Positions 1-64,000 of a DNA stretch of 64,000 nucleotides are shown one piece after another. Numbering within the stretch: the stretch's first letter is position 1; every line of letters begins with the position of its first letter. Both the position numbers and the translations under genes were made by a program. Under the pieces are notes generated by a model, which saw only the letters and a list, made by a program, of their open reading frames with translations, was not told the DNA's origin and searched no databases. The DNA comes from Methanosphaera sp. ISO3-F5. GTDB taxonomy: Archaea > Methanobacteriota > Methanobacteria > Methanobacteriales > Methanobacteriaceae. The stretch covers positions 1,335,426 to 1,399,425 of the forward strand of contig NZ_CP118753.2 in the NCBI RefSeq assembly GCF_034480035.2. The letters are read 5' to 3'.

Positions 1-26
1 AATTAAAAAATAGGATATAATTAATT
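1..26. other. Flank outside the insertion sequence
   Basis: A short A+T-rich stretch left of the IS terminal repeat. No gene or motif can be recognised in it; it is the old target-site flank of the element. Confidence 0.5.
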
Positions 27-54
27 TATAGTTAGTTACCAAACTTTTGTTATA
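27..54 (+). repeat. Left terminal inverted repeat of IS630-type element
   Basis: Matches the reverse complement of 1374-1401 at about 22 of 28 positions, including the invariant core CCAAACTTTT. It overlaps the last codons and stop of the transposase. Confidence 0.8.
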
Positions 55-863
55 AATTTTATATACCATTCATCAGTAAAATGATGATTTATTAAAGATT
101 CTTCAAATGTTTTTATAACTAATTTTTCCAAATAATCGTCTGATTTTATCAAATATTGTTTTATTATATTCTTCATTTTTCTCCATAATTGTTCTATTGG
201 GTTTAAATGAGGTGAATAAGGTGGTAAATATATTAATTTTATATTCAATATTTTGGCCACTTTTTTAATGAATTCAGATTTATGTACGCTGTAATTATCT
301 AATATTAAGTAAATTGTTTCTTCTTTTATCATTTGACTCTTAATATTATGGTTATTTAATTTGTCTATTGTGATTTTTCGTTTTAATGCTCTTCTTTTTG
401 TAATATTATTTAAAGATTCTCTTTTGCAGTGTTTTCCGATTATTCTAGCTAGTGTTGATGTGGGATCCTCTTCATATTTTTCTATTGCTTTCATTATTTT
501 ATCTGTGAATTTAGTTTTCTCTTCACTATTTTTGATAAGAATTTTATCTAAATCTTCATCGTTTATTTGTATTTGATTTATAACTGATTCTAGTTGTTTT
601 TTAGAAGTTTGATTAATAGTATTTGTTATTCTGAGATTAATTAAAGCTATTGCTACTTCTGGTGCTGTTGATGAGTTTGTAATTGTTATTGAAGAATTAC
701 CATTGATTGCTAAGGATCCTGTTGCATTAACTTTAATTTTATATGGATTTACTTTTTGTATATGTTTTGTTCCTTTTTTATATAGGCTTCTGGATGTATA
801 TGGGGCATTTAAAAATGATGCTTCGTCAAATAAAACAATAATACTGTTTTCTTGTACTCCCAT
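36..863 (-). CDS. IS630-type transposase, C-terminal DDE catalytic part (frame B)
   Basis: Encodes 275 residues when started at the internal ATG, but is more likely translated as a -1 frameshift extension of the upstream HTH frame. The frame is open from the A8 run at 874-881 down to its stop. It carries the IS630/Tc1 DDE_3 catalytic signature. The first Asp is D13 in VLFDEASF, the second is D189 in LILDNYSVH, and Glu224 is in NPIEQLWRKMK, preceded by the PPYSPHLNP block. The D-to-E spacing is 35 residues, as expected. The gap between the first and second Asp is unusually long (about 176 residues) because of a charged, Lys/Ile-rich insertion. It would cut and join DNA at the element ends. No separate strong ribosome site is seen before the internal ATG. 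Confidence 0.85.
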   Translation of the reverse strand: MGVQENSIIVLFDEASFLNAPYTSRSLYKKGTKHIQKVNPYKIKVNATGSLAINGNSSITITNSSTAPEVAIALINLRITNTINQTSKKQLESVINQIQINDEDLDKILIKNSEEKTKFTDKIMKAIEKYEEDPTSTLARIIGKHCKRESLNNITKRRALKRKITIDKLNNHNIKSQMIKEETIYLILDNYSVHKSEFIKKVAKILNIKLIYLPPYSPHLNPIEQLWRKMKNIIKQYLIKSDDYLEKLVIKTFEESLINHHFTDEWYIKFITKVW

Positions 864-868
864 TTTAT

Positions 869-1351
869 TTAAGTTTTTTTTAATTGTTTTTCTGCATCTT
901 TTGGAGTTTTGGTGAAAATAGGGTATGCTTTACTGTAATTATAGCCTAATTTCTTTGTTATAACTCCTATTTGTTTTAAACTATAGTCTATATTGAATTT
1001 TTCTTTAACTAAATGTTGTACTTCTTTCATTGATAAATTGGGTGTTGAATCTATTATTTTATCGAGTTCTATGAATTGTTCGTATGTTAATTTTGATGGT
1101 CTTCCTCCACCAAAAGATGGTTTTAATCCTTCTAATCCTTTTTCTTCACAAGTTTTTGCCCATCTATGTACTGTTTGATAAGAAATATTCAGTATATTTG
1201 ATGCTGGTTGGATGGATTTCTCTTTACTTATGATTTTCATAGCAATAAGACGTTGATAATACCTGTAATATGCTACATACTTGCTCATTTCTTCATCTAA
1301 CTCAGTATCAGTCATATTTTTATGAATATCAATTTTGGATTTTCCTGACAT
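869..1351 (-). CDS. IS630-type transposase, N-terminal DNA-binding part (frame A)
   Basis: Encodes 160 residues and supplies the DNA-binding half of the transposase. A helix-turn-helix is visible around residues 50-75 (ASNILNISYQTVHRWAK), followed by a GLEGLKP-type linker. A second winged-helix segment lies around residues 95-145 (SMKEVQHLVKEKFNIDYSLK). This order is standard for IS630-family transposases. The frame ends at a TAA just after the codons TTA AAA AAA ACT; the A AAA AAA heptamer is a classical slippery site. A -1 slip joins this frame to the DDE frame without meeting a stop, giving a fusion of about 440 residues. The short product alone could act as a repressor of transposition, as in other frameshifting elements; that is inference. 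Confidence 0.85.
   Translation of the reverse strand: MSGKSKIDIHKNMTDTELDEEMSKYVAYYRYYQRLIAMKIISKEKSIQPASNILNISYQTVHRWAKTCEEKGLEGLKPSFGGGRPSKLTYEQFIELDKIIDSTPNLSMKEVQHLVKEKFNIDYSLKQIGVITKKLGYNYSKAYPIFTKTPKDAEKQLKKT
874..881 (-). promoter_or_regulatory. A8 slippery run for transposase frameshift
   Basis: On the minus strand the run of eight A residues is read as TTA AAA AAA ACT in frame A. After a -1 shift it continues as AAC TTA AAT AAA ATG into the DDE frame. Either ribosomal -1 slippage on A_AAA_AAA or RNA-polymerase slippage on A8 would produce the full transposase. A simple degenerate frameshift cannot be excluded from sequence alone. Confidence 0.6.
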
Positions 1352-1373
1352 AATAAATAATATGTCATTTATC

Positions 1374-1401
1374 TATAATAAAAGTTTGGTTAATTACTAT
1401 A
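1374..1401 (-). repeat. Right terminal inverted repeat of IS630-type element
   Basis: Reverse-complement partner of 27-54, with the same outer TATAGT and core CCAAACTTTT. It lies about 20 bp upstream of the first transposase frame and probably overlaps its promoter. Confidence 0.8.
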
Positions 1402-1416
1402 GTTAGAAAAAATAAT

Positions 1417-1425
1417 AAAAAAAAA
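1417..1425 (-). terminator. U9 tract, candidate archaeal terminator of the giant adhesin gene
   Basis: Nine consecutive A on the plus strand give U9 in the minus-strand transcript, 37 nt after the stop of the 8,308-aa gene. Archaeal termination commonly needs only an oligo-U tract. No clear hairpin precedes it. Confidence 0.4.
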
Positions 1426-1461
1426 TGAAAAATGGGGGGAATTTTATGTAAAGTGTGTGTA

Positions 1462-4400
1462 TTATAAAGTTTCAACCTTTTTAGTAGTTACTGATGATTC
1501 ATAATATGATTGTCTTTCACCGGTAGTGATGGTAAGACTTTTTACCTTGTTACCACCAAGTTTTAAACCACTTAGACTTATCACACCATCTTTGACTGTG
1601 ACAGCACTTTTACCATTAATCTTAAATGTTTTACCATTAATCTTAATGGATACCTGGTTTTTACCAATCACATGATATCCATACTGGTCAAGTATGTTGG
1701 CCTTAATGGATAATTTATCATCCTTAACTGTTGCACTTGTTATCTTAATACTTGTCTTACTACGTTCTACATGATATATACTATTTGCCCTGGAATCTGG
1801 GTAGTAATCTGGGCTTGAATAAACTGCACTTACTGTGTAGTCTCTCATATGTCCATCTACCATTCCACTAGTACCTAACGGTACATGATAAGTGTACTTA
1901 GCAACATTGTTAACTACTTTAACCTTAATGTTCTGATCATTGGAATCTTTTAAAGTTTTTCCATTAATCTTAAACATTACATATGCATCATTAGTACTTG
2001 CTAATGATTTGCTGCTACCACTTGTAACATCTTTAATAGTTGCAGTGAATACTACATTTTTATCCTGTTTAACAAGTGTAGGTGATACACTTACACTTAC
2101 TTGTGCAGTTCGTTTACGTATATTTGCTTCTGCAATATTAGCTTTTGCAGAATTATACTTGCTTGAACCACTATATGAGGCGGTAATATTCTTACCAGCC
2201 CTCAAGTACAGGTCAGCTGTAAGTTTAATGGTTACTATTCCATTTTTAACACTGATTTTATAAACACTGGTATCGTTTGTATCAAATCTTAGGTCAGTTC
2301 TTAATGATCTTCCGTTAAGTTTGAATACAAGGTTTCCGCCAGTAACTTTGTTTCCATAAACATCAACAACTTTAGCAGTGAGAGTAATTGTTTCTCCAAC
2401 AATACCCGTTACTGAATCAACTGTTACTTTTACATTTATTTTTTCAACATTTACTTTAATTGTCTTGCTTGATGATCCGTATTGATCATTAGCTTTTACT
2501 GTAACATTTAAAGTATTTGTTCCAGATGAAAGTTGTGTTTCTACACGTGCTAATCCATCTTTATCTGTTGTAACATTGATTGTTGTGCCATTTGGTAACT
2601 TGACAGTAACAGTTTCATTTGCTACGCCTTGACCAGTGATTTTATCTGTGACATTTACAAGTACTGATGTGTTTGTCACTGTATTGTTTTCTATTGTGAC
2701 TTTTACATTTATATCCCTTGCTTCAACTTTGTCTTTGACTCTTGCTGAACTTGAAGTGTAATTTTGATTTCCTTCAAATTGGACATTAAATGTGTAATTT
2801 CCTACTTTTGTAATGTTTACAGGTATTGTTGCTATGCCTCTATAGTTTAGTTTGGCTTGTCCAACAACACTACCATTTACGAGTACTTTTACATTTCCAC
2901 TTGTTACTACCCGTTTGTCCAGCTTGTCTGTGACTGTTGCCCTTATTACCACATCACCGGATGTTTTGCTTTCTAGGACTGCACTTGTACTGCTTGGACG
3001 TTTTTTAGTATTTATGTTGATAATTACTTCTTCATCATCATAAGTACTGTTTCCTGGATAGTTTACTTTGATGGTGTTGTTTCCTACTGGTAAATCCAGT
3101 GGTACTTCTATTTTACCATTATGTGTGGTTGTGTTAATTTTTGTACCGTTTGGTAATGTTACTGTTACATTACTATCTATTGGAGTATCTGTCACTTTAT
3201 CAGTGATTGTTATCTCTACTTTTGTGTCACCATGTGTGTCATCGGTTACATTTACGGTTACATTAGCTTTTCTTGGTGTTACTTTCACATTATTGTTTGT
3301 AGCATTACTGCTTGTGTAATTAACGTTTCCTTCATATTTTGTTATGATGTTGTAATTACCTGTGTTTGTAATGTTTGTTTTTATGTGTGCAACTCCATTT
3401 TTGTCTAATGTTGCTCTTCCAACAATTACATTGTCTACTATTGCTACAACATTTCCACTTGTAACTTTCTGTTTTGTTGTGGAGTCTGTAACTTTTGCTT
3501 CTATTGTTACATTTGCTGCTGTGTTGTTAGTGATTTTTGTTGTTGTTGTACTGCCACGTTTTACTATGTTTACTGGTAGGCTTTGTTCACTTCTAGCATA
3601 TGTTTCATTACCTGGGTAAGTTACTTTTATGTTGTTGGTTCCAACTGGTAGGTCAACTGGTATGCTTGCTTTACCATTTGTTACTTTAACATTTCTTGTA
3701 TTTCCGTCAGGTAGTGTTACTATTACATTATCAGTTAATCCTTTGTTTGTTATAGGATCTTTTAATGTGATGTCTAGTGTGGTGTTTCCTACTGTTTTGT
3801 TTGCAACGTTTGCTGTTACTTTTGATGGTCTTTGCTGTACATCTTTTGGTCCTATGTTGTCATAACTACTTGTGTAGTTTGTATTTCCTTCATAGGTTGC
3901 AATTATATTGTATCTGCCGGTTGAACTTATTGGAACATCTATTACGACTGTACCATCTGTTCTTAGTTGTCCTTTTGCAAGGTTTTTACCATCAACACTT
4001 ATTGTAACGTTTCCGCTTGTAACTTTGTTATCGTTTATTGCATCTTTTACTGTTACTTTGACTTTTACACTTCCAGCTGTATTGTTTACTATGCTTGCAA
4101 TGGTAGTACTTGGTCTTGGTGTGACTTTAATTGGAATTGTTGTGTTTGTTCCATTATGTACTTCGTCACCAGGATAAGTTACTGTTATGTTTCCTCCAGG
4201 TACTGGTACGTCTATTGGAACTTCTACACTACCATTTGTTACGTTTACAGGTATTTCTGTGCCGTTTGGTAATGTGATTATTACTGTTCCATTTATGTCT
4301 TCACCAGTTATTGGATCTTCTAATGTTATATTTATGGTTGTATTTCCTTGTGTATTGTTTTCTACTGTAACTGTTATGTTACTTTCTCTTCCAACTATTT

Positions 4401-7400
4401 CCACGTTTTCAAGTGTTTTGTTGCTTGCTGTGTAGTTTTCTGTTGGAACATAGTTTACTACTAATGTGTAATTACCTGTTGTGTCTATGTTTACTGGTAT
4501 TGTCACAGTACCATCAGTGCCTATTGGTGCTTCACCTATAACTTCGCCATCTTTTGTGACGTTTACACTGCCCTCACGTATAGGTTCTCCTGTAACTGGG
4601 TCTGTTACTTTGGCTGTGATTGTTGTGTTTCCTGCAGTGTTGTTAGATACTGTTGCATCTATTTGGCTGCTTCTAGGAGTTACATCTACATGTATTGTAG
4701 TATTGTAATCCTCGTATGTTCCATCTGTCGGATATGTTATGTTCACATCTGCTCCTGGAACTGGAATATCAACTGTTACATTACCTGTGCCGTTTACTAC
4801 AGGTACTGTTATGTTTGTACCATTTGGTAGTGTTACTATAACTGTACCGTTTAGTTTGTCTCCTGTTACTGGGTCTTCTAATGTGATGTTTATTGTAGTG
4901 TTTCCTTTTGTAGTGTTGGTTACGTTTGCTGTAACGTTTATGCTACGAGGTTCTACAATTTCTGTTATTGTTGTTTGTGTGGAGTTATATTTGTCACTGC
5001 CAGGATAGGTTACTGTTATATTGTTTTCTCCTACTGGTAGGTCTACTGGTATGCTTGCATTACCTTCTTCTACTGTTACAGGTACTTTACTTCCATTTGG
5101 TAGTGTTACTATAACTGTGCCGTTTAGTTTGTCACCTGTTACAGGGTCTGTGAGTGTAATGTTTAGTGTTGTTTCTCCACGGGTAGTGTTTGTTATATTT
5201 GCTGTAATATTGGATTCTCGTCCAACTATGTCAACCGTTCCTATATTATCATAGCTGCTTGTATAATTATTGTTTCCTTCATAGGTTGCTACTAGTGTAA
5301 ATTTACCGGTAGTGTTTATGTTGGTAATTATTATTGCAGTTCCATCAGTTGATAATGTTGATCGGCCAACTTCTTTGCCGGCTGCTGTTATTGTTACATT
5401 TCCACTTGTTACTTTGTTGTCATTTGTTGCATCGGTAACAGTTACTTTTATTGTTACATTTCCAGCAGTGTTATTTATTATATCTGCACTGGTTTTGCTT
5501 GGACGTTTTGTTACATTAATTGTGAAGCTCTCATTTTTGGCATTGTAGGTTTCATTGCCAGGATAAACTACTTTAAGTTCATATAATCCTTCTGGTAGTG
5601 TTAAGTTAACATTTACTGTTCCATCATTTCCAGTTGTTGCACTTGCTATAACTTCTCCATTATTGTTTGTTATGTTGAATGGAGTATTTGTTAAAGCTTG
5701 TCCTGTTGAACTGTCTGTGATGTTTACTTTTACACTTGTATTTCCTATTGTAGTGTTTTCTGGAATAGCCTTTATAGTTACATCTCTTTTGTTGATTGTG
5801 AATGATCCTAGGGCTGTGTCATTAGTACTGTTTGCATATTTGCTGGTTCCTTCATAGTTTGCTACTAAACTTATTGGATCATTTGTTGTGATTGATTTTA
5901 GTACAATATCAACATAGTTTGTTCCGCTTAGTTGAGCACGTTCTATGATATTACCATCAGTACTGGTAATGTTCACATAACCTGTAGTTACTGGTCTTCC
6001 TTCTATGTCATTTACAATTAATCTTACAGTTACGTTACCAGCAGTACTGTTAAGTACTATTACTGTGGTTGTAGTGTTTATTTTGCTTACTGTGAATTGT
6101 GTTTGTGCACTGGTATACTCATAATTTTCGTTGCTGAATGATACGTTTACCGTGTATGTGCCTTCTGGTAAAGTGTTGTTCTGGTACTTGAATTTACCTG
6201 TAGGACTGGTTGTCACATTCAATGAGTATACAATTTCTTCTTTGTTTTTAACTGTTATATTTACTGGTACATCAGTGATGATGTTAGCATTATTGTCAGT
6301 TAAGTTTCCGAAGATTTCATATACTTTTTCTATTGTAACTTCTACCGGTTCTACATTTACATTTATTACTGCTTCTGCTTTAGTTGCAATTATCTGAGTG
6401 AATTCTTCACTGGATTGTGCATCTTTACCTGTACTGTTAATGTACACATTTGTGCCAGGATATTTTATGCTGATACTTACTGGTGTTGTTGTATTAATGT
6501 TTAATCCTAAATCTTTAAGATTTATAATATTTTCAACACTAGTGATTGTGTATTCAACACTTTCATCTCCAACTGTAATGTTTAATGTTCCACTAGTAAT
6601 TGGAGTATGATCTTCTTCTGTAACATTTACGGCTATTGTAACATTGCCCTGAGTAGTGTTAACGAGTCTTACAATTGTATTTGTAGGAACTTTATCAGAT
6701 TTGAGGGTTGTGCTGTTTACTGTATTGTTAACTATGCCATTGCTATTGAATTTAACTGTTACTGTGTAGTTTCCTTCAATATTTGAGGTAAAGTTAACAC
6801 TGTAATAACCGTTTTCACCTGTAACAACACTATCATTATAGTAAGTGTTATTTACTGTTATGATTAGGTTTGCACCAACTATTGCGGTTGCATTTGTATC
6901 AACAAAGTTACCACTGATATTATATGTTGTACCTACTCTTGATACACGTGGTTCTACGTTCACACTTAAAGTAGCGTTATGCTGATTTAATGTTACTTGT
7001 GTAAGTTCTTCCTGATATTCATCAGAATATGTTGCATTATCGTATCCTTTACTTGCTTTGTATGTTCCATTACCAAGATAGTCTACATTTATTCCTACAA
7101 CTTGACGATTATCAGTGACAGGTACCTGTATTCTGGTTGTGCCTGTTGAATTAATTGTGTAAGTATAGCTTCCTTCACTGATTGTGACTCTTATTAGTTC
7201 GGATCCACTTGTTAATGCTTTTTGTGTTACTTGGTCTAGTACGACAACATCTATTGTTAAGTTTCCTATTGTAGTGTTAACTACTTGTACAAGTGTTATT
7301 GTGTCACGTTTTTCTACATTGTATGTTTTTGTAATGTTATATGAACTTATTGTATCATTACCAGGATAACTTACTGTTACATTGACTGTTCCAGTAAGTT

Positions 7401-10400
7401 GTGTGGTTCTATTTTGTTCATAGTATCCACGTGTTACTTCTATATCAGTAATGGTGTAACTGTCAGTACCATTACTTACTGTGATGTTAACTTTTGCATC
7501 AATAGTATTACCAGATCCATCAAGGAGTGTACCATTGAATTTAATGTCTTCAAATACTGTTAGACTTGTTTCGTTAACTTCTAATGTTAATGTTGCATTT
7601 TGTTTAGTAACTGTTAATTCCAGTTCATCTTTTGCAGTACTATTTGCATACTTAGGTGTTCCTTCATAGTTTGCAATTAAGCTTATATCACCAATAGTGG
7701 TAATTGAACTTATCACAATATCAACACTGTTAGTTCCAGTTAATTGACCTCTTTCAAGGACATTACCATCAGTACTAGTAATGTTCACATAACCTGTAGT
7801 CACTGGTCTTCCACTAGCATCTTCAACCATAATACGTATTGTTACGTTACCAGCAGTGCTGTTAATGATACGAGCTTCTGTTGTTGTGTTGATTTTATTT
7901 ACTGTGAATGTTTTCTCTGCACTAGTGTAGTTGTATTCACTACTAATATATGATACATTTACTGTGTATGTGCCTGCAGGTAGGGTGTTGTTACGATATT
8001 CAAATTCTCCGTATCTGTCTGTTGTGACATTGACAGAGTAGATTATTCCTGTATCGTTTTTAACTGTGATATTGATGTTTGCATATTTTATTGCATTATT
8101 ATCAGTATCATTTAAGCTACCTATAATACTGTACCTGTTTCCTATTATGGAACTGGTTGGATCAACATCTACGCCTATAACAGCTCCTTGTTTGTCTGCT
8201 GTTATGTTACCAAATTCTTGTGGTATGTCATCACTTAATGTTCTTGCATCAAGTCCTGTACTGTTAATGTATTTATTGTCTCCAATGTATACTACCTTAG
8301 CAGTTACTTCTTCTGTAGTGTCAATACCTAAGCCCATACTTTCCAGGTCTATGATTATTTCACCATCAGTAAATGTTACCTGTTTGGTTGTTGTTCCAAT
8401 TGTAACATTTAATGTACCATTTATTGGGTTAGCATTAATATCTGTTACTGTTACTTTTAATGTAACGTTTCCTACTGTACTGTTAACAATGTATACTGTT
8501 GTGTTTGTAGGTATTTTGTTAGACATGAATGTTGTAGTGTTACTTGTAGCACTTATTACATCATCACCATTATATGATACTTTTACTGTGTAGTTTCCTT
8601 CATGGTTTGAAGTATAGTTTACACTGTAGTAACCATCAGGTAGTGTTGTGAAGTAATATGTGGTGCCGTTAATGTTTATTGTTAAGTTTGCACCTGCTAT
8701 TGCGGTTGCGTTAGTATCTGTGAATTTTCCACTTATGTTATAGGTTGTTCCTACTGTGGAATTGTTTGGAGTTACATCTATTGTTAGTGTTGAGTTGTGT
8801 GTTTTTACAGTTATTGTAGTGATTGTTTCATGATTATCTTCTGTGTATGTTGCATTATCGTATGCTAGACTTGGTTTGTATGTTCCGTTTCCAAGGTAGT
8901 CTACGGTAATTCTTACAAGTTGACGATTATCACTTACTGGTACTGTAATTCTTGTCACACCAGTTTCACTAATTGTGTAATTGAATATTCCTTCTGTAAT
9001 ACTTACTGCAATAGCGTTTTTGCCACTAGTTAATACTGTGTTATTTATGGCGTCTTTAACAACTACGTCTATCACAATGTTTCCGATAGTGTCGTTAACT
9101 ACTTGTACTAGTGTTATTGTGTCACGTTTTTCTACATTGTATGTTTTTGTAATGTTTAATGGATTTATGCTTTCATTACCCGGATAGATTACTGTTACGT
9201 TTATTGTTCCAGTAATTTGTGTGGTTCTGTTTAGTTCATAGTATCCATTTTCTACTTTTACATTTTCATAGGTGTAGTTTTCTGTACCGTTGTCAACAAT
9301 TATGCTTACATTAGCTGTAATGTTATTTGCTAGTCCATCAATGAATGTACCATTAAATTTAATGGTGTCAAATACTGTTAGACTTGTTTCATTTACTTCT
9401 AATGTGAGTACTGGGTTTTGTTTTTCTATGTCTATTTCGGAGAATTCCTCTGGATTATCTGTGTTCCATGATGCTAATGTTACTCCTGTACTGTTTAGGT
9501 AAGTGTTGTTACCCATGTATACTACTTTTACATTAGCTTTTGATGCATTGTTTATGTCCAGTTTTATGGTAGTATTTTCTGTTGTGAAGTCAACAAGTTT
9601 ACTATTATTATTTACTGTTATATTAAATGTACCATTGGTTATGATAAGTCCTTTATGATACATGTCATATACAACTATGTCTATTAACACGTTTCCTGCT
9701 GAGTTATTAACTACTCTTACCGTGGTATTTGTAGGTAATTTGTAAACAGTATAATGTGTTTGAGCTGTCGCATTATTGTATTTACTTGTACCATTATAGT
9801 AAGCGTCTACATCAACATATCCTGCAATTGTAGTGTCTCTTTCATAGGTGTAATGACCGTTTGAGTCGGTTGTTACATTGACAGAGTCTGCATTTGCGAA
9901 TGTTAATGTGATGTTTGCGTTTGCTATAGGTAATCCACTACTATTTGTTAGGTATCCGCTTATAACCATGATTGTTCCTATTGGAATTTCATGACGGATT
10001 ACTCCTACTGTAAGGTTGACATCCTGTTTGGTTGTTGTGATTTCTGTAAAGTCTATTAATTCTCCACTTTCTTCATCAACTGTCTGTGCCTTACTTGATT
10101 CGTACTGGTTATCTCCAAGATATGTGACATTTATTCCTATTGTAGTGTTTTCATTTACATCTAATTTTACTGTTGTTATGTTACCAGTTATATTGTAAGT
10201 TATTGGAGTGTTTTCATCTAGGGTTATGTTGAATTCTCCATGATCAACAGGGTTTCCTCGTTCATCTGTTACATTTACTGTTATTGTAACATTACCTGCA
10301 GTGTTGTTTAAAACTTTCACAATGGTTGTTGTGTTTAGTTTTGTTACATTAAATGTTGTTTCAACACTCATAGGGTTTACACTATTGTTTCCTTTGTAGG

Positions 10401-13400
10401 TTGCAATTGCTGTGAATGTACCGTTTATGGTTGATGTATAGTATACTTTGTAATCTCCATTTGCATCGGTAGAGTTAGATAATACTGTTTCTCCGATACT
10501 TACTGTGATGTTACGGTTAACTATGTTGTTTCCCATTCCATCTTCTAAGTGACCGGTTATTATTACTGTGTCACCTACACTACTGTTTGCTACTGGTTCT
10601 ATGGTCATGTGTGCTGTTTGATACTCGACAGTTATGTTTGTAACTGTTTCGTTCTCACTTGGCTCATCAAGGTATTTGTTCATGTCAATACCCGTACTTT
10701 GAGCATAATATTCATTTCCATTGTAGATTACTGATACAGTTATGTACTGGGTTGCACTTGTAAGGTTTAGTTTTACAGGTGTTCTTGTACCATTGATTTG
10801 TACTGTTGTATCTGGCTGATCTTGTACTTTAACTGTGAAGTTTCCTTCTGTTAATACTGTGCCGTTATAGTCTCTTACTTCAACATCTATTGTTACGTTA
10901 CCAGCAGTGTTGTTTGTAATGTTTACAAGTGTTACTGTTGGACGTAATTCTATCTGGTATACTGTTGATGCAGTAGCCGGATTAACAGTGCTGTTTCCAG
11001 GGTAGTATGCAGTTATGTTTATTAATCCTACAGCTGTTGTTGTTCTGTTAAATGAGTACACACCATCAATAACATCTTCATTGTATATGTTTACAATGGT
11101 TATGCCATCTCTTGTTACTGTAAAGTTGAGTTTTCCGGTTATGTTATTTCCCAGTCCGTCAACGAGTGTACCATTGTTTGTCACATTATTTAACACGTAT
11201 ACCGGGCTTGGTCCTACAACTATTGTTAATGTAGCATTTTGTTTATCTGCAGTAATTTCAGCAAATTCTACTGGGCTGTCAGTAGCGAATGTGTCTCTGT
11301 CTACACCTGTACTGTTTGCATAAGTATCGTTTCCAAGGTATAATACTGTTACGTTAGCTTTTGTACAGTTGTTTATGTCTACTTTAATGCTTGTTACACT
11401 TCCTGTGAGGTTGTGTTGTGTTGTAACATTGTTTACTGTTACATTCACTGTTCCATTTGTTATTATTACTAATGGGTCATTAGCATTAATTACCTGCACA
11501 TCTATTGTAACATTTCCTACGGTGTTGTTAACTATTGCTACTGTTGTATTAGTAGGTATTTTGTTAACAAGGTAGCTTGTATTTGCTCTGGCATCATTAT
11601 ACTTATTATTACCCTCGTAGTATGCAACTACTGATACATTACCGTTTATGTGTGTTGGTCTGGTGTATGAATAGTATCCTGCAGCATTTGTTGTTGCTTT
11701 TACTGATTCTGTTCCGTCAAATGTTAGTGTAATGTTAACATTGCTTATTGGTTGTCCGCTAGCATTTCTTAGTTCACCTTGTATGAGCATGTTTGTTCCC
11801 ACGTAGACTTCCTGACGTATGACTCCTACTGTGAGGTTCACATCCTGTTTGGCTACTGTTATGCCAGTGATTTCTTCACCAGATTCATCTTTTCCGATAC
11901 TGTCCTTATATTTTGTTGTTCCAGGGTATGTTACGTTGACTTTATAGTCTCCTGCATCATTTATTGGAAGGAGTACATCTGTTGTGTCACCAGTTATTGG
12001 AATTATTAATTCTATTGGTGTATCATCATTGTGTGTGATGTTTACTGCAAATGTATCTTCATGTACCGGGTTTGCAAATTCATCTGTAATGTTTACTCTT
12101 ATTGTTACATTTCCTGCACTATTGTTTAGTAGGGTTACAGTTGTTGTCGTTTCTACTTTGTTTAATGTTAATGTTGTATTAGCACTTGTAGCTTTAACGT
12201 ACCTGTTTCCTCCGAAGATTACACTTATATTGTAGGTTCCATTGGTTGTTCCAACATAGCTTATGTTGAATTCACCTGAAGCATTTAGACTTACTTCATC
12301 CTTGTATGTTACATTATTTATTAGTATGCTTACTATTTCATCTGTAATATTATTTCCTAGTCCATCAGTTAATTTACCAGTTATGTATGATTCATTTCCT
12401 ACATGGTTAGGGTTTGGTGTTACAGTTATTGTTAATGTAGCATCTTGTCTTGTTACATCTATTGCTTCAAATTGTTCACCAGTTTCATTATCCAGACCAT
12501 AACTTGGCTGATAATAGCTGGTTCCATTGAATCTTACGTATACATTAGTGTTTCGTACATTTGTAACATTTAATTTAATAATTGTTTCTGTACCTGTTAA
12601 TGTTACGTTGCATGGAGCTCCACCTGTTATTATGAGTGTACCTTCTGATAGTAACTTGTTATAGATTGTATCATTTACTACTACTTTTATTGTAACGTTA
12701 CCAAAGGTATTGTTTAGTAATGTTACACTGGTACTGGTAGGTATTCTTTCAACGGTCACAGTTCTATTTGCTGTAGCATAGGATAATAATTCATTACCCG
12801 GATAGATTACTTCAATTCTATGATTACCCATTTCGGATTTTATGAAATTGAATTCACATCCAGTTGAAGGAATTAGCACATCTCTGGCAAATAGTTCATC
12901 ATCGAGTGTGATGTTTACTACTGCATCAAATGCTACGCCTTCTGCATCCCTTACTGTTACATTAAATAATACTGTTTGATTGATGTATACACTTTCATTT
13001 GTTTCTAAGTCTATGTTGATAGTTGCTTTTTCAAGTTCTTCTTCATCTAATGTCCAGCTTGAATTATATGTTCCGTTTCCTAGGAATGTTATAATACTTT
13101 CAGGAATCTTTTCATGTTCATCGAAGAAGCTTTCATCTACTTTAAGAATTACTGTTCCCGTACTTGTTATGTTGAAGTTGTCATCATTTTCATCATCATC
13201 TAAGTTGTAAGTTACTAGTGATTCTGGATGACCTACGAGTACGACTGTGAAGTTTGATCCACTAGTAATTGCATTACCTGTATGACTATCAGCAAATCTT
13301 AATTCTAGTGTAATGTTTCCTACTGTGTTGTTTACCATACGTACAAGTGTTGTTGTTGTAGGTATTTTAAGTATTGTGTAATTTGTACTTGCTTTAGCTG

Positions 13401-16400
13401 GGTTGATTGTTGTATTACCAGCATAGTTTACTGTTACATTTACGTGTCCTGCTAGGTGACTTGTTCTGTTATAGACTACAAGTCCGTCAGTTACTTGAAC
13501 TTGTTCTATTTCAGAGCCTTCTTCTGATGTGAAGTTGAGGGTTACCATACTAGTTATTCCATTACCCATATCATCTTTTAGGTCTATGTGTATTTCCACA
13601 GTTCTTCCTACATATGCTGTTTCTGGATTAGCTGAAACATTTAATATTGCATCATCTTTTACTGTGTGAATTGGAATATCTGTATTTCCTTGACTGTCAC
13701 GTCCTGTACTGTTTATGTACTTGTTATCACCGAGATATTCTACTTTGACTGTGTAATCACTATCTGCTTGATCAAGAACTATTTTTACTAAAGTGCTTGT
13801 TCCTGTTATATTGTATACTGTGGTACTTGTCCATGTACTGTTTTGTACTGTTACATTGAATTGTCCACTTGTAACAGGATTTGTTGCATTGTCTGTTACG
13901 TTTACACGTAGTGTGACATTTTCTACTTCAGTATTTAATACTTCTACCATTGTATTGGTTGGTATTTTGTTAACAGTTAGATTAATGCTTCCTTTTGTTG
14001 CCCTTACTGCTCCACCACCAGCATATGATACGTTCACTTGGTATACTCCTTCATGTGTTGGAGTGTATGTGAATTTGTATGTACCATTTTCGTCTGTGGT
14101 GATTTTATCAGAGTATGTTTCAATATTGTATGATAGTTCAACATTTGAAATGTTTCTGTTCATTCCATCAGTTAATCTACCTGTTATTGTTATTTCATCT
14201 CCTACGCTTGCAGGGTTTGGTGTTGCATTAATTGTGATGTTTGCTACTTGACTTATTACTGTGAATACTGTGTAATTTTCGCTTCCAAGGTATACTATGC
14301 TGTCATCTCTTGGAACAAAGTTTACTGTTACTCTTACGTTTGGCTGAGCATCTGTTAATGAAGGCAGTAATATGTTGTTTGTATCTTTTACTGTTACATT
14401 CATTATATTGTTTTCTCCAATGAATATGGTTAAATTACCTATGCTGTTACTGTTGTCATCAAGGTAATTTAATTCTTTATTGTTAAATGAATCGTTTACT
14501 TTGATGTTTATTGTAACATTTCCTGCGGTATTGTTTAACACTTCTATTATAGTCATTGTTGGCAGTTTTTCAACCACGTAAGTTACATCAGATTCTGTTG
14601 GTCTTACTAATTCAGTACCATTATATCTGATTGTTGCAACTTTTCCACTAGTTACTTGTCTTGTAGTGTAATTGTATACAAAGTTTCCATCAGTGACTGT
14701 TGCATTTCCAACTTTAGTGTTTCCTATCCAAATTTCTACAATTTCATTGTCCACTTTTGTTCCATTATCAATTACAAGTGTTCCCTGTATTGTAATGTTT
14801 TGTCCAATTTTCACTGGAGACTCAACTACTGTAACGTTCATTATAGAGTTGTGTCTTGTGGTGTTAATGTCTATGTATTCTTTTGGATCTTGTTGGTGAA
14901 TTGTTCTTGCATCTATACCCTTACTTGAATTGTATACTTCATTTGCCAGGTATGTTACAGTTACTGTTACATTATCCATTAATGTTATTTCATCTAGTGT
15001 GATGAATGTTGTACCGGTTGTGTTTACACTTACTTCCCGTGAAGCGTTTTGGCCAACTTGAACTTTAAGTCTACCATTTGTTACACATTCATCGGTAAGA
15101 TTGGTTACATTAACATTTAATACAACGCTTCCAACAGTTGTGTTAACTATTGTAACAATTGTCTTGGTAGGAATTAGGTTTACTGTGAATTCCTTGGTAT
15201 CACTTACAACTGGACTTATTGTATTGTTACCAGTGTATGTTGCATTTACCTTTTTAACTCCCTGAGTATATGTTATGTTTACTAGACTGAATTTTCCACC
15301 GTTTACATTTACATGATAAACATCGTTATCAATTCTGATGTCAACAATTTCTATTCCATCTATGTTTTCTCCCATATCATCAACGAGTGAACCGTTAATT
15401 GTTACACTATCTCCTATAGTATATGGACCTTCTTCTACACTGATTAGTATGATAGCTGTTTTATTTGCTACTGTGATGTTTCCTAAGTTATTATTATCCT
15501 TATCTTTTACATCACTTGCTAGGAAAATATTGTTTTCTAAGTACTTTGCAGTAACTTCTATGTTTCCACTTGTTGTGATGTTATCGAGTTTAATAATATT
15601 ATCTGCACCAGTTATAGAATAACTTCCTATGACTTGACCATCTTTATCATAGAATTCTACAGTACCATTTGTTACAGCTTGTCCATCTATAGCATTTACT
15701 ACTTTAACATTTACTGTTATGTTTCCTACAGTATTGTTTAATATTTCAATACTACTGTTTGTTGGAATCTTATCTACTTTGATTGTTGTAGAATTGTGTG
15801 AAGCATTAGCATCAAGGTTAGTGTTAGGATCATATGAAACACTTATTGTGAATGTTCCATTTCCATTATTTTTACTGGTTTGTTCATCATATGTGAATGT
15901 ATAACTTCCTGTATCATCATTTGTTGTACGTACTGTGTAGAGTGTATTGTTTATTGTTATGTGAATTACTTGGTTGTTCACATTTCCTAATGGATTTATT
16001 AGTTTACCAGTTATTGTTATTGGTGTTCCAATATATGTTTCATTAGGATTTGCCTCTACTGTGATATTTGTTGGCTGTTTGGATAATATTATGTCATTTA
16101 ATTCTTCATGACTTGTAGCATTTATTCCAAGGCTTTGGTTATACTTATGGTTTTCAACATACCTTACACTTAGCATCACATCTGTTCCTGTAGTGTTTAG
16201 TTTAATAATGGTTATACCACTACTGTTTACACTTATAGGATTTAGGACGTGTGCTTGTCCATCAACTGTTACAATTAATGAACCCATAGTTACTATTGCA
16301 CTATTTTGTGTATCATTTACTTTTACACTTATTGTTACATTACCTATTACATTACTTACCACATCAACTAGTGTTTCTGTTGGTAATTTGTTTAATGTGA

Positions 16401-19400
16401 ATGTTTTTGTAACGTTTAGTGCATTGTAAATGTTTGTTCCACCAAATTCTACTTTTATTGTGTATGTGTCACTTGTATCATTTGTGAATGAGAATGATTT
16501 ATTACCATTTGTTAAGTATTCATCTGAGGATATTGTTTTGACAACATCTCCGGTTGAATTTAGTATGGTAATGTTTACTCTTCCTTCTACTGGTAAATTG
16601 TTATGAGTCATTGAAACATTTACATTTACATTATTATCTACGAATGTTTCGTTTTTGTCTAATGTAATGTTTATTTGTATGTCATCCTTGTATAATCTGT
16701 CAGTATAATCCTTATGACTTGGTTTATACTTATAGTTACCATTATAACGTACGATAACAGTGTTTTCTCCTACATCAAATTCTTCATCTAATGCTATGGT
16801 GTAACGTCCATTTTCATTAGGTGTTAAATCTTTTAGATTGTATGATTTGTATGGTGTTTCGCCCTGATTTACAAATACGTCAAAGCTTCCTTCTCTGATG
16901 TATTGTGTTACATCTAACTGGTTAATAAACCATGTTTCTATACTTACATTTCCTAGTGTGTTATTTACTGGGTTAATGTAGGTTACAGTATCAATTTTCT
17001 CTACAAGATATGTTATGTTTGCGCTTGATGAGTTTATCTCATTTGCTTTACCATAGTAGGTTGCTGTTACATTTATTGTTCCATTGTACTCGGTTGTTCT
17101 TTGATAATAGTAGTATCCTTCACTATTAGTTATGTTAAATGATTCATAATGGTGTTCATTATCTTCATCAACAAAGGTTAGGTTAACTATTGCATCTGGT
17201 ATTGGATTTCCCATTGCATCTGTTAGACGACCATAGATTGTGATGTTGTCTGTTACGTATACACGTTGTGCATCTTTTGCTATGGTTATTGTTGATTCCT
17301 GTAAACTGATAGTTATGTTGGTTAGTTCTTCACTATTACCATCTTTTGTAATTTGTCCGTTACTTGGATAGTATTTGTTTTCTGTTCCAAGGTATTGTAC
17401 GCTTACATTATGAGTACCATTTTCTATTATGTTTAGTTTGTAGATGTATTCTGCTGTATCTGTGAATGTTACAGTTGTGTTTTGGTTGTTAACTGTTACA
17501 TTAAATTGACCACTGGTAATGTTGTTACCGTGTTCATCAGTTACTTTTACTTTTATTGTAACGTTTCCTGCTGTATTGTTGAGGATTGTTACTTTAGTAA
17601 TTGTTGGAATTTTATCTACTGTAAATGTAACTTTTTCTGTGATTATGCTTGTTACTATGTCGTCTCCCACGTAATGTGTTTCTGCTGTGTATGTTCCATT
17701 CTTGTTTGGTGTGAATGTTACTTGGTATTTTCCATTTGCATCGGTACTTGTTGTTATTTGTTCGATGTTGCTGTCTGTTGAATTGTATATGTATATGATT
17801 ACTTCTTTGTTTGGATAGTTTTGGCCCATTCCATCTGTGAAGCTACCGTTTATTGTGACTGGCTGATCTACTTGCACTGTTTTTGTTGCATTTATTGTTA
17901 GGTTTCCTACTTGTTTGATTAGTAAACCTGTGTTAATGTTATTTGTACTGAATGCGTGTGTGTAGTTTCCTGTGTAGTTTACTATTACTGTGTATGGAGC
18001 TTGTGATGTACTTGTTAGATTAAATAGTGTGTTTGTACTATTTAGTTTTGCATCACTTATTATGTTACTTCCATATTCGATTGTAATGTTTCCTTCTTCG
18101 AGGATTGTGTTATGGTATGTTTCTTCTACTTGTACACTTATAGTTAGGTTACCTACTGTATTGTTAACAATGGTTATTGTTACTTTGGTTGGTAATTTGT
18201 CTATTGTGTAGTATGCAGTATTGTTTGCTGGATTGATTGTTTCGTTACCTGGGTAACTTGCTGTTATGTTAACCATTCCAGTCATGTTTACTGTTCTATT
18301 GTAGGAGTATCTTCCATTTATTACATTAACTTCTTTTATGTCAGTATGTGTTCCATTAGTAAATGTTAAGTTGATTTTGCCTGTTATCACATTGTTTAAG
18401 CCGTCAAGGAGTGTTCCGTTTATGTTTATTGTTTCTCCTACGTAGGTTTCTGTTGTGTTAACATTTATTGTTAGGGTTGCTGTCTGATTTTTGCTTTCGA
18501 ATTCGATTATGGTGTTTCCATTTTCGTCTTTTCCTGTACTGTTTTGGTGTGTTGAGTCTCCTGTATAATTTAGTGTGATTCTTAGTTGACGGTTTGTGGT
18601 GTCTATTGGTACTATGAATGTTGTGCTGTTTATCCAGTTACTTTCTTGACCAAATTCTTCAACATTTAAATCGTCATTTACTGTTAAATTATATTTACCT
18701 GCAGTAATAGGGTTGCCGTTTCTTGCATCAACTATTGTAACTGCTAATTCTACCTTATCATATGTGTCATTATAGACACTTACAGTAGTATTGGTTGGTA
18801 TTTTTTCAACAGTATATGATGTTTTTGCAGTTGAATTATTAAAGGTATCATCAATAAAGGACACTGATACATTAATTAAACCAGCATACCTTGTATGCCT
18901 AATTAATTCATAATATGAATTAATAACACGCACATTATATTCCGTTTCAACATCATTATTATCATCAACAAAGGTTATGTTCACAAAACCATTAATAAGG
19001 TTAGTTTGATTATTAACACCATCATAAACATAACCACTAATTTTAACATCATCACCCACTACAATACCAGTACTTGGAGTGACAAAAACACTGACAACAG
19101 CATTCTGATTCTGAACAACTACCTGTGTTAAACCACTAGTATTATTACTTTCAACATACTTACTGTTTCCAGGATAAGAAACATTTAAGTTATATGTGCC
19201 AACAGTACTTGGTGAAGGCAATTTAATAACAGTGACATTACCAGTAATAGGCCTTTGAAGTTCAGATTCTCCAAACTTAATAGTTAATAAGCCCTCTGTA
19301 ATGTTAAGTCCATCATCACCTTTAACGTTAACCGCAATAGTAATATTGGAATAAGTATCATTTAATGATTCAACAATGGTTGTTGTTGGAATTCTAGTTA

Positions 19401-22400
19401 CAGTATAAGTTGTATCGTTATTTACAGCATTAACATTGCTTACACCTGCAATTGTAATTCCTTCAAATGTAGCATTAACACTGAATACTCCAGCAACTGA
19501 ACTGGTACGATTAACACTATAGTAACCATCAGCATCAGTAGTCAGATGATATGTTGCTAAGGTTGTTGTACTATTTTTAATCATTACCTCTACAGTCTGT
19601 CCTGAAATTGCAAGTCCAGTATTTATATCATACAAGTATCCGCTAATAGTAACATTTTCACCAACATAATAAACATCCTTATCAGTATTTACTGTTAAGT
19701 TTGCATCATGTTTTTGTATGTTTATTACTACTGCTTCTCCGGAATCATTATCTAATCCATTACTTGATAAATACTTTTCATTTTCCAGGTACACTACATT
19801 TATTGCAAATTCTCCAGCATACCTTGTTTCTATAGGAATGTTAGTAACACTGGATGTGATATTTTTCTCAACAGTTGTCTTATCAGCATTTCCGATTACA
19901 ATATGTAAGTCACCAGTACTTATGCTTGTATTAGTACGTGCATCATATACTACTACATCAATACTTGCGTTACCCCATGAATCATTATGTACTGAAACAT
20001 TGGTCCTGGTAGGTATCTTAGTAATGTTGAAGCTTGTAGTATTAAATGCTGTACCATATATAGCAGTGCTGAGTGTTGCTACCACATTATATGTGCCTGC
20101 TGTAGCGTTTTGGTATATTATACTGTAAATACCGTTATCTGTTGAGTCAATAACTATACCTGTTGTAATGTTATCATTGATTTCTAATGTTAATATTCCA
20201 CGAATTGGATGACCTTCAAGGTCTGTTACATTAACTGTAATGTTTACGCTTCCATCAACATAAATACTTGACTGGTTAACTGTTACATTAACAACTGCAT
20301 TGTCAAGTAAAGTACCTGAATAAGTATCACTACTTGCAATGTAATACTCATTACCAGCATATTCTGCTTTAATGCTTGTTACCCCACCAGTTATACCATA
20401 TTCTTCAAGATATTCCTCTGTGAAGTGTTTTACAACATAAACATTACCATTGAATTCTGTGTATTCTATGTCACGAGCAGCAAGGTCTGTGACATTAATA
20501 ACTGTACCCATAACTGATAATGTTACATTACCAATTTTTACACGGGTAGTATCATTATATACTCTGAAAAGTACTCTAAGATCTGATGCACTTTCATCAT
20601 CTATTAATACTTCAGTATCTGTTGGTATCCTAGTAACATTGAATGTTGCCTTTGCAGAGGATGAATCATATTCACCACTTATACCTGTGAAAGTTGCATT
20701 TACTTCAAAGCTTCCTATCTCGGATGCTCTTATTGTGAAGCTAAATTTACCTTCATTATCAGTTGTTACACTACCAGTATATGCATAGGAATCATTGAAT
20801 GTGAATACTATTTTACCTGTACTTTCTATTGGATTTCCTAGTTCATCAATTAAAGTACCGTTTATTGTAATAGTCTTGTTGTATTGTGTGCTTGGTGAAG
20901 CACTTATACTTAGATTACTATTCTTTATACTTGCATGTACTTGACTTAACTGTGTACTACTAGTGTTATACTTTTCATTTGCTTCGTAAGTAACAATGAT
21001 ATTAACTGTATCATTATTCACTATACTTGGCAATTTTATGATGTTTTCACCCATTGTAACATCATGATAGACTGTACTAGTACCTACTTCTACTTTTATC
21101 CTACCATTTTCAACACGGTTATCCGTAAATCCTTCACGGTTATCTGTTACATTTACGCTTATACTGAAGTTTCCTGCAGTACTGTTATAAACATCTGCAA
21201 CAGTACGTGTTGGAATAAGGTTTACTGTGAAATTTGTATATCTGGTAGTGTTTTGAATACCATCCTGTCCACCATAATATGCTGTTACAATATAAAATCC
21301 AATTTTATAAGTATTGTAAAGCCTTGTGTAAACACCATTACTATCAGTAGTTACAGTTTCAGGATCAACATGTCCTTCCTCATCAAATACACGAACAATA
21401 ATGTTACGGTTTGCAATAGGTTGATTAAATCCATCCCGTATTTGACCAGTAATATTTACCACTTCTGTCACATAGACACTTTCATTAGCAGTTAAATTAA
21501 ATGTGATTATCTGTGGTAATATTTCAATAGGACTGATGCTTACTGCACTACTTGAATGATATGTATTGTTACCAGAGTAGTCAACATATATTGTGAAATT
21601 ACCATAGGTTGTAAGCTCTGTTAAAGGTATTGTAACCACTTTCTGACCATTAAGTGCTACAATGTCATATTGATGACCATTAGCAAGTACTGTAATGTTA
21701 CCATCAGTTACATTAACATTATTAGCTCCTACTACTGAAACGTTGATTATTACATTTCCTGCAGTATTATTTACTATTGTCATACGTGTTGTTGTAGGTA
21801 TTTTAACAACATGAACTACGAAATCAGTAGATGAATCATGATGAACACCATCATGGTCAATAAATTCTACAGATACAGGTAATACTGTTTCATTTGTTGT
21901 AGGATAAGACACTACTAAGTAATCGCCTTCAACTACACCTGTAACTTTTTCTCCAACAATATAAACATCAAGCATGGATGCTCTTAGTTTTTGACCATAC
22001 TCGTCAGTTATGTTGAATTTCATCACAAGTGTGTCACTTACATTAACACTTTCTGGACTAATGACACCAATAATTGTATTAATCAATACAATCTCACTTC
22101 TAGGAATTGATACTGTATCATATGATGCATTGTATTGTGTGTCACCTTCAAATACTGCTTTAAAATCTAAATCATATAACCTGTTAGCAGGTGTGTAACT
22201 TGCCTTATATAATCCACTTACAGGGTCATAAACAACATTAGTTATTTGTTCATCATTAATTGTTACAATTAATGGCTTATCTGGAAGATTGGTTGTACCA
22301 TTAGTTAATGATATAGTGAAATTAAATGTTTCATTAACTTTATAAGTGTTTGGAACACTTAATTTTGTAGTTGTAAGAGCAAGATTTACAGGAATTGTGT

Positions 22401-25400
22401 ATGTTGCACTTTGATTAGAACTGTATACACTACCATCACCATCATAAACAGCATACATTTCATATGTTGTATTATTCTGTGGTATAATCGTGAAGCTAAC
22501 TGCTCTGTCAACTATTTCTACTGTCCTGTTTAGCACTCCATTTATGTATACTTTTACATTTCCTCTTACTACTTCCTTATCTGTTGTAGCATTTGTTAAA
22601 TTAACAGTTATTGTGTATGGAACAAATACTGTTGCATTTGGACTGCTGAATGTTAAAGATGCAATTGTTGGAATTGTACCTATAACACTACTTGTAAGCG
22701 TGTTATTAATAGCACTAGCTGCCTTATAAACTGTTGTTTCGGGTGAACTTGCAGTTATAATGATGCTATCATTATTTTTTGGAGTGTAGACTCCATCATA
22801 TAATCCGCTTGTACTATTATATGTTACAGCCACGTTTTCATTATTAACTGTTACTGTTATTGTTTGACCACTTATAGCTTCTCCGGAAGAGTTTGTGAGA
22901 TTTACATTAAATGTGAATGGTTCAGCTACATTAACCGTAGCAGGTACAATAATACCCATTACAGTATCAATTAACTCTATATCACTGCTTGTTATGCTTG
23001 AATCTTCATCATAACTGGCACCGTATACTTTGTCTCCAGTAAAGTTAGCCTTAAATAACAGGTTATTATTGTTTGCTGGAGTGTATGTTCCCACATACAA
23101 GTTCTGACTAGAATCATATGCGACAGTTACACTTTCTCCGTTAACTGTTACATTAATGTCTTTACCACTAATAGGCTGACTGCCAGTAGTATTAGTTAGA
23201 CTTACAGTGAATGTGAACTGTTCTGACACTTTTATTCCATTACTTGGAACATTAATAATTAATGTAGTATTAAGAACACTGACCGGAACATTATAAGTTT
23301 CTGTTTTGTTAACATCATACTTATGACTGTCACCACGATATTCTGCACTAAATTTTAATGTAGTATTATCACTTGGTGTATATGTCATCTGATTAGAGCT
23401 ACTGGTATCAACAATACCAATAAATTGACCATTCTCAAATATTCTTACAAGACCATCTACATTATCACCACTACGATTAGTTAAAGTAACCGTAATAATA
23501 ATAGGATTAAGAGCCTTGTTATTTTGTGAGAATGATAATGATAAATTAGTACTTATAAGACCTATCTTATCACGGGTAAGAGTGTTATTTGTTGCACTAG
23601 CAGCTTTATACACATTATCTTCAATTGTACTTGCACTTATAACAATATTAGTATTATCATGTGGTGTGTAAGTACCAATATAAAGCTTTTCATTAGTATC
23701 ATAAACAACACTAACACTATCACCCAGAATACTTACAGAAACATTTTTATCAGGTATTGCATCACCAGTAAGATTAGTTAGATTAACCTTAAAAGTAAAA
23801 GGCTGTGCTACACTAACTTTATCTGGTACAATAATACCCATAACAGTATCAATTAAGTCAACATTACTACTACTTATACTAGCACTCGTAGTATTAGAAT
23901 TATACACGTAATCTGTATCATAATTTGCAACAATAGTCAAATCAGACTTACTACTTGGTGTATAACTGACTGTTACCATACCATCATTACCAGTTGTATC
24001 ACTAACCGGCACATTAACACCATTAACAGTTACACTAATACTTTGACCACTAACCGAATCATCAGTACCATTAGTTAATTTAACATTAAAGCTGAAACGT
24101 TCACCAACTTTAACATTAACAGGTAAATTAACAATACTTAACTTAGTAGGTATAGTAATCCTTGTAACAATAGTATTGTTAGTACTGTTTTCATAATCTG
24201 CATTTCCATTATAGAAAGCGGTTATGTTAACACTTTCTTCAGTGCCAATAGTGTACTCATACTCTGCTTGTCCACTGGAATTAACATTACGATTAGCAAG
24301 TACAGTATCACCCTTCTTGAATGTTACAACACCTTCAGTTATTATGTTACCATCATTTTTAACAGTTGCAATAATTTTTACTTTATTTTTGTAATATCCT
24401 GTTAAAGATTCCTCTGTTTCCACGTTAGTTATTATTTTATGTATGTTTAATGTTACTACATCACTTGAATTTTCACATAACTGTGTTTGATCAGTTAGAT
24501 ATAGTGTATCATTAAAGTAGGCATAAAGTTGTCCACCATATATGGTTTCATTAAATTTAACAGTTGCATGAGCCACCCCATTATTTATTGGAGCTATGGC
24601 CAGTACTCTATTATTATAGACAAATGTAACATTTTGTCCATTTATCATGTTACGTCCTGTTAAATCATAAACATTAGCAGTTAATTCTATATTTTCACCC
24701 AATACTCCTGATACAACCCCACTAGTATTTTGTATACTTACACTTGTAGGATTTCTATATACATATACAACGGTAGTTTTATTAGTTGAATTTGTATATA
24801 ACTTGTTTCCTAAGAACTGTGAAGTAATATTAAAGGAATAATAATATCCTTCAGGATAAGATACATTTGGAGATATAGAACCTACAAATGGTATTTGCCA
24901 GGAACCAGTTACATTTTCAAATACTGATTTACCATCTATAACAGGTCTTGTATAATAGTCATAATCTCCAGTATTAGTATTATAAATATAGAATCTAACA
25001 CCTTGATCAGGTACTGCAATATCATAACCAGTAGCTCCTTCAGGAGAGGTTAATCCCTCATTATCCACATTGGTTACATTAACCCATAAATTAGGATAAT
25101 CATTATAATACCTGTATATGCTATCTGGTACACTATAATTCACATAATCTTGTATAATAAATTGTCTGTTTCCACTAACAGGAAGATAATTACCTGTAGG
25201 AGGGAAAGTATATTCTAATGTATATATTCCTCTTTGTGAAAAAGTTGCACCAACAAGTGCCGTACCATCTGTACCAGTAGTTAAAGTGCGATCTTTAATT
25301 TGATTTCCATAACTATCAAACAGGTAATTTCCATCAGAATCTTTTAAACTAAATGTTACAGTTGCTGATCGTTGAGGAGTAATATTATTACCCCACTCAT

Positions 25401-26388
25401 TATTACCTTTATTATAATATGTTTGGTTAAATAAGGAAATGTTTAATATAGTACTTCTATTCACAAACCCATCTTGTACTGTAACAAGACAAATTAACTG
25501 TTTAGCCCCTGAACTAAATATACGATAAGTGTAACTATTACCCAAATCATCTTGATTTATTTCTACACCATCATGCTGAATATTAGTTAATGTTACATAA
25601 GTTTTTTGTCTGCTACTATATATCAATGTAGTACCACTATAATCATATCTTAAATTAGTTAGTGAACCACGTAAATTATTTTTATTCCCAGAACTATCAC
25701 CTAATGTACTGTAAATTGTTATAATACCATATGAACCAGTTTCATATACATGTATAAAAGTACAATTATCAACAATTAAATTACTTGTTGATTGAGCTGA
25801 ACCCTGTAAACTAGATTCAAAACGTATTAATGATTCTAATGTGTCAAAGTTCTGAAATACTATGTTTTTAAATGTAACATTTTTATTTTCTCCTACACTT
25901 GCATCAAATACACGTGTTCCTGAAAAACTTGAACCATCTATTACGTGTCCTTGACCATCTAATGTAAAGTCATCATTTATGCTTTTTAAACTAGTAGCAC
26001 TTATATCCTGTGTAAGCGTATAATTTCCGCTACTGCCTATACTCGACCATTGTGTGACATCTACTTCTTTTACAGCTTTTTGTGTAATGTTTGAAACTTT
26101 ATTTATTTTGGCCTTTGCATTTGTTTTGTTATCTTGTTTTACGGCATTTTGATCATCTGTCTCCTCGATAGTGTTGTTTTCACTTTGTGCCGATGATTGT
26201 GTGTTTATTCTGTTTTCCTCATTTATTGTTTTTTCTACTGTTTTTACAGTTTTTTGTGTGTGTGTTTGTGTTGTTGTGGTTGTTGTGTTGTTTGCTGCAT
26301 TATCGGTTGCAGTTACTATGCAACAACTCATTAAAGTGATAAACATGACTAGGCAGAAACAGAGTATTATTTTGTTTCTTTTTTGCAT
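1462..26388 (-). CDS. Giant Asn/Thr-rich adhesin-like surface protein, 8,308 aa
   Basis: One uninterrupted frame of 24.9 kb. Residues 1-28 form a signal peptide (basic start, hydrophobic core, then VTATDN). Residues ~30-105 are a Thr/Asn/Gln-rich linker. Residues ~109-330 form a short beta-helix-like head containing FTLDGQGHVIDGSS, as in polysaccharide-lyase-type folds. The rest is an Ig-like stalk in three zones. Zone 1 (~330-1530) has about 11 modules with F-x-F-x-V-x-L-T-N motifs. Zone 2 (~1530-6870) has about 27 pairs of alternating A modules (NNTAGNVTI) and B modules (YVGxxVTIxGxL). Zone 3 (~6870-7980) has about 12 A modules only. Residues ~7980-8308 are the conserved C-terminal domain (RAGKNITASYSGS, YHVPLGTSGM, GERQSYYES) shared by all five adhesins here. 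No LPXTG-like motif or C-terminal membrane helix is seen. A minus-strand GAGG-containing sequence upstream of the ATG supports the start. Role in adhesion is inferred from architecture and from the adhesin-like protein families of gut Methanobacteriales. Confidence 0.95.
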   Translation of the reverse strand: MQKRNKIILCFCLVMFITLMSCCIVTATDNAANNTTTTTTQTHTQKTVKTVEKTINEENRINTQSSAQSENNTIEETDDQNAVKQDNKTNAKAKINKVSNITQKAVKEVDVTQWSSIGSSGNYTLTQDISATSLKSINDDFTLDGQGHVIDGSSFSGTRVFDASVGENKNVTFKNIVFQNFDTLESLIRFESSLQGSAQSTSNLIVDNCTFIHVYETGSYGIITIYSTLGDSSGNKNNLRGSLTNLRYDYSGTTLIYSSRQKTYVTLTNIQHDGVEINQDDLGNSYTYRIFSSGAKQLICLVTVQDGFVNRSTILNISLFNQTYYNKGNNEWGNNITPQRSATVTFSLKDSDGNYLFDSYGNQIKDRTLTTGTDGTALVGATFSQRGIYTLEYTFPPTGNYLPVSGNRQFIIQDYVNYSVPDSIYRYYNDYPNLWVNVTNVDNEGLTSPEGATGYDIAVPDQGVRFYIYNTNTGDYDYYTRPVIDGKSVFENVTGSWQIPFVGSISPNVSYPEGYYYSFNITSQFLGNKLYTNSTNKTTVVYVYRNPTSVSIQNTSGVVSGVLGENIELTANVYDLTGRNMINGQNVTFVYNNRVLAIAPINNGVAHATVKFNETIYGGQLYAYFNDTLYLTDQTQLCENSSDVVTLNIHKIITNVETEESLTGYYKNKVKIIATVKNDGNIITEGVVTFKKGDTVLANRNVNSSGQAEYEYTIGTEESVNITAFYNGNADYENSTNNTIVTRITIPTKLSIVNLPVNVKVGERFSFNVKLTNGTDDSVSGQSISVTVNGVNVPVSDTTGNDGMVTVSYTPSSKSDLTIVANYDTDYVYNSNTTSASISSSNVDLIDTVMGIIVPDKVSVAQPFTFKVNLTNLTGDAIPDKNVSVSILGDSVSVVYDTNEKLYIGTYTPHDNTNIVISASTIEDNVYKAASATNNTLTRDKIGLISTNLSLSFSQNNKALNPIIITVTLTNRSGDNVDGLVRIFENGQFIGIVDTSSSNQMTYTPSDNTTLKFSAEYRGDSHKYDVNKTETYNVPVSVLNTTLIINVPSNGIKVSEQFTFTVSLTNTTGSQPISGKDINVTVNGESVTVAYDSSQNLYVGTYTPANNNNLLFKANFTGDKVYGASYDEDSSITSSDIELIDTVMGIIVPATVNVAEPFTFNVNLTNSSGEAISGQTITVTVNNENVAVTYNSTSGLYDGVYTPKNNDSIIITASSPETTVYKAASAINNTLTSSVIGTIPTIASLTFSSPNATVFVPYTITVNLTNATTDKEVVRGNVKVYINGVLNRTVEIVDRAVSFTIIPQNNTTYEMYAVYDGDGSVYSSNQSATYTIPVNLALTTTKLSVPNTYKVNETFNFTISLTNGTTNLPDKPLIVTINDEQITNVVYDPVSGLYKASYTPANRLYDLDFKAVFEGDTQYNASYDTVSIPRSEIVLINTIIGVISPESVNVSDTLVMKFNITDEYGQKLRASMLDVYIVGEKVTGVVEGDYLVVSYPTTNETVLPVSVEFIDHDGVHHDSSTDFVVHVVKIPTTTRMTIVNNTAGNVIINVSVVGANNVNVTDGNITVLANGHQYDIVALNGQKVVTIPLTELTTYGNFTIYVDYSGNNTYHSSSAVSISPIEILPQIITFNLTANESVYVTEVVNITGQIRDGFNQPIANRNIIVRVFDEEGHVDPETVTTDSNGVYTRLYNTYKIGFYIVTAYYGGQDGIQNTTRYTNFTVNLIPTRTVADVYNSTAGNFSISVNVTDNREGFTDNRVENGRIKVEVGTSTVYHDVTMGENIIKLPSIVNNDTVNIIVTYEANEKYNTSSTQLSQVHASIKNSNLSISASPSTQYNKTITINGTLIDELGNPIESTGKIVFTFNDSYAYTGSVTTDNEGKFSFTIRASEIGSFEVNATFTGISGEYDSSSAKATFNVTRIPTDTEVLIDDESASDLRVLFRVYNDTTRVKIGNVTLSVMGTVINVTDLAARDIEYTEFNGNVYVVKHFTEEYLEEYGITGGVTSIKAEYAGNEYYIASSDTYSGTLLDNAVVNVTVNQSSIYVDGSVNITVNVTDLEGHPIRGILTLEINDNITTGIVIDSTDNGIYSIIYQNATAGTYNVVATLSTAIYGTAFNTTSFNITKIPTRTNVSVHNDSWGNASIDVVVYDARTNTSISTGDLHIVIGNADKTTVEKNITSSVTNIPIETRYAGEFAINVVYLENEKYLSSNGLDNDSGEAVVINIQKHDANLTVNTDKDVYYVGENVTISGYLYDINTGLAISGQTVEVMIKNSTTTLATYHLTTDADGYYSVNRTSSVAGVFSVNATFEGITIAGVSNVNAVNNDTTYTVTRIPTTTIVESLNDTYSNITIAVNVKGDDGLNITEGLLTIKFGESELQRPITGNVTVIKLPSPSTVGTYNLNVSYPGNSKYVESNNTSGLTQVVVQNQNAVVSVFVTPSTGIVVGDDVKISGYVYDGVNNQTNLINGFVNITFVDDNNDVETEYNVRVINSYYELIRHTRYAGLINVSVSFIDDTFNNSTAKTSYTVEKIPTNTTVSVYNDTYDKVELAVTIVDARNGNPITAGKYNLTVNDDLNVEEFGQESNWINSTTFIVPIDTTNRQLRITLNYTGDSTHQNSTGKDENGNTIIEFESKNQTATLTINVNTTETYVGETININGTLLDGLNNVITGKINLTFTNGTHTDIKEVNVINGRYSYNRTVNMTGMVNITASYPGNETINPANNTAYYTIDKLPTKVTITIVNNTVGNLTISVQVEETYHNTILEEGNITIEYGSNIISDAKLNSTNTLFNLTSTSQAPYTVIVNYTGNYTHAFSTNNINTGLLIKQVGNLTINATKTVQVDQPVTINGSFTDGMGQNYPNKEVIIYIYNSTDSNIEQITTSTDANGKYQVTFTPNKNGTYTAETHYVGDDIVTSIITEKVTFTVDKIPTITKVTILNNTAGNVTIKVKVTDEHGNNITSGQFNVTVNNQNTTVTFTDTAEYIYKLNIIENGTHNVSVQYLGTENKYYPSNGQITKDGNSEELTNITISLQESTITIAKDAQRVYVTDNITIYGRLTDAMGNPIPDAIVNLTFVDEDNEHHYESFNITNSEGYYYYQRTTEYNGTINVTATYYGKANEINSSSANITYLVEKIDTVTYINPVNNTLGNVSIETWFINQLDVTQYIREGSFDVFVNQGETPYKSYNLKDLTPNENGRYTIALDEEFDVGENTVIVRYNGNYKYKPSHKDYTDRLYKDDIQINITLDKNETFVDNNVNVNVSMTHNNLPVEGRVNITILNSTGDVVKTISSDEYLTNGNKSFSFTNDTSDTYTIKVEFGGTNIYNALNVTKTFTLNKLPTETLVDVVSNVIGNVTISVKVNDTQNSAIVTMGSLIVTVDGQAHVLNPISVNSSGITIIKLNTTGTDVMLSVRYVENHKYNQSLGINATSHEELNDIILSKQPTNITVEANPNETYIGTPITITGKLINPLGNVNNQVIHITINNTLYTVRTTNDDTGSYTFTYDEQTSKNNGNGTFTISVSYDPNTNLDANASHNSTTIKVDKIPTNSSIEILNNTVGNITVNVKVVNAIDGQAVTNGTVEFYDKDGQVIGSYSITGADNIIKLDNITTSGNIEVTAKYLENNIFLASDVKDKDNNNLGNITVANKTAIILISVEEGPYTIGDSVTINGSLVDDMGENIDGIEIVDIRIDNDVYHVNVNGGKFSLVNITYTQGVKKVNATYTGNNTISPVVSDTKEFTVNLIPTKTIVTIVNTTVGSVVLNVNVTNLTDECVTNGRLKVQVGQNASREVSVNTTGTTFITLDEITLMDNVTVTVTYLANEVYNSSKGIDARTIHQQDPKEYIDINTTRHNSIMNVTVVESPVKIGQNITIQGTLVIDNGTKVDNEIVEIWIGNTKVGNATVTDGNFVYNYTTRQVTSGKVATIRYNGTELVRPTESDVTYVVEKLPTMTIIEVLNNTAGNVTINIKVNDSFNNKELNYLDDNSNSIGNLTIFIGENNIMNVTVKDTNNILLPSLTDAQPNVRVTVNFVPRDDSIVYLGSENYTVFTVISQVANITINATPNPASVGDEITITGRLTDGMNRNISNVELSYNIETYSDKITTDENGTYKFTYTPTHEGVYQVNVSYAGGGAVRATKGSINLTVNKIPTNTMVEVLNTEVENVTLRVNVTDNATNPVTSGQFNVTVQNSTWTSTTVYNITGTSTLVKIVLDQADSDYTVKVEYLGDNKYINSTGRDSQGNTDIPIHTVKDDAILNVSANPETAYVGRTVEIHIDLKDDMGNGITSMVTLNFTSEEGSEIEQVQVTDGLVVYNRTSHLAGHVNVTVNYAGNTTINPAKASTNYTILKIPTTTTLVRMVNNTVGNITLELRFADSHTGNAITSGSNFTVVLVGHPESLVTYNLDDDENDDNFNITSTGTVILKVDESFFDEHEKIPESIITFLGNGTYNSSWTLDEEELEKATINIDLETNESVYINQTVLFNVTVRDAEGVAFDAVVNITLDDELFARDVLIPSTGCEFNFIKSEMGNHRIEVIYPGNELLSYATANRTVTVERIPTSTSVTLLNNTFGNVTIKVVVNDTIYNKLLSEGTLIITGGAPCNVTLTGTETIIKLNVTNVRNTNVYVRFNGTSYYQPSYGLDNETGEQFEAIDVTRQDATLTITVTPNPNHVGNESYITGKLTDGLGNNITDEIVSILINNVTYKDEVSLNASGEFNISYVGTTNGTYNISVIFGGNRYVKATSANTTLTLNKVETTTTVTLLNNSAGNVTIRVNITDEFANPVHEDTFAVNITHNDDTPIELIIPITGDTTDVLLPINDAGDYKVNVTYPGTTKYKDSIGKDESGEEITGITVAKQDVNLTVGVIRQEVYVGTNMLIQGELRNASGQPISNVNITLTFDGTESVKATTNAAGYYSYTRPTHINGNVSVVAYYEGNNKYNDARANTSYLVNKIPTNTTVAIVNNTVGNVTIDVQVINANDPLVIITNGTVNVTVNNVTTQHNLTGSVTSIKVDINNCTKANVTVLYLGNDTYANSTGVDRDTFATDSPVEFAEITADKQNATLTIVVGPSPVYVLNNVTNNGTLVDGLGNNITGKLNFTVTRDGITIVNIYNEDVIDGVYSFNRTTTAVGLINITAYYPGNSTVNPATASTVYQIELRPTVTLVNITNNTAGNVTIDVEVRDYNGTVLTEGNFTVKVQDQPDTTVQINGTRTPVKLNLTSATQYITVSVIYNGNEYYAQSTGIDMNKYLDEPSENETVTNITVEYQTAHMTIEPVANSSVGDTVIITGHLEDGMGNNIVNRNITVSIGETVLSNSTDANGDYKVYYTSTINGTFTAIATYKGNNSVNPMSVETTFNVTKLNTTTIVKVLNNTAGNVTITVNVTDERGNPVDHGEFNITLDENTPITYNITGNITTVKLDVNENTTIGINVTYLGDNQYESSKAQTVDEESGELIDFTEITTTKQDVNLTVGVIRHEIPIGTIMVISGYLTNSSGLPIANANITLTFANADSVNVTTDSNGHYTYERDTTIAGYVDVDAYYNGTSKYNNATAQTHYTVYKLPTNTTVRVVNNSAGNVLIDIVVYDMYHKGLIITNGTFNITVNNNSKLVDFTTENTTIKLDINNASKANVKVVYMGNNTYLNSTGVTLASWNTDNPEEFSEIDIEKQNPVLTLEVNETSLTVFDTIKFNGTFIDGLANNITANVSIIVDNGTENYTYENVKVENGYYELNRTTQITGTINVTVIYPGNESINPLNITKTYNVEKRDTITLVQVVNDTIGNIVIDVVVKDAINNTVLTSGKNAIAVSITEGIFNYTISETGVTRITVPVSDNRQLVRITVDYLGNGTYKPSLAYDNATYTEDNHETITTITVKTHNSTLTIDVTPNNSTVGTTYNISGKFTDTNATAIAGANLTININGTTYYFTTLPDGYYSVNYTSNHEGNYTVKVSYNGDDVISATSNTTTFMSNKIPTNTTVYIVNSTVGNVTLKVTVTDINANPINGTLNVTIGTTTKQVTFTDGEIIIDLESMGLGIDTTEEVTAKVVYIGDNKYINSTGLDARTLSDDIPQEFGNITADKQGAVIGVDVDPTSSIIGNRYSIIGSLNDTDNNAIKYANINITVKNDTGIIYSVNVTTDRYGEFEYRNNTLPAGTYTVNVSYISSEYNYTSAEKTFTVNKINTTTEARIINSTAGNVTIRIMVEDASGRPVTTGYVNITSTDGNVLERGQLTGTNSVDIVISSITTIGDISLIANYEGTPKYANSTAKDELELTVTKQNATLTLEVNETSLTVFEDIKFNGTLLDGSGNTIDAKVNITVSNGTDSYTITDIEVTRGYYEQNRTTQLTGTVNVTVSYPGNDTISSYNITKTYNVEKRDTITLVQVVNTTIGNLTIDVVVLDQVTQKALTSGSELIRVTISEGSYTYTINSTGTTRIQVPVTDNRQVVGINVDYLGNGTYKASKGYDNATYSDEYQEELTQVTLNQHNATLSVNVEPRVSRVGTTYNISGNFVDTNATAIVGANLIITVNNTYYNDSVVTGENGYYSVNFTSNIEGNYTVTVKFNSNGIVNNTVNSTTLKSDKVPTNTIVRLVNTTQGNVTIAVNVTEEDHTPITSGTLNITVGDESVEYTITSVENIINLKDLGLNINTTTPVSISIKYPGTNVYINSTGKDAQSSEEFTQIIATKAEAVINVNVEPVEVTIEKVYEIFGNLTDNNANIITDVPVNITVKNKEEIVYSLNVTTSPTGKFKYQNNTLPEGTYTVNVSFSNENYEYTSAQTQFTVSKINTTTTVIVLNSTAGNVTVRLIVNDIEGRPVTTGYVNITSTDGNIIERAQLSGTNYVDIVLKSITTNDPISLVANYEGTSKYANSTNDTALGSFTINKRDVTIKAIPENTTIGNTSVKVNITDSSTGQALTNTPFNITNNNGEVIASATTGNDGTVNVNLTLPEGLYELKVVYPGNETYNAKNESFTINVTKRPSKTSADIINNTAGNVTIKVTVTDATNDNKVTSGNVTITAAGKEVGRSTLSTDGTAIIITNINTTGKFTLVATYEGNNNYTSSYDNIGTVDIVGRESNITANITNTTRGETTLNITLTDPVTGDKLNGTVIVTLPNGSKVPVTVEEGNASIPVDLPVGENNITVTYPGSDKYNSTQTTITEIVEPRSINVTANVTNTTKGNTTINITLEDPVTGDKLNGTVIVTLPNGTNITVPVVNGTGNVTVDIPVPGADVNITYPTDGTYEDYNTTIHVDVTPRSSQIDATVSNNTAGNTTITAKVTDPVTGEPIREGSVNVTKDGEVIGEAPIGTDGTVTIPVNIDTTGNYTLVVNYVPTENYTASNKTLENVEIVGRESNITVTVENNTQGNTTINITLEDPITGEDINGTVIITLPNGTEIPVNVTNGSVEVPIDVPVPGGNITVTYPGDEVHNGTNTTIPIKVTPRPSTTIASIVNNTAGSVKVKVTVKDAINDNKVTSGNVTISVDGKNLAKGQLRTDGTVVIDVPISSTGRYNIIATYEGNTNYTSSYDNIGPKDVQQRPSKVTANVANKTVGNTTLDITLKDPITNKGLTDNVIVTLPDGNTRNVKVTNGKASIPVDLPVGTNNIKVTYPGNETYARSEQSLPVNIVKRGSTTTTKITNNTAANVTIEAKVTDSTTKQKVTSGNVVAIVDNVIVGRATLDKNGVAHIKTNITNTGNYNIITKYEGNVNYTSSNATNNNVKVTPRKANVTVNVTDDTHGDTKVEITITDKVTDTPIDSNVTVTLPNGTKINTTTHNGKIEVPLDLPVGNNTIKVNYPGNSTYDDEEVIININTKKRPSSTSAVLESKTSGDVVIRATVTDKLDKRVVTSGNVKVLVNGSVVGQAKLNYRGIATIPVNITKVGNYTFNVQFEGNQNYTSSSARVKDKVEARDINVKVTIENNTVTNTSVLVNVTDKITGQGVANETVTVKLPNGTTINVTTDKDGLARVETQLSSGTNTLNVTVKANDQYGSSSKTIKVNVEKINVKVTVDSVTGIVGETITLTAKVVDVYGNKVTGGNLVFKLNGRSLRTDLRFDTNDTSVYKISVKNGIVTIKLTADLYLRAGKNITASYSGSSKYNSAKANIAEANIRKRTAQVSVSVSPTLVKQDKNVVFTATIKDVTSGSSKSLASTNDAYVMFKINGKTLKDSNDQNIKVKVVNNVAKYTYHVPLGTSGMVDGHMRDYTVSAVYSSPDYYPDSRANSIYHVERSKTSIKITSATVKDDKLSIKANILDQYGYHVIGKNQVSIKINGKTFKINGKSAVTVKDGVISLSGLKLGGNKVKSLTITTGERQSYYESSVTTKKVETL

Positions 26389-27155
26389 TTTGCCTTCGCC
26401 TCTTGTTTTTTTTGTTCACTTATCAGTCTTTTTATCTTTCCTTTATTTTTTTGTCATTCATGTGTTTTTTTAGGTATTGTGGTAAAAAATGGGAGTGTAT
26501 ATTATTTTAGTTAACAGTACCTCTTTTACTGTTAGGATTGTCTATTTTTTTTTGCAAAGGAATATTTTTATTTGTTGTATTAGTTAGTTGTTACAAAAAA
26601 TTTTATTGTTTTTTGTATTAAAATAATTTTTACTCCTTTTTTTACTTTATGTTTGAATAATTTCCGTTTTTAACTTGTTTGAACAGGTTTTTTTTGTTTT
26701 CTTGTTCATTTTTTTGCTAGTTTGGGTTATTATTTTTTACATAGAATACCTTGATATTATTAGTGTTTTTTTTTATATATATTGTTTGTGTTTGGTTTTT
26801 GTGTTTTTTTCTATTTTTGGTTTAAAAAATTAATGTTTTGTTTATTTTGTGTTATAGTTTTTTTGATTTTTTCTTGTGTTTTGGTTTTATTTTTTTGTGT
26901 ATGATTTGTGTTGTGTTGTGTTTTGGTGGGGTTGTCTTGTTTTCTGGTATTTTTTGAGTTGTTGTTTTGTGTTTGTATTGTCTTTATTGTATCATTAATT
27001 AATAGGGGGTTTAGTAAAAATAGTATTTATTGAACATTGTTTATTATTTTGTGTAAATTTTTTATTGAGTAAAAAATAGCTTTATATATTGTAGTAAAAA
27101 AATTTGAAAAAAAAGGAAAAAAATTTGAAATTTTATATAGTTATTATGTGTGTAA
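26389..27155. other. 767-bp non-coding spacer and leader of the giant adhesin
   Basis: No plausible gene. The plus strand is extremely T-rich and almost free of C in the middle: only three C in 26761-26940. The minus-strand leader of the giant gene would therefore be A-rich and nearly G-free, hence unstructured. The end near 27096-27155 holds U-tracts expected to terminate the 4,507-aa gene. TATA-like AT strings occur, but none stands out enough to call a promoter. Confidence 0.6.
27096..27123 (-). terminator. Triple U-tract terminator candidate after the 4,507-aa adhesin
   Basis: Three A runs of 7, 8 and 7 nt on the plus strand (27096-27102, 27107-27114, 27117-27123) give three closely spaced U-tracts in the minus-strand transcript, starting 33 nt after the stop codon. 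Clustered U-tracts are typical archaeal terminators. Confidence 0.5.
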
Positions 27156-30100
27156 TTATAAAGTTTTAACACTTTTAGTAGTAACTTGTGACTCATAATA
27201 TGATTGTCTTTCACCAGTGATAATAGTTAATGATTTAACCTTGTTACCACCTAATTTTATACCAGATAAGTTGATTTTTCCATCTTTAACTGTTATAATA
27301 TTTTTACCATTCATTTTAAATGTTTTACCATTTACTTTAATGGATATTTGGTTGTTTCCAATCACATTCTTTCCATACTGGTCAAGTATTTTTGCCTTTA
27401 TGGAAAGTTGGTCATTCTTAACAGTTGCACTTGTAATGTTGATCTTGGTTGAACTTCTTTCCACATTGTATACATTAGTATCTCTTGCATCTGGATAATA
27501 GTTATCAGCTGCGTATACTGCTGTTACAGTGTAGTCTCTCATGTGTCCATCAATCATTCCACTTGTACCAAGTGGTACGTGGTAAGTGTACTTAGCTACT
27601 CCTTTGGTTACTTTGACTTTTATGCTTTCTCCTTTGGAATCTTTAAGTGTTTTACCGTTGATCTTGAAGATTACATAAGCGCCATCGTTTACCATGGATT
27701 TTGTGCTGCCCGTTGTCACATCTGTTACCTTAGCGGTGAATACTACGTCCTTATCCTGTTTTACTAGTTTTGGACTGGTAGTTAAGCTTACACTTGCTGT
27801 GCGTTTTCTGATGTTGGCTTCGGCTATGTTACCCTTAGCTGATTCGTACTGGTAGCTTCCACTATAGCTTGCTGTGATGTTTTTACCTGCTCTTAGGTAA
27901 AGGTCTGCATTCATTGTGAAAGTTACGAGTCCGTTTACTACTTTGAGTTTCATTGGCTTGTTGGTTGTTGTGTCGAAGCGTCCGTCTGTCTGTAGTGAAC
28001 GACCGTTTAGTTTGAATACTATGTTTCCACCACTTACTGGTTTACCATATTCATTGACAACATGTGCTGTTAACGTGATTTTTTCACCGACAGTTCCGGT
28101 TACACTGTCAACGGTTAGGATTACCCGTGATTTTACTATGGTAGTGTTTAGTGTTGTGCTTGATGTGTTGTATTTATCGTTTCCATCTACACTCACTACT
28201 ATCTGGTTGTTTCCTGAAGTAGCACCAGCTTTTATGATAGCTCGTCCATTAGCATCTGTTTTAACAATCATACGTGTTCCATTTGGTAGTGTTACTGTTA
28301 CTGTTTCGTTAGCTACTGGTTTTCCATTGCCGCTATCGGTTACTGTTACTTCAAATGTGGTGTTTGCAACTGTGTTGTTCACAACTTTTACGTCAACATC
28401 TACTTTTCTTGGTTCTACTTTTTCTGTTAGAGTGGTCTGTGAGGATTCATAGTCTGTTCCTCCATTGTATTTTACGTCTAACTTGTAGTTTCCGGTCTTG
28501 TCGATGTTGGTGTTTACTATTGCTACACCATTTCTTACAGGTGCTTTTCCCACTTGTTTACCGTTTACGGTGATTGTTACTTCTCCACTTGTTATTGGTT
28601 CACCGGTTGCTTCATCATTTACGCGTACTTCTACTGCCACGTCACCTGCAGTGTTGTTTAATTGTTTTGCACTGGTTGTGGTTGTACGTTTTGCAACTTT
28701 TACTGGAACTTTTACTACTACGTCATCATAGGTGTCGTTTCCTGGGTAGGTGACTGTTATTGTGTTGTCTCCTACTGGGAGGTCTACTGGTAGTATTATG
28801 TTTCCGTTTTCTGCGGTTGCTGTGATGTTTTTACCGTTTGGCAGTGTTACTATTACTTTACCGTCTACTGGTTTGTTGGTTGCTGGGTCTACCATTGTAA
28901 TGTTTACTTTGGTGTCTCCACAGGTGTTGTTGGTTACTGCTACTGTTACGTTGGATGGTCTTGGACTTACATGCACATCTTTCTCGGTTGTGTTACTGGT
29001 TTCGTATTCTGGGTTGCCCTCATACTTGAGAACTACTTCATAGTCACCAGATTTACCGAGGTCAGTGTTGATAAGTGCGTTTCCATCCTTGTCTAATGGT
29101 GCTCTTCCAACAACTTTACCACCAACTATAGCCACTACTTCTCCACCTGTTATTGGTTCTCCTGTGGTAGTGTCTCGTAGACTTGTTTTGAATGCTACGC
29201 TTCCTGCAGTGGTGTTTGCTACTTCTGATGTTAGTGTGGTTTCACGTTTCTGTACATTTACTGGTACTTCATAGTGTATGCTGTCATAGGTTTCGTTTCC
29301 TAGGTAGGTTACACGTAGTGTGTTGTTTCCTACTGGTAGGTCGACTGGTATGACTGCTTCACCATTGGTTACGTTTACTGGGACGTTGGTACCGTTTGGC
29401 AGTGTCACTGTTACTGTACCATTTAATCCTTCTCCGGTTACTGGGTCAACAAGTTTTATGTTTACTGAGGTGTTTCCTCTTGTATTGTTTGTTAACTCTG
29501 CGGTTACTTGTGATTCTTTTGGTGTTACAGTTATTGTATCTGCCTGTTTTGTGACTGGTGCACTGTCATTGTTACCTTCATATGTTACTACTATTGGATA
29601 GGTTCCTGTTGAGGATATGCTTGTAGGTATTGTGACTGTGCCGTCTGGTCCTACTGGTAGTCTTCCTACTTCTTCACCGTTTACTGTGATTGTTACATTT
29701 CCACTAGTTACTGGTTCGCCTGTTTCACTATCAGTTACGTTTACTTTTACTGTTGTGTTACCTGCTGTGTTATTGGTTACTTCTACGTCGACATTGGTGC
29801 TGCGTGGTTCCACGGTCACGTTTAGTGGCGTGCTTGTAGCATTGAACGTGTCACTACCAGGATAGCTTACTGTGATGTTCTGTTCACCAACACTTAGTGG
29901 CACAGTAATTGTACCTTCTTCACTTACTGGTAGTTCTGTGGTTGTGCCATCTGGTAATGTTACATTCACTGTAGTTAGTAGTAGTGTTTCATTTGTCACT
30001 GGGTCATAGAGGTCTACCTTGATTGTTACGTTGTCCTTGGTTGTGTTTAATGGTGTGAGGTTTAGTTTGGATTCACTTCCCATTATAGGTACGCCGGTTA

Positions 30101-33100
30101 ATTCTCTTGTGAAACTGGTATGGTTTTCGTCTCCTTCAAAGGTTACATTCAAGTCGTATGTTCCTTTATCGGCAATGTTAACCATTACTTCTACTGTTCC
30201 ATCAGGTCCAACTGGTGCTCTTCCAATCAGTTTATCACCAATGGTTATGTTTACATATCCACTTGTGATTGGTTCTCCTGTTACTGGGTCACGTACTTCC
30301 ACTATTACTGATGTTTTGTTTGCAACTTTAGGTGAAACCTCTGCAGTTAAAGTACTATCACGTTTTTCTATACTTAACGTGTTAGTAGTGTTTACTATGG
30401 TTTCATTGTTTACTCCATCAGCAGGGAATTTAACAACTAACGGTTCACCAGTATTGTTGGTGATTGGAATGTCCAGTACTACTGTTGCAGTTCCATCCAC
30501 TATTGTTACTGGTACTGTTGTACCGTTTGGTAGGGTTACTTCCACTGTACCGTTTACGCCAACACCTGTTTCATCGTCGGTCACATTTACCTCTAAGGTT
30601 ATGTTTCCTTGTGTGGTGTTGGTTAATGTAGCGTTCACGTTGATTTTACGTGGTTCCACGGTTACTGGTAATGTGATTACATCTTCATCATACTTATTGT
30701 TTGATGGATATTTGACTGTAAGAGTGTTTTCTCCTACTGGTAGGTCTAGTAATGCTTTACCAGTTCCTTCGATTACTTCTACTGGTACATTGGTACCGTT
30801 TGGTAGGGTTACATATACTGTACCGTTAAGTTTTTCACCAGTTACTGGGTCAACAAGTTCCACTTCTATTGTAGTGTTTCCTTTGGTCTTGTTAGGAATA
30901 TCTGCGGTTACCTGTGATTCTTTAGGTGTTGCATCAAATGCGTTGGTAGTGTATGTTTCACCAGCTGTGTTTTCGTCTCCACTGTATTTGGCTACTAGTT
31001 TGTAGTTACCTGTCTCGTTAAGAGTGGTGTGGATGATTACTGTTCCATCTTCCTTTAGGTCATCAGGAATAGTTGCTGTTCCCACTACTTCTCCGTTTAG
31101 TGTGATGTTAACTGTTCCACTACTTACAGGTTTTCCGGTTGTTGCATCGGTTACGTTCACTTTTACTGTGATGTTACCAGCAGTTGTATTGGTTACTTCT
31201 GCTGTTATGTTACTTGCACGTTTTTCTAGTGATAGTTCAGTGAATTCTTTTTCGGTTGGGTCGTAGCTTGTAGTGTTTCCAAGGTACTTGACAGTTACAT
31301 TCTTCGTGTCTATTGGTACTTCTATTGGTACTGTGACTTTTCCGTCACTGCCGATTGTACCATTTCCTACACGTTGACCGTTTTCATCGTATACTTCGAC
31401 TATTCCACCTTCAGGTAATGCATCACCAGTCACACTATCAACTAATGTTACGTCAATTGTAGTGTTACCAACTGTGTTATTGTTTGGTGTTACTGTGATG
31501 TTAGCTGTACGGTTTGCAATATTTATATTTGATAATGCTTCGTCTGTGTAGCTGCTTTCTGTGTAGTTTTCATTACCCAGGTAGGTGATGTTTAACTTGT
31601 GAGGTCCACTAGTTGTAATGTTAGTAGGAACTTCCACCACACCCGTTGTGTCATCAAAGACTATGCGAGCAACTTCCACGCCATTATCAGTGACAACAAT
31701 AGTACCACTGGTTATTGGTTCACCAGTTACAGGATCAGTTACTGTTACGATTACGCTTGTATTGTTTGCACTGGTGTTTCCAGGACGTGCTGTTACACTG
31801 CTGTTACGTTGTGTTACAGTTACGGTTTCTGGTGTTGTAGCTGGAACTTCCTTGTAGGTGTCATCAGCTGGGTATGATACGCTTACTTCTCCACCAGTTA
31901 CTGGTATGTCAAGTACTGCTGTACCTACACCATCTTTGATTTCTACTTCTACTGGAGTACCATCAACGAATACGATAGCGGTTCCGTTTATGCCTTCTCC
32001 TGTTTCTGTATCGTTCACGGTTACTTCAATTGTAACATTTCCCTGTGTATTGTTGGTTATAGTATAACCTACATCAATACTTCTTGGTTCTACTGTTACA
32101 TTGAATTCAATGCCTGTTTCATTATAGGTTTCGTCACCATCAAATGTTACACTTATGGTACTGTTACCTACTGGCAGGTCTACTGGTATTCCACCAACAC
32201 CATCAACAACCTGTACCGGGACAGGTTTGCTTCCATTTACTGATACGAGTACTGTGCCGTTAAGTTTTTCACCTGTTACTGGGTCAACAAATGTTACATT
32301 TACAGTAGTGTTACCTTTAACCGTGACTGGTACTTCTGCTGTGATGTTGGATTCTTTTGGTGTGCTGTCAAATGCATCAATATTGGTGTAAGTATCTGTG
32401 TAGTTAGTGTTTCCACCTACATTTGCTACTAGTGTGTACTTACCAGTCTTATTAATATTGGTGTATATGGTAGCTGTTCCATCCTCTTTGATGTCTGCTT
32501 CTCCGACAACTTCACCACCTAGTGTAATGTTAACTTTTCCACTAGTTACAGGTTTACCCGTAGTTGCATCAGTTACATTCACTTTTACAGTGATGTTACC
32601 AGCAGTCATATTAGTTACTTCTGCAACGACATTCATTGCACGTGTATCTACGTCAACATGTACTGGTATGCTGGTTGCGTTGTATGTTTCATCACCAGGA
32701 TATGATATATTGATATCGTTTGGTCCAACGTCGAGTGGCACGTTGATTGTACCATCAGGGTTTACTTGAACTTCTTTAGGTGTTTCTTCACCAGGTAATG
32801 TTACATTTACTTTATCTACTGGTAATTTTTCACCACTTACTGGGTCAACAAGGTCAACCTTAATAGTCACATTACCTTGTGTAGTGTTAGTTACAGTTAC
32901 ATTGAACTCTGATTCACTACCCAATATTTCAACATTTTCTAAGTCTGTTGAATCACCTGTGTAGTTAGTATTGCCTTCATATACAACTTTTAAGTTGTAC
33001 GTGCTTTTTACTGGTAAATCAGCTTTGACTATTACAGTTCCATCAGGGCCAAGTTCTGCTTTACCAACAATTTCATCTGCAAGATATACTGTTATGTTAC

Positions 33101-36100
33101 CGCTTGTAACTGGTTGTTCTGTTACTGGGTCTACTACTGTTACAGTAATCTCTGCTTTGTCGGCTACAGCATTAGTTACCTGTGCGGTTACTTTACTGTC
33201 ACGTTTGTTTATTGTTAATGTGTTGGTTGTGTTTACAGTTGTTTCATTGTGCACTCCATCAGCAGGGAATGTAACCACTAACGGTTTATCACTACTTTCA
33301 TTGATTGGAATGTCAAGAACAATTACTCCTTTACCATCAACTACTGGTACTGTTACGTTTGTACCGTTTGGTAGTGTAACATTTACAGTACCGTTTACGC
33401 CAACACCTGTTTCACTGTCGGTAACGTTAACTTCGAGTGTAATGTTACCCTGTGTGGTGTTGGTTAATGTAGCGTTCACATTAATTTTACGTGGCTCAAC
33501 AGTTACATTGAATTCATGTTCTGTAGCATTATAGGTTTTATCACCATCAAACACTACCTTTACAGTGCTATTACCAACTGGTAAGTCGAGTTTTACTTCA
33601 TCTTCCGGTACACCATCTACTAGTTTTACTGCTCGTCCTGGTTCCTGGCCGTCAACGATAACATATACTGTACCATTTAAGCCTTCACCAGTCACAGGAT
33701 CAACCAGTTTAATATTTATTGTAGTGTTGTCCTTAGTAGTGTTTGGTATGTCTGCTGTTATATTGGACTGTTTAGCTGTAGAATCGAATGATTCAATGTT
33801 AAATGTTGCTCCAGTATAATTCTCATTACCAGAGTAGTTAGCTACGAGTGCATAATTACCAACATTAGTAATGTTAGTACTGATAACTACTAATCCGTCC
33901 TCATCCAGAACAGCACTTGATAGGTCTACTGTTCCTACTACTTCGCCCTTATTGGTTATGTTAACTGTTCCAACAGTTAATCTTTCACCAGTAGTTGCAT
34001 CAGTAAGGTTTACTTTTACAGTAATGTTACCAGCTGTAGCATTAGTTACGGTTGCTACCATGTTACTTGCACGAGGTTCAACTTTGATATCAGTATAAAT
34101 TACATTTACAGGATCATAGCTTGACTCGTTTCCAAGGTATTTGACTACAAGTTCTGTAGTGTCTACAGGTACGTCTACTGGTACGGTTACTTTACCGTTT
34201 TTGTCGATTGTACCGTTACCAACTTCTATACCATCCTTATCATATACAACTACTTTTCCACCTTCAGGTAATGGATTACCAGTTTGGCTATCAGTGACTG
34301 TTACATCAATAGTAGTGTTACCAAATGTACTGTTACCAGGTGTTACATCAATTTTAGCTGTACGATTTGCAATATTAATATTGGATAATGCATCATCTGT
34401 GTAGTTAGCATCAGTGTAGTTAGCGTTACCTGTGAATGTTACGTTTAACATGTGTGGTCCACTGGTTGTAATATTGGTTGGAACTTCAACTACTCCAGTT
34501 TCATCGTTAAACTCAACTCTTGCAACTTCAACACCATTATCAGTAACAACAATAGTACCACTAGATATAGGTTCACCAGTTACAGGATCAGTTACTGTTA
34601 CGATTACACTGGTACTGTTTGCACTAGTGCTTCCAGGCACTGCTGTTACACTGCTGTTACGCTGTTCAACAGTAACACTTTCAGATGGTAATACCTTTTC
34701 TGGGTAAGTGTCATCCTCGAGGTATTTAATACCTACCTGTTGAGGATTTTCTCCATCTATTGGTATGTCAAGAACAACACTTGCTTCACCATCAACAACT
34801 GGGACGTTAACTTTTGTACCATTTGGTAAAGTTACTTCCACAGTACCATTGATGCCTTCACCGGTTTCTTCATCCTTAGCTGTTACTTTGAGTGTTACAT
34901 TACCCTGAGTACTGTTGGTAAATTCTGCTTCTACAACTGCAGTACGAGGATCAACTGTTACAGTGAAATCGTATCGAGTTTCATTGTATTTTTCATCACC
35001 ATTGAATGTTACATTCACAGTGTTACTGCCAACATTCATGTCAACAGGCAATACACCAGTACCATTTACTACTTCAACAGGCACTGCCCTTGCACCATTA
35101 ACAGATACGTAAACTGTACCGTTAAGTTTTTCACCAGTTACTGGGTCAACAAGTGTCACATTAACACTAGTGTTACCTTTAACCTTGACAGGTACTTCTG
35201 CTGTGATATTGGATTCTTTAGGTAATACATTGATTGCTTCAAGATTATATGATTCTTCACCATAAAGTGGACTGCCATCATATACTACTGTTAACTTATA
35301 CCTTCCGGTTTCGCTAACATTAGTAGTGACCAGTACAGTACCATCATCCTCGAATTCAGCATCCTCAAGGTTAATACTTGCAACAACCTCACCATTAACT
35401 GTAATGTTAACAATACCAGAACTTACAACATTATCCTTAGCAATGTCAGTAACGTTCACACGAACAGTCACATTACCAGCAGTAACATTAGTAACTGATG
35501 CAGTAACATTAACCATACGAGGAGTGATACTAATAGGCTTAGTAGTTACATTCTCATTATATGTGGTGTTACCAGTATAATTAATTACAAGCTGAGTTGT
35601 ATCTACAGGCACATCTAATTTAATGAGTGTTACTCCATTTTCATCAGTAGTGTTACTTCCAATAGGATTTTCCACACCATCTATGTATACGTTTACTGTA
35701 CCGCCAGTTACTGGTGTTACACCATCCTGGTCAAGTAAGGTTACTTTTATAACAGTATCATTAAGTGTAGAGTTTACAACTTCATAATCTACTGTAGCAT
35801 TACGTTTATCAACAGTAAATGATAATACGTTATCGGTATCATCAAATGTTGCATCATCATATACATCAGTTCCCTTGTATTCAACGGTTAACTTATTATC
35901 ACCGGAACCTGTGATGTTGGTTTTTACATCAACATATCCAGGATTATCACCTGTTACTGGAACTTCTGCTACAACATTACCATCCTTGTCTTTGATAACA
36001 ATTGTACCCTCTGTTAACGGAGTGCCAGTAGTCTTATCAGTAACGTTCACACGAACTGAGACATCACCAGCAGTACTGTTAACAAGTGAAGCATTCACAC

Positions 36101-39100
36101 TAGTTAATCGTTTTTCAAGATTAATTGTTTCTGTTGTGTTCTTTGCATCATAGGTAGTGTTACCAGGATACTCCACATAGAAACCTGTAGTTCCAGGTGT
36201 TGCATTCAATAGTATATCTACTGTACCATCATTACCAGTTACACCAGTACCTATTAGTACAGTCTTGGTATCATCAGTGTATATGTTCACAACTGCATCA
36301 GATACACCTGTTGTTCCATCTTCATCAAGTATTGTTACCTTGATTGTGGTGTTACCAATTGTATTGTTGGTTGGGTCAACAGTGATTGTTGAGTTACGTT
36401 TAGCAACCACGAAGTCTAGTACGCCTTCGGTGTCATCAAATGTTGCATCAGCATAAACTTCATTACCAGTGAATAATACTTCAAGGTTATGTTCTGCTTC
36501 AGAGTCTGTGATGTTAGTTTTTACATAAACTATTCCATCAGCACTGCCAGTGAATGTATGATTAGCAACTACTACACCATTATCAGTAATAATAATTGTA
36601 CCGTTACTAATAATCTTTGAAAGATCATTAGGGTCTGTTAATGTTACTTTAAGAGTTACATTACCAGCAGTAGTGTTAGCAACACTCACGTCAATGTCTG
36701 TGCTGCGTTGTTTAATGTCAACAGTAAATTCCAGAGTATTAGCAGAGTAGGTTTCATTACCCTCAGGGAATACCACTTTCAAAGTATTATTACCCACAGG
36801 TAAATCCTCTGTTAACGTGATACTGATTATTCCATCAGCACCGGTTGTACCAGTACCAACAACATTACCTTCACTATCAGTAATATTGAATTCTGCTCCT
36901 ATTATTCCTGCACCTGTTGTTGCATCTGATATGTTTACTTTAACTTGTACATCACCATACGTGTCATTTACAGGAGTTGCACTAATTGTAATGTTACGTG
37001 TAATTATATCATAATCCAATATCATATCATTATATGAATTTGATGCATATTTGCTTGTACCATTGTAGTAAACAACATAAAAAATGTTTTCTATGTTACT
37101 TGTTATCGTAGTAAGTGGTAGTGTTGCTTCACCATTACTGTTTAATTCTACATCATTGCATATTATGTTGTCTTCATGGTCTGTGATGTTTATCTTACCT
37201 TCACTTATTGGGTTTCCATTTTCATCAGTAACTTTTACGCGTAGTGTGATGTTACCAACTGTAGTGTTTTCTACTGTTACTGCCATATTGGTTGATATTT
37301 TACGTATAGTGAATGTTTTAGTTACATTTACAATATTATGGTTTTCATCATAATATGATATGTTTACCTTGTATTCTCCTGCTTCGTATTCGCCAACTGT
37401 TGCAGTAAATTCTTTATCGTAGAACCCATTACCCCGTGTTGTAATGTTTTCTGATGATTTAATGCTTCCATCAGGATTTATTATGGTAATGTTAAGGTTA
37501 CTTGTTGTTATTGGTGTTCCATCAACTTCTGTAAGATAACCATACACGTTAAACTTGTTATCAATTGTCACAGTACTGCTAGGATCTATTGTAACATTTA
37601 TTACTGTCACTCCAGGATCTGCAGTAATAGTTGATAATGATTCTGGTGTTAGTCCTTCACCAATAGTTGCAGCATCCAATGCTACACTACTTTGATACCT
37701 GTCATTTCCTTGATAGGTAATAGTTATAGGTACTGTGCTTGTGGTTGTAATACCAAGGTTAAGATCATTAAGATTTATTATAACTTCATCATTTGCATCA
37801 ACTTTAGTGAAGCTTATTACTCTTGGCACTCCATCCACTTCAACTGTTAACTTACCAGTACGTATAGCTTCATTATGTTGACCTAATATTTTTACACCGA
37901 TTGAAACATTACCTGCAGTATTATTTATAATACGTGCTACTGTAGTTGATTCAAGTTTAAGTACTGTGAATGTTGTAGTAGCCGATGATGGCCTGTTACC
38001 ACCACTACCATAATAATTTACTATTACAGTATATTCCCCTGCCCCAAGAATACTAGGAAGATAGTGTTGAGTACTACCGTCTTTGTTATTTGAAGTTTGA
38101 TCAGCATAAAATACTGATTCTTGGTTATTGTTATTAGTAATAGTTATGTTGTATTTACCATTTTGAGGGAAATTCTGGAGATTGAATATATCAAGGTGTA
38201 TATATACCGTTTCATTAAGATAGAACACCTTTTTTATAGTTGTATTATATTCATCTTCATAAGTATTTAATTTAACATAAGTGTCATGTTTACTAGCTTC
38301 ATCCATACTACTAATAGATTTACCATTATCTTGATACTTATCTGATTTACTAAATGTAACATATGCGTATGGTTCCCCATCCTCTCTGAAAAACTTAGGA
38401 TCCAGATAAATTAAATAAAGATTTCTACCCTCATCAATAGTAATATTCCACTTATAATCATATAAGTCATTATTAAGATCACTTAGATTATAATCTTGTC
38501 TTTCACTTTCAGTGTTATTCATATTAAGATGCAAGTTTCCATCTTTAATAAGATTACCCTCAGCATCTCTAATACCAACAGCTAAAGTGACATTACTATG
38601 ATCATCCTCAGCATAAAATAATTCAATAAATGAAGGAAGCTTTTCAACAGGAACAGTAATATTTTTAGTTGCACTGTTAATTTTTCCAACTACTTCATGA
38701 TAATTAAATATAATAGTATGATTCACCATTTTAGAAGGTGTGAACTTTATAGTCCAAAGCTTATTAACAGAATCATACTGACTAAATTGGTTATCCTCTA
38801 GATGTATATAATTAGCATCTAATACAATATGAGAATCACTTGAATCAAGTAATTCATCACCAGCAGTTACATTAACCAATACAACATATTCCTCATCGAT
38901 ACTAGCATCACCAGTAGTATAAAAGTTAATTACCGGATCCATCAAGGAAATACTGGAACCACTAATCACTTTTTCAACAGTTTTACCAGAATAATCCTCT
39001 GTACCAGCATATTCTACACTAATTGTAATAGTAGAATTACTGGTAGGAGTATAAGTTAGACTAATATTACCCTCAGATCCAGTAGTGTATGGACCACCAA

Positions 39101-40679
39101 GAGTTTCACCATTAATCTTAACAACTAATGGTTGCCCTTCAAGACCGTTACCAGAACTATCTGTGAGATATGCATCGAAAGTGAAAGGTTCACCCACCTT
39201 AAACTCACTAGGAAGAACAACATTTATATCAGTTTGTTCATGACCAAGATCTAAAGTATCAGTAATTGAAGATGGTGCAATGAAATTTTCTTCATCACCC
39301 GTAAAATTAATGACAGTATTAAAAGTTCCACCTACTAAAGTACCAGGTAAGTTAATAGTTGCAACACCATTTTCTACAGTACCTTCAAAAGTACCTTCGT
39401 AAGTATTATTTTTAACAGTCATTTTAACTATACCACTAGGAACAGTACTACCAGTACTATTTTTAACATTTACCTGAACAGTTACACCATCAGTAGCTGA
39501 TATTGAAGCTATATTAACATTTGACATGGAACTGGTTTCATAAACTTTAATGGTTTTAGTACCATTAATAGCTTTATAATTATCTAATCCATCATAAGCG
39601 TAATGAATATAATATTCTCCTTTTTTATTGAATGTATAATCAAATGATAATACACCATTAGCTGATGAATCTGAACCATGTGTAAGTTCATTACCTTCTG
39701 AATTTAATAGTTTATATGAAAGTGGTCCTGTAATAGGCTCAAATGTTTTGTTAATATCCCCACCTTGAGTAGCTGATTGTTCACCTATATTAATATTATA
39801 AGTCTTTGTTTCATTAACAAATATATTATCAACATCAAGATATAAAAATACAACTTTTGCTTTCTGCGTAAATATTCTTTTAGATGAACTAGCTCCAAAA
39901 TCGGTTGTTTTAATTTCAGTACCATTATATCTTATTTCAGAAAGACTGGCCGTTGAAAGAGAACCGGTCCACGTTGCACTTGAATATACATGAAGTATAG
40001 GAGATACACCATAAAACTCAGTATTTTTCATTCTAAGGTTAGCACCATCTTTTAAATATATTATTCCTGAACCTATACTACAATTAATAAAAGTACAATT
40101 TTCTATTAAGACATCTGTACAACCATCAAAATATACTGAATTTGTACCGGCTAAATCCTTAAAAACAACATTTTTAATGATTATAGGACTAGTTATACTA
40201 CCAGAAGTAGTAATTGAAGTTCCTGAACCATCAGGTCTGCTGATTGTATGTCCTTGTCCATCTAATGTGAAAGCACCTGTAATAGTAATTTTAGCAGTTC
40301 CTAAATTAATATCATCACCCAGTATAAAATCACCCTGCCTGTTTCCAGTTATATTTGAAGCTTGGGTTACTGTTGAGATATCTGTTTTGGTGTTTTTTGT
40401 GTTGTTTGTAACTTTATTTATTGTTTTTGCCTTTGCATTTGTTTTGTTTTGTTTTACCGCATTTTGATCATCTGTCTCCTCGATAGTGTTGTCGTCACTT
40501 TGTGTTTGTTGTAGGTTGTTGTTTTGGTTATTTTGTGCATTTTGTGTTACCTCTTTTGTTATTGTTGTGGTTGTTGTGTTGTGGTCTGCATTATCGGTTG
40601 CAGCTACAAGTGAACAACCTGTTAAAGTGATGAACATGACTAGGATGAAACAGAGTATTGCTTTGTTTCTTTTTATCAT
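27156..40679 (-). CDS. Large Asn/Thr-rich adhesin-like surface protein, 4,507 aa
   Basis: The signal peptide and linker closely match those of the 8,308-aa protein, in DNA as well as protein. The segment FITLTGCSLVAATDN could be a lipobox or a signal-peptidase I site. Residues ~105-265 are a short beta-helix-like head (FTLDGQGHTISRP, LIENCTFINCSIGSG). Residues ~265-1130 are irregular Ig-like modules, including a segment with FREDGEPYAYVTF that is also found in the 4,651-aa neighbour. Residues ~1130-4180 are 32 tandem A modules of ~95 residues (pattern NNTxGNxTxxVxVTDPVTGE ... V/IPVDLPVG). Modules 7-16 and 17-26 form two copies of a ten-module higher-order repeat. Residues ~4180-4507 are the shared C-terminal domain, the presumed wall anchor. 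The stalk is colinear with the upstream neighbour at 41462-55417, so the two are tandem paralogues. It is an extracellular adhesion or surface-coat protein by inference; binding partner unknown. Confidence 0.95.
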   Translation of the reverse strand: MIKRNKAILCFILVMFITLTGCSLVAATDNADHNTTTTTITKEVTQNAQNNQNNNLQQTQSDDNTIEETDDQNAVKQNKTNAKAKTINKVTNNTKNTKTDISTVTQASNITGNRQGDFILGDDINLGTAKITITGAFTLDGQGHTISRPDGSGTSITTSGSITSPIIIKNVVFKDLAGTNSVYFDGCTDVLIENCTFINCSIGSGIIYLKDGANLRMKNTEFYGVSPILHVYSSATWTGSLSTASLSEIRYNGTEIKTTDFGASSSKRIFTQKAKVVFLYLDVDNIFVNETKTYNINIGEQSATQGGDINKTFEPITGPLSYKLLNSEGNELTHGSDSSANGVLSFDYTFNKKGEYYIHYAYDGLDNYKAINGTKTIKVYETSSMSNVNIASISATDGVTVQVNVKNSTGSTVPSGIVKMTVKNNTYEGTFEGTVENGVATINLPGTLVGGTFNTVINFTGDEENFIAPSSITDTLDLGHEQTDINVVLPSEFKVGEPFTFDAYLTDSSGNGLEGQPLVVKINGETLGGPYTTGSEGNISLTYTPTSNSTITISVEYAGTEDYSGKTVEKVISGSSISLMDPVINFYTTGDASIDEEYVVLVNVTAGDELLDSSDSHIVLDANYIHLEDNQFSQYDSVNKLWTIKFTPSKMVNHTIIFNYHEVVGKINSATKNITVPVEKLPSFIELFYAEDDHSNVTLAVGIRDAEGNLIKDGNLHLNMNNTESERQDYNLSDLNNDLYDYKWNITIDEGRNLYLIYLDPKFFREDGEPYAYVTFSKSDKYQDNGKSISSMDEASKHDTYVKLNTYEDEYNTTIKKVFYLNETVYIHLDIFNLQNFPQNGKYNITITNNNNQESVFYADQTSNNKDGSTQHYLPSILGAGEYTVIVNYYGSGGNRPSSATTTFTVLKLESTTVARIINNTAGNVSIGVKILGQHNEAIRTGKLTVEVDGVPRVISFTKVDANDEVIINLNDLNLGITTTSTVPITITYQGNDRYQSSVALDAATIGEGLTPESLSTITADPGVTVINVTIDPSSTVTIDNKFNVYGYLTEVDGTPITTSNLNITIINPDGSIKSSENITTRGNGFYDKEFTATVGEYEAGEYKVNISYYDENHNIVNVTKTFTIRKISTNMAVTVENTTVGNITLRVKVTDENGNPISEGKINITDHEDNIICNDVELNSNGEATLPLTTITSNIENIFYVVYYNGTSKYASNSYNDMILDYDIITRNITISATPVNDTYGDVQVKVNISDATTGAGIIGAEFNITDSEGNVVGTGTTGADGIISITLTEDLPVGNNTLKVVFPEGNETYSANTLEFTVDIKQRSTDIDVSVANTTAGNVTLKVTLTDPNDLSKIISNGTIIITDNGVVVANHTFTGSADGIVYVKTNITDSEAEHNLEVLFTGNEVYADATFDDTEGVLDFVVAKRNSTITVDPTNNTIGNTTIKVTILDEDGTTGVSDAVVNIYTDDTKTVLIGTGVTGNDGTVDILLNATPGTTGFYVEYPGNTTYDAKNTTETINLEKRLTSVNASLVNSTAGDVSVRVNVTDKTTGTPLTEGTIVIKDKDGNVVAEVPVTGDNPGYVDVKTNITGSGDNKLTVEYKGTDVYDDATFDDTDNVLSFTVDKRNATVDYEVVNSTLNDTVIKVTLLDQDGVTPVTGGTVNVYIDGVENPIGSNTTDENGVTLIKLDVPVDTTQLVINYTGNTTYNENVTTKPISITPRMVNVTASVTNVTAGNVTVRVNVTDIAKDNVVSSGIVNITVNGEVVASINLEDAEFEDDGTVLVTTNVSETGRYKLTVVYDGSPLYGEESYNLEAINVLPKESNITAEVPVKVKGNTSVNVTLVDPVTGEKLNGTVYVSVNGARAVPVEVVNGTGVLPVDMNVGSNTVNVTFNGDEKYNETRYDFTVTVDPRTAVVEAEFTNSTQGNVTLKVTAKDEETGEGINGTVEVTLPNGTKVNVPVVDGEASVVLDIPIDGENPQQVGIKYLEDDTYPEKVLPSESVTVEQRNSSVTAVPGSTSANSTSVIVTVTDPVTGEPISSGTIVVTDNGVEVARVEFNDETGVVEVPTNITTSGPHMLNVTFTGNANYTDANYTDDALSNINIANRTAKIDVTPGNSTFGNTTIDVTVTDSQTGNPLPEGGKVVVYDKDGIEVGNGTIDKNGKVTVPVDVPVDTTELVVKYLGNESSYDPVNVIYTDIKVEPRASNMVATVTNATAGNITVKVNLTDATTGERLTVGTVNITNKGEVVGTVDLSSAVLDEDGLVVISTNITNVGNYALVANYSGNENYTGATFNIESFDSTAKQSNITADIPNTTKDNTTINIKLVDPVTGEGLNGTVYVIVDGQEPGRAVKLVDGVPEDEVKLDLPVGNSTVKVVFDGDKTYNATEHEFNVTVEPRKINVNATLTNTTQGNITLEVNVTDSETGVGVNGTVNVTLPNGTNVTVPVVDGKGVIVLDIPINESSDKPLVVTFPADGVHNETTVNTTNTLTINKRDSKVTAQVTNAVADKAEITVTVVDPVTEQPVTSGNITVYLADEIVGKAELGPDGTVIVKADLPVKSTYNLKVVYEGNTNYTGDSTDLENVEILGSESEFNVTVTNTTQGNVTIKVDLVDPVSGEKLPVDKVNVTLPGEETPKEVQVNPDGTINVPLDVGPNDINISYPGDETYNATSIPVHVDVDTRAMNVVAEVTNMTAGNITVKVNVTDATTGKPVTSGKVNITLGGEVVGEADIKEDGTATIYTNINKTGKYTLVANVGGNTNYTDTYTNIDAFDSTPKESNITAEVPVTVKGNTTVNVTFVDPVTGEKLNGTVLVSVNGSKPVPVQVVDGVGGIPVDLPVGNSTISVTFDGDETYNETGIEFNVTVEPRSIDVGYTITNNTQGNVTIEVTVNDTETGEGINGTAIVFVDGTPVEVEIKDGVGTAVLDIPVTGGEVSVSYPADDTYKEVPATTPETVTVTQRNSSVTARPGNTSANNTSVIVTVTDPVTGEPITSGTIVVTDNGVEVARIVFDDTTGVVEVPTNITTSGPHKLNITYLGNENYTESSYTDEALSNINIANRTANITVTPNNNTVGNTTIDVTLVDSVTGDALPEGGIVEVYDENGQRVGNGTIGSDGKVTVPIEVPIDTKNVTVKYLGNTTSYDPTEKEFTELSLEKRASNITAEVTNTTAGNITVKVNVTDATTGKPVSSGTVNITLNGEVVGTATIPDDLKEDGTVIIHTTLNETGNYKLVAKYSGDENTAGETYTTNAFDATPKESQVTADIPNKTKGNTTIEVELVDPVTGEKLNGTVYVTLPNGTNVPVEVIEGTGKALLDLPVGENTLTVKYPSNNKYDEDVITLPVTVEPRKINVNATLTNTTQGNITLEVNVTDDETGVGVNGTVEVTLPNGTTVPVTIVDGTATVVLDIPITNNTGEPLVVKFPADGVNNETIVNTTNTLSIEKRDSTLTAEVSPKVANKTSVIVEVRDPVTGEPITSGYVNITIGDKLIGRAPVGPDGTVEVMVNIADKGTYDLNVTFEGDENHTSFTRELTGVPIMGSESKLNLTPLNTTKDNVTIKVDLYDPVTNETLLLTTVNVTLPDGTTTELPVSEEGTITVPLSVGEQNITVSYPGSDTFNATSTPLNVTVEPRSTNVDVEVTNNTAGNTTVKVNVTDSETGEPVTSGNVTITVNGEEVGRLPVGPDGTVTIPTSISSTGTYPIVVTYEGNNDSAPVTKQADTITVTPKESQVTAELTNNTRGNTSVNIKLVDPVTGEGLNGTVTVTLPNGTNVPVNVTNGEAVIPVDLPVGNNTLRVTYLGNETYDSIHYEVPVNVQKRETTLTSEVANTTAGSVAFKTSLRDTTTGEPITGGEVVAIVGGKVVGRAPLDKDGNALINTDLGKSGDYEVVLKYEGNPEYETSNTTEKDVHVSPRPSNVTVAVTNNTCGDTKVNITMVDPATNKPVDGKVIVTLPNGKNITATAENGNIILPVDLPVGDNTITVTYPGNDTYDDVVVKVPVKVAKRTTTTSAKQLNNTAGDVAVEVRVNDEATGEPITSGEVTITVNGKQVGKAPVRNGVAIVNTNIDKTGNYKLDVKYNGGTDYESSQTTLTEKVEPRKVDVDVKVVNNTVANTTFEVTVTDSGNGKPVANETVTVTLPNGTRMIVKTDANGRAIIKAGATSGNNQIVVSVDGNDKYNTSSTTLNTTIVKSRVILTVDSVTGTVGEKITLTAHVVNEYGKPVSGGNIVFKLNGRSLQTDGRFDTTTNKPMKLKVVNGLVTFTMNADLYLRAGKNITASYSGSYQYESAKGNIAEANIRKRTASVSLTTSPKLVKQDKDVVFTAKVTDVTTGSTKSMVNDGAYVIFKINGKTLKDSKGESIKVKVTKGVAKYTYHVPLGTSGMIDGHMRDYTVTAVYAADNYYPDARDTNVYNVERSSTKINITSATVKNDQLSIKAKILDQYGKNVIGNNQISIKVNGKTFKMNGKNIITVKDGKINLSGIKLGGNKVKSLTIITGERQSYYESQVTTKSVKTL
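29810..32648 (-). repeat. Higher-order repeat copy 2 (modules 17-26) in the 4,507-aa adhesin
   Basis: Ten A modules in the order a-b-c-d-e-a-b-c-d'-e'. Module types are recognisable by their openings, for example a = TNMTAGNITV, b = ESNITAEVP, d = RPGNTSANN, e = ANITVTP. The same order occurs immediately upstream in copy 1. Marker strings such as GGTACTTCTGCTGTGAT recur at an offset of 2,862 bp (32329 and 35191). Confidence 0.8.
32649..35525 (-). repeat. Higher-order repeat copy 1 (modules 7-16) in the 4,507-aa adhesin
   Basis: First copy of the ten-module unit in translation order, with the same a-b-c-d-e-a-b-c-d'-e' series as 29810-32648. Boundaries were placed at the start of each 'a' module and are accurate to roughly one module edge. 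Confidence 0.8.
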
Positions 40680-41461
40680 AGTCCTTTTCTCGCTTTTAAT
40701 ATTTTTTTCATCATAATATGTTTAATATTTGATGATTTTGTTTTTCTTTATTTTTCTTTTCTCCTTTGTATATTTTCGTGAATATAATATTTTTTTCTAG
40801 TAGTTTCTGGTCTTGTTGTGTCTTTTTTTTTGTGTTGTATTTGTTTTTTGTTGTGTTTTTTGTTTAGATTTTATATTATATTCTGTTATTTTTTTTTGTT
40901 TATTGTTGAATATATGCAAGTCATTTTTCATGTTTTTTTAGAAAATGTTGCATTTTTTTGTCAATAAACTTAATTGTAGAATTATCTACATTGATATTTT
41001 TGAACATTATAATATTTATATGATTTTATATCCATTTTTGACTTATTATTGTACAATTTTTTAGTGTTTTGGTCTTTTTTATGGATATTTTTAAGAAAAA
41101 TAGTGTTGTTTATTAATGTACATTATAATATTATCATTGTAAAAATATTTTATTTAATATTGTTTAATAGAGTATTACTGTAATATGCTTTGTTAATATT
41201 ACATTATAATTACATAAAATTTGTATATTTGTTAAATCTTTTTTTAAAAGTAGTTGTTTGTTTATATGTTTTTTCTGGAGATTTTATTTAGCTTAAAATA
41301 TAAAAAAAATTGTAATGAAATTATGAGTAAAGATGTATGATATTATATTTATCATACATTATCATTCTACTCATAAATTTTATTTTTTTTGTTGTTTTAC
41401 ATGTCTATCCATTTTTTCGTGAATAATCTAGTATGTTATTCCACTTTTTATTAGATTCTAA
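40680..41461. other. 782-bp non-coding spacer
   Basis: Very A+T-rich, without a supportable gene. The part near 40,800-40,900 is T/G-rich on the plus strand, like the leader of the giant gene. The part near 41,302-41,376 holds a hairpin plus U8 that would end the transcript of the 4,651-aa gene. No promoter could be singled out for the 4,507-aa gene, although AT strings around 41,010-41,035 are candidates. Confidence 0.6.
41302..41376 (-). terminator. Two-part hairpin plus U8 after the 4,651-aa adhesin
   Basis: An inner perfect 10-bp stem pairs 41333-41342 (ATGTATGATA) with 41350-41359 across a 7-nt loop. An outer perfect 9-bp stem pairs 41321-41329 (TTATGAGTA) with 41368-41376. In the minus-strand transcript the hairpin starts about 85 nt after the stop and is followed by U8 (41302-41309). 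It resembles a bacterial intrinsic terminator. In an archaeon it may be a terminator or a transcript-end stabiliser. Confidence 0.55.
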
Positions 41462-44400
41462 TTATGTTTTTACGTTTCGGGTTGTGACCTGTGATTCAAG
41501 GTATGATTGTCTTTCACCGGTTATGATTGTCAGTAATTTTACTTTGTTTCCTTTGAGGTCGAGATTGTTTATGCTGATTTTTCCATTATTTACTTGTGTG
41601 AATGTTTTTCCATTTATTTTAAATGTTTTACCATTTACTTTTATGGATACACTGCTTTTTCCGATAACGTTTTTACCGTATTGGTCGTATATGTTTGCTT
41701 TTATTGAGAGTTTGCCGTTTTTGACTGTTGCTGTTGTTATGTTTATTGTGGTTTTGCTTCTTTCGACATTGTATGCTACTGTGTCTCTTGCATCTGGGTA
41801 GTATTTATCGTTTGCGTAGACTGCTGTTACCATGTATTCTCGTTTGTGTCCGTCTACCATTCCGCTTGTTCCAAGTGGGACGTGGTAGGTGTACTTGGCT
41901 TTACCGTTTACTACTTTGACTTTTATGTTTTCTCCTTTGTTGTTTTTTATTGTTTTGCCGTTTATTTTGAAGATTACGTATGCGTCTTCGTTTATCATGG
42001 TTTTACTGGTGCCTGTTATGTCTTTTATTGTTGCTGTGAATGTTATGTTTTTGTCTTGTTTTACTTGTTTTGGGTTTGTGTTTACTGTTACTTTTGCTGT
42101 TCGTTTCTTGATGTTTGCTTCGGCTACATTTGCTTTGCCTGATTCGTACTTGTAGCTTCCACTGTAGCTTGCTGTGATGTTTTTACCTGCTCTTAGGTAT
42201 AGATCGGCTGTCATTGTATATATTACTAGTCCGTTTACTACTTTGAGTTTCATTGCTTTGTTGGTGGTTGTGTCGAAGCGTCCGTCTGTTTGTAGTGAGC
42301 GTCCGTTTAGTTTGAATACTAGGTTTCCACCATTTACTGCTTTGCCGTATATGTCTGTTACGTGTGCTGTTAGGATTATGCGTTCACCTATTATTCCTAC
42401 TACGCTGTCGACTACTACTTTGACTTTAACCTTTTCTACTGTGGTGTTTATGGTGGTTGTTGATGTGTTGTATACATCGTTTCCTTCTATTTTTACGTTT
42501 ATTGAGTTGTTTCCTTGTTTTGTTTCTGTTTTTATGGTTGCTTTTCCGTTCTTGTCGGTTGTTACTTTTATTATGGTTCCGTTTGGTAGGGTTACTGTTA
42601 CTGTTTCGTTTGGCACTGCTTTTCCTGTTAGTGTGTCGGTTACTGTTACTTCTAGTTTGGTGTCTTCTACTGTGTTGTTTACTACTTTAACATCTACTTG
42701 TACTTGTCTTGGTTTGACTTTTTCTGTTATGCTTGTCTCTGTGCTGTCATATTCTGGGCTTCCATCGTATTTGATGTTTAGCTTGTAGTTTCCTGTTCGT
42801 GATATGTTGGTGTTTACTTTTGCGACACCATTTCTTACTGGTGCTTTTCCTACTTGTTTTCCGTCTACTGTGATTGTTACTTCTCCGTTGTTTACTGGTT
42901 GTCCTGTTTTGTCGTCTGTGACTTGTACTTCTACTGCTACGTTTCCTGCAGTGTTTGTTAATTCTTTGGCTGTTGCACTTGTTTGGCGTTTGTTGACTTT
43001 TACTGGTATTGTTACTACTACGTCATCATAGGTATCATTTCCAGGGTATGTGACTTTTATTGTACTGTCTCCTACTGGGAGGTCTACCGGCATTACTAGG
43101 TTACCATTTTCTACTTTGGCAGTTATGTTTTTGCCGTTTGGTAATGTTACTATTACTTCTCCATTTACTGGTTTGTTTGTTGCTGGGTCTGTCATTGTTA
43201 TGTTGACTTTTGTGTCTCCTAGTGTGTTGTTCGTTACTGCTAGTGTTACTTTGGATTCTCTTGGTTTTATGTTTATATTTCCTGTTGATGTGTTGCTGTT
43301 TTCATAGTCAGAAGATGCTTCGTATTCTAGTATGATGTTGTAATCTCCGGATTTGGTTATGTCTGTTGTGATTATTGCATTACCGTTTGAGTCTGGTGTT
43401 GCTGTTCCTATTACTTTGTTGTTTGCTTTTGCTACTATTCTTCCACTGGTGACTGGTTTTCCTGTTGTTTTGTCTTTTATGTTTGTGTTGAGTGTTACGC
43501 TTCCAGCAGTAGCATTAACTACTCTGCTTGTTATGCTTGTTTCTCGTTTTTCTACTTTTACTGGTATTTCGTAGTGTACGCTGTCATAGGTGTTGTTTCC
43601 TTGGTATGTGACTTTTAGTGTGTTGTCTCCTACTGGGAGATCTACTGGTATGTTAGCTTTTCCGTTTGTTACTTTTACTGGTATGTTGGTACCGTTTGGT
43701 AGTGTTACTGTTACTGTACCATTTAATCCTTCTCCGGTTACTGGGTCAACAAGATTAATACTTACTGTGGTGTTTCCTTTTGTCTTGTTTGCTAGTTCTG
43801 CTGTTATTTTTGATTGTTTTGGTGTTACTGTTATTGGATTTGTTTGTTTGGTTACGTTACCATAGTTTTCGTTACCATGATATGTTACTACTAGTGGGTA
43901 TGTTCCGGTTGAGGCTATGCTTGTTGGTATGGTTACTGTTCCGTCCGGTCCTACTGGTAGTCTTCCTACTTCTACTCCGTTGGATGTTACTGATACTTCT
44001 CCGCTTGTGACTGGTTTTCCGGTTACTGGGTCTGTTACTTTGGCTTTGACTGTGGTGTTTCCTGCTGTTGTGTTTGTTATGTTCACGTCTATTGTTGCTT
44101 CACGTGGTTCTACGTTAACTTTTATTGGTATGCTGGTTGCATTGTATGTGTCGTCTCCAGGGTATGAGACTAGTATATTGTTTTCTCCAACACCTAGTGG
44201 TACCTTGATTGTACCTTCTGGGCTTACTGGTATTTCTGTTGTTGTTCCATCTGGTAATGTTACGTTCACACTAGTTATTGGTAATTTTTCTCCTGTTACT
44301 GGGTCTATGAGGTCTAATTTTATTGTTACGTTGCCCTGTGTATTATTGGTTAAGGTTGCGTTGAATTGTGTTTCACTACCTGATATGTTCACATCTTTTA

Positions 44401-47400
44401 TTTCATTGGTAAATCCTGTGTAGTTTTCGTTTCCTGTGTATGTTACGTTGAAGTCATAGTTGCCCTTGCTTGGTACGTTTACTGGTATTGTTACTGTTCC
44501 GTCTGGTCCTACTGGTAATCTGCCTATTTCCTCGTCACCGTTTGTTACTATTACTTCTCCAGTTGTGATTGGTTCTCCTGTTACTGGATCAAATACTTTT
44601 ACTGTTATTTCTGTTTTGTTGGCTACCGGGTTTGTTACTGTTGCTTCTACTGTACTGTTACGTTGTGTTATACTTATTGGTTCTGTGGTGATGCTTGTAG
44701 GTTCGTTTACTCCATCATCTGGGTAGGTTACGGTTACAGGTTTGCCTGTGTCACTTATTGGTATGTCAAGCACTACGCTTGCTTTACCATCTACTACCTG
44801 TACTGGTACGTTTGTACCGTTTGGTAGTGTAACGTTTACCGTACCGTTTACTCCAACACCAGTTTCATCATCGGTCACAGTTACTTCTAGTGTTATGTTG
44901 CCCTGTGTATTGTTGGTGATTTCTGTTTCTACATTGATTTGGCGTGGCTCGACTGTTACCTGTATCATGGTTGTGTTTTCATCATACTTGTTGTCTGATG
45001 GATACTTGACTGTTATGGTATTGTCTCCTACTGGTAGGTCAAGCAGTAATTCACCATTACCATCAGTTACTGTTACTGGTAGGCTGGTACCGTTTGGTAG
45101 TGTGACGTATACTGTACCATTTAAGCCTTCACCTGTTACTGGGTCTTCTAGTTTTATTTCTATTGTCGTGTTTCCTTTGGTCTTGTTAGGTATTTCTGCT
45201 GTTACCTGTGATTCTTTTGGTATGCTGGTAAATGATTCTGTTGTGAATGTTTCAGATGTGTAGTTTTCGTCTCCACTGTACTTGGCTACTAGTTTGTAGT
45301 TGCCTGTCTCGTTAAGGTTGGTGTGGATTATTACTGTTCCATCATCTTGTAGGTCATCAGGGATATTTGCTGTTCCCACTACTTCTCCGTTTAGTGTTAT
45401 GTTAACTGTTCCACTACTTACAGGTTTTCCAGTGATTGCATCGGTTACGTTCACTTTGACTGTTATGTTTCCATTTGTCTTGTTGGTTACTATTGCTTGT
45501 ACGTTACTTGTACGTGGTTCTAGTTTTATGTTATCATATTCTACTGTTGCAGGGTCGTAGCTTGTAGTGTTTCCAAGGTATTTGACTGTTACCTTATCTG
45601 TGTCTACAGGTACGTCTATTTTTACTGTGACTTTTCCGTCATCTCCTATTGTGCCGTTTCCTACAAGTTTACCTTCTTCATCGTATACTTCTACTATTCC
45701 ACCAGCAGGTAATGCTTGACCTGTAGCGTTATCAACTACTGTTACGTCGATGGTGGTGTTACCAAATGTGTTATTGTTTGGTGTTACGGTTATGTTAGCC
45801 TTACGATTACTAATATCCAGGTTGGATAATGTGTCATCAGTGTATTCACTCTTCGTGTAGTTTTCATTACCTTCAAATATTACTGTTAGGTTATGTTTAC
45901 CACTAGTTGTAATATTGGTAGGAACTTCCACCACACCTGTAGTATCTTCAAAGTCTATGCGTGCTACTTCCACGCCATTATCTGTGACTACTATTGTACC
46001 ACTGGTTATTGGTTCTCCGGTTACTGGATCAGTTAGTGTTACGATTACACTGGTACTGTTTGCACTTGTGTTTCCAGGACGTGCTGTTACACTACTGTTA
46101 CGCTGTGTAACTTCAACGTTTTCTGGTGTTGTTGCTGGAATTTTCATGTATGTGTCATCAGCTGGGTATGATACGCTTACTATTCCACCAGTTACTGGTA
46201 TGTCAAGCACTACGGTACCTACACCATCAATGATTTCTACTTCCACCGGAGTACCATCAACGAATACGATTGCTGTTCCGTTTATGCCTTCTCCAGTTTC
46301 TGTATCATTCACGGTCACTTCAATTGTAACATTACCCTGAGTATGATTAGTAATAGTATAATCCATCTTAATACTTCTTGGTTCGACTGTTACATTGAAT
46401 TCCATGCCTGTTTCATTATAGGTTTCGTCACCATCAAATGTTACACTTATGGTACTGTTACCTACCGGCAGGTCAACTGGTATTCCACCAACACCATCAA
46501 CAACAGTTACAGGAAGAGGTTTGCTTCCATTTACTGAAACGTATACTGTACCGTTAAGTTTTTCACCAGTTACAGGATCAACAAATGTTACATTAACAGT
46601 AGTGTTACCTTTAACATTGACCGGTACTTCTGCTGTGATATTGGACTCTTTTGGTGTGCTGTCAAATGCATCAATATTAGTGTAAGTGTCAGTATAGTTA
46701 GTGTTTCCACCTACATTTGCTACTAGTGTGTACTTACCTGTCCTGGTAATGTTAGTGTATACGGTAGCTGTTCCATCCTCCTGGATGTCTGCTTCTCCAA
46801 CAACTTCACCGCCAAGTGTAATGTTAACTTTTCCACTAGTCACAGGTTTACCCGTTACAGCATCTGTTACATTGACTCTTACTGTGATGTTACCAGCAGT
46901 CATATTGGTTACATTTGCAACGACATTCATTGCACGAGTATCCACATCAACATGTACTGTTTTACTGGTTCCGTTGTATGTGTTGTTACCAGGATATGAT
47001 ATTGTGATATCGTTTGGTCCAACATCGAGTGGCACGTTGATTGTACCATCAGGGTTTACCCTGACTTCCACGGTTTCTGTGCCAACAGTTACATTAACTG
47101 CATCTACAGGTAATTTTTCACCTGTTACTGGGTCAACGAGGTCTACCTTAATTGTCACGTTACCCTGTGTAGCATTAGTTACACTTACATTGAACTCTGA
47201 TTCACTACCCAGTATTTCTATGCCTTTGATTTCCTGTGTAAATTCTGTGTAGTTTTCGTTACCGGTAAAGGTTACGTTGAAATTGTATGTGCCTTTGTCT
47301 GTAATGTTGAGTGGCACTACTACTGTTCCGTCCTGTCCTACTGGTAATCTGCCCACTTCTTCTTCACCAATTGTTACTACAACGTCACCGTTTGTGATTG

Positions 47401-50400
47401 GTTCTCCAGTTACAGGGTCAACTACTTTTACTGTTACTTCAGTCTTGTTGGCTACTGGGTTTGTAACTGTTGCTTCTACTGTACTGTTACGTTGTGTTAT
47501 ACTTATTGGTTCTGTGGTGATGCTTGTAGCTTTGTTTACTCCATCATCTGGGTAGGTTACGGTTACAGGTTTGCCTGTGTCACTTATTGGTATGTCAAGC
47601 ACTACGCTTGCTTTACCATCTACTACCGGAACTGGTACGTTTGTACCGTTAGGGAGTGTTACGTTTACTGTACCGTTTACTCCAGTACCTGTTGCTGCAT
47701 CTGTCACGTTCACTTCCAGGGTGATGTTACCCTGTGTATTGTTAGTGATTTCTGCTTTCACATTTATTTCTCTTGGCAATACATTTACTGTGAACTCGTC
47801 TTCTGTAGCGTTATATGTTTTATCACCATCAAAGACTACTTTTACAGTATTTTGTCCAACTGGTAAGTCTAGCAGTACTTCTTCTTCTGGTACACCATCT
47901 ACTATTTTAACTTCTCGTCCTGGTTGCTGACCGTCCACTATCACATGTACTGTACCGTTTAAGCCTTCACCAGTCACTGGGTCAACAAATGACACGTCAA
48001 GTGTTGTGTTACCCTTAGTAGTGTTATGTAATTCTGCTGTTAATGTGGATTCTTTAGGTGTTGAATCGAATGATTCTATGTTAAAGGTTTCTCCAGTATA
48101 ATTATCATTACCTGAGTAGTTAACTACGAGTGCATAGTTACCAACATCTGTAATGTTAGTAGTGATAACTACTAATCCGTCCTCATCCACAGCATTTGAG
48201 AGGTCTACTGTTCCTACTACTTCGCCCTTGCTGGTGATGTTAACTGTTCCAACTTTTAATCTTTCACCAGTGGTTGCATCTGTAAGGTTTACTTTTACAG
48301 TTACGTTACCTGCTGTGGTGTTAGATACTATGGCTTCAAGATGGCTTGTACGAGGTTCTACACTTAAATCAGTAAATTCTACTGTTGCAGGGTCTGTGCT
48401 TGTATCGTTTCCAAGGTATTTGACTATGACTTTCTCGGTGTCTACAGGTACGTCAATTTTTACTGTGACTTTACCCTCACTATCTATTGTACCGTTTCCT
48501 ACAAGTTTACCTTCTTCATCGTATACTTCAACTATTCCTCCCTCTGGTAATGCTTGACCAGTTGCGTTATCAGTTACTGTTACGTCTATGGTTGTGTTAC
48601 CAAAGGTGTTATTGTTTGGTGTTACGGTTATGTTAGCTTTACGGTTAATAATATTGAGGTTGGATAATGTGTCATCAGTGTATTCACTACTTGTGTAGTT
48701 TTCGTTGCCTTCAAATATTACTGTGAGGTTGTGTTTACCACTAGTTGTAATGTTTGTTGGAACTTCTACCACGCCGGTTGGGTCATTATAGTCTATGCGT
48801 GCTACTTCTTCACCGTCATCGGTGACTACTAGGGTACCACTGGTTACTGGTTTTCCTGTTACTGGATCAGCTACTCTTACAGTTATAGTGGTATGGTTTG
48901 CTATGTTATTGGTTACTGTTGCTTCTACTGTACTGTTACGTTGTGTGATAGTGATAGGGTCTGTGACTATTTGTTTTTCCTCGTTCACATCATCGGCTGG
49001 GTATGTTACCGTTACTGGTTTACCTGTGTCACTTATTGGTATGTCAAGCACAACACTTGCTTTACCATCCACTACTGGTACTGTTACATTTGTACCGTTA
49101 GGGAGTGTAACATTTACTGTACCGTTTACTCCAGTACCTGTTGTTGCATCGGTCACGTTAATTTCCAGGGTGATGTTGCCCTGTGTATTGTTAGTGATTT
49201 CTGCTTTCACATTTATTTCTCTTGGCAGTACATCTACGTGAATATTTTTTGTTGTTTCGTTGTAGGTGTTGCTTCCAGGATATGATATTGTGATGTCATG
49301 TGCTCCTACTGGTAAGTCTAATGCTTCTTCAAGTTTTCCATCTTTTACATTGTATTCCTGTTTTTTGCCATCATCAATTGTTACTATTACTGTGCCGTTT
49401 AGTCCCGTTCCTGTTACAGGATCTGTTAGGTTCACATGTAATGTTGTATTACCAGTGGTTGCATTAGGAATACTTACATTAAGATTGGATTCCTTGTATG
49501 TTGCATCGAATTTGTCTAATTGGAAGGAGTTTTCCTCATATTCTGGGCTTCCATCATATTCAACGCTTAACCTGTATGTTAAAGCATCAGTTAGGTTAGT
49601 TCCCAGTATTAATAATCCGTTCTCATCATATACGAGTGTGTCCTCGTCAAGGTTTACTGTTGCCACTACCCTACCATTATTGGTTATGTTTACAGTACCA
49701 TGCTCTAGTCTTTCACCAGTTGCTGCATCGGTAAGATTAACTTTTACCGTGATGTTACCAGCAGTCTTGTTAGATACTGTTGCATTGATAGTAGCTTCTC
49801 TTGGCATTGTTGTGATGGTTACTGTTTTTTCTGTCCTGTTGAAAGTATCGTTACCATCATAGGATATTGTAACTGTCTGTGGTGTACTACTATAGTCTAG
49901 TGGTAATGTTACTTTACCATCCACTATTTTCAGTTCCACTGTTTCTTCTCCTATGGTTACGTTTACCTTGTCTATGCCTAATGATTCACCAGTCACTGGG
50001 TCAACTATGTCCACACTTACTGTTACATTGTTAAGTGTACTGTTAGTTACTTCTGCCATTATAGTGGCATTTCTGCCTACTACATTAACATTTTCTATTG
50101 TGTAACTAGTATTTGCATATTCATCGCTGCCCTCATAGTTCACGACTAGTGCTATGTCATCAGAGATTGTGCTTATGTTTGTGGTTATTGTCACTGTTCC
50201 ATCCAGTCCGACAGGTTGTCTTCCAACAGTCACACCATTATATGTGACGTTCACGTATCCACTGGTTACTGGTTCACCAGTTACAGGATCATATACTTCC
50301 ACTTTTACCGTGGTATTACCAGCAGTATTATTGGTTAGCGTAGCTGTTATTGTAGAGTTACGTTCAATAATTTCTACTGCTTTACTTGTTGTGCTTGAAT

Positions 50401-53400
50401 TGTATACATTGTTTCCTGTGAAGTTTACGTAAATGTTCTCTGTACCTACTGGTACTGTTAAATTAATAAGTACGTTACCGTTTTCATCAGTTACACCCGT
50501 ACCGACTAGGACTGTCTGTTCAATATCACTGTACACGTTTACTGTTGCATTTGCAACCGTACTTGTACCATCCATATCAGTAATGGTTACTTTTACAGTG
50601 GTATTGCCTACCGTAGCATTTTCCACGTTAACATCTATTGTTGCGTTACGTTTGTCTACGCTAAGGCCGGATAGACTAGAGCTTGTGAATGTTTCATCAG
50701 CGTAGTTAGTGTTTCCTGTGAATTTTACTTCCAGGTTATGTTCACCATCAGAGTCTGTGATATTTGTTTTAACCAGTACACTGCCAGTGGCTACATCCTC
50801 ATATGAGTAGTCTGCTACAACATTTCCATTATCTGTTATGATAATTCTACCACTTGTTACTCCGGAATTGTTCACCTTATCTGTAACGTTTACCTGTACT
50901 GTCACATTACCTGCTGTTGTGTTAACAAGTTCTGCTACTAGGCTTGTTTCACGTTGTTTTACATTTACTGTGAATTCCTGTTCTTTTGGTGAGTATGTCG
51001 TGTTTCCTGCTGGGAATACTACTTTGTATGTTTGGTCTTCACCTACTGGAACATCTAGTTTAACCTGTACTGTTCCATCATTACCAGTAGTGCCTCTGGC
51101 TATAACGTCACCTGTACTGTTTGTGATGTTAAATTCTAGTCCAGGTATTGCTTCTCCTGTGGTTTCATCTGTAACGTTTACTAGTACTGTTGTGTTTCCA
51201 TAGATACTGTTCTGAACATTGGCATTAATTGTTATGTCTCTGGTTGTTAGTTGTAAGTCTTTTAGTGCGTCAGTATCTTGTGCATCTGTGTACTTACTTG
51301 TACCATTATAGTTTACTATGAGACTTACCGGTTCGTTGCTGGTTATTGAATCAACTGTTACCAGTACTTCTCCATCACTTCCTTCTGGTACGTTTACTGT
51401 TTTTATTCTGTTGCCATTAGTGTCTGTTATGTTAACTGTACCCTCAGTTATTGGTCTTCCCTGATTATCCTTTAGAACTACCTTGAATGTAAGGTTACCC
51501 ACTGTGTTGTTGACTGGTATGACTTCAATATTTGAGGTTACCTTGCTGATGTTAAAAGTTTCAGTCACGGTCTTTGTTTCATGATCATCATCACTGAATG
51601 ATACTTCTACCGTGTATTCACCGCTAGGATAGTTTTCAGAGACTATGTCTTCTTCTAGGCTGTAGTATCCACGGGCATTTGTAGTTTTGTTTTCTGTGAA
51701 TACTATGTTACCTTCTTTGTCACGTATTGTGATGTTAACGTTTCCACCAGTGATTGGTGTGCCGTCTACATCGGTTAATGTACCATGAACATTTAGTTGT
51801 GAGCCTATGGTCACATTTTCTGGTTCAACTGTTACACTTATAACGGATGTACCCTTATCTGGTGTTATTGTTGAGAGTGGTTGTGGGTTACCAGATTCTA
51901 TGCTTTCCTTGTCATATGCTACACTACTAGCGTGTATATCGTCTCCCTGATAGGTTACTGTTATGTTAACCGTATCGGTGCTTCTGATTCCTAGTCCAAT
52001 TTCGTTAAGGTTTATTATTATTTCATCTTCCTCGTTTGAAAGTTTGAAGTTAACTACTCTTGGAACACCATCAACTTCCACGGTAAGTTTACCCTTCCTG
52101 ATTGGTTCATCTTCTATACCAGTTACTTTAACTCCTAAGGTAATGTTACCTGCGGTTTTGTTCTTAACTTCAACAATACTGGTTGATTCCAGTTTTTTAA
52201 GAGTGAACTTAATGGATGCAAATGAAGGATTGTATGCACCACTACCCGGATATTCTACCAGTATAGTGTATTCCCCGCTTGTATGGTTATGGTATGTGAA
52301 ATTAAATCCTTCTGTATGTGTTGCATGACTAGTGTACTTGAATGCCTGGCTTGGGTATTTGTCATTGTATATTGTTATGTTTACATCACCGTTTTGTTTG
52401 AAACCAAACATGTTAATTAGGTCAAGGTATATGTAAACTTCATCGTCAATGTAGAATGTATCTTTCTTCGTGGTTAGTTTTTTGTCCTCATAGGTGTCCA
52501 GGTCAATTGTTATATCATATTTGACTGCCATTTCACCTTTACGTCCAGTACCTCCTTTGTACTTGTCATTTTCATTATATGTTACATAGGCATATGGTAG
52601 GCCGTCTTCACGGTAGAACCTTGCTCCAACGTCGATATAATATGTTCCGTTTTCGTCCACTGTTATAGGCCATTTATAGTTTGGATCGTCTAGGTTTTGG
52701 GTGTCATATGTTTGTCTTTCATCTTCACTGTTATTCATGTTAAGACGGAATGTTCCCTCATTAACAGTATTATTATTTTCATCAGTGAATCGGACTATCA
52801 GGATAACACTTTCTGGGTCATCCTCAGCATAATCCACGTGTACGGTTACCGGTATCTTGTTCACAGTCACAGTGAAATCTACTGTTTCGGCAGGATTGTA
52901 TACACCGGTTAGTCCCGGGTAACTTAGCCTGAAGTTGTATGGTTTTACTTCGTCAGGGACAAGTGTGATTGTTAATAGTTTATTTTCCGTATCATAGTTG
53001 AGCATTGATGCATCAACACTGTTAAGACCTAGTCTGACAGTTATGTTAGATGGATCAATTAATTCATCATTACCTGTGAGGTTAACCCTGATTTTATATT
53101 CTTCACCTAATGCTGCATTACCAGTTAGGTTTACTCCTATGACAGTGTCAACTAGTTTAATACTAGTACCAGGAATTGTTTTATTGAATTCTTTTGGATT
53201 TATATCATCTGAACCAGGGTATACTACTCTGATTGTAATGTCACTATTATTCTTTGGAGTTAATGGTAACTGTAATTCACCGGATGCATTAGTTGTGAAT
53301 GGGCCTGTAAGTTCTTCTCCGTTAACGTATATTTTTACTGGTTGGCCTGGTATTCCCTCACCATCCTCGTTAACTAGACTAACATTAACAGTTAATGGTT

Positions 53401-55417
53401 CAAGAACACTAATATCCTCCGGAACATCAACGCTTAAAGTAGAATCCACTGGTGATATGTCCACATGAACAGTAACAGATGACTCATTATAAATCAGTTC
53501 AGTACCAGTATAATTGAATGTTAAATCATAACTTCCCTTATGAGTAAAGTTATAAGTGAAAAGGGCCACACCATCCACGACAGGACTGGTCTGGTTAACA
53601 CCATCAGCATCAACTAAATCCACACTACCACTAGTAACAGGGTTACCATTAGCATCAACCACGCCTATACTGAAATTCTTACTAGTATATGCCTTACCAG
53701 ACAAAGCAGTACCACCAACACTAGTAGTTGTGTTAAGACGGAAAAACTCATGAGTTAAAACAGAGGTAGTACCACCATAAATTTTCTCTTGTTCTATTCC
53801 AACTACACCACTTCTATTACGTAACACGTCACCATAAATATCATCAGTACGTACATTAATAATTAAATCACCTGCAACATCTGAAATATAATCCTTAATG
53901 ACTGCATTACCATCATCATCAGTTTCTAAATCAAATGATTCGGAGGTACCGTTTGGATGAGTTATTGTTATATGCAAAGTAATATTTTCCATTGCAGTAC
54001 TAAAACCAGTTTCAATAGCTGATATTACTATATCTTGTGTATTATTAATAGTTGTATTAAAATCTATATCACTCACTTTAATAGGATACTGGTTTACATT
54101 AAAGTATATACCTTGATCGGTTTCATTTACTGGTTTTGCAGTAAGACCATAAGTATCATTTAAACAAGTTACATAAACTCCATTTACTTTGTTATTATAA
54201 CCATAAGCATTAGAAGGAGCTTGTGACCCCGTAAAAGTTAATACAACATTATTTTCATAGGTGGTTCCATTAGGTATGGTAATATAATTATGATTAAAAT
54301 CACAATCTATAATATTTAATTTAGGACCATCTTCAAAGTATAAAGCTCCACCACCACCTCTTTCATCGACAGCAGGATTTCTTGCAGTACTGGTTGTATT
54401 ATTTTTATTATATGCATGGTTTCCTTCAAAATAACTGCTTGTGATATTTATTGTCATAGGGTCATTACCGAATATTGCTCCTCCACGACCACCACTATTA
54501 TTAATAAAATCACAATCATCAATTAATAAATAACCACCATTTACTGTAGTGACTCTTGTCTGAATAGCACCACCACCAGCAGTAGCACCATCGTCACTTG
54601 AACCAGGGTTATTATTGTTAATAAATGAAGAATCAGATATTTTTACATATCCTGGTCCTTGTAACATTATGGCGGATTTATTACCATTGATAAAATTACA
54701 ATAAGTAACATTAATCTTTGAATTAGTTCCAGTAATTACATTATTTCTAAAATTATTAAAAGTAATATTATGTAATGTTAACTGAGAAGTAGCATCACCT
54801 TGAATAAATGTTAATGTTTGTGTTCCAGTATAAGTAATATTATGCCCATTTCCATTAATAATCCAATTTCTAGCATTACCATTTAGTAAGTTACCATTAC
54901 CGGTTAGTTGGATATCGCGAGTAATATTGACATATGTATTTGTATTAAAACGTGTGAAATCACTAGCACTACTAACATTAACTACGGTCCATCCACTTGG
55001 TACTGTGGGTGCTTCGCTTTTTGTGTTTTGTGTTTGACTTGCTATTTTGTTTATTTTTTTAGTTGTATTTGTTTTGTTCGTGAGTGTGTTTGTTTCTAAT
55101 TTTGTTTGTTCACTATTTTCTATTATTTTGTTGGTTTCCACAGTTTTCTCGTGTGAGATTGTGTTTGGTGTTGTTTTTGTTGTTTTTTTGATGTTTTTGT
55201 TTGTTTTGTTGGTATTTCTTATTTCATCATTACTTGTTGTTACTTCTTTTTGAGTGTTTATTTTATTAATTTCGTGTTGAGTAACAGTATTTGATGGTTC
55301 AGTTGATGTTGTTTGGTTATTTACATCTTCTGCTGAAACAACAGACACTCCTAACATCATTAGAATTAATATTATAAATAAACATGTTGTTGTTTTTTTA
55401 TTTATCATATTAATCAT
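41462..55417 (-). CDS. Large Asn/Thr-rich adhesin-like surface protein, 4,651 aa
   Basis: The signal peptide covers residues ~1-30 (long hydrophobic core, then VVSAEDV). A Lys/Asn/Thr linker runs to ~135. Residues ~139-440 form a right-handed beta-helix head with polymorphic-outer-membrane-protein-like strings (GGAIQTRV, SGGRGGAIFGND, GGGGALYFEDGP). Residues ~440-1295 are irregular Ig-like modules, including one resembling the downstream paralogue (FYREDGLPYAYVTYNE). Residues ~1296-4326 are 32 A modules of ~95 residues in the same type order as the 4,507-aa protein, including a duplicated ten-module unit. Residues ~4326-4651 are the conserved C-terminal domain. The start at the first ATG is preceded by AGGAG and AAAGG at long spacing; the ATG three codons downstream is an alternative. 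It is probably transcribed alone from a promoter near 55.9 kb. Function as an adhesin is inferred from fold and family resemblance. Confidence 0.95.
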   Translation of the reverse strand: MINMINKKTTTCLFIILILMMLGVSVVSAEDVNNQTTSTEPSNTVTQHEINKINTQKEVTTSNDEIRNTNKTNKNIKKTTKTTPNTISHEKTVETNKIIENSEQTKLETNTLTNKTNTTKKINKIASQTQNTKSEAPTVPSGWTVVNVSSASDFTRFNTNTYVNITRDIQLTGNGNLLNGNARNWIINGNGHNITYTGTQTLTFIQGDATSQLTLHNITFNNFRNNVITGTNSKINVTYCNFINGNKSAIMLQGPGYVKISDSSFINNNNPGSSDDGATAGGGAIQTRVTTVNGGYLLIDDCDFINNSGGRGGAIFGNDPMTINITSSYFEGNHAYNKNNTTSTARNPAVDERGGGGALYFEDGPKLNIIDCDFNHNYITIPNGTTYENNVVLTFTGSQAPSNAYGYNNKVNGVYVTCLNDTYGLTAKPVNETDQGIYFNVNQYPIKVSDIDFNTTINNTQDIVISAIETGFSTAMENITLHITITHPNGTSESFDLETDDDGNAVIKDYISDVAGDLIINVRTDDIYGDVLRNRSGVVGIEQEKIYGGTTSVLTHEFFRLNTTTSVGGTALSGKAYTSKNFSIGVVDANGNPVTSGSVDLVDADGVNQTSPVVDGVALFTYNFTHKGSYDLTFNYTGTELIYNESSVTVHVDISPVDSTLSVDVPEDISVLEPLTVNVSLVNEDGEGIPGQPVKIYVNGEELTGPFTTNASGELQLPLTPKNNSDITIRVVYPGSDDINPKEFNKTIPGTSIKLVDTVIGVNLTGNAALGEEYKIRVNLTGNDELIDPSNITVRLGLNSVDASMLNYDTENKLLTITLVPDEVKPYNFRLSYPGLTGVYNPAETVDFTVTVNKIPVTVHVDYAEDDPESVILIVRFTDENNNTVNEGTFRLNMNNSEDERQTYDTQNLDDPNYKWPITVDENGTYYIDVGARFYREDGLPYAYVTYNENDKYKGGTGRKGEMAVKYDITIDLDTYEDKKLTTKKDTFYIDDEVYIYLDLINMFGFKQNGDVNITIYNDKYPSQAFKYTSHATHTEGFNFTYHNHTSGEYTILVEYPGSGAYNPSFASIKFTLKKLESTSIVEVKNKTAGNITLGVKVTGIEDEPIRKGKLTVEVDGVPRVVNFKLSNEEDEIIINLNEIGLGIRSTDTVNITVTYQGDDIHASSVAYDKESIESGNPQPLSTITPDKGTSVISVTVEPENVTIGSQLNVHGTLTDVDGTPITGGNVNITIRDKEGNIVFTENKTTNARGYYSLEEDIVSENYPSGEYTVEVSFSDDDHETKTVTETFNISKVTSNIEVIPVNNTVGNLTFKVVLKDNQGRPITEGTVNITDTNGNRIKTVNVPEGSDGEVLVTVDSITSNEPVSLIVNYNGTSKYTDAQDTDALKDLQLTTRDITINANVQNSIYGNTTVLVNVTDETTGEAIPGLEFNITNSTGDVIARGTTGNDGTVQVKLDVPVGEDQTYKVVFPAGNTTYSPKEQEFTVNVKQRETSLVAELVNTTAGNVTVQVNVTDKVNNSGVTSGRIIITDNGNVVADYSYEDVATGSVLVKTNITDSDGEHNLEVKFTGNTNYADETFTSSSLSGLSVDKRNATIDVNVENATVGNTTVKVTITDMDGTSTVANATVNVYSDIEQTVLVGTGVTDENGNVLINLTVPVGTENIYVNFTGNNVYNSSTTSKAVEIIERNSTITATLTNNTAGNTTVKVEVYDPVTGEPVTSGYVNVTYNGVTVGRQPVGLDGTVTITTNISTISDDIALVVNYEGSDEYANTSYTIENVNVVGRNATIMAEVTNSTLNNVTVSVDIVDPVTGESLGIDKVNVTIGEETVELKIVDGKVTLPLDYSSTPQTVTISYDGNDTFNRTEKTVTITTMPREATINATVSNKTAGNITVKVNLTDAATGERLEHGTVNITNNGRVVATVNLDEDTLVYDENGLLILGTNLTDALTYRLSVEYDGSPEYEENSFQLDKFDATYKESNLNVSIPNATTGNTTLHVNLTDPVTGTGLNGTVIVTIDDGKKQEYNVKDGKLEEALDLPVGAHDITISYPGSNTYNETTKNIHVDVLPREINVKAEITNNTQGNITLEINVTDATTGTGVNGTVNVTLPNGTNVTVPVVDGKASVVLDIPISDTGKPVTVTYPADDVNEEKQIVTDPITITQRNSTVEATVTNNIANHTTITVRVADPVTGKPVTSGTLVVTDDGEEVARIDYNDPTGVVEVPTNITTSGKHNLTVIFEGNENYTSSEYTDDTLSNLNIINRKANITVTPNNNTFGNTTIDVTVTDNATGQALPEGGIVEVYDEEGKLVGNGTIDSEGKVTVKIDVPVDTEKVIVKYLGNDTSTDPATVEFTDLSVEPRTSHLEAIVSNTTAGNVTVKVNLTDATTGERLKVGTVNITSKGEVVGTVDLSNAVDEDGLVVITTNITDVGNYALVVNYSGNDNYTGETFNIESFDSTPKESTLTAELHNTTKGNTTLDVSFVDPVTGEGLNGTVHVIVDGQQPGREVKIVDGVPEEEVLLDLPVGQNTVKVVFDGDKTYNATEDEFTVNVLPREINVKAEITNNTQGNITLEVNVTDAATGTGVNGTVNVTLPNGTNVPVPVVDGKASVVLDIPISDTGKPVTVTYPDDGVNKATSITTEPISITQRNSTVEATVTNPVANKTEVTVKVVDPVTGEPITNGDVVVTIGEEEVGRLPVGQDGTVVVPLNITDKGTYNFNVTFTGNENYTEFTQEIKGIEILGSESEFNVSVTNATQGNVTIKVDLVDPVTGEKLPVDAVNVTVGTETVEVRVNPDGTINVPLDVGPNDITISYPGNNTYNGTSKTVHVDVDTRAMNVVANVTNMTAGNITVRVNVTDAVTGKPVTSGKVNITLGGEVVGEADIQEDGTATVYTNITRTGKYTLVANVGGNTNYTDTYTNIDAFDSTPKESNITAEVPVNVKGNTTVNVTFVDPVTGEKLNGTVYVSVNGSKPLPVTVVDGVGGIPVDLPVGNSTISVTFDGDETYNETGMEFNVTVEPRSIKMDYTITNHTQGNVTIEVTVNDTETGEGINGTAIVFVDGTPVEVEIIDGVGTVVLDIPVTGGIVSVSYPADDTYMKIPATTPENVEVTQRNSSVTARPGNTSANSTSVIVTLTDPVTGEPITSGTIVVTDNGVEVARIDFEDTTGVVEVPTNITTSGKHNLTVIFEGNENYTKSEYTDDTLSNLDISNRKANITVTPNNNTFGNTTIDVTVVDNATGQALPAGGIVEVYDEEGKLVGNGTIGDDGKVTVKIDVPVDTDKVTVKYLGNTTSYDPATVEYDNIKLEPRTSNVQAIVTNKTNGNITVKVNVTDAITGKPVSSGTVNITLNGEVVGTANIPDDLQDDGTVIIHTNLNETGNYKLVAKYSGDENYTSETFTTESFTSIPKESQVTAEIPNKTKGNTTIEIKLEDPVTGEGLNGTVYVTLPNGTSLPVTVTDGNGELLLDLPVGDNTITVKYPSDNKYDENTTMIQVTVEPRQINVETEITNNTQGNITLEVTVTDDETGVGVNGTVNVTLPNGTNVPVQVVDGKASVVLDIPISDTGKPVTVTYPDDGVNEPTSITTEPISITQRNSTVEATVTNPVANKTEITVKVFDPVTGEPITTGEVIVTNGDEEIGRLPVGPDGTVTIPVNVPSKGNYDFNVTYTGNENYTGFTNEIKDVNISGSETQFNATLTNNTQGNVTIKLDLIDPVTGEKLPITSVNVTLPDGTTTEIPVSPEGTIKVPLGVGENNILVSYPGDDTYNATSIPIKVNVEPREATIDVNITNTTAGNTTVKAKVTDPVTGKPVTSGEVSVTSNGVEVGRLPVGPDGTVTIPTSIASTGTYPLVVTYHGNENYGNVTKQTNPITVTPKQSKITAELANKTKGNTTVSINLVDPVTGEGLNGTVTVTLPNGTNIPVKVTNGKANIPVDLPVGDNTLKVTYQGNNTYDSVHYEIPVKVEKRETSITSRVVNATAGSVTLNTNIKDKTTGKPVTSGRIVAKANNKVIGTATPDSNGNAIITTDITKSGDYNIILEYEASSDYENSNTSTGNINIKPRESKVTLAVTNNTLGDTKVNITMTDPATNKPVNGEVIVTLPNGKNITAKVENGNLVMPVDLPVGDSTIKVTYPGNDTYDDVVVTIPVKVNKRQTSATAKELTNTAGNVAVEVQVTDDKTGQPVNNGEVTITVDGKQVGKAPVRNGVAKVNTNISRTGNYKLNIKYDGSPEYDSTETSITEKVKPRQVQVDVKVVNNTVEDTKLEVTVTDTLTGKAVPNETVTVTLPNGTIIKVTTDKNGKATIKTETKQGNNSINVKIEGNDVYNTSTTTINTTVEKVKVKVVVDSVVGIIGERIILTAHVTDIYGKAVNGGNLVFKLNGRSLQTDGRFDTTTNKAMKLKVVNGLVIYTMTADLYLRAGKNITASYSGSYKYESGKANVAEANIKKRTAKVTVNTNPKQVKQDKNITFTATIKDITGTSKTMINEDAYVIFKINGKTIKNNKGENIKVKVVNGKAKYTYHVPLGTSGMVDGHKREYMVTAVYANDKYYPDARDTVAYNVERSKTTINITTATVKNGKLSIKANIYDQYGKNVIGKSSVSIKVNGKTFKINGKTFTQVNNGKISINNLDLKGNKVKLLTIITGERQSYLESQVTTRNVKT
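44108..46943 (-). repeat. Higher-order repeat copy 2 (modules 17-26) in the 4,651-aa adhesin
   Basis: Ten A modules in the a-b-c-d-e-a-b-c-d'-e' order. A block of about 180 bp around 44619-44797 is nearly identical to 47449-47627 at an offset of 2,829 bp. This shows that the two ten-module units were duplicated, or homogenised, recently. Confidence 0.8.
46944..49805 (-). repeat. Higher-order repeat copy 1 (modules 7-16) in the 4,651-aa adhesin
   Basis: First copy of the ten-module unit in translation order. Edges were placed at the 'a' modules that begin with ATINATVSNKTAGN and MNVVANVTNMTAGN. Same series as the paralogue at 29810-35525. Confidence 0.8.
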
Positions 55418-55903
55418 TTCTTTTAAGCCTTTTTCTCCTATTTTAAAAACATTTGTTAATCCTTCCTTTTGGAGGATTGTTTTTGTTTTTTAGATAATAA
55501 TTTTATGTAATTATCACCTGTTTTGGGGTATAGAACCTTTTTTTTGTTCTTGTATTGTTGGATAAATTTAATAACTTGTTTTTATCATTTGGTTTTTTTG
55601 TGTTTTTCATTGAATGGTAATACTTTTTTTTTATTCAATGTGTTGTATTCCTGTTATTTAGGAGTAATATTGTTTTTTTGATTTATCTATATTTTGATAT
55701 ATATTTTGTATTCATTGTATACTTGTTTATTATGATTATTATTTATTTTATTATATAAAGTGAATTTTATTGTTGATTTGTTCTATACTATTTGAATAAT
55801 TATTGTATTACTTTTTTGTACAATAATTTTTGGTTATGTCAAATTATGTTAAATATTAATAAGTTAAATTAATAATTAACATTATTTATTATATATTAGA
55901 TTA

Positions 55904-55920
55904 TATATAAAGTTTTAAAA
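55904..55920 (-). promoter_or_regulatory. Candidate BRE/TATA promoter for the 4,651-aa adhesin
   Basis: The minus strand reads TTTTAAAACTTTATATA, a purine-A BRE-like element followed by a canonical TTTATATA archaeal TATA box. Transcription would start about 25 nt downstream, leaving a 5' leader of roughly 460 nt before the ATG at 55417. The general A+T richness makes chance matches possible. Confidence 0.4.
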
Positions 55921-56112
55921 GGTTAAATGCATTAAATAAGATAATATTAATCCTTGATTAATTGAACAAATTATAAAAAGCTACCTTATTTTGAATAGAA
56001 TGTTGTACATCTTTTAATTTTTATGAAAAAATATGAAATATTACTAATAAAGGATATTATATTTTAGTAATATATAAAAAAAAGCTATTTAAAAATAATT
56101 GAAAAATTGAAG

Positions 56113-56143
56113 AAAAATGGGAGAAATAAAAATAATCACCCCC
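56113..56143 (-). terminator. G5/CUCCC hairpin with U5, after the 1,797-aa adhesin
   Basis: In the minus-strand transcript GGGGG (56139-56143) can pair with CUCCC (56119-56123, one G-U pair) across a 15-nt loop. A U5 run follows immediately. It begins 25 nt after the stop codon. Confidence 0.4.
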
Positions 56144-56167
56144 ACTTCTAATTATATATAATGGTGT

Positions 56168-59100
56168 TTAGGAAATACTTGTTGTTGTTTCACGTGCACC
56201 AAGATAACCCTCACGAGCTCCAGTTACGAGCATGACAGATTTAACCTTAGTACCACTTGCTACTTTAATGCCTGTAAGATCAACTTTACCATCAGACACG
56301 GTAAAGTACTTAGCCTTACCATTTTCCTTATAGGTTACTCCATTAATCTTTACACAGACCTTATTTTGTCCAACAAGATACTTGTTCTCATAATCTGTAA
56401 ATGTTGCCTTAACACTTAAAACATTACCTTTTAATGTTGTTTTTAAGAAGTTAATGTTAACTATGCTTCTTTGTACATTAAATATGTTTGAACCTCTTGC
56501 ACCAGGATAGTACATACTGTTATTATATACTGCTTCAACAGTATAATTTCTCTGACCGTTTGCATCATAGCCGCCCATACCAGATGGTACGTGATATGCA
56601 TAGTTGATTACAGTGCTTGTAGCATTGATACGTTTGACTTTACCATTTTCTTTAATAGTTACACCATTAATTTTGAAGATAACATCTCCACCAATTGTTA
56701 AGCATGTCTTATTAGTAGCATTCTTAGTTACATCTCTTAGTGTAGCCGTGAATACAATGTCACTATTTTGTTTAGCCATTTTTGGTGTTACATTCACTGT
56801 TACTTGAGCATACCTTTTTGTCACACTCATTTCTGCAGTGTTTGCTTTTGCTTCTTCATATTTACTGCTTCCACTATAACTTGCTGTGATATTTTTTCCG
56901 TCACGAAGGTAGAGTTCAGCCTTTAATGTGATTGTAACTATTCCATCCTCTACACTTAATTTTAGTGGACTGGTATTATTGGTATTGAAATGTCCGTCCA
57001 CACGTAATGTTCTTCCATTTACCTTAAATACCAGGTTTCCACCAGTAACTTTGTTTCCAAATTCATCAGTTACATGTGCAGTGAATGTTATGTCTTCACC
57101 CACAACTGCTTTTATGGATTCAACTGTTACAATGGTTTTAACCTTTTTAATTGTAAATGTTGTGCTTGCTGTTGAGGACTTATAGTCATCGCCATCATAT
57201 TTTACAGTTACATTATTACGTCCTACTATTGTTTCTGGATTTACGTATTTGTAGTTTCCAGATTTGTCTGTTGTTACAGTGTAAGTATTGTTGTTTACTT
57301 TTACTGTGACAGGTGCATTGTTTATAGGATTTTGTTGTTCGTCTACGAGTTTACCTGTTATGGTTATGGTTTTTTCATCCATTTTCTGATCAGATATCTT
57401 GTTTACTGTTATATGTGATTCCATTTTTTCTGCATTGAATTTTTCCTGTGCAGATTTTGTGTTGTATTTGTAGTTATCTGATGTTACTGTAACATTATTG
57501 ACTCCGCTTACTATGTTGTCTGCTATGACTTCATAGTTTCCATTAGCATCTGTTACTGTGTGTAGGGTTTTGTCGTTTATTGTTACGTTTACTGGGATGT
57601 TTGCTACCGGTTTACCGTTTTTATCATATAATTTTCCTGTTATTGTTACTGGCTTGTCTGGTACTGCATTTGTTGGCTTGTTTACTGTTAGTGTAGCATT
57701 GTCTTTTATTACATTTACCTTAGTATTATTCTTAGAATTACTGTATACATTGTTTCCAGCATATTCTATGGTTATTGTTTTTTGTCCAAGAGTGTTTGCC
57801 TGGATTGTGCTTACAATATTTCCGTTTTCATCTGTTATGACAAGTATTGTCAAATCATCTATGGTTATTGTTGTATTTGTATTAACAATTGGATTGTTTT
57901 GTTCATCCACTAGTTTTCCAGTGATTGTTATGTTATCCCCAATTATTGTATCCTGTAATGGGTCGATTGTTATTGTTGTCTTGACTTTTCTTACGGTGAA
58001 TGTGCCATTAACCGGTTGTGCTATAACGGTACTGTTACCCGCTGTTACTGTAACATTATTTTCTCCCAAGACCACACTTACACCAGTTACAATATAATTT
58101 CCACTGGAATCAGTAGTTGTTGGAACTGTCTTATTATTGACTGTTACATTTACTGGTAGGTTTGATAACACATTACCATCAGTATCCGTTACTTTTCCAG
58201 TTATGTTAACAAGTGATTTCACTGTTGCATCTTCCGGTAAAGTTAAACCAATATTTGCATTGATTATTATTGATTCAAAGCTTGTTGATGTATTGCTGCC
58301 ATTATATGTATTGTTACCATTGTAAGTACTTGTTACATTGTGTGTACCTAGGATACGTGTGGAATAATTGAGATTGTATACTCCATCATTTCCTGTAGTT
58401 ACATTTGCAACATTTACATTGTCAACTTTGATTATTATTGTTGCATTATTTATTGGTTGATTGTCTTCATCCACTAGTTTTCCTGTGATTGTTACGTTGT
58501 CTCCGATTATTGTGTCCTGTAATGGGTTGATTGTTATTGTTGTCTTGACTTTTCTTGCTGTGAATGTGCCATTAACTGGTTGTGCTTCAACAGTACTGTT
58601 ACCCGCTGTTACTGTAACATTGTTTTCTCCCAATACCACGTTTACACCAGTTACAATATAATTTCCTCTGGAATCAGTAGTTGTTGGAACTGTCTTATTA
58701 TTGACTGTTACATTTACTGGTAGGTTTGATAACACATTACCATCAGTATCCGTTACTTTTCCAGTTATGTTAACAAGTGATTTCACTGTTGCATCTTCCG
58801 GTAATGTTAAATCAATATCTGCCTTTATTTTTATTGTTTGGAAGTTTGTTGTGGCATTGCTGCTGTTGTATTTGTTGTTGCCGGCATATGTGACTGTTAC
58901 ATTGTGTGTACCCACAATGCCTGTGGAATAATTGTAGTTGTATATTCCATCCTTGTCTGTTGTTGCATTTGCAACTTTTTCACCGTCAACGTATATGATT
59001 ACAGTTGTGCCATTTATTGGTTGATTGTCTTCGTCCACTAGTTTTCCTGTGATTTGTGTTTTGTTTCCTGCTTGTACTGGGCTTGTTGCTGTTAATGTTA

Positions 59101-61561
59101 TGTTGGTTTTAATTTTTTGTACATTGAATGTTGTTTTGTTGGATGATGCCTGGATTATGCCTTCACCAGTATAGTTTACTGTTACATTATGTGTGCCTAT
59201 GCTGGTTGTTGGATAATTGAACCCATATTTTCCGTCAGAGCCTGTGCTTGTTTCTTCTATGAATATGTTGTTTATGTATAGTTTTATTGTTGCTGCTTGT
59301 ATTGGTGTTTGTTCTTGATTGTCTTTTGTTAATGTACCGTTTATTGTTACATTTTCTCCTATTTTTACTGATTCATTGGCTGATACTGTGATATGACTAT
59401 TCATCATGTTCTTGGTTAACTTGAATGTTTTTGTGATGTTCTGGTAATGTTTACTTAAAGTAATGTACTTTAATGTTATATTATTTACCTTTTCTGGCAG
59501 GTCATCCATCTTGATTTCTATACTTGCCTTACCATCTGTTACGTTGGCTGTTAGGTATTCAGTTGTGTTTTCATTAATGTATACTTTTAATGTGCCGTTT
59601 CTTATGGTGTCATTATAGACGTCTCTTAAATCCAGGATTATATCTTCATGGTAGTCAGCATCTATAAGTGCATCTTCTGCAGTTATTGTGTCATTAAGGT
59701 AATTGTCTATGTAAATGTTTCCTTTCACTTCACCAGCTAATATGTTAAATAACATGTCCCTTTTATTGTCTGTGTTGTTTACAAAGAGGTTGTTATTTAT
59801 CTTTGTATCTTCAGTTAATGTGAAAACCCATCCCTCTGAACTGCCAACCCAGTTACTATCAAAAAGGTTATCTTCAACTGTTACTAAAGTATCCTTTATT
59901 GAGATAATTGTTGAATTACTTGTTGCATAGTTACTTGTGAAGTTAGATTCTTTTATTATGACTTCACCATTCTCACTAGATATAACACCTGCTTTTTCAG
60001 CTTTGTTATTGGTAAAATTATTACCGGATATTTCAGTTTTTAACCTATTATCCAGATAAATTACTCCTCCAAGTGTTTGTGCTTCATTATCTGTGAATTC
60101 TGAATTTGTGATTGTAATATTATTTCCTGTAGGAGTATCAAGAGGGGTGGATATTATGTTTTTATTATCATCTGTGTAGTATACCATATTATTTTCTTTA
60201 TCTACCCTATACCCCTCATCTTCGTCACCAATATAAAGAGGTGTGGAATGACATAACACTGCACCTTTTTCTGCTTTATTGTTAACGAATTTACTATTAT
60301 TTATGTTAGTATATCCGATTAATAAAGAATCATCATATATAGCATTCCCATCAGCATCTTTATAGAAAAAGTAACGATAAAATGGACTTGCTATTGCTCC
60401 ACCACTTGAAGCAGTGTTATTAGTAAAATTACAATCATTAGCTGTTAGATTAAAATCATAAATGATTGCTCCTCCAGCTCCGGATGCTCTGTTTTCTGTG
60501 AAATTACAGTTATTTAATTCCACTACATTCACATAAAGTGCTCCACCATAAGACTCCTCTAAATCAGTTACAGAATTATCATAGAATGAAGAATCATTAA
60601 TTATAACATTGTTTGCATTTGAAAATATTGAACCTCCCATATAGAAAGCAAAATTGGAAGTGAAATTAGTATTTTCAATAGTTAAAAAAAATGGAGTGGA
60701 CTTTCCAGAATTGGATTGGTATATTGCTCCACCTTGTGAAAGATATTCATCATTAGCCTTATTTCCTTCAAAAATGGAATTACTTATAGTTAAATTAGTA
60801 GGATTGTTTATATAAATTACACCACCATCACCATAAGCAAAATTGGATTTGAAAGTAGTGTTATTAATTGTTATTATAGCAAAATTTTCAGAATTTTGAT
60901 ATAATACTCCTCCCTTACAATCATTATCCATATAATTATTTTCAAAGAAAGAATTTAGTATAGTTATGTTAGAACTTTCACTATCATGAATAACTGCACC
61001 ATCGTTCCAATCATCATAACAGTTTTTAACTATAAGTTCATTAATTGTTAAATTCAGTCCTTTATTTATGGTTAGAAATCCGTATTGCTCCTTTCCATCA
61101 ATGGTTATGCTGTTACCGTTTATGGTTAAGTTTTTTATTGATTTACTTACAATTATACGTTCTGTGATAGTATATGTATCTGTTCCAAGTAAATTTACTG
61201 TTAAGTCTTCAGCAGTACTTGTTGTGAGTAGATTATGTAATTGTGAATAATTGTTAACGTTTTCTGGTGTACTTTCTGTTTTTTTGTTTGTTTGACTATT
61301 TTTTATTATTTTCTTATTTTCAGAAAGTATGTTGTTTTGATTGTTTTCTGTTTTTTGTACGTTTGCTTCAGTGTTTGACTTGTCTACACTATTTTGTATT
61401 TTATCCACATCATAATTGTTGGGTGTGGATAATTTGTTGTCATTTATTTCTTGTGTATTGTTTGTGTCTTGATTGTTTGTTGCTGACACTGCTGTCATAC
61501 TTATTGTTAGTATGACAGTTATTATAAGAAATATTAGACAATGTTTTTTGTTAAATGTCAT
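56168..61561 (-). CDS. Adhesin-like surface protein with beta-helix head, 1,797 aa
   Basis: The signal peptide spans residues ~1-27 (hydrophobic core ending TAVSATNN). A polar linker follows to ~95. Residues ~95-620 are a right-handed beta-helix of the polymorphic outer-membrane-protein/pectate-lyase type, with repeated N-x-T-F-x-x-N and GGAIY/GGVIY motifs (for example GAGGAIIYDF, NNTASSGGAI). After one transitional Ig-like module (~621-715) come eight B modules of ~94 residues (720-1470), openings such as SVKIGENVTINGTL. Residues ~1470-1797 are the conserved C-terminal domain, of the subtype ending LVTGAREGYLGARETT that it shares with the partial gene at the window end. The start is well supported by AAAGGAGA nine nt upstream. 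The stalk is far shorter than in its neighbours, so the head would sit much closer to the wall. Adhesive or glycan-binding role is inferred; catalytic residues of a lyase were not identified. Confidence 0.95.
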   Translation of the reverse strand: MTFNKKHCLIFLIITVILTISMTAVSATNNQDTNNTQEINDNKLSTPNNYDVDKIQNSVDKSNTEANVQKTENNQNNILSENKKIIKNSQTNKKTESTPENVNNYSQLHNLLTTSTAEDLTVNLLGTDTYTITERIIVSKSIKNLTINGNSITIDGKEQYGFLTINKGLNLTINELIVKNCYDDWNDGAVIHDSESSNITILNSFFENNYMDNDCKGGVLYQNSENFAIITINNTTFKSNFAYGDGGVIYINNPTNLTISNSIFEGNKANDEYLSQGGAIYQSNSGKSTPFFLTIENTNFTSNFAFYMGGSIFSNANNVIINDSSFYDNSVTDLEESYGGALYVNVVELNNCNFTENRASGAGGAIIYDFNLTANDCNFTNNTASSGGAIASPFYRYFFYKDADGNAIYDDSLLIGYTNINNSKFVNNKAEKGAVLCHSTPLYIGDEDEGYRVDKENNMVYYTDDNKNIISTPLDTPTGNNITITNSEFTDNEAQTLGGVIYLDNRLKTEISGNNFTNNKAEKAGVISSENGEVIIKESNFTSNYATSNSTIISIKDTLVTVEDNLFDSNWVGSSEGWVFTLTEDTKINNNLFVNNTDNKRDMLFNILAGEVKGNIYIDNYLNDTITAEDALIDADYHEDIILDLRDVYNDTIRNGTLKVYINENTTEYLTANVTDGKASIEIKMDDLPEKVNNITLKYITLSKHYQNITKTFKLTKNMMNSHITVSANESVKIGENVTINGTLTKDNQEQTPIQAATIKLYINNIFIEETSTGSDGKYGFNYPTTSIGTHNVTVNYTGEGIIQASSNKTTFNVQKIKTNITLTATSPVQAGNKTQITGKLVDEDNQPINGTTVIIYVDGEKVANATTDKDGIYNYNYSTGIVGTHNVTVTYAGNNKYNSSNATTNFQTIKIKADIDLTLPEDATVKSLVNITGKVTDTDGNVLSNLPVNVTVNNKTVPTTTDSRGNYIVTGVNVVLGENNVTVTAGNSTVEAQPVNGTFTARKVKTTITINPLQDTIIGDNVTITGKLVDEDNQPINNATIIIKVDNVNVANVTTGNDGVYNLNYSTRILGTHNVTSTYNGNNTYNGSNTSTSFESIIINANIGLTLPEDATVKSLVNITGKVTDTDGNVLSNLPVNVTVNNKTVPTTTDSSGNYIVTGVSVVLGENNVTVTAGNSTVIAQPVNGTFTVRKVKTTITIDPLQDTIIGDNITITGKLVDEQNNPIVNTNTTITIDDLTILVITDENGNIVSTIQANTLGQKTITIEYAGNNVYSNSKNNTKVNVIKDNATLTVNKPTNAVPDKPVTITGKLYDKNGKPVANIPVNVTINDKTLHTVTDANGNYEVIADNIVSGVNNVTVTSDNYKYNTKSAQEKFNAEKMESHITVNKISDQKMDEKTITITGKLVDEQQNPINNAPVTVKVNNNTYTVTTDKSGNYKYVNPETIVGRNNVTVKYDGDDYKSSTASTTFTIKKVKTIVTVESIKAVVGEDITFTAHVTDEFGNKVTGGNLVFKVNGRTLRVDGHFNTNNTSPLKLSVEDGIVTITLKAELYLRDGKNITASYSGSSKYEEAKANTAEMSVTKRYAQVTVNVTPKMAKQNSDIVFTATLRDVTKNATNKTCLTIGGDVIFKINGVTIKENGKVKRINATSTVINYAYHVPSGMGGYDANGQRNYTVEAVYNNSMYYPGARGSNIFNVQRSIVNINFLKTTLKGNVLSVKATFTDYENKYLVGQNKVCVKINGVTYKENGKAKYFTVSDGKVDLTGIKVASGTKVKSVMLVTGAREGYLGARETTTSIS
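57897..58460 (-). repeat. 564-bp tandem repeat, second copy, inside the 1,797-aa adhesin
   Basis: Encodes 188 residues, two B modules including LPEDATVKSLVNITGKV. It is nearly identical to 58461-59024 over its first two thirds; the string TGGAACTGTCTTATTATTGA occurs at 58121 and 58685. Confidence 0.85.
58461..59024 (-). repeat. 564-bp tandem repeat, first copy, inside the 1,797-aa adhesin
   Basis: Partner of 57897-58460 at a constant offset of 564 bp, exactly 188 codons, so the duplication keeps frame. A further partial copy of the module edge begins at about 59025. Confidence 0.85.
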
Positions 61562-61570
61562 ATTTTTTAT

Positions 61571-61578
61571 TCTCCTTT
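61571..61578 (-). promoter_or_regulatory. Strong ribosome-binding site of the 1,797-aa adhesin
   Basis: The minus strand reads AAAGGAGA, nine nucleotides before the ATG at 61561. It fixes the start and is the clearest Shine-Dalgarno sequence in the window. Confidence 0.75.
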
Positions 61579-62100
61579 GGTAACATTAAGAAAATAATTA
61601 TTTATTGTCTAGTGGTACACCTAGAATAAAAAAATTTTTTTTAACATTGCTTTTTTTTATTATGTATCATAGTATGTTATATGATACTTTATTTTTTTTG
61701 TAATGAAAATATTAATCAAATTAGATATTGATTAATAAATATAGTATATTATTCAAAATATTTATAATTTTTAAATTATCATATATTTTTTAATACGTTT
61801 ATGTTAATAAATTCCCATTTCGTATACTGTAAAAGAATATTTGATAAAATTATTAGGTATATAATGTATTTTTAAAAAAGATTAGTGGATTTTAGAGTAT
61901 TTTTAATATGATAATTTATAATAGTTTTATATATTATGTTATTATTGTATTAATCTTATTTTATTGAATAAATTAATGTAATATTAGGATAAAATTTTTG
62001 ATTAATTGTTTATTGTTCTTTTAATATATGAACATTTTAAAATTAGTATAATTTGGGGTTTACTTATATCAGAGACAATATTCTTTTTACTTCATGACAT

Positions 62101-62145
62101 AAAAAAAATAAAATAATAGTCGTAGAAATTGGTGTATATTTCTAC
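62101..62145 (-). terminator. Second hairpin plus U8 downstream of the partial adhesin
   Basis: A perfect 8-bp stem pairs GTAGAAAT (62122-62129) with ATTTCTAC (62138-62145) over an 8-nt loop. U8 follows at 62101-62108 in the minus-strand transcript. It lies about 205 nt past the stop, so it could be a back-up terminator. Confidence 0.35.
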
Positions 62146-62293
62146 TATTTTATGATACATTTCTTCTTGTCAATTTTCTTTACTCACCACAGTAAAAAAA
62201 AAAGTGCTTCACTACTAGTCATATTCCTTGACATATACTGTGTACCAAAAAATTATTTTCTTATTATTTTATATGTGAATTTATTTAATTAGT

Positions 62294-62340
62294 AAAAAAA
62301 TAAGAGTATAAGTAATTATACCCCTACTTTACAAAAAAAA
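62294..62340 (-). terminator. U8, hairpin and U7 just after the partial adhesin
   Basis: In the minus-strand transcript U8 (62333-62340) is followed by a 6-bp hairpin, GTATAA at 62306-62311 with TTATAC at 62316-62321, then U7 (62294-62300). It begins 11 nt after the stop codon. Confidence 0.5.
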
Positions 62341-62350
62341 TATTAATTCC

Positions 62351-64000
62351 TTAACTTGTTAGGATGTCTGTTGTTGTTAATCTTGCTCCATAGTACGGTT
62401 GTCTAGGACCAGTAACAAGAGTTAATGATTTGACTTTCGTACCTTTTGCAAGTTTAATATTTTTCAAATCAACGTTTCCATTTCTTACTGAAACGTAATA
62501 TACTTTACCGTTTTGTTTATATGTTTTTCCATTGATCTTCAGACATACTTTATTGGTTCCAACAAGCAATTTGTTCTCGTAATCTGTAAGATTTGCTTTA
62601 ACACTTAAAACATTACCTTTTACAGTTACACGTTTAAAGTTAACATTCACTATGCTTCTTTCCACATTATAATACGTTTTGTTCCTAGTGTCAGGGTAGA
62701 ATCCAGAGTTAATATATACTGCTTCTACAGTGTAGTTTCTGATTTTTCCATCATTATCTACTGCTCCTGTTCCACTAGGCACGTGGTAGACATAGTTTAC
62801 AACTGTACCCTCTACTGGTACAAGAATATTGTTTCCAGATTTATCCTTAAGGGTTACTCCATTAATTTTAAGTAACACACTGGCATTTGTGTATATGCTG
62901 GTAGTGTTACGTGCATTACTGGTCACATCCCTTAGTTTTACTGTTATAACAATATCATTGTTTTGTTTAACTTTGCCCGGAAGTACTTTTACAGATAATT
63001 GTGCTGAACGTTTACGTATATTTGCTACTGCAACATTACCTTTTGCACTTTCATACTTGTAGCTTCCACTGTAGGATGCAGTTATGTTCTTACCGGCACG
63101 TAGGTAAAGATCAGCTTTCATTGTATACGTTACAAGTCCATTCACTACTTTGAATTTATATGGACTGGCCGTGTTTGTATCGAAACGTCCATCTAGTCTT
63201 AGTGTTCTACCGTTTAGTTTGAATACTATGTTTCCTCCATTCACTGGGTTTCCTTTTTCATCTACAATATGTGCTGTGAGTGTTATGTCTTCTCCTATAG
63301 TTCCTTTCACGGAGTCTACTGTGAGTTTAACTTTTACTTTAGCAATATTATATGACGTGGTTACCGTTTTTGTTTTGTGTGAGGAGTCTCCATTGTACCT
63401 TGCAGTTACGCTTCCTTTTCCACTTGGAAGGTCTATTGGTACTGTTGCTGTACCAGTTTTTCCTACATTAACGTTTACTTGTGTTCCGTTTGGTAGTGTT
63501 ACTGTTACGGTTCCACTCACTGGTTTTCCGGTTGTGGAATCGTTTAGTGTAACTTTTATCTTGGTAGAGCCTACACTTGAATTATCTATTGTTACAGCCA
63601 TGTTTGTGTCACGTCCATTGACGTTAACATTTCCTATTGTTTTATTTGCTGCTTTGTAGTTGGTTGATGGTTCATAGTTTGCAACTAGTGTGTATTTTCC
63701 GGTATCCTCTATACTGGTTTGTATTGTTGCTTTTCCATCTTTATCTACTTTTGCTCTTCCAACAGTTTTTCCGTCAACTGTAATGTTAGCATATCCCTCT
63801 GTGACAGGTTTTCCTGTTACAGGATCACGTACTTCTACTGTTACTGTCGTGTTACCGGCAGTGTTGTTTGTGACCCTTGCTGTTATGCTGGTGTCTCTTG
63901 GTGTGACATTCACAGGTACCCGTATAGTGGTGCCTTTGTGTTCATCATCACCAGGGTATGTTACTGTTACCGTAGTGTTTCCAACTGGTACATTTACTGG
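62351..64000 (-). CDS. Adhesin-like surface protein, C-terminal part (runs off the window)
   Basis: The frame is open from the stop codon to the last base of the window, giving 549 visible residues; the N-terminus lies beyond 64000. A GTG at 63913 is inside the frame and is not a likely start, because the coding pattern (PVGNTTVTVTYPGDD) continues upstream of it. Visible are one partial and two complete A modules (TNNTAGNTTVTVEVRDPVTG; a second with IDNSSVGSTKIKVTL). The conserved ~330-residue C-terminal domain follows (RAGKNITASYSGS, YHVPSGTGAV, LVTGPRQPYYGARLTT). This C-terminal subtype matches the adjacent 1,797-aa protein more closely than the three larger ones. By analogy it is secreted, extracellular and wall-associated; the head and stalk length are unknown. 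Confidence 0.9.
   Translation of the reverse strand, partial: PVNVPVGNTTVTVTYPGDDEHKGTTIRVPVNVTPRDTSITARVTNNTAGNTTVTVEVRDPVTGKPVTEGYANITVDGKTVGRAKVDKDGKATIQTSIEDTGKYTLVANYEPSTNYKAANKTIGNVNVNGRDTNMAVTIDNSSVGSTKIKVTLNDSTTGKPVSGTVTVTLPNGTQVNVNVGKTGTATVPIDLPSGKGSVTARYNGDSSHKTKTVTTSYNIAKVKVKLTVDSVKGTIGEDITLTAHIVDEKGNPVNGGNIVFKLNGRTLRLDGRFDTNTASPYKFKVVNGLVTYTMKADLYLRAGKNITASYSGSYKYESAKGNVAVANIRKRSAQLSVKVLPGKVKQNNDIVITVKLRDVTSNARNTTSIYTNASVLLKINGVTLKDKSGNNILVPVEGTVVNYVYHVPSGTGAVDNDGKIRNYTVEAVYINSGFYPDTRNKTYYNVERSIVNVNFKRVTVKGNVLSVKANLTDYENKLLVGTNKVCLKINGKTYKQNGKVYYVSVRNGNVDLKNIKLAKGTKVKSLTLVTGPRQPYYGARLTTTDILTS

Follow-up and report, generated by a model that had tools for sequence, protein, structure and literature searches.

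In the A-band of titin, Ig and FnIII domains form super-repeats in which domain types recur at fixed positions of a long unit, and the growth of this unit has been modelled as the insertion of a middle domain followed by tandem duplication, leading from -AC-ABC to -AC-ABC-ABC (PMC10665226). Nebulin is organized in seven-module super-repeats, domain repeats in general expand block-wise, and long domain repeats are found chiefly in eukaryotes (PMC1553488). Adhesin-like proteins (ALPs) of Methanosphaera and Methanobrevibacter are described as giant surface proteins with tandem archaeal Big domains, one ALP of M. stadtmanae having 27 domains that fall into two major clades (PMC11532034); the passages of that paper that were searched mention neither super-repeats nor block duplication nor gene conversion. 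Among bacteria, fibrillar adhesins such as Acinetobacter BAP carry arrays of Ig-like modules of 80-110 aa and of several types, and one of the two reports, that on BAP, argues that diverse neighbours reduce misfolding (PMC4647330, PMC8286594). Searches of open-access literature for a super-repeat in Ig-like adhesins of archaea or bacteria yielded none, which does not in itself prove that none exists. Super-repeats are established in titin and nebulin; one in an archaeal adhesin-like protein would be new.

The window analysed here, 64,000 nucleotides of the chromosome of the sheep-rumen methanogen Methanosphaera sp. ISO3-F5, contains a run of giant ORFs on the minus strand. One of them, ORF A (Table 1), comprises an N-terminal region without repeats, an array of Ig-like modules and a conserved C-terminal region of about 325 aa that is common to many ORFs of the genus. 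Reading the translation by eye revealed a hydrophobic N-terminus, a putative export signal. Pfam family PF16640 (Big_3_5) matches the protein in 18 stretches with an E value of 1.4e-148, and a right-handed beta-helix domain, expected of ALPs near the N-terminus, gave no Pfam match at E 0.001. ORF A is akin to the ALPs in genus, in giant size and in its tandem Big domains. Iterated HMM segmentation yielded contiguous modules of 91-103 aa, exactly 32 in number, as had been proposed in a sequence-only reading of this DNA.

That reading had also placed a ten-module higher-order repeat with a unit of about 2.84-2.86 kb at positions 29810-35525 within the 4,507-aa protein. The repeat is borne out: it spans positions 29814-35528, i.e., exactly the twenty modules M7-M26, and consists of the series a-b-c-d-e-a-b-c-d'-e' run through twice. 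Independently of any module borders, DNA 12-mers shared within 29814-35528 were sorted by offset, with 20 codon shuffles as control. The offsets pile up at 2853, 2841 and 2862 bp (bins of 89 and 56 compared with at most 5 in the shuffles), in agreement with the claimed unit length, and weaker peaks occur at 1.41-1.43 kb, equivalent to five modules, and at 4.30 kb, equivalent to 15 modules. At the protein level, mean identity within M7-M26 amounts to 0.589 at lag 10 (z 8.6) and 0.437 at lag 5 (z 4.8), values reached by none of 5000 permutations of module order, while adjacent modules are only 0.266 identical, less than the permuted mean of 0.314. The nearest relative of each module lies at a multiple of five in 20 out of 20 cases (lag 10 in 12, lag 5 or 15 in 8), and the observation that had been named as contrary to the claim, adjacent modules as nearest relatives, is seen for none of the 20 best matches. 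Types a, b, c, d, d', e and e' were all recovered as tree groups, with good support for a, c, d, d' and e' and less for b and e.

With its peak at a multi-module lag and its lag-1 value below random, the array of ORF A behaves like the super-repeats of titin and nebulin. It shares with titin the Ig-like nature of the modules and the logic of insertion followed by duplication, here a pair of module classes, I-II, plus c, although titin acts inside muscle cells, has an intron-containing gene and comprises 11 C-zone copies, whereas ORF A is one uninterrupted archaeal frame with two copies encoding a surface protein; the comparison is one at the fold level. With nebulin it shares a module-similarity autocorrelation that peaks at several modules and an expansion in the middle of the array; nebulin modules, however, are not Ig-like and are unrelated to those of ORF A. 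The earlier description of the organization as centromere-like holds as an analogy only, and titin and nebulin are closer precedents. Centromeric alpha-satellites are non-coding and form many tandem copies of at least 95% identity, whereas the two units of ORF A are 59% identical in amino acids and 66% in nucleotides, differing at about 34% of bases, and belong to an open frame of 4507 codons. The dN/dS values of the modules (0.11-0.53) show that they are under purifying constraint.

Table 1 Features of the adhesin-like gene cluster (window coordinates unless stated otherwise).
Feature	Position	Strand	Description	Basis
ORF A	27156..40679	-	4507 aa, giant adhesin-like protein	ORF list, translation, Pfam
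Array of 32 contiguous Ig-like modules, M1-M32	28140..37307	-	aa 1125-4180	HMM segmentation
Head modules M1-M6	35529..37307	-	alternating class I / class II	trees
Super-repeat unit 1, M7-M16	32652..35528	-	aa 1718-2676, 2877 bp	lag profile, tree
Super-repeat unit 2, M17-M26	29814..32651	-	aa 2677-3622, 2838 bp	lag profile, tree
Tail modules M27-M32	28140..29813	-	alternating class I / class II	identity table, trees
Homogenised tract 1, M10 to late M11	34147..34662	-	unit-1 nt 867-1382	quartet counts, two-state segmentation
Homogenised tract 2, M14-M15	32907..33508	-	unit-1 nt 2021-2622	quartet counts, two-state segmentation
ORF B	41462..55417	-	4651 aa, tandem paralogue of A, 32 modules	A-B identity, DNA offsets
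Super-repeat of B, modules B07-B26	44114..49810	-		identities, trees
ORF C	1462..26388	-	8308 aa	
ORF C C-terminal 13-module array	2452-6090	-	head pair, one five-module block, six tail modules	
Single five-module block of C, C03-C07	4126..5514	-		tree placement with types a, b, c and D blocks
ORF D C-terminal end	62351..63913	-	continues past window; chromosome 1397779-1420626, 7616 aa	

The history originally envisaged for the repeat, an older five-module duplication followed by a doubling to ten, has to be modified. Growth in multi-module blocks stands, but the plain succession of five and ten does not. In the tree, modules n and n+10 were expected to be sisters, and this applies to six of the ten pairs (8/18, with 71% identity, 10/20, 11/21, 14/24, 15/25, 16/26). 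According to both identities and tree, M17 shows a weak pairing with M22, the closest relative of M13 is M18, and neither 9/19 nor 12/22 forms a pair. Modules of types a, b and c group into clades at a spacing of five; ten-period clades for them are not present in the best tree and are not rejected by AU tests (p 0.05-0.22). Outside two homogenised patches, described below, their copies are about as close at lag 5 as at lag 10. A deeper relationship between n and n+5 is found for a, b and c, but is weak for d/d' and absent for e/e', whose identity of 0.25-0.30 is that of unrelated types. As e and e' are at background and their union in a single clade is rejected (p 0.026), a plain doubling from 5 to 10 to 20 modules is too simple. 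It is d/d' and e/e' that give rise to the ten-module period, and a d'e' dimer that was changed or replaced between repeated abc triplets fits better than plain doubling.

ORF B offers a comparison from within the same cluster. It has exactly 32 modules in register with those of ORF A and the same two ten-module units, and its shared 12-mers are offset by 2829/2838 bp. Modules of A and B share 0.643 identity in register versus 0.42-0.43 when shifted by ten. For each position n, the quartet A_n, A_n+10, B_n and B_n+10 was compared at informative sites. M7, M8, M9, M12, M13 and M16 group by position across the genes, with ratios of within-gene to positional sites such as 2:43 for M7/M17, 3:40 for M9/M19, 2:58 for M12/M22 and 4:48 for M13/M23. 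Within-gene grouping was observed for M10, M14, M15 and, less clearly, M11 (22:4 for M10/M20, 40:1 for M14/M24). Judged by the common register and the positional quartets, the super-repeat predates the A/B gene duplication, and the ten-module duplication thus appears to be older than the split of the two genes. Type e' (M16/M26) pairs at lag 10 in both genes (0.57 and 0.60), shows positional orthology between A and B (19 sites against 2) and is located almost wholly outside the homogenised patches, which argues that the alternation of d/d' and e/e' also predates A/B.

The within-gene signal falls into two tracts of about 515 bp and 600 bp, delimited by two-state segmentation of the quartet sites (log-likelihood -237 versus a best value of -372 in 1000 site shuffles). 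The window coordinates of the first were derived from module starts, and both edges of the second fall within about 20 bp of module borders. Inside both tracts, the two units of each gene are closer to each other than to their counterparts in the paralogue, a pattern that looks like gene conversion acting between both units of a gene. Because of this later homogenisation, lag-10 identity over-states the cleanness of the ten-module duplication: the similarity at lag 10 stems partly from descent and partly from copying at a later time.

All modules split into two classes, I and II, with support of 99/98 for A and B and of 100/98 when C and D are included. The block abcde reads I-II-II-I-II and can be seen as two dimers to which c, a further module of class II, has been added. 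In the head of A, the trees identify m3-m4 and m5-m6 as related dimers, and the tail modules of A have one-to-one counterparts in the tail of B and, for most modules, in that of C. Perhaps the two clades of the M. stadtmanae ALP represent the same I/II alternation. The six-module tail of the C-terminal array of ORF C matches the tails of A and B; the N-terminal part of this protein gives weaker module matches at a spacing of about 200 aa. ORF D has a 16-module array with about two five-module blocks, the copies of which are nearly identical (D04/D09 99%, dS 0.06; D06/D11 92%; D03/D08 89%). Accordingly, there is one five-module block in C, about two in D and four each in A and B, the matching of C and D modules to block types being partly weak. 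The duplication in D is recent and independent of that in A/B. Growth in five-module steps therefore happens, and D is not an ancestor of A or B. C, D and A/B are parallel outcomes and not one lineage, and the single block of C could result from loss.

We propose that class I and class II Ig-like modules would have alternated as the basic dimer, that an extra class II module (c) would have given rise to the five-module block abcde, and that this block would have been multiplied to different extents in C, D and the A/B lineage. In the ancestor of A and B, the d-e dimer of every second block would have differed (d'e'), such that a ten-module unit was present twice. Duplication of the whole gene would then have produced A and B with register kept, after which out-of-register recombination would have made patches of the two units of a gene more alike. 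We infer unequal recombination and gene conversion as the mechanism, as well as this order of events. For the account as a whole, i.e., hierarchical growth from I-II dimers through blocks and A/B gene duplication to later within-gene homogenisation in the stalk of a giant adhesin-like protein, we estimate a probability of about 0.75.

In principle, the repeat can also be explained by one five-module and then one ten-module duplication in gene A without later exchange. The higher average identity at lag 10 than at lag 5, the sister relationship in six of ten n/n+10 pairs and the return of abc every five modules all agree with such a scheme. It is nevertheless quite unlikely, as n/n+10 identities range from 0.42 to 0.82 within what would have been a single event, e and e' are at background and their union is rejected, the unit is common to B too, and quartet topologies are patchy and switch sharply at module borders. 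On the other hand, if four five-module blocks had arisen near-simultaneously, the ten-module period could be due only to gene conversion or module swapping through which blocks 1 and 3 retain like d/e modules, and blocks 2 and 4 like d'/e' modules. The equal closeness of a, b and c at lags 5 and 10 outside the tracts is in line with this, as is the position of d and most of e inside a homogenised tract, but e' speaks against it with its lag-10 pairing in both genes, its positional signal and its location, and we consider this scenario improbable.

The within-gene similarity that dominates in M10, M14 and M15 would be expected if the ten-module repeat had formed independently in A and B after gene duplication. 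Six other positions group across the genes, however, and both arrays have 32 modules in register; separate duplications in A and in B are ruled out by the positional quartets, which leaves this explanation with hardly any credit. A repeat collapsed or falsely expanded during assembly deserves consideration for such long repeats, given a mean subread length of 2.4 kb and an N50 of 3.2 kb (PMC11008217). The chance of such an artefact is nevertheless minute: the units are easily distinguished by their differences at about a third of bases, the ORFs are uninterrupted, and long-read coverage was 327x, 21 kb being the length listed for the top 10% of subreads (PMC11008217). Only the pair in D with 99% identity is at real risk of such an error.

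Other arrays in the genome and the genus have periods of 2, 4, 5 and 7 modules, and block-wise growth is thus a habit of the family. A positional orthologue of the super-repeat was not found in 60 related genomes with a five-module query (best match outside its own genome 41%), and the whole ORF A protein as query against genome contigs retrieved no relative. Best identities of individual modules to other species are flat (0.39-0.54) and give no hint that conservation across species is stronger in the tail than in the repeat. Super-repeat DNA is absent from a second genome of the same species (G061), a draft that is 93% complete; draft contigs tend to break in repeats, and in this one the D orthologue is truncated ahead of the array. 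Between the two genomes, identity is 98.5% in the conserved flank next to D, whereas D itself reaches only 71% in DNA and 60% in protein, implying that these loci change very fast or are exchanged.

In an AF2 model, M17-M21 form a row of five beta-sandwich modules (pLDDT 90); the pTM of 0.55 leaves the angles between domains unfixed. The model has matches among tandem Ig-like structures, one of them a bacterial adhesin extender (6xi3). ORF A would provide the extended stalk of a giant adhesin-like protein at the cell surface, probably an extensible one. It would serve as a rigid, length-adjustable spacer that holds putative binding parts off the pseudomurein wall, its length adjusted by recombination between modules that are alike but belong to different blocks.

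Identity between adjacent modules is lower than in random order in A (P 0.003), B (P 0.008) and D (P 0.03). Neighbours in these proteins are 26-35% identical on average, near the 24% of the natural titin neighbours I27-I28 (PMC4660218). It is plausible that copying several modules together keeps neighbours dissimilar and avoids misfolding between adjacent Ig domains, which may explain the rarity of single-module duplication here. Lowest identity at lag 1 is not a general rule: arrays in two other genomes (G014 and G032) have high lag-1 identity, so the misfolding argument is not general and is offered as a hypothesis. Its widest form, in which Methanosphaera adhesins grow only in multi-module steps since neighbours must differ, the alternation of classes I and II sets the step (2, 4, 5, 7 or 10) and gene conversion homogenises at that distance while neighbours stay unlike, is speculative and, in our estimation, rather doubtful.

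Hierarchical super-repeats are best known from muscle proteins, and here an archaeal gene cluster presents one, with one, about two and four blocks side by side. The same cluster combines a super-repeat that is apparently older than a gene duplication with traces of later homogenisation, and thereby cautions against deriving the order of duplications from module similarity when no paralogue is at hand to compare. It offers a simple, intron-free system for studying how long surface stalks grow and what favours the copying of blocks over that of single modules. If the reading based on dissimilar neighbours is true, ORFs C, D, A and B would form a one-two-four block series for the idea of misfolding avoidance that was derived from titin.

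Ahead of the first ten-module unit of ORF B, one of the two tandem giant adhesin-like paralogues A and B, lie modules 5 and 6, which do not match modules 5 and 6 of ORF A and instead resemble d'e', the variant last two modules of every second five-module block; B06 clusters with B16. It appears as if a half-block had been retained or gained in B at this position. The N-terminus of A carries a lipobox-like motif (...FITLTGCS..., 40615-40679) that is absent from B.

Weak Ig-like matches spaced by about 200 aa occur in the N-terminal part of the paralogous ORF C (6090-22000), suggesting that two-module units, by now diverged, are strung together there in a long array. At 36-1351, one of two neighbouring minus-strand ORFs has a DDE_3 endonuclease domain and the other encodes a helix-turn-helix protein; the pair looks like a two-frame insertion sequence bordering the adhesin cluster.

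Outside the window, a giant ORF of about 5537 aa on the ISO3-F5 chromosome (about 2376000-2390000) contains a seven-module super-repeat, with an identity of 0.68 at lag 7 versus 0.32 at lag 1 and 97% for the best pair. Period-2 arrays are found in a 9521-aa ORF (554000-582500), in which some modules two apart are 100% identical and a 14-module echo is also present.

Positions of modules 5-6 of ORF B and of ORF D
Feature	Position	Strand	Remark
B modules 5-6	window 50084-50371 and 49811-50083	minus	
ORF D, C-terminal end	window 62351-63913	minus	last ORF of the window
ORF D, whole	chromosome 1397779-1420626	minus	7616 aa

In the array of ORF D, a further paralogue, five-module copies are nearly identical (D04/D09, 99% at the amino acid level). 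When contig C129 of G061, a second, draft genome of the same species, is compared with ISO3-F5 chromosome 1408300-1425600, the single-copy flank adjoining D is 98.5% identical, whereas the D orthologue on that contig shares only 71% (DNA) and 60% (protein) identity with D of ISO3-F5. This contrast between a conserved flank and a diverged D within one species points to an adhesin locus, D, that either changes very rapidly or has had its allele replaced.
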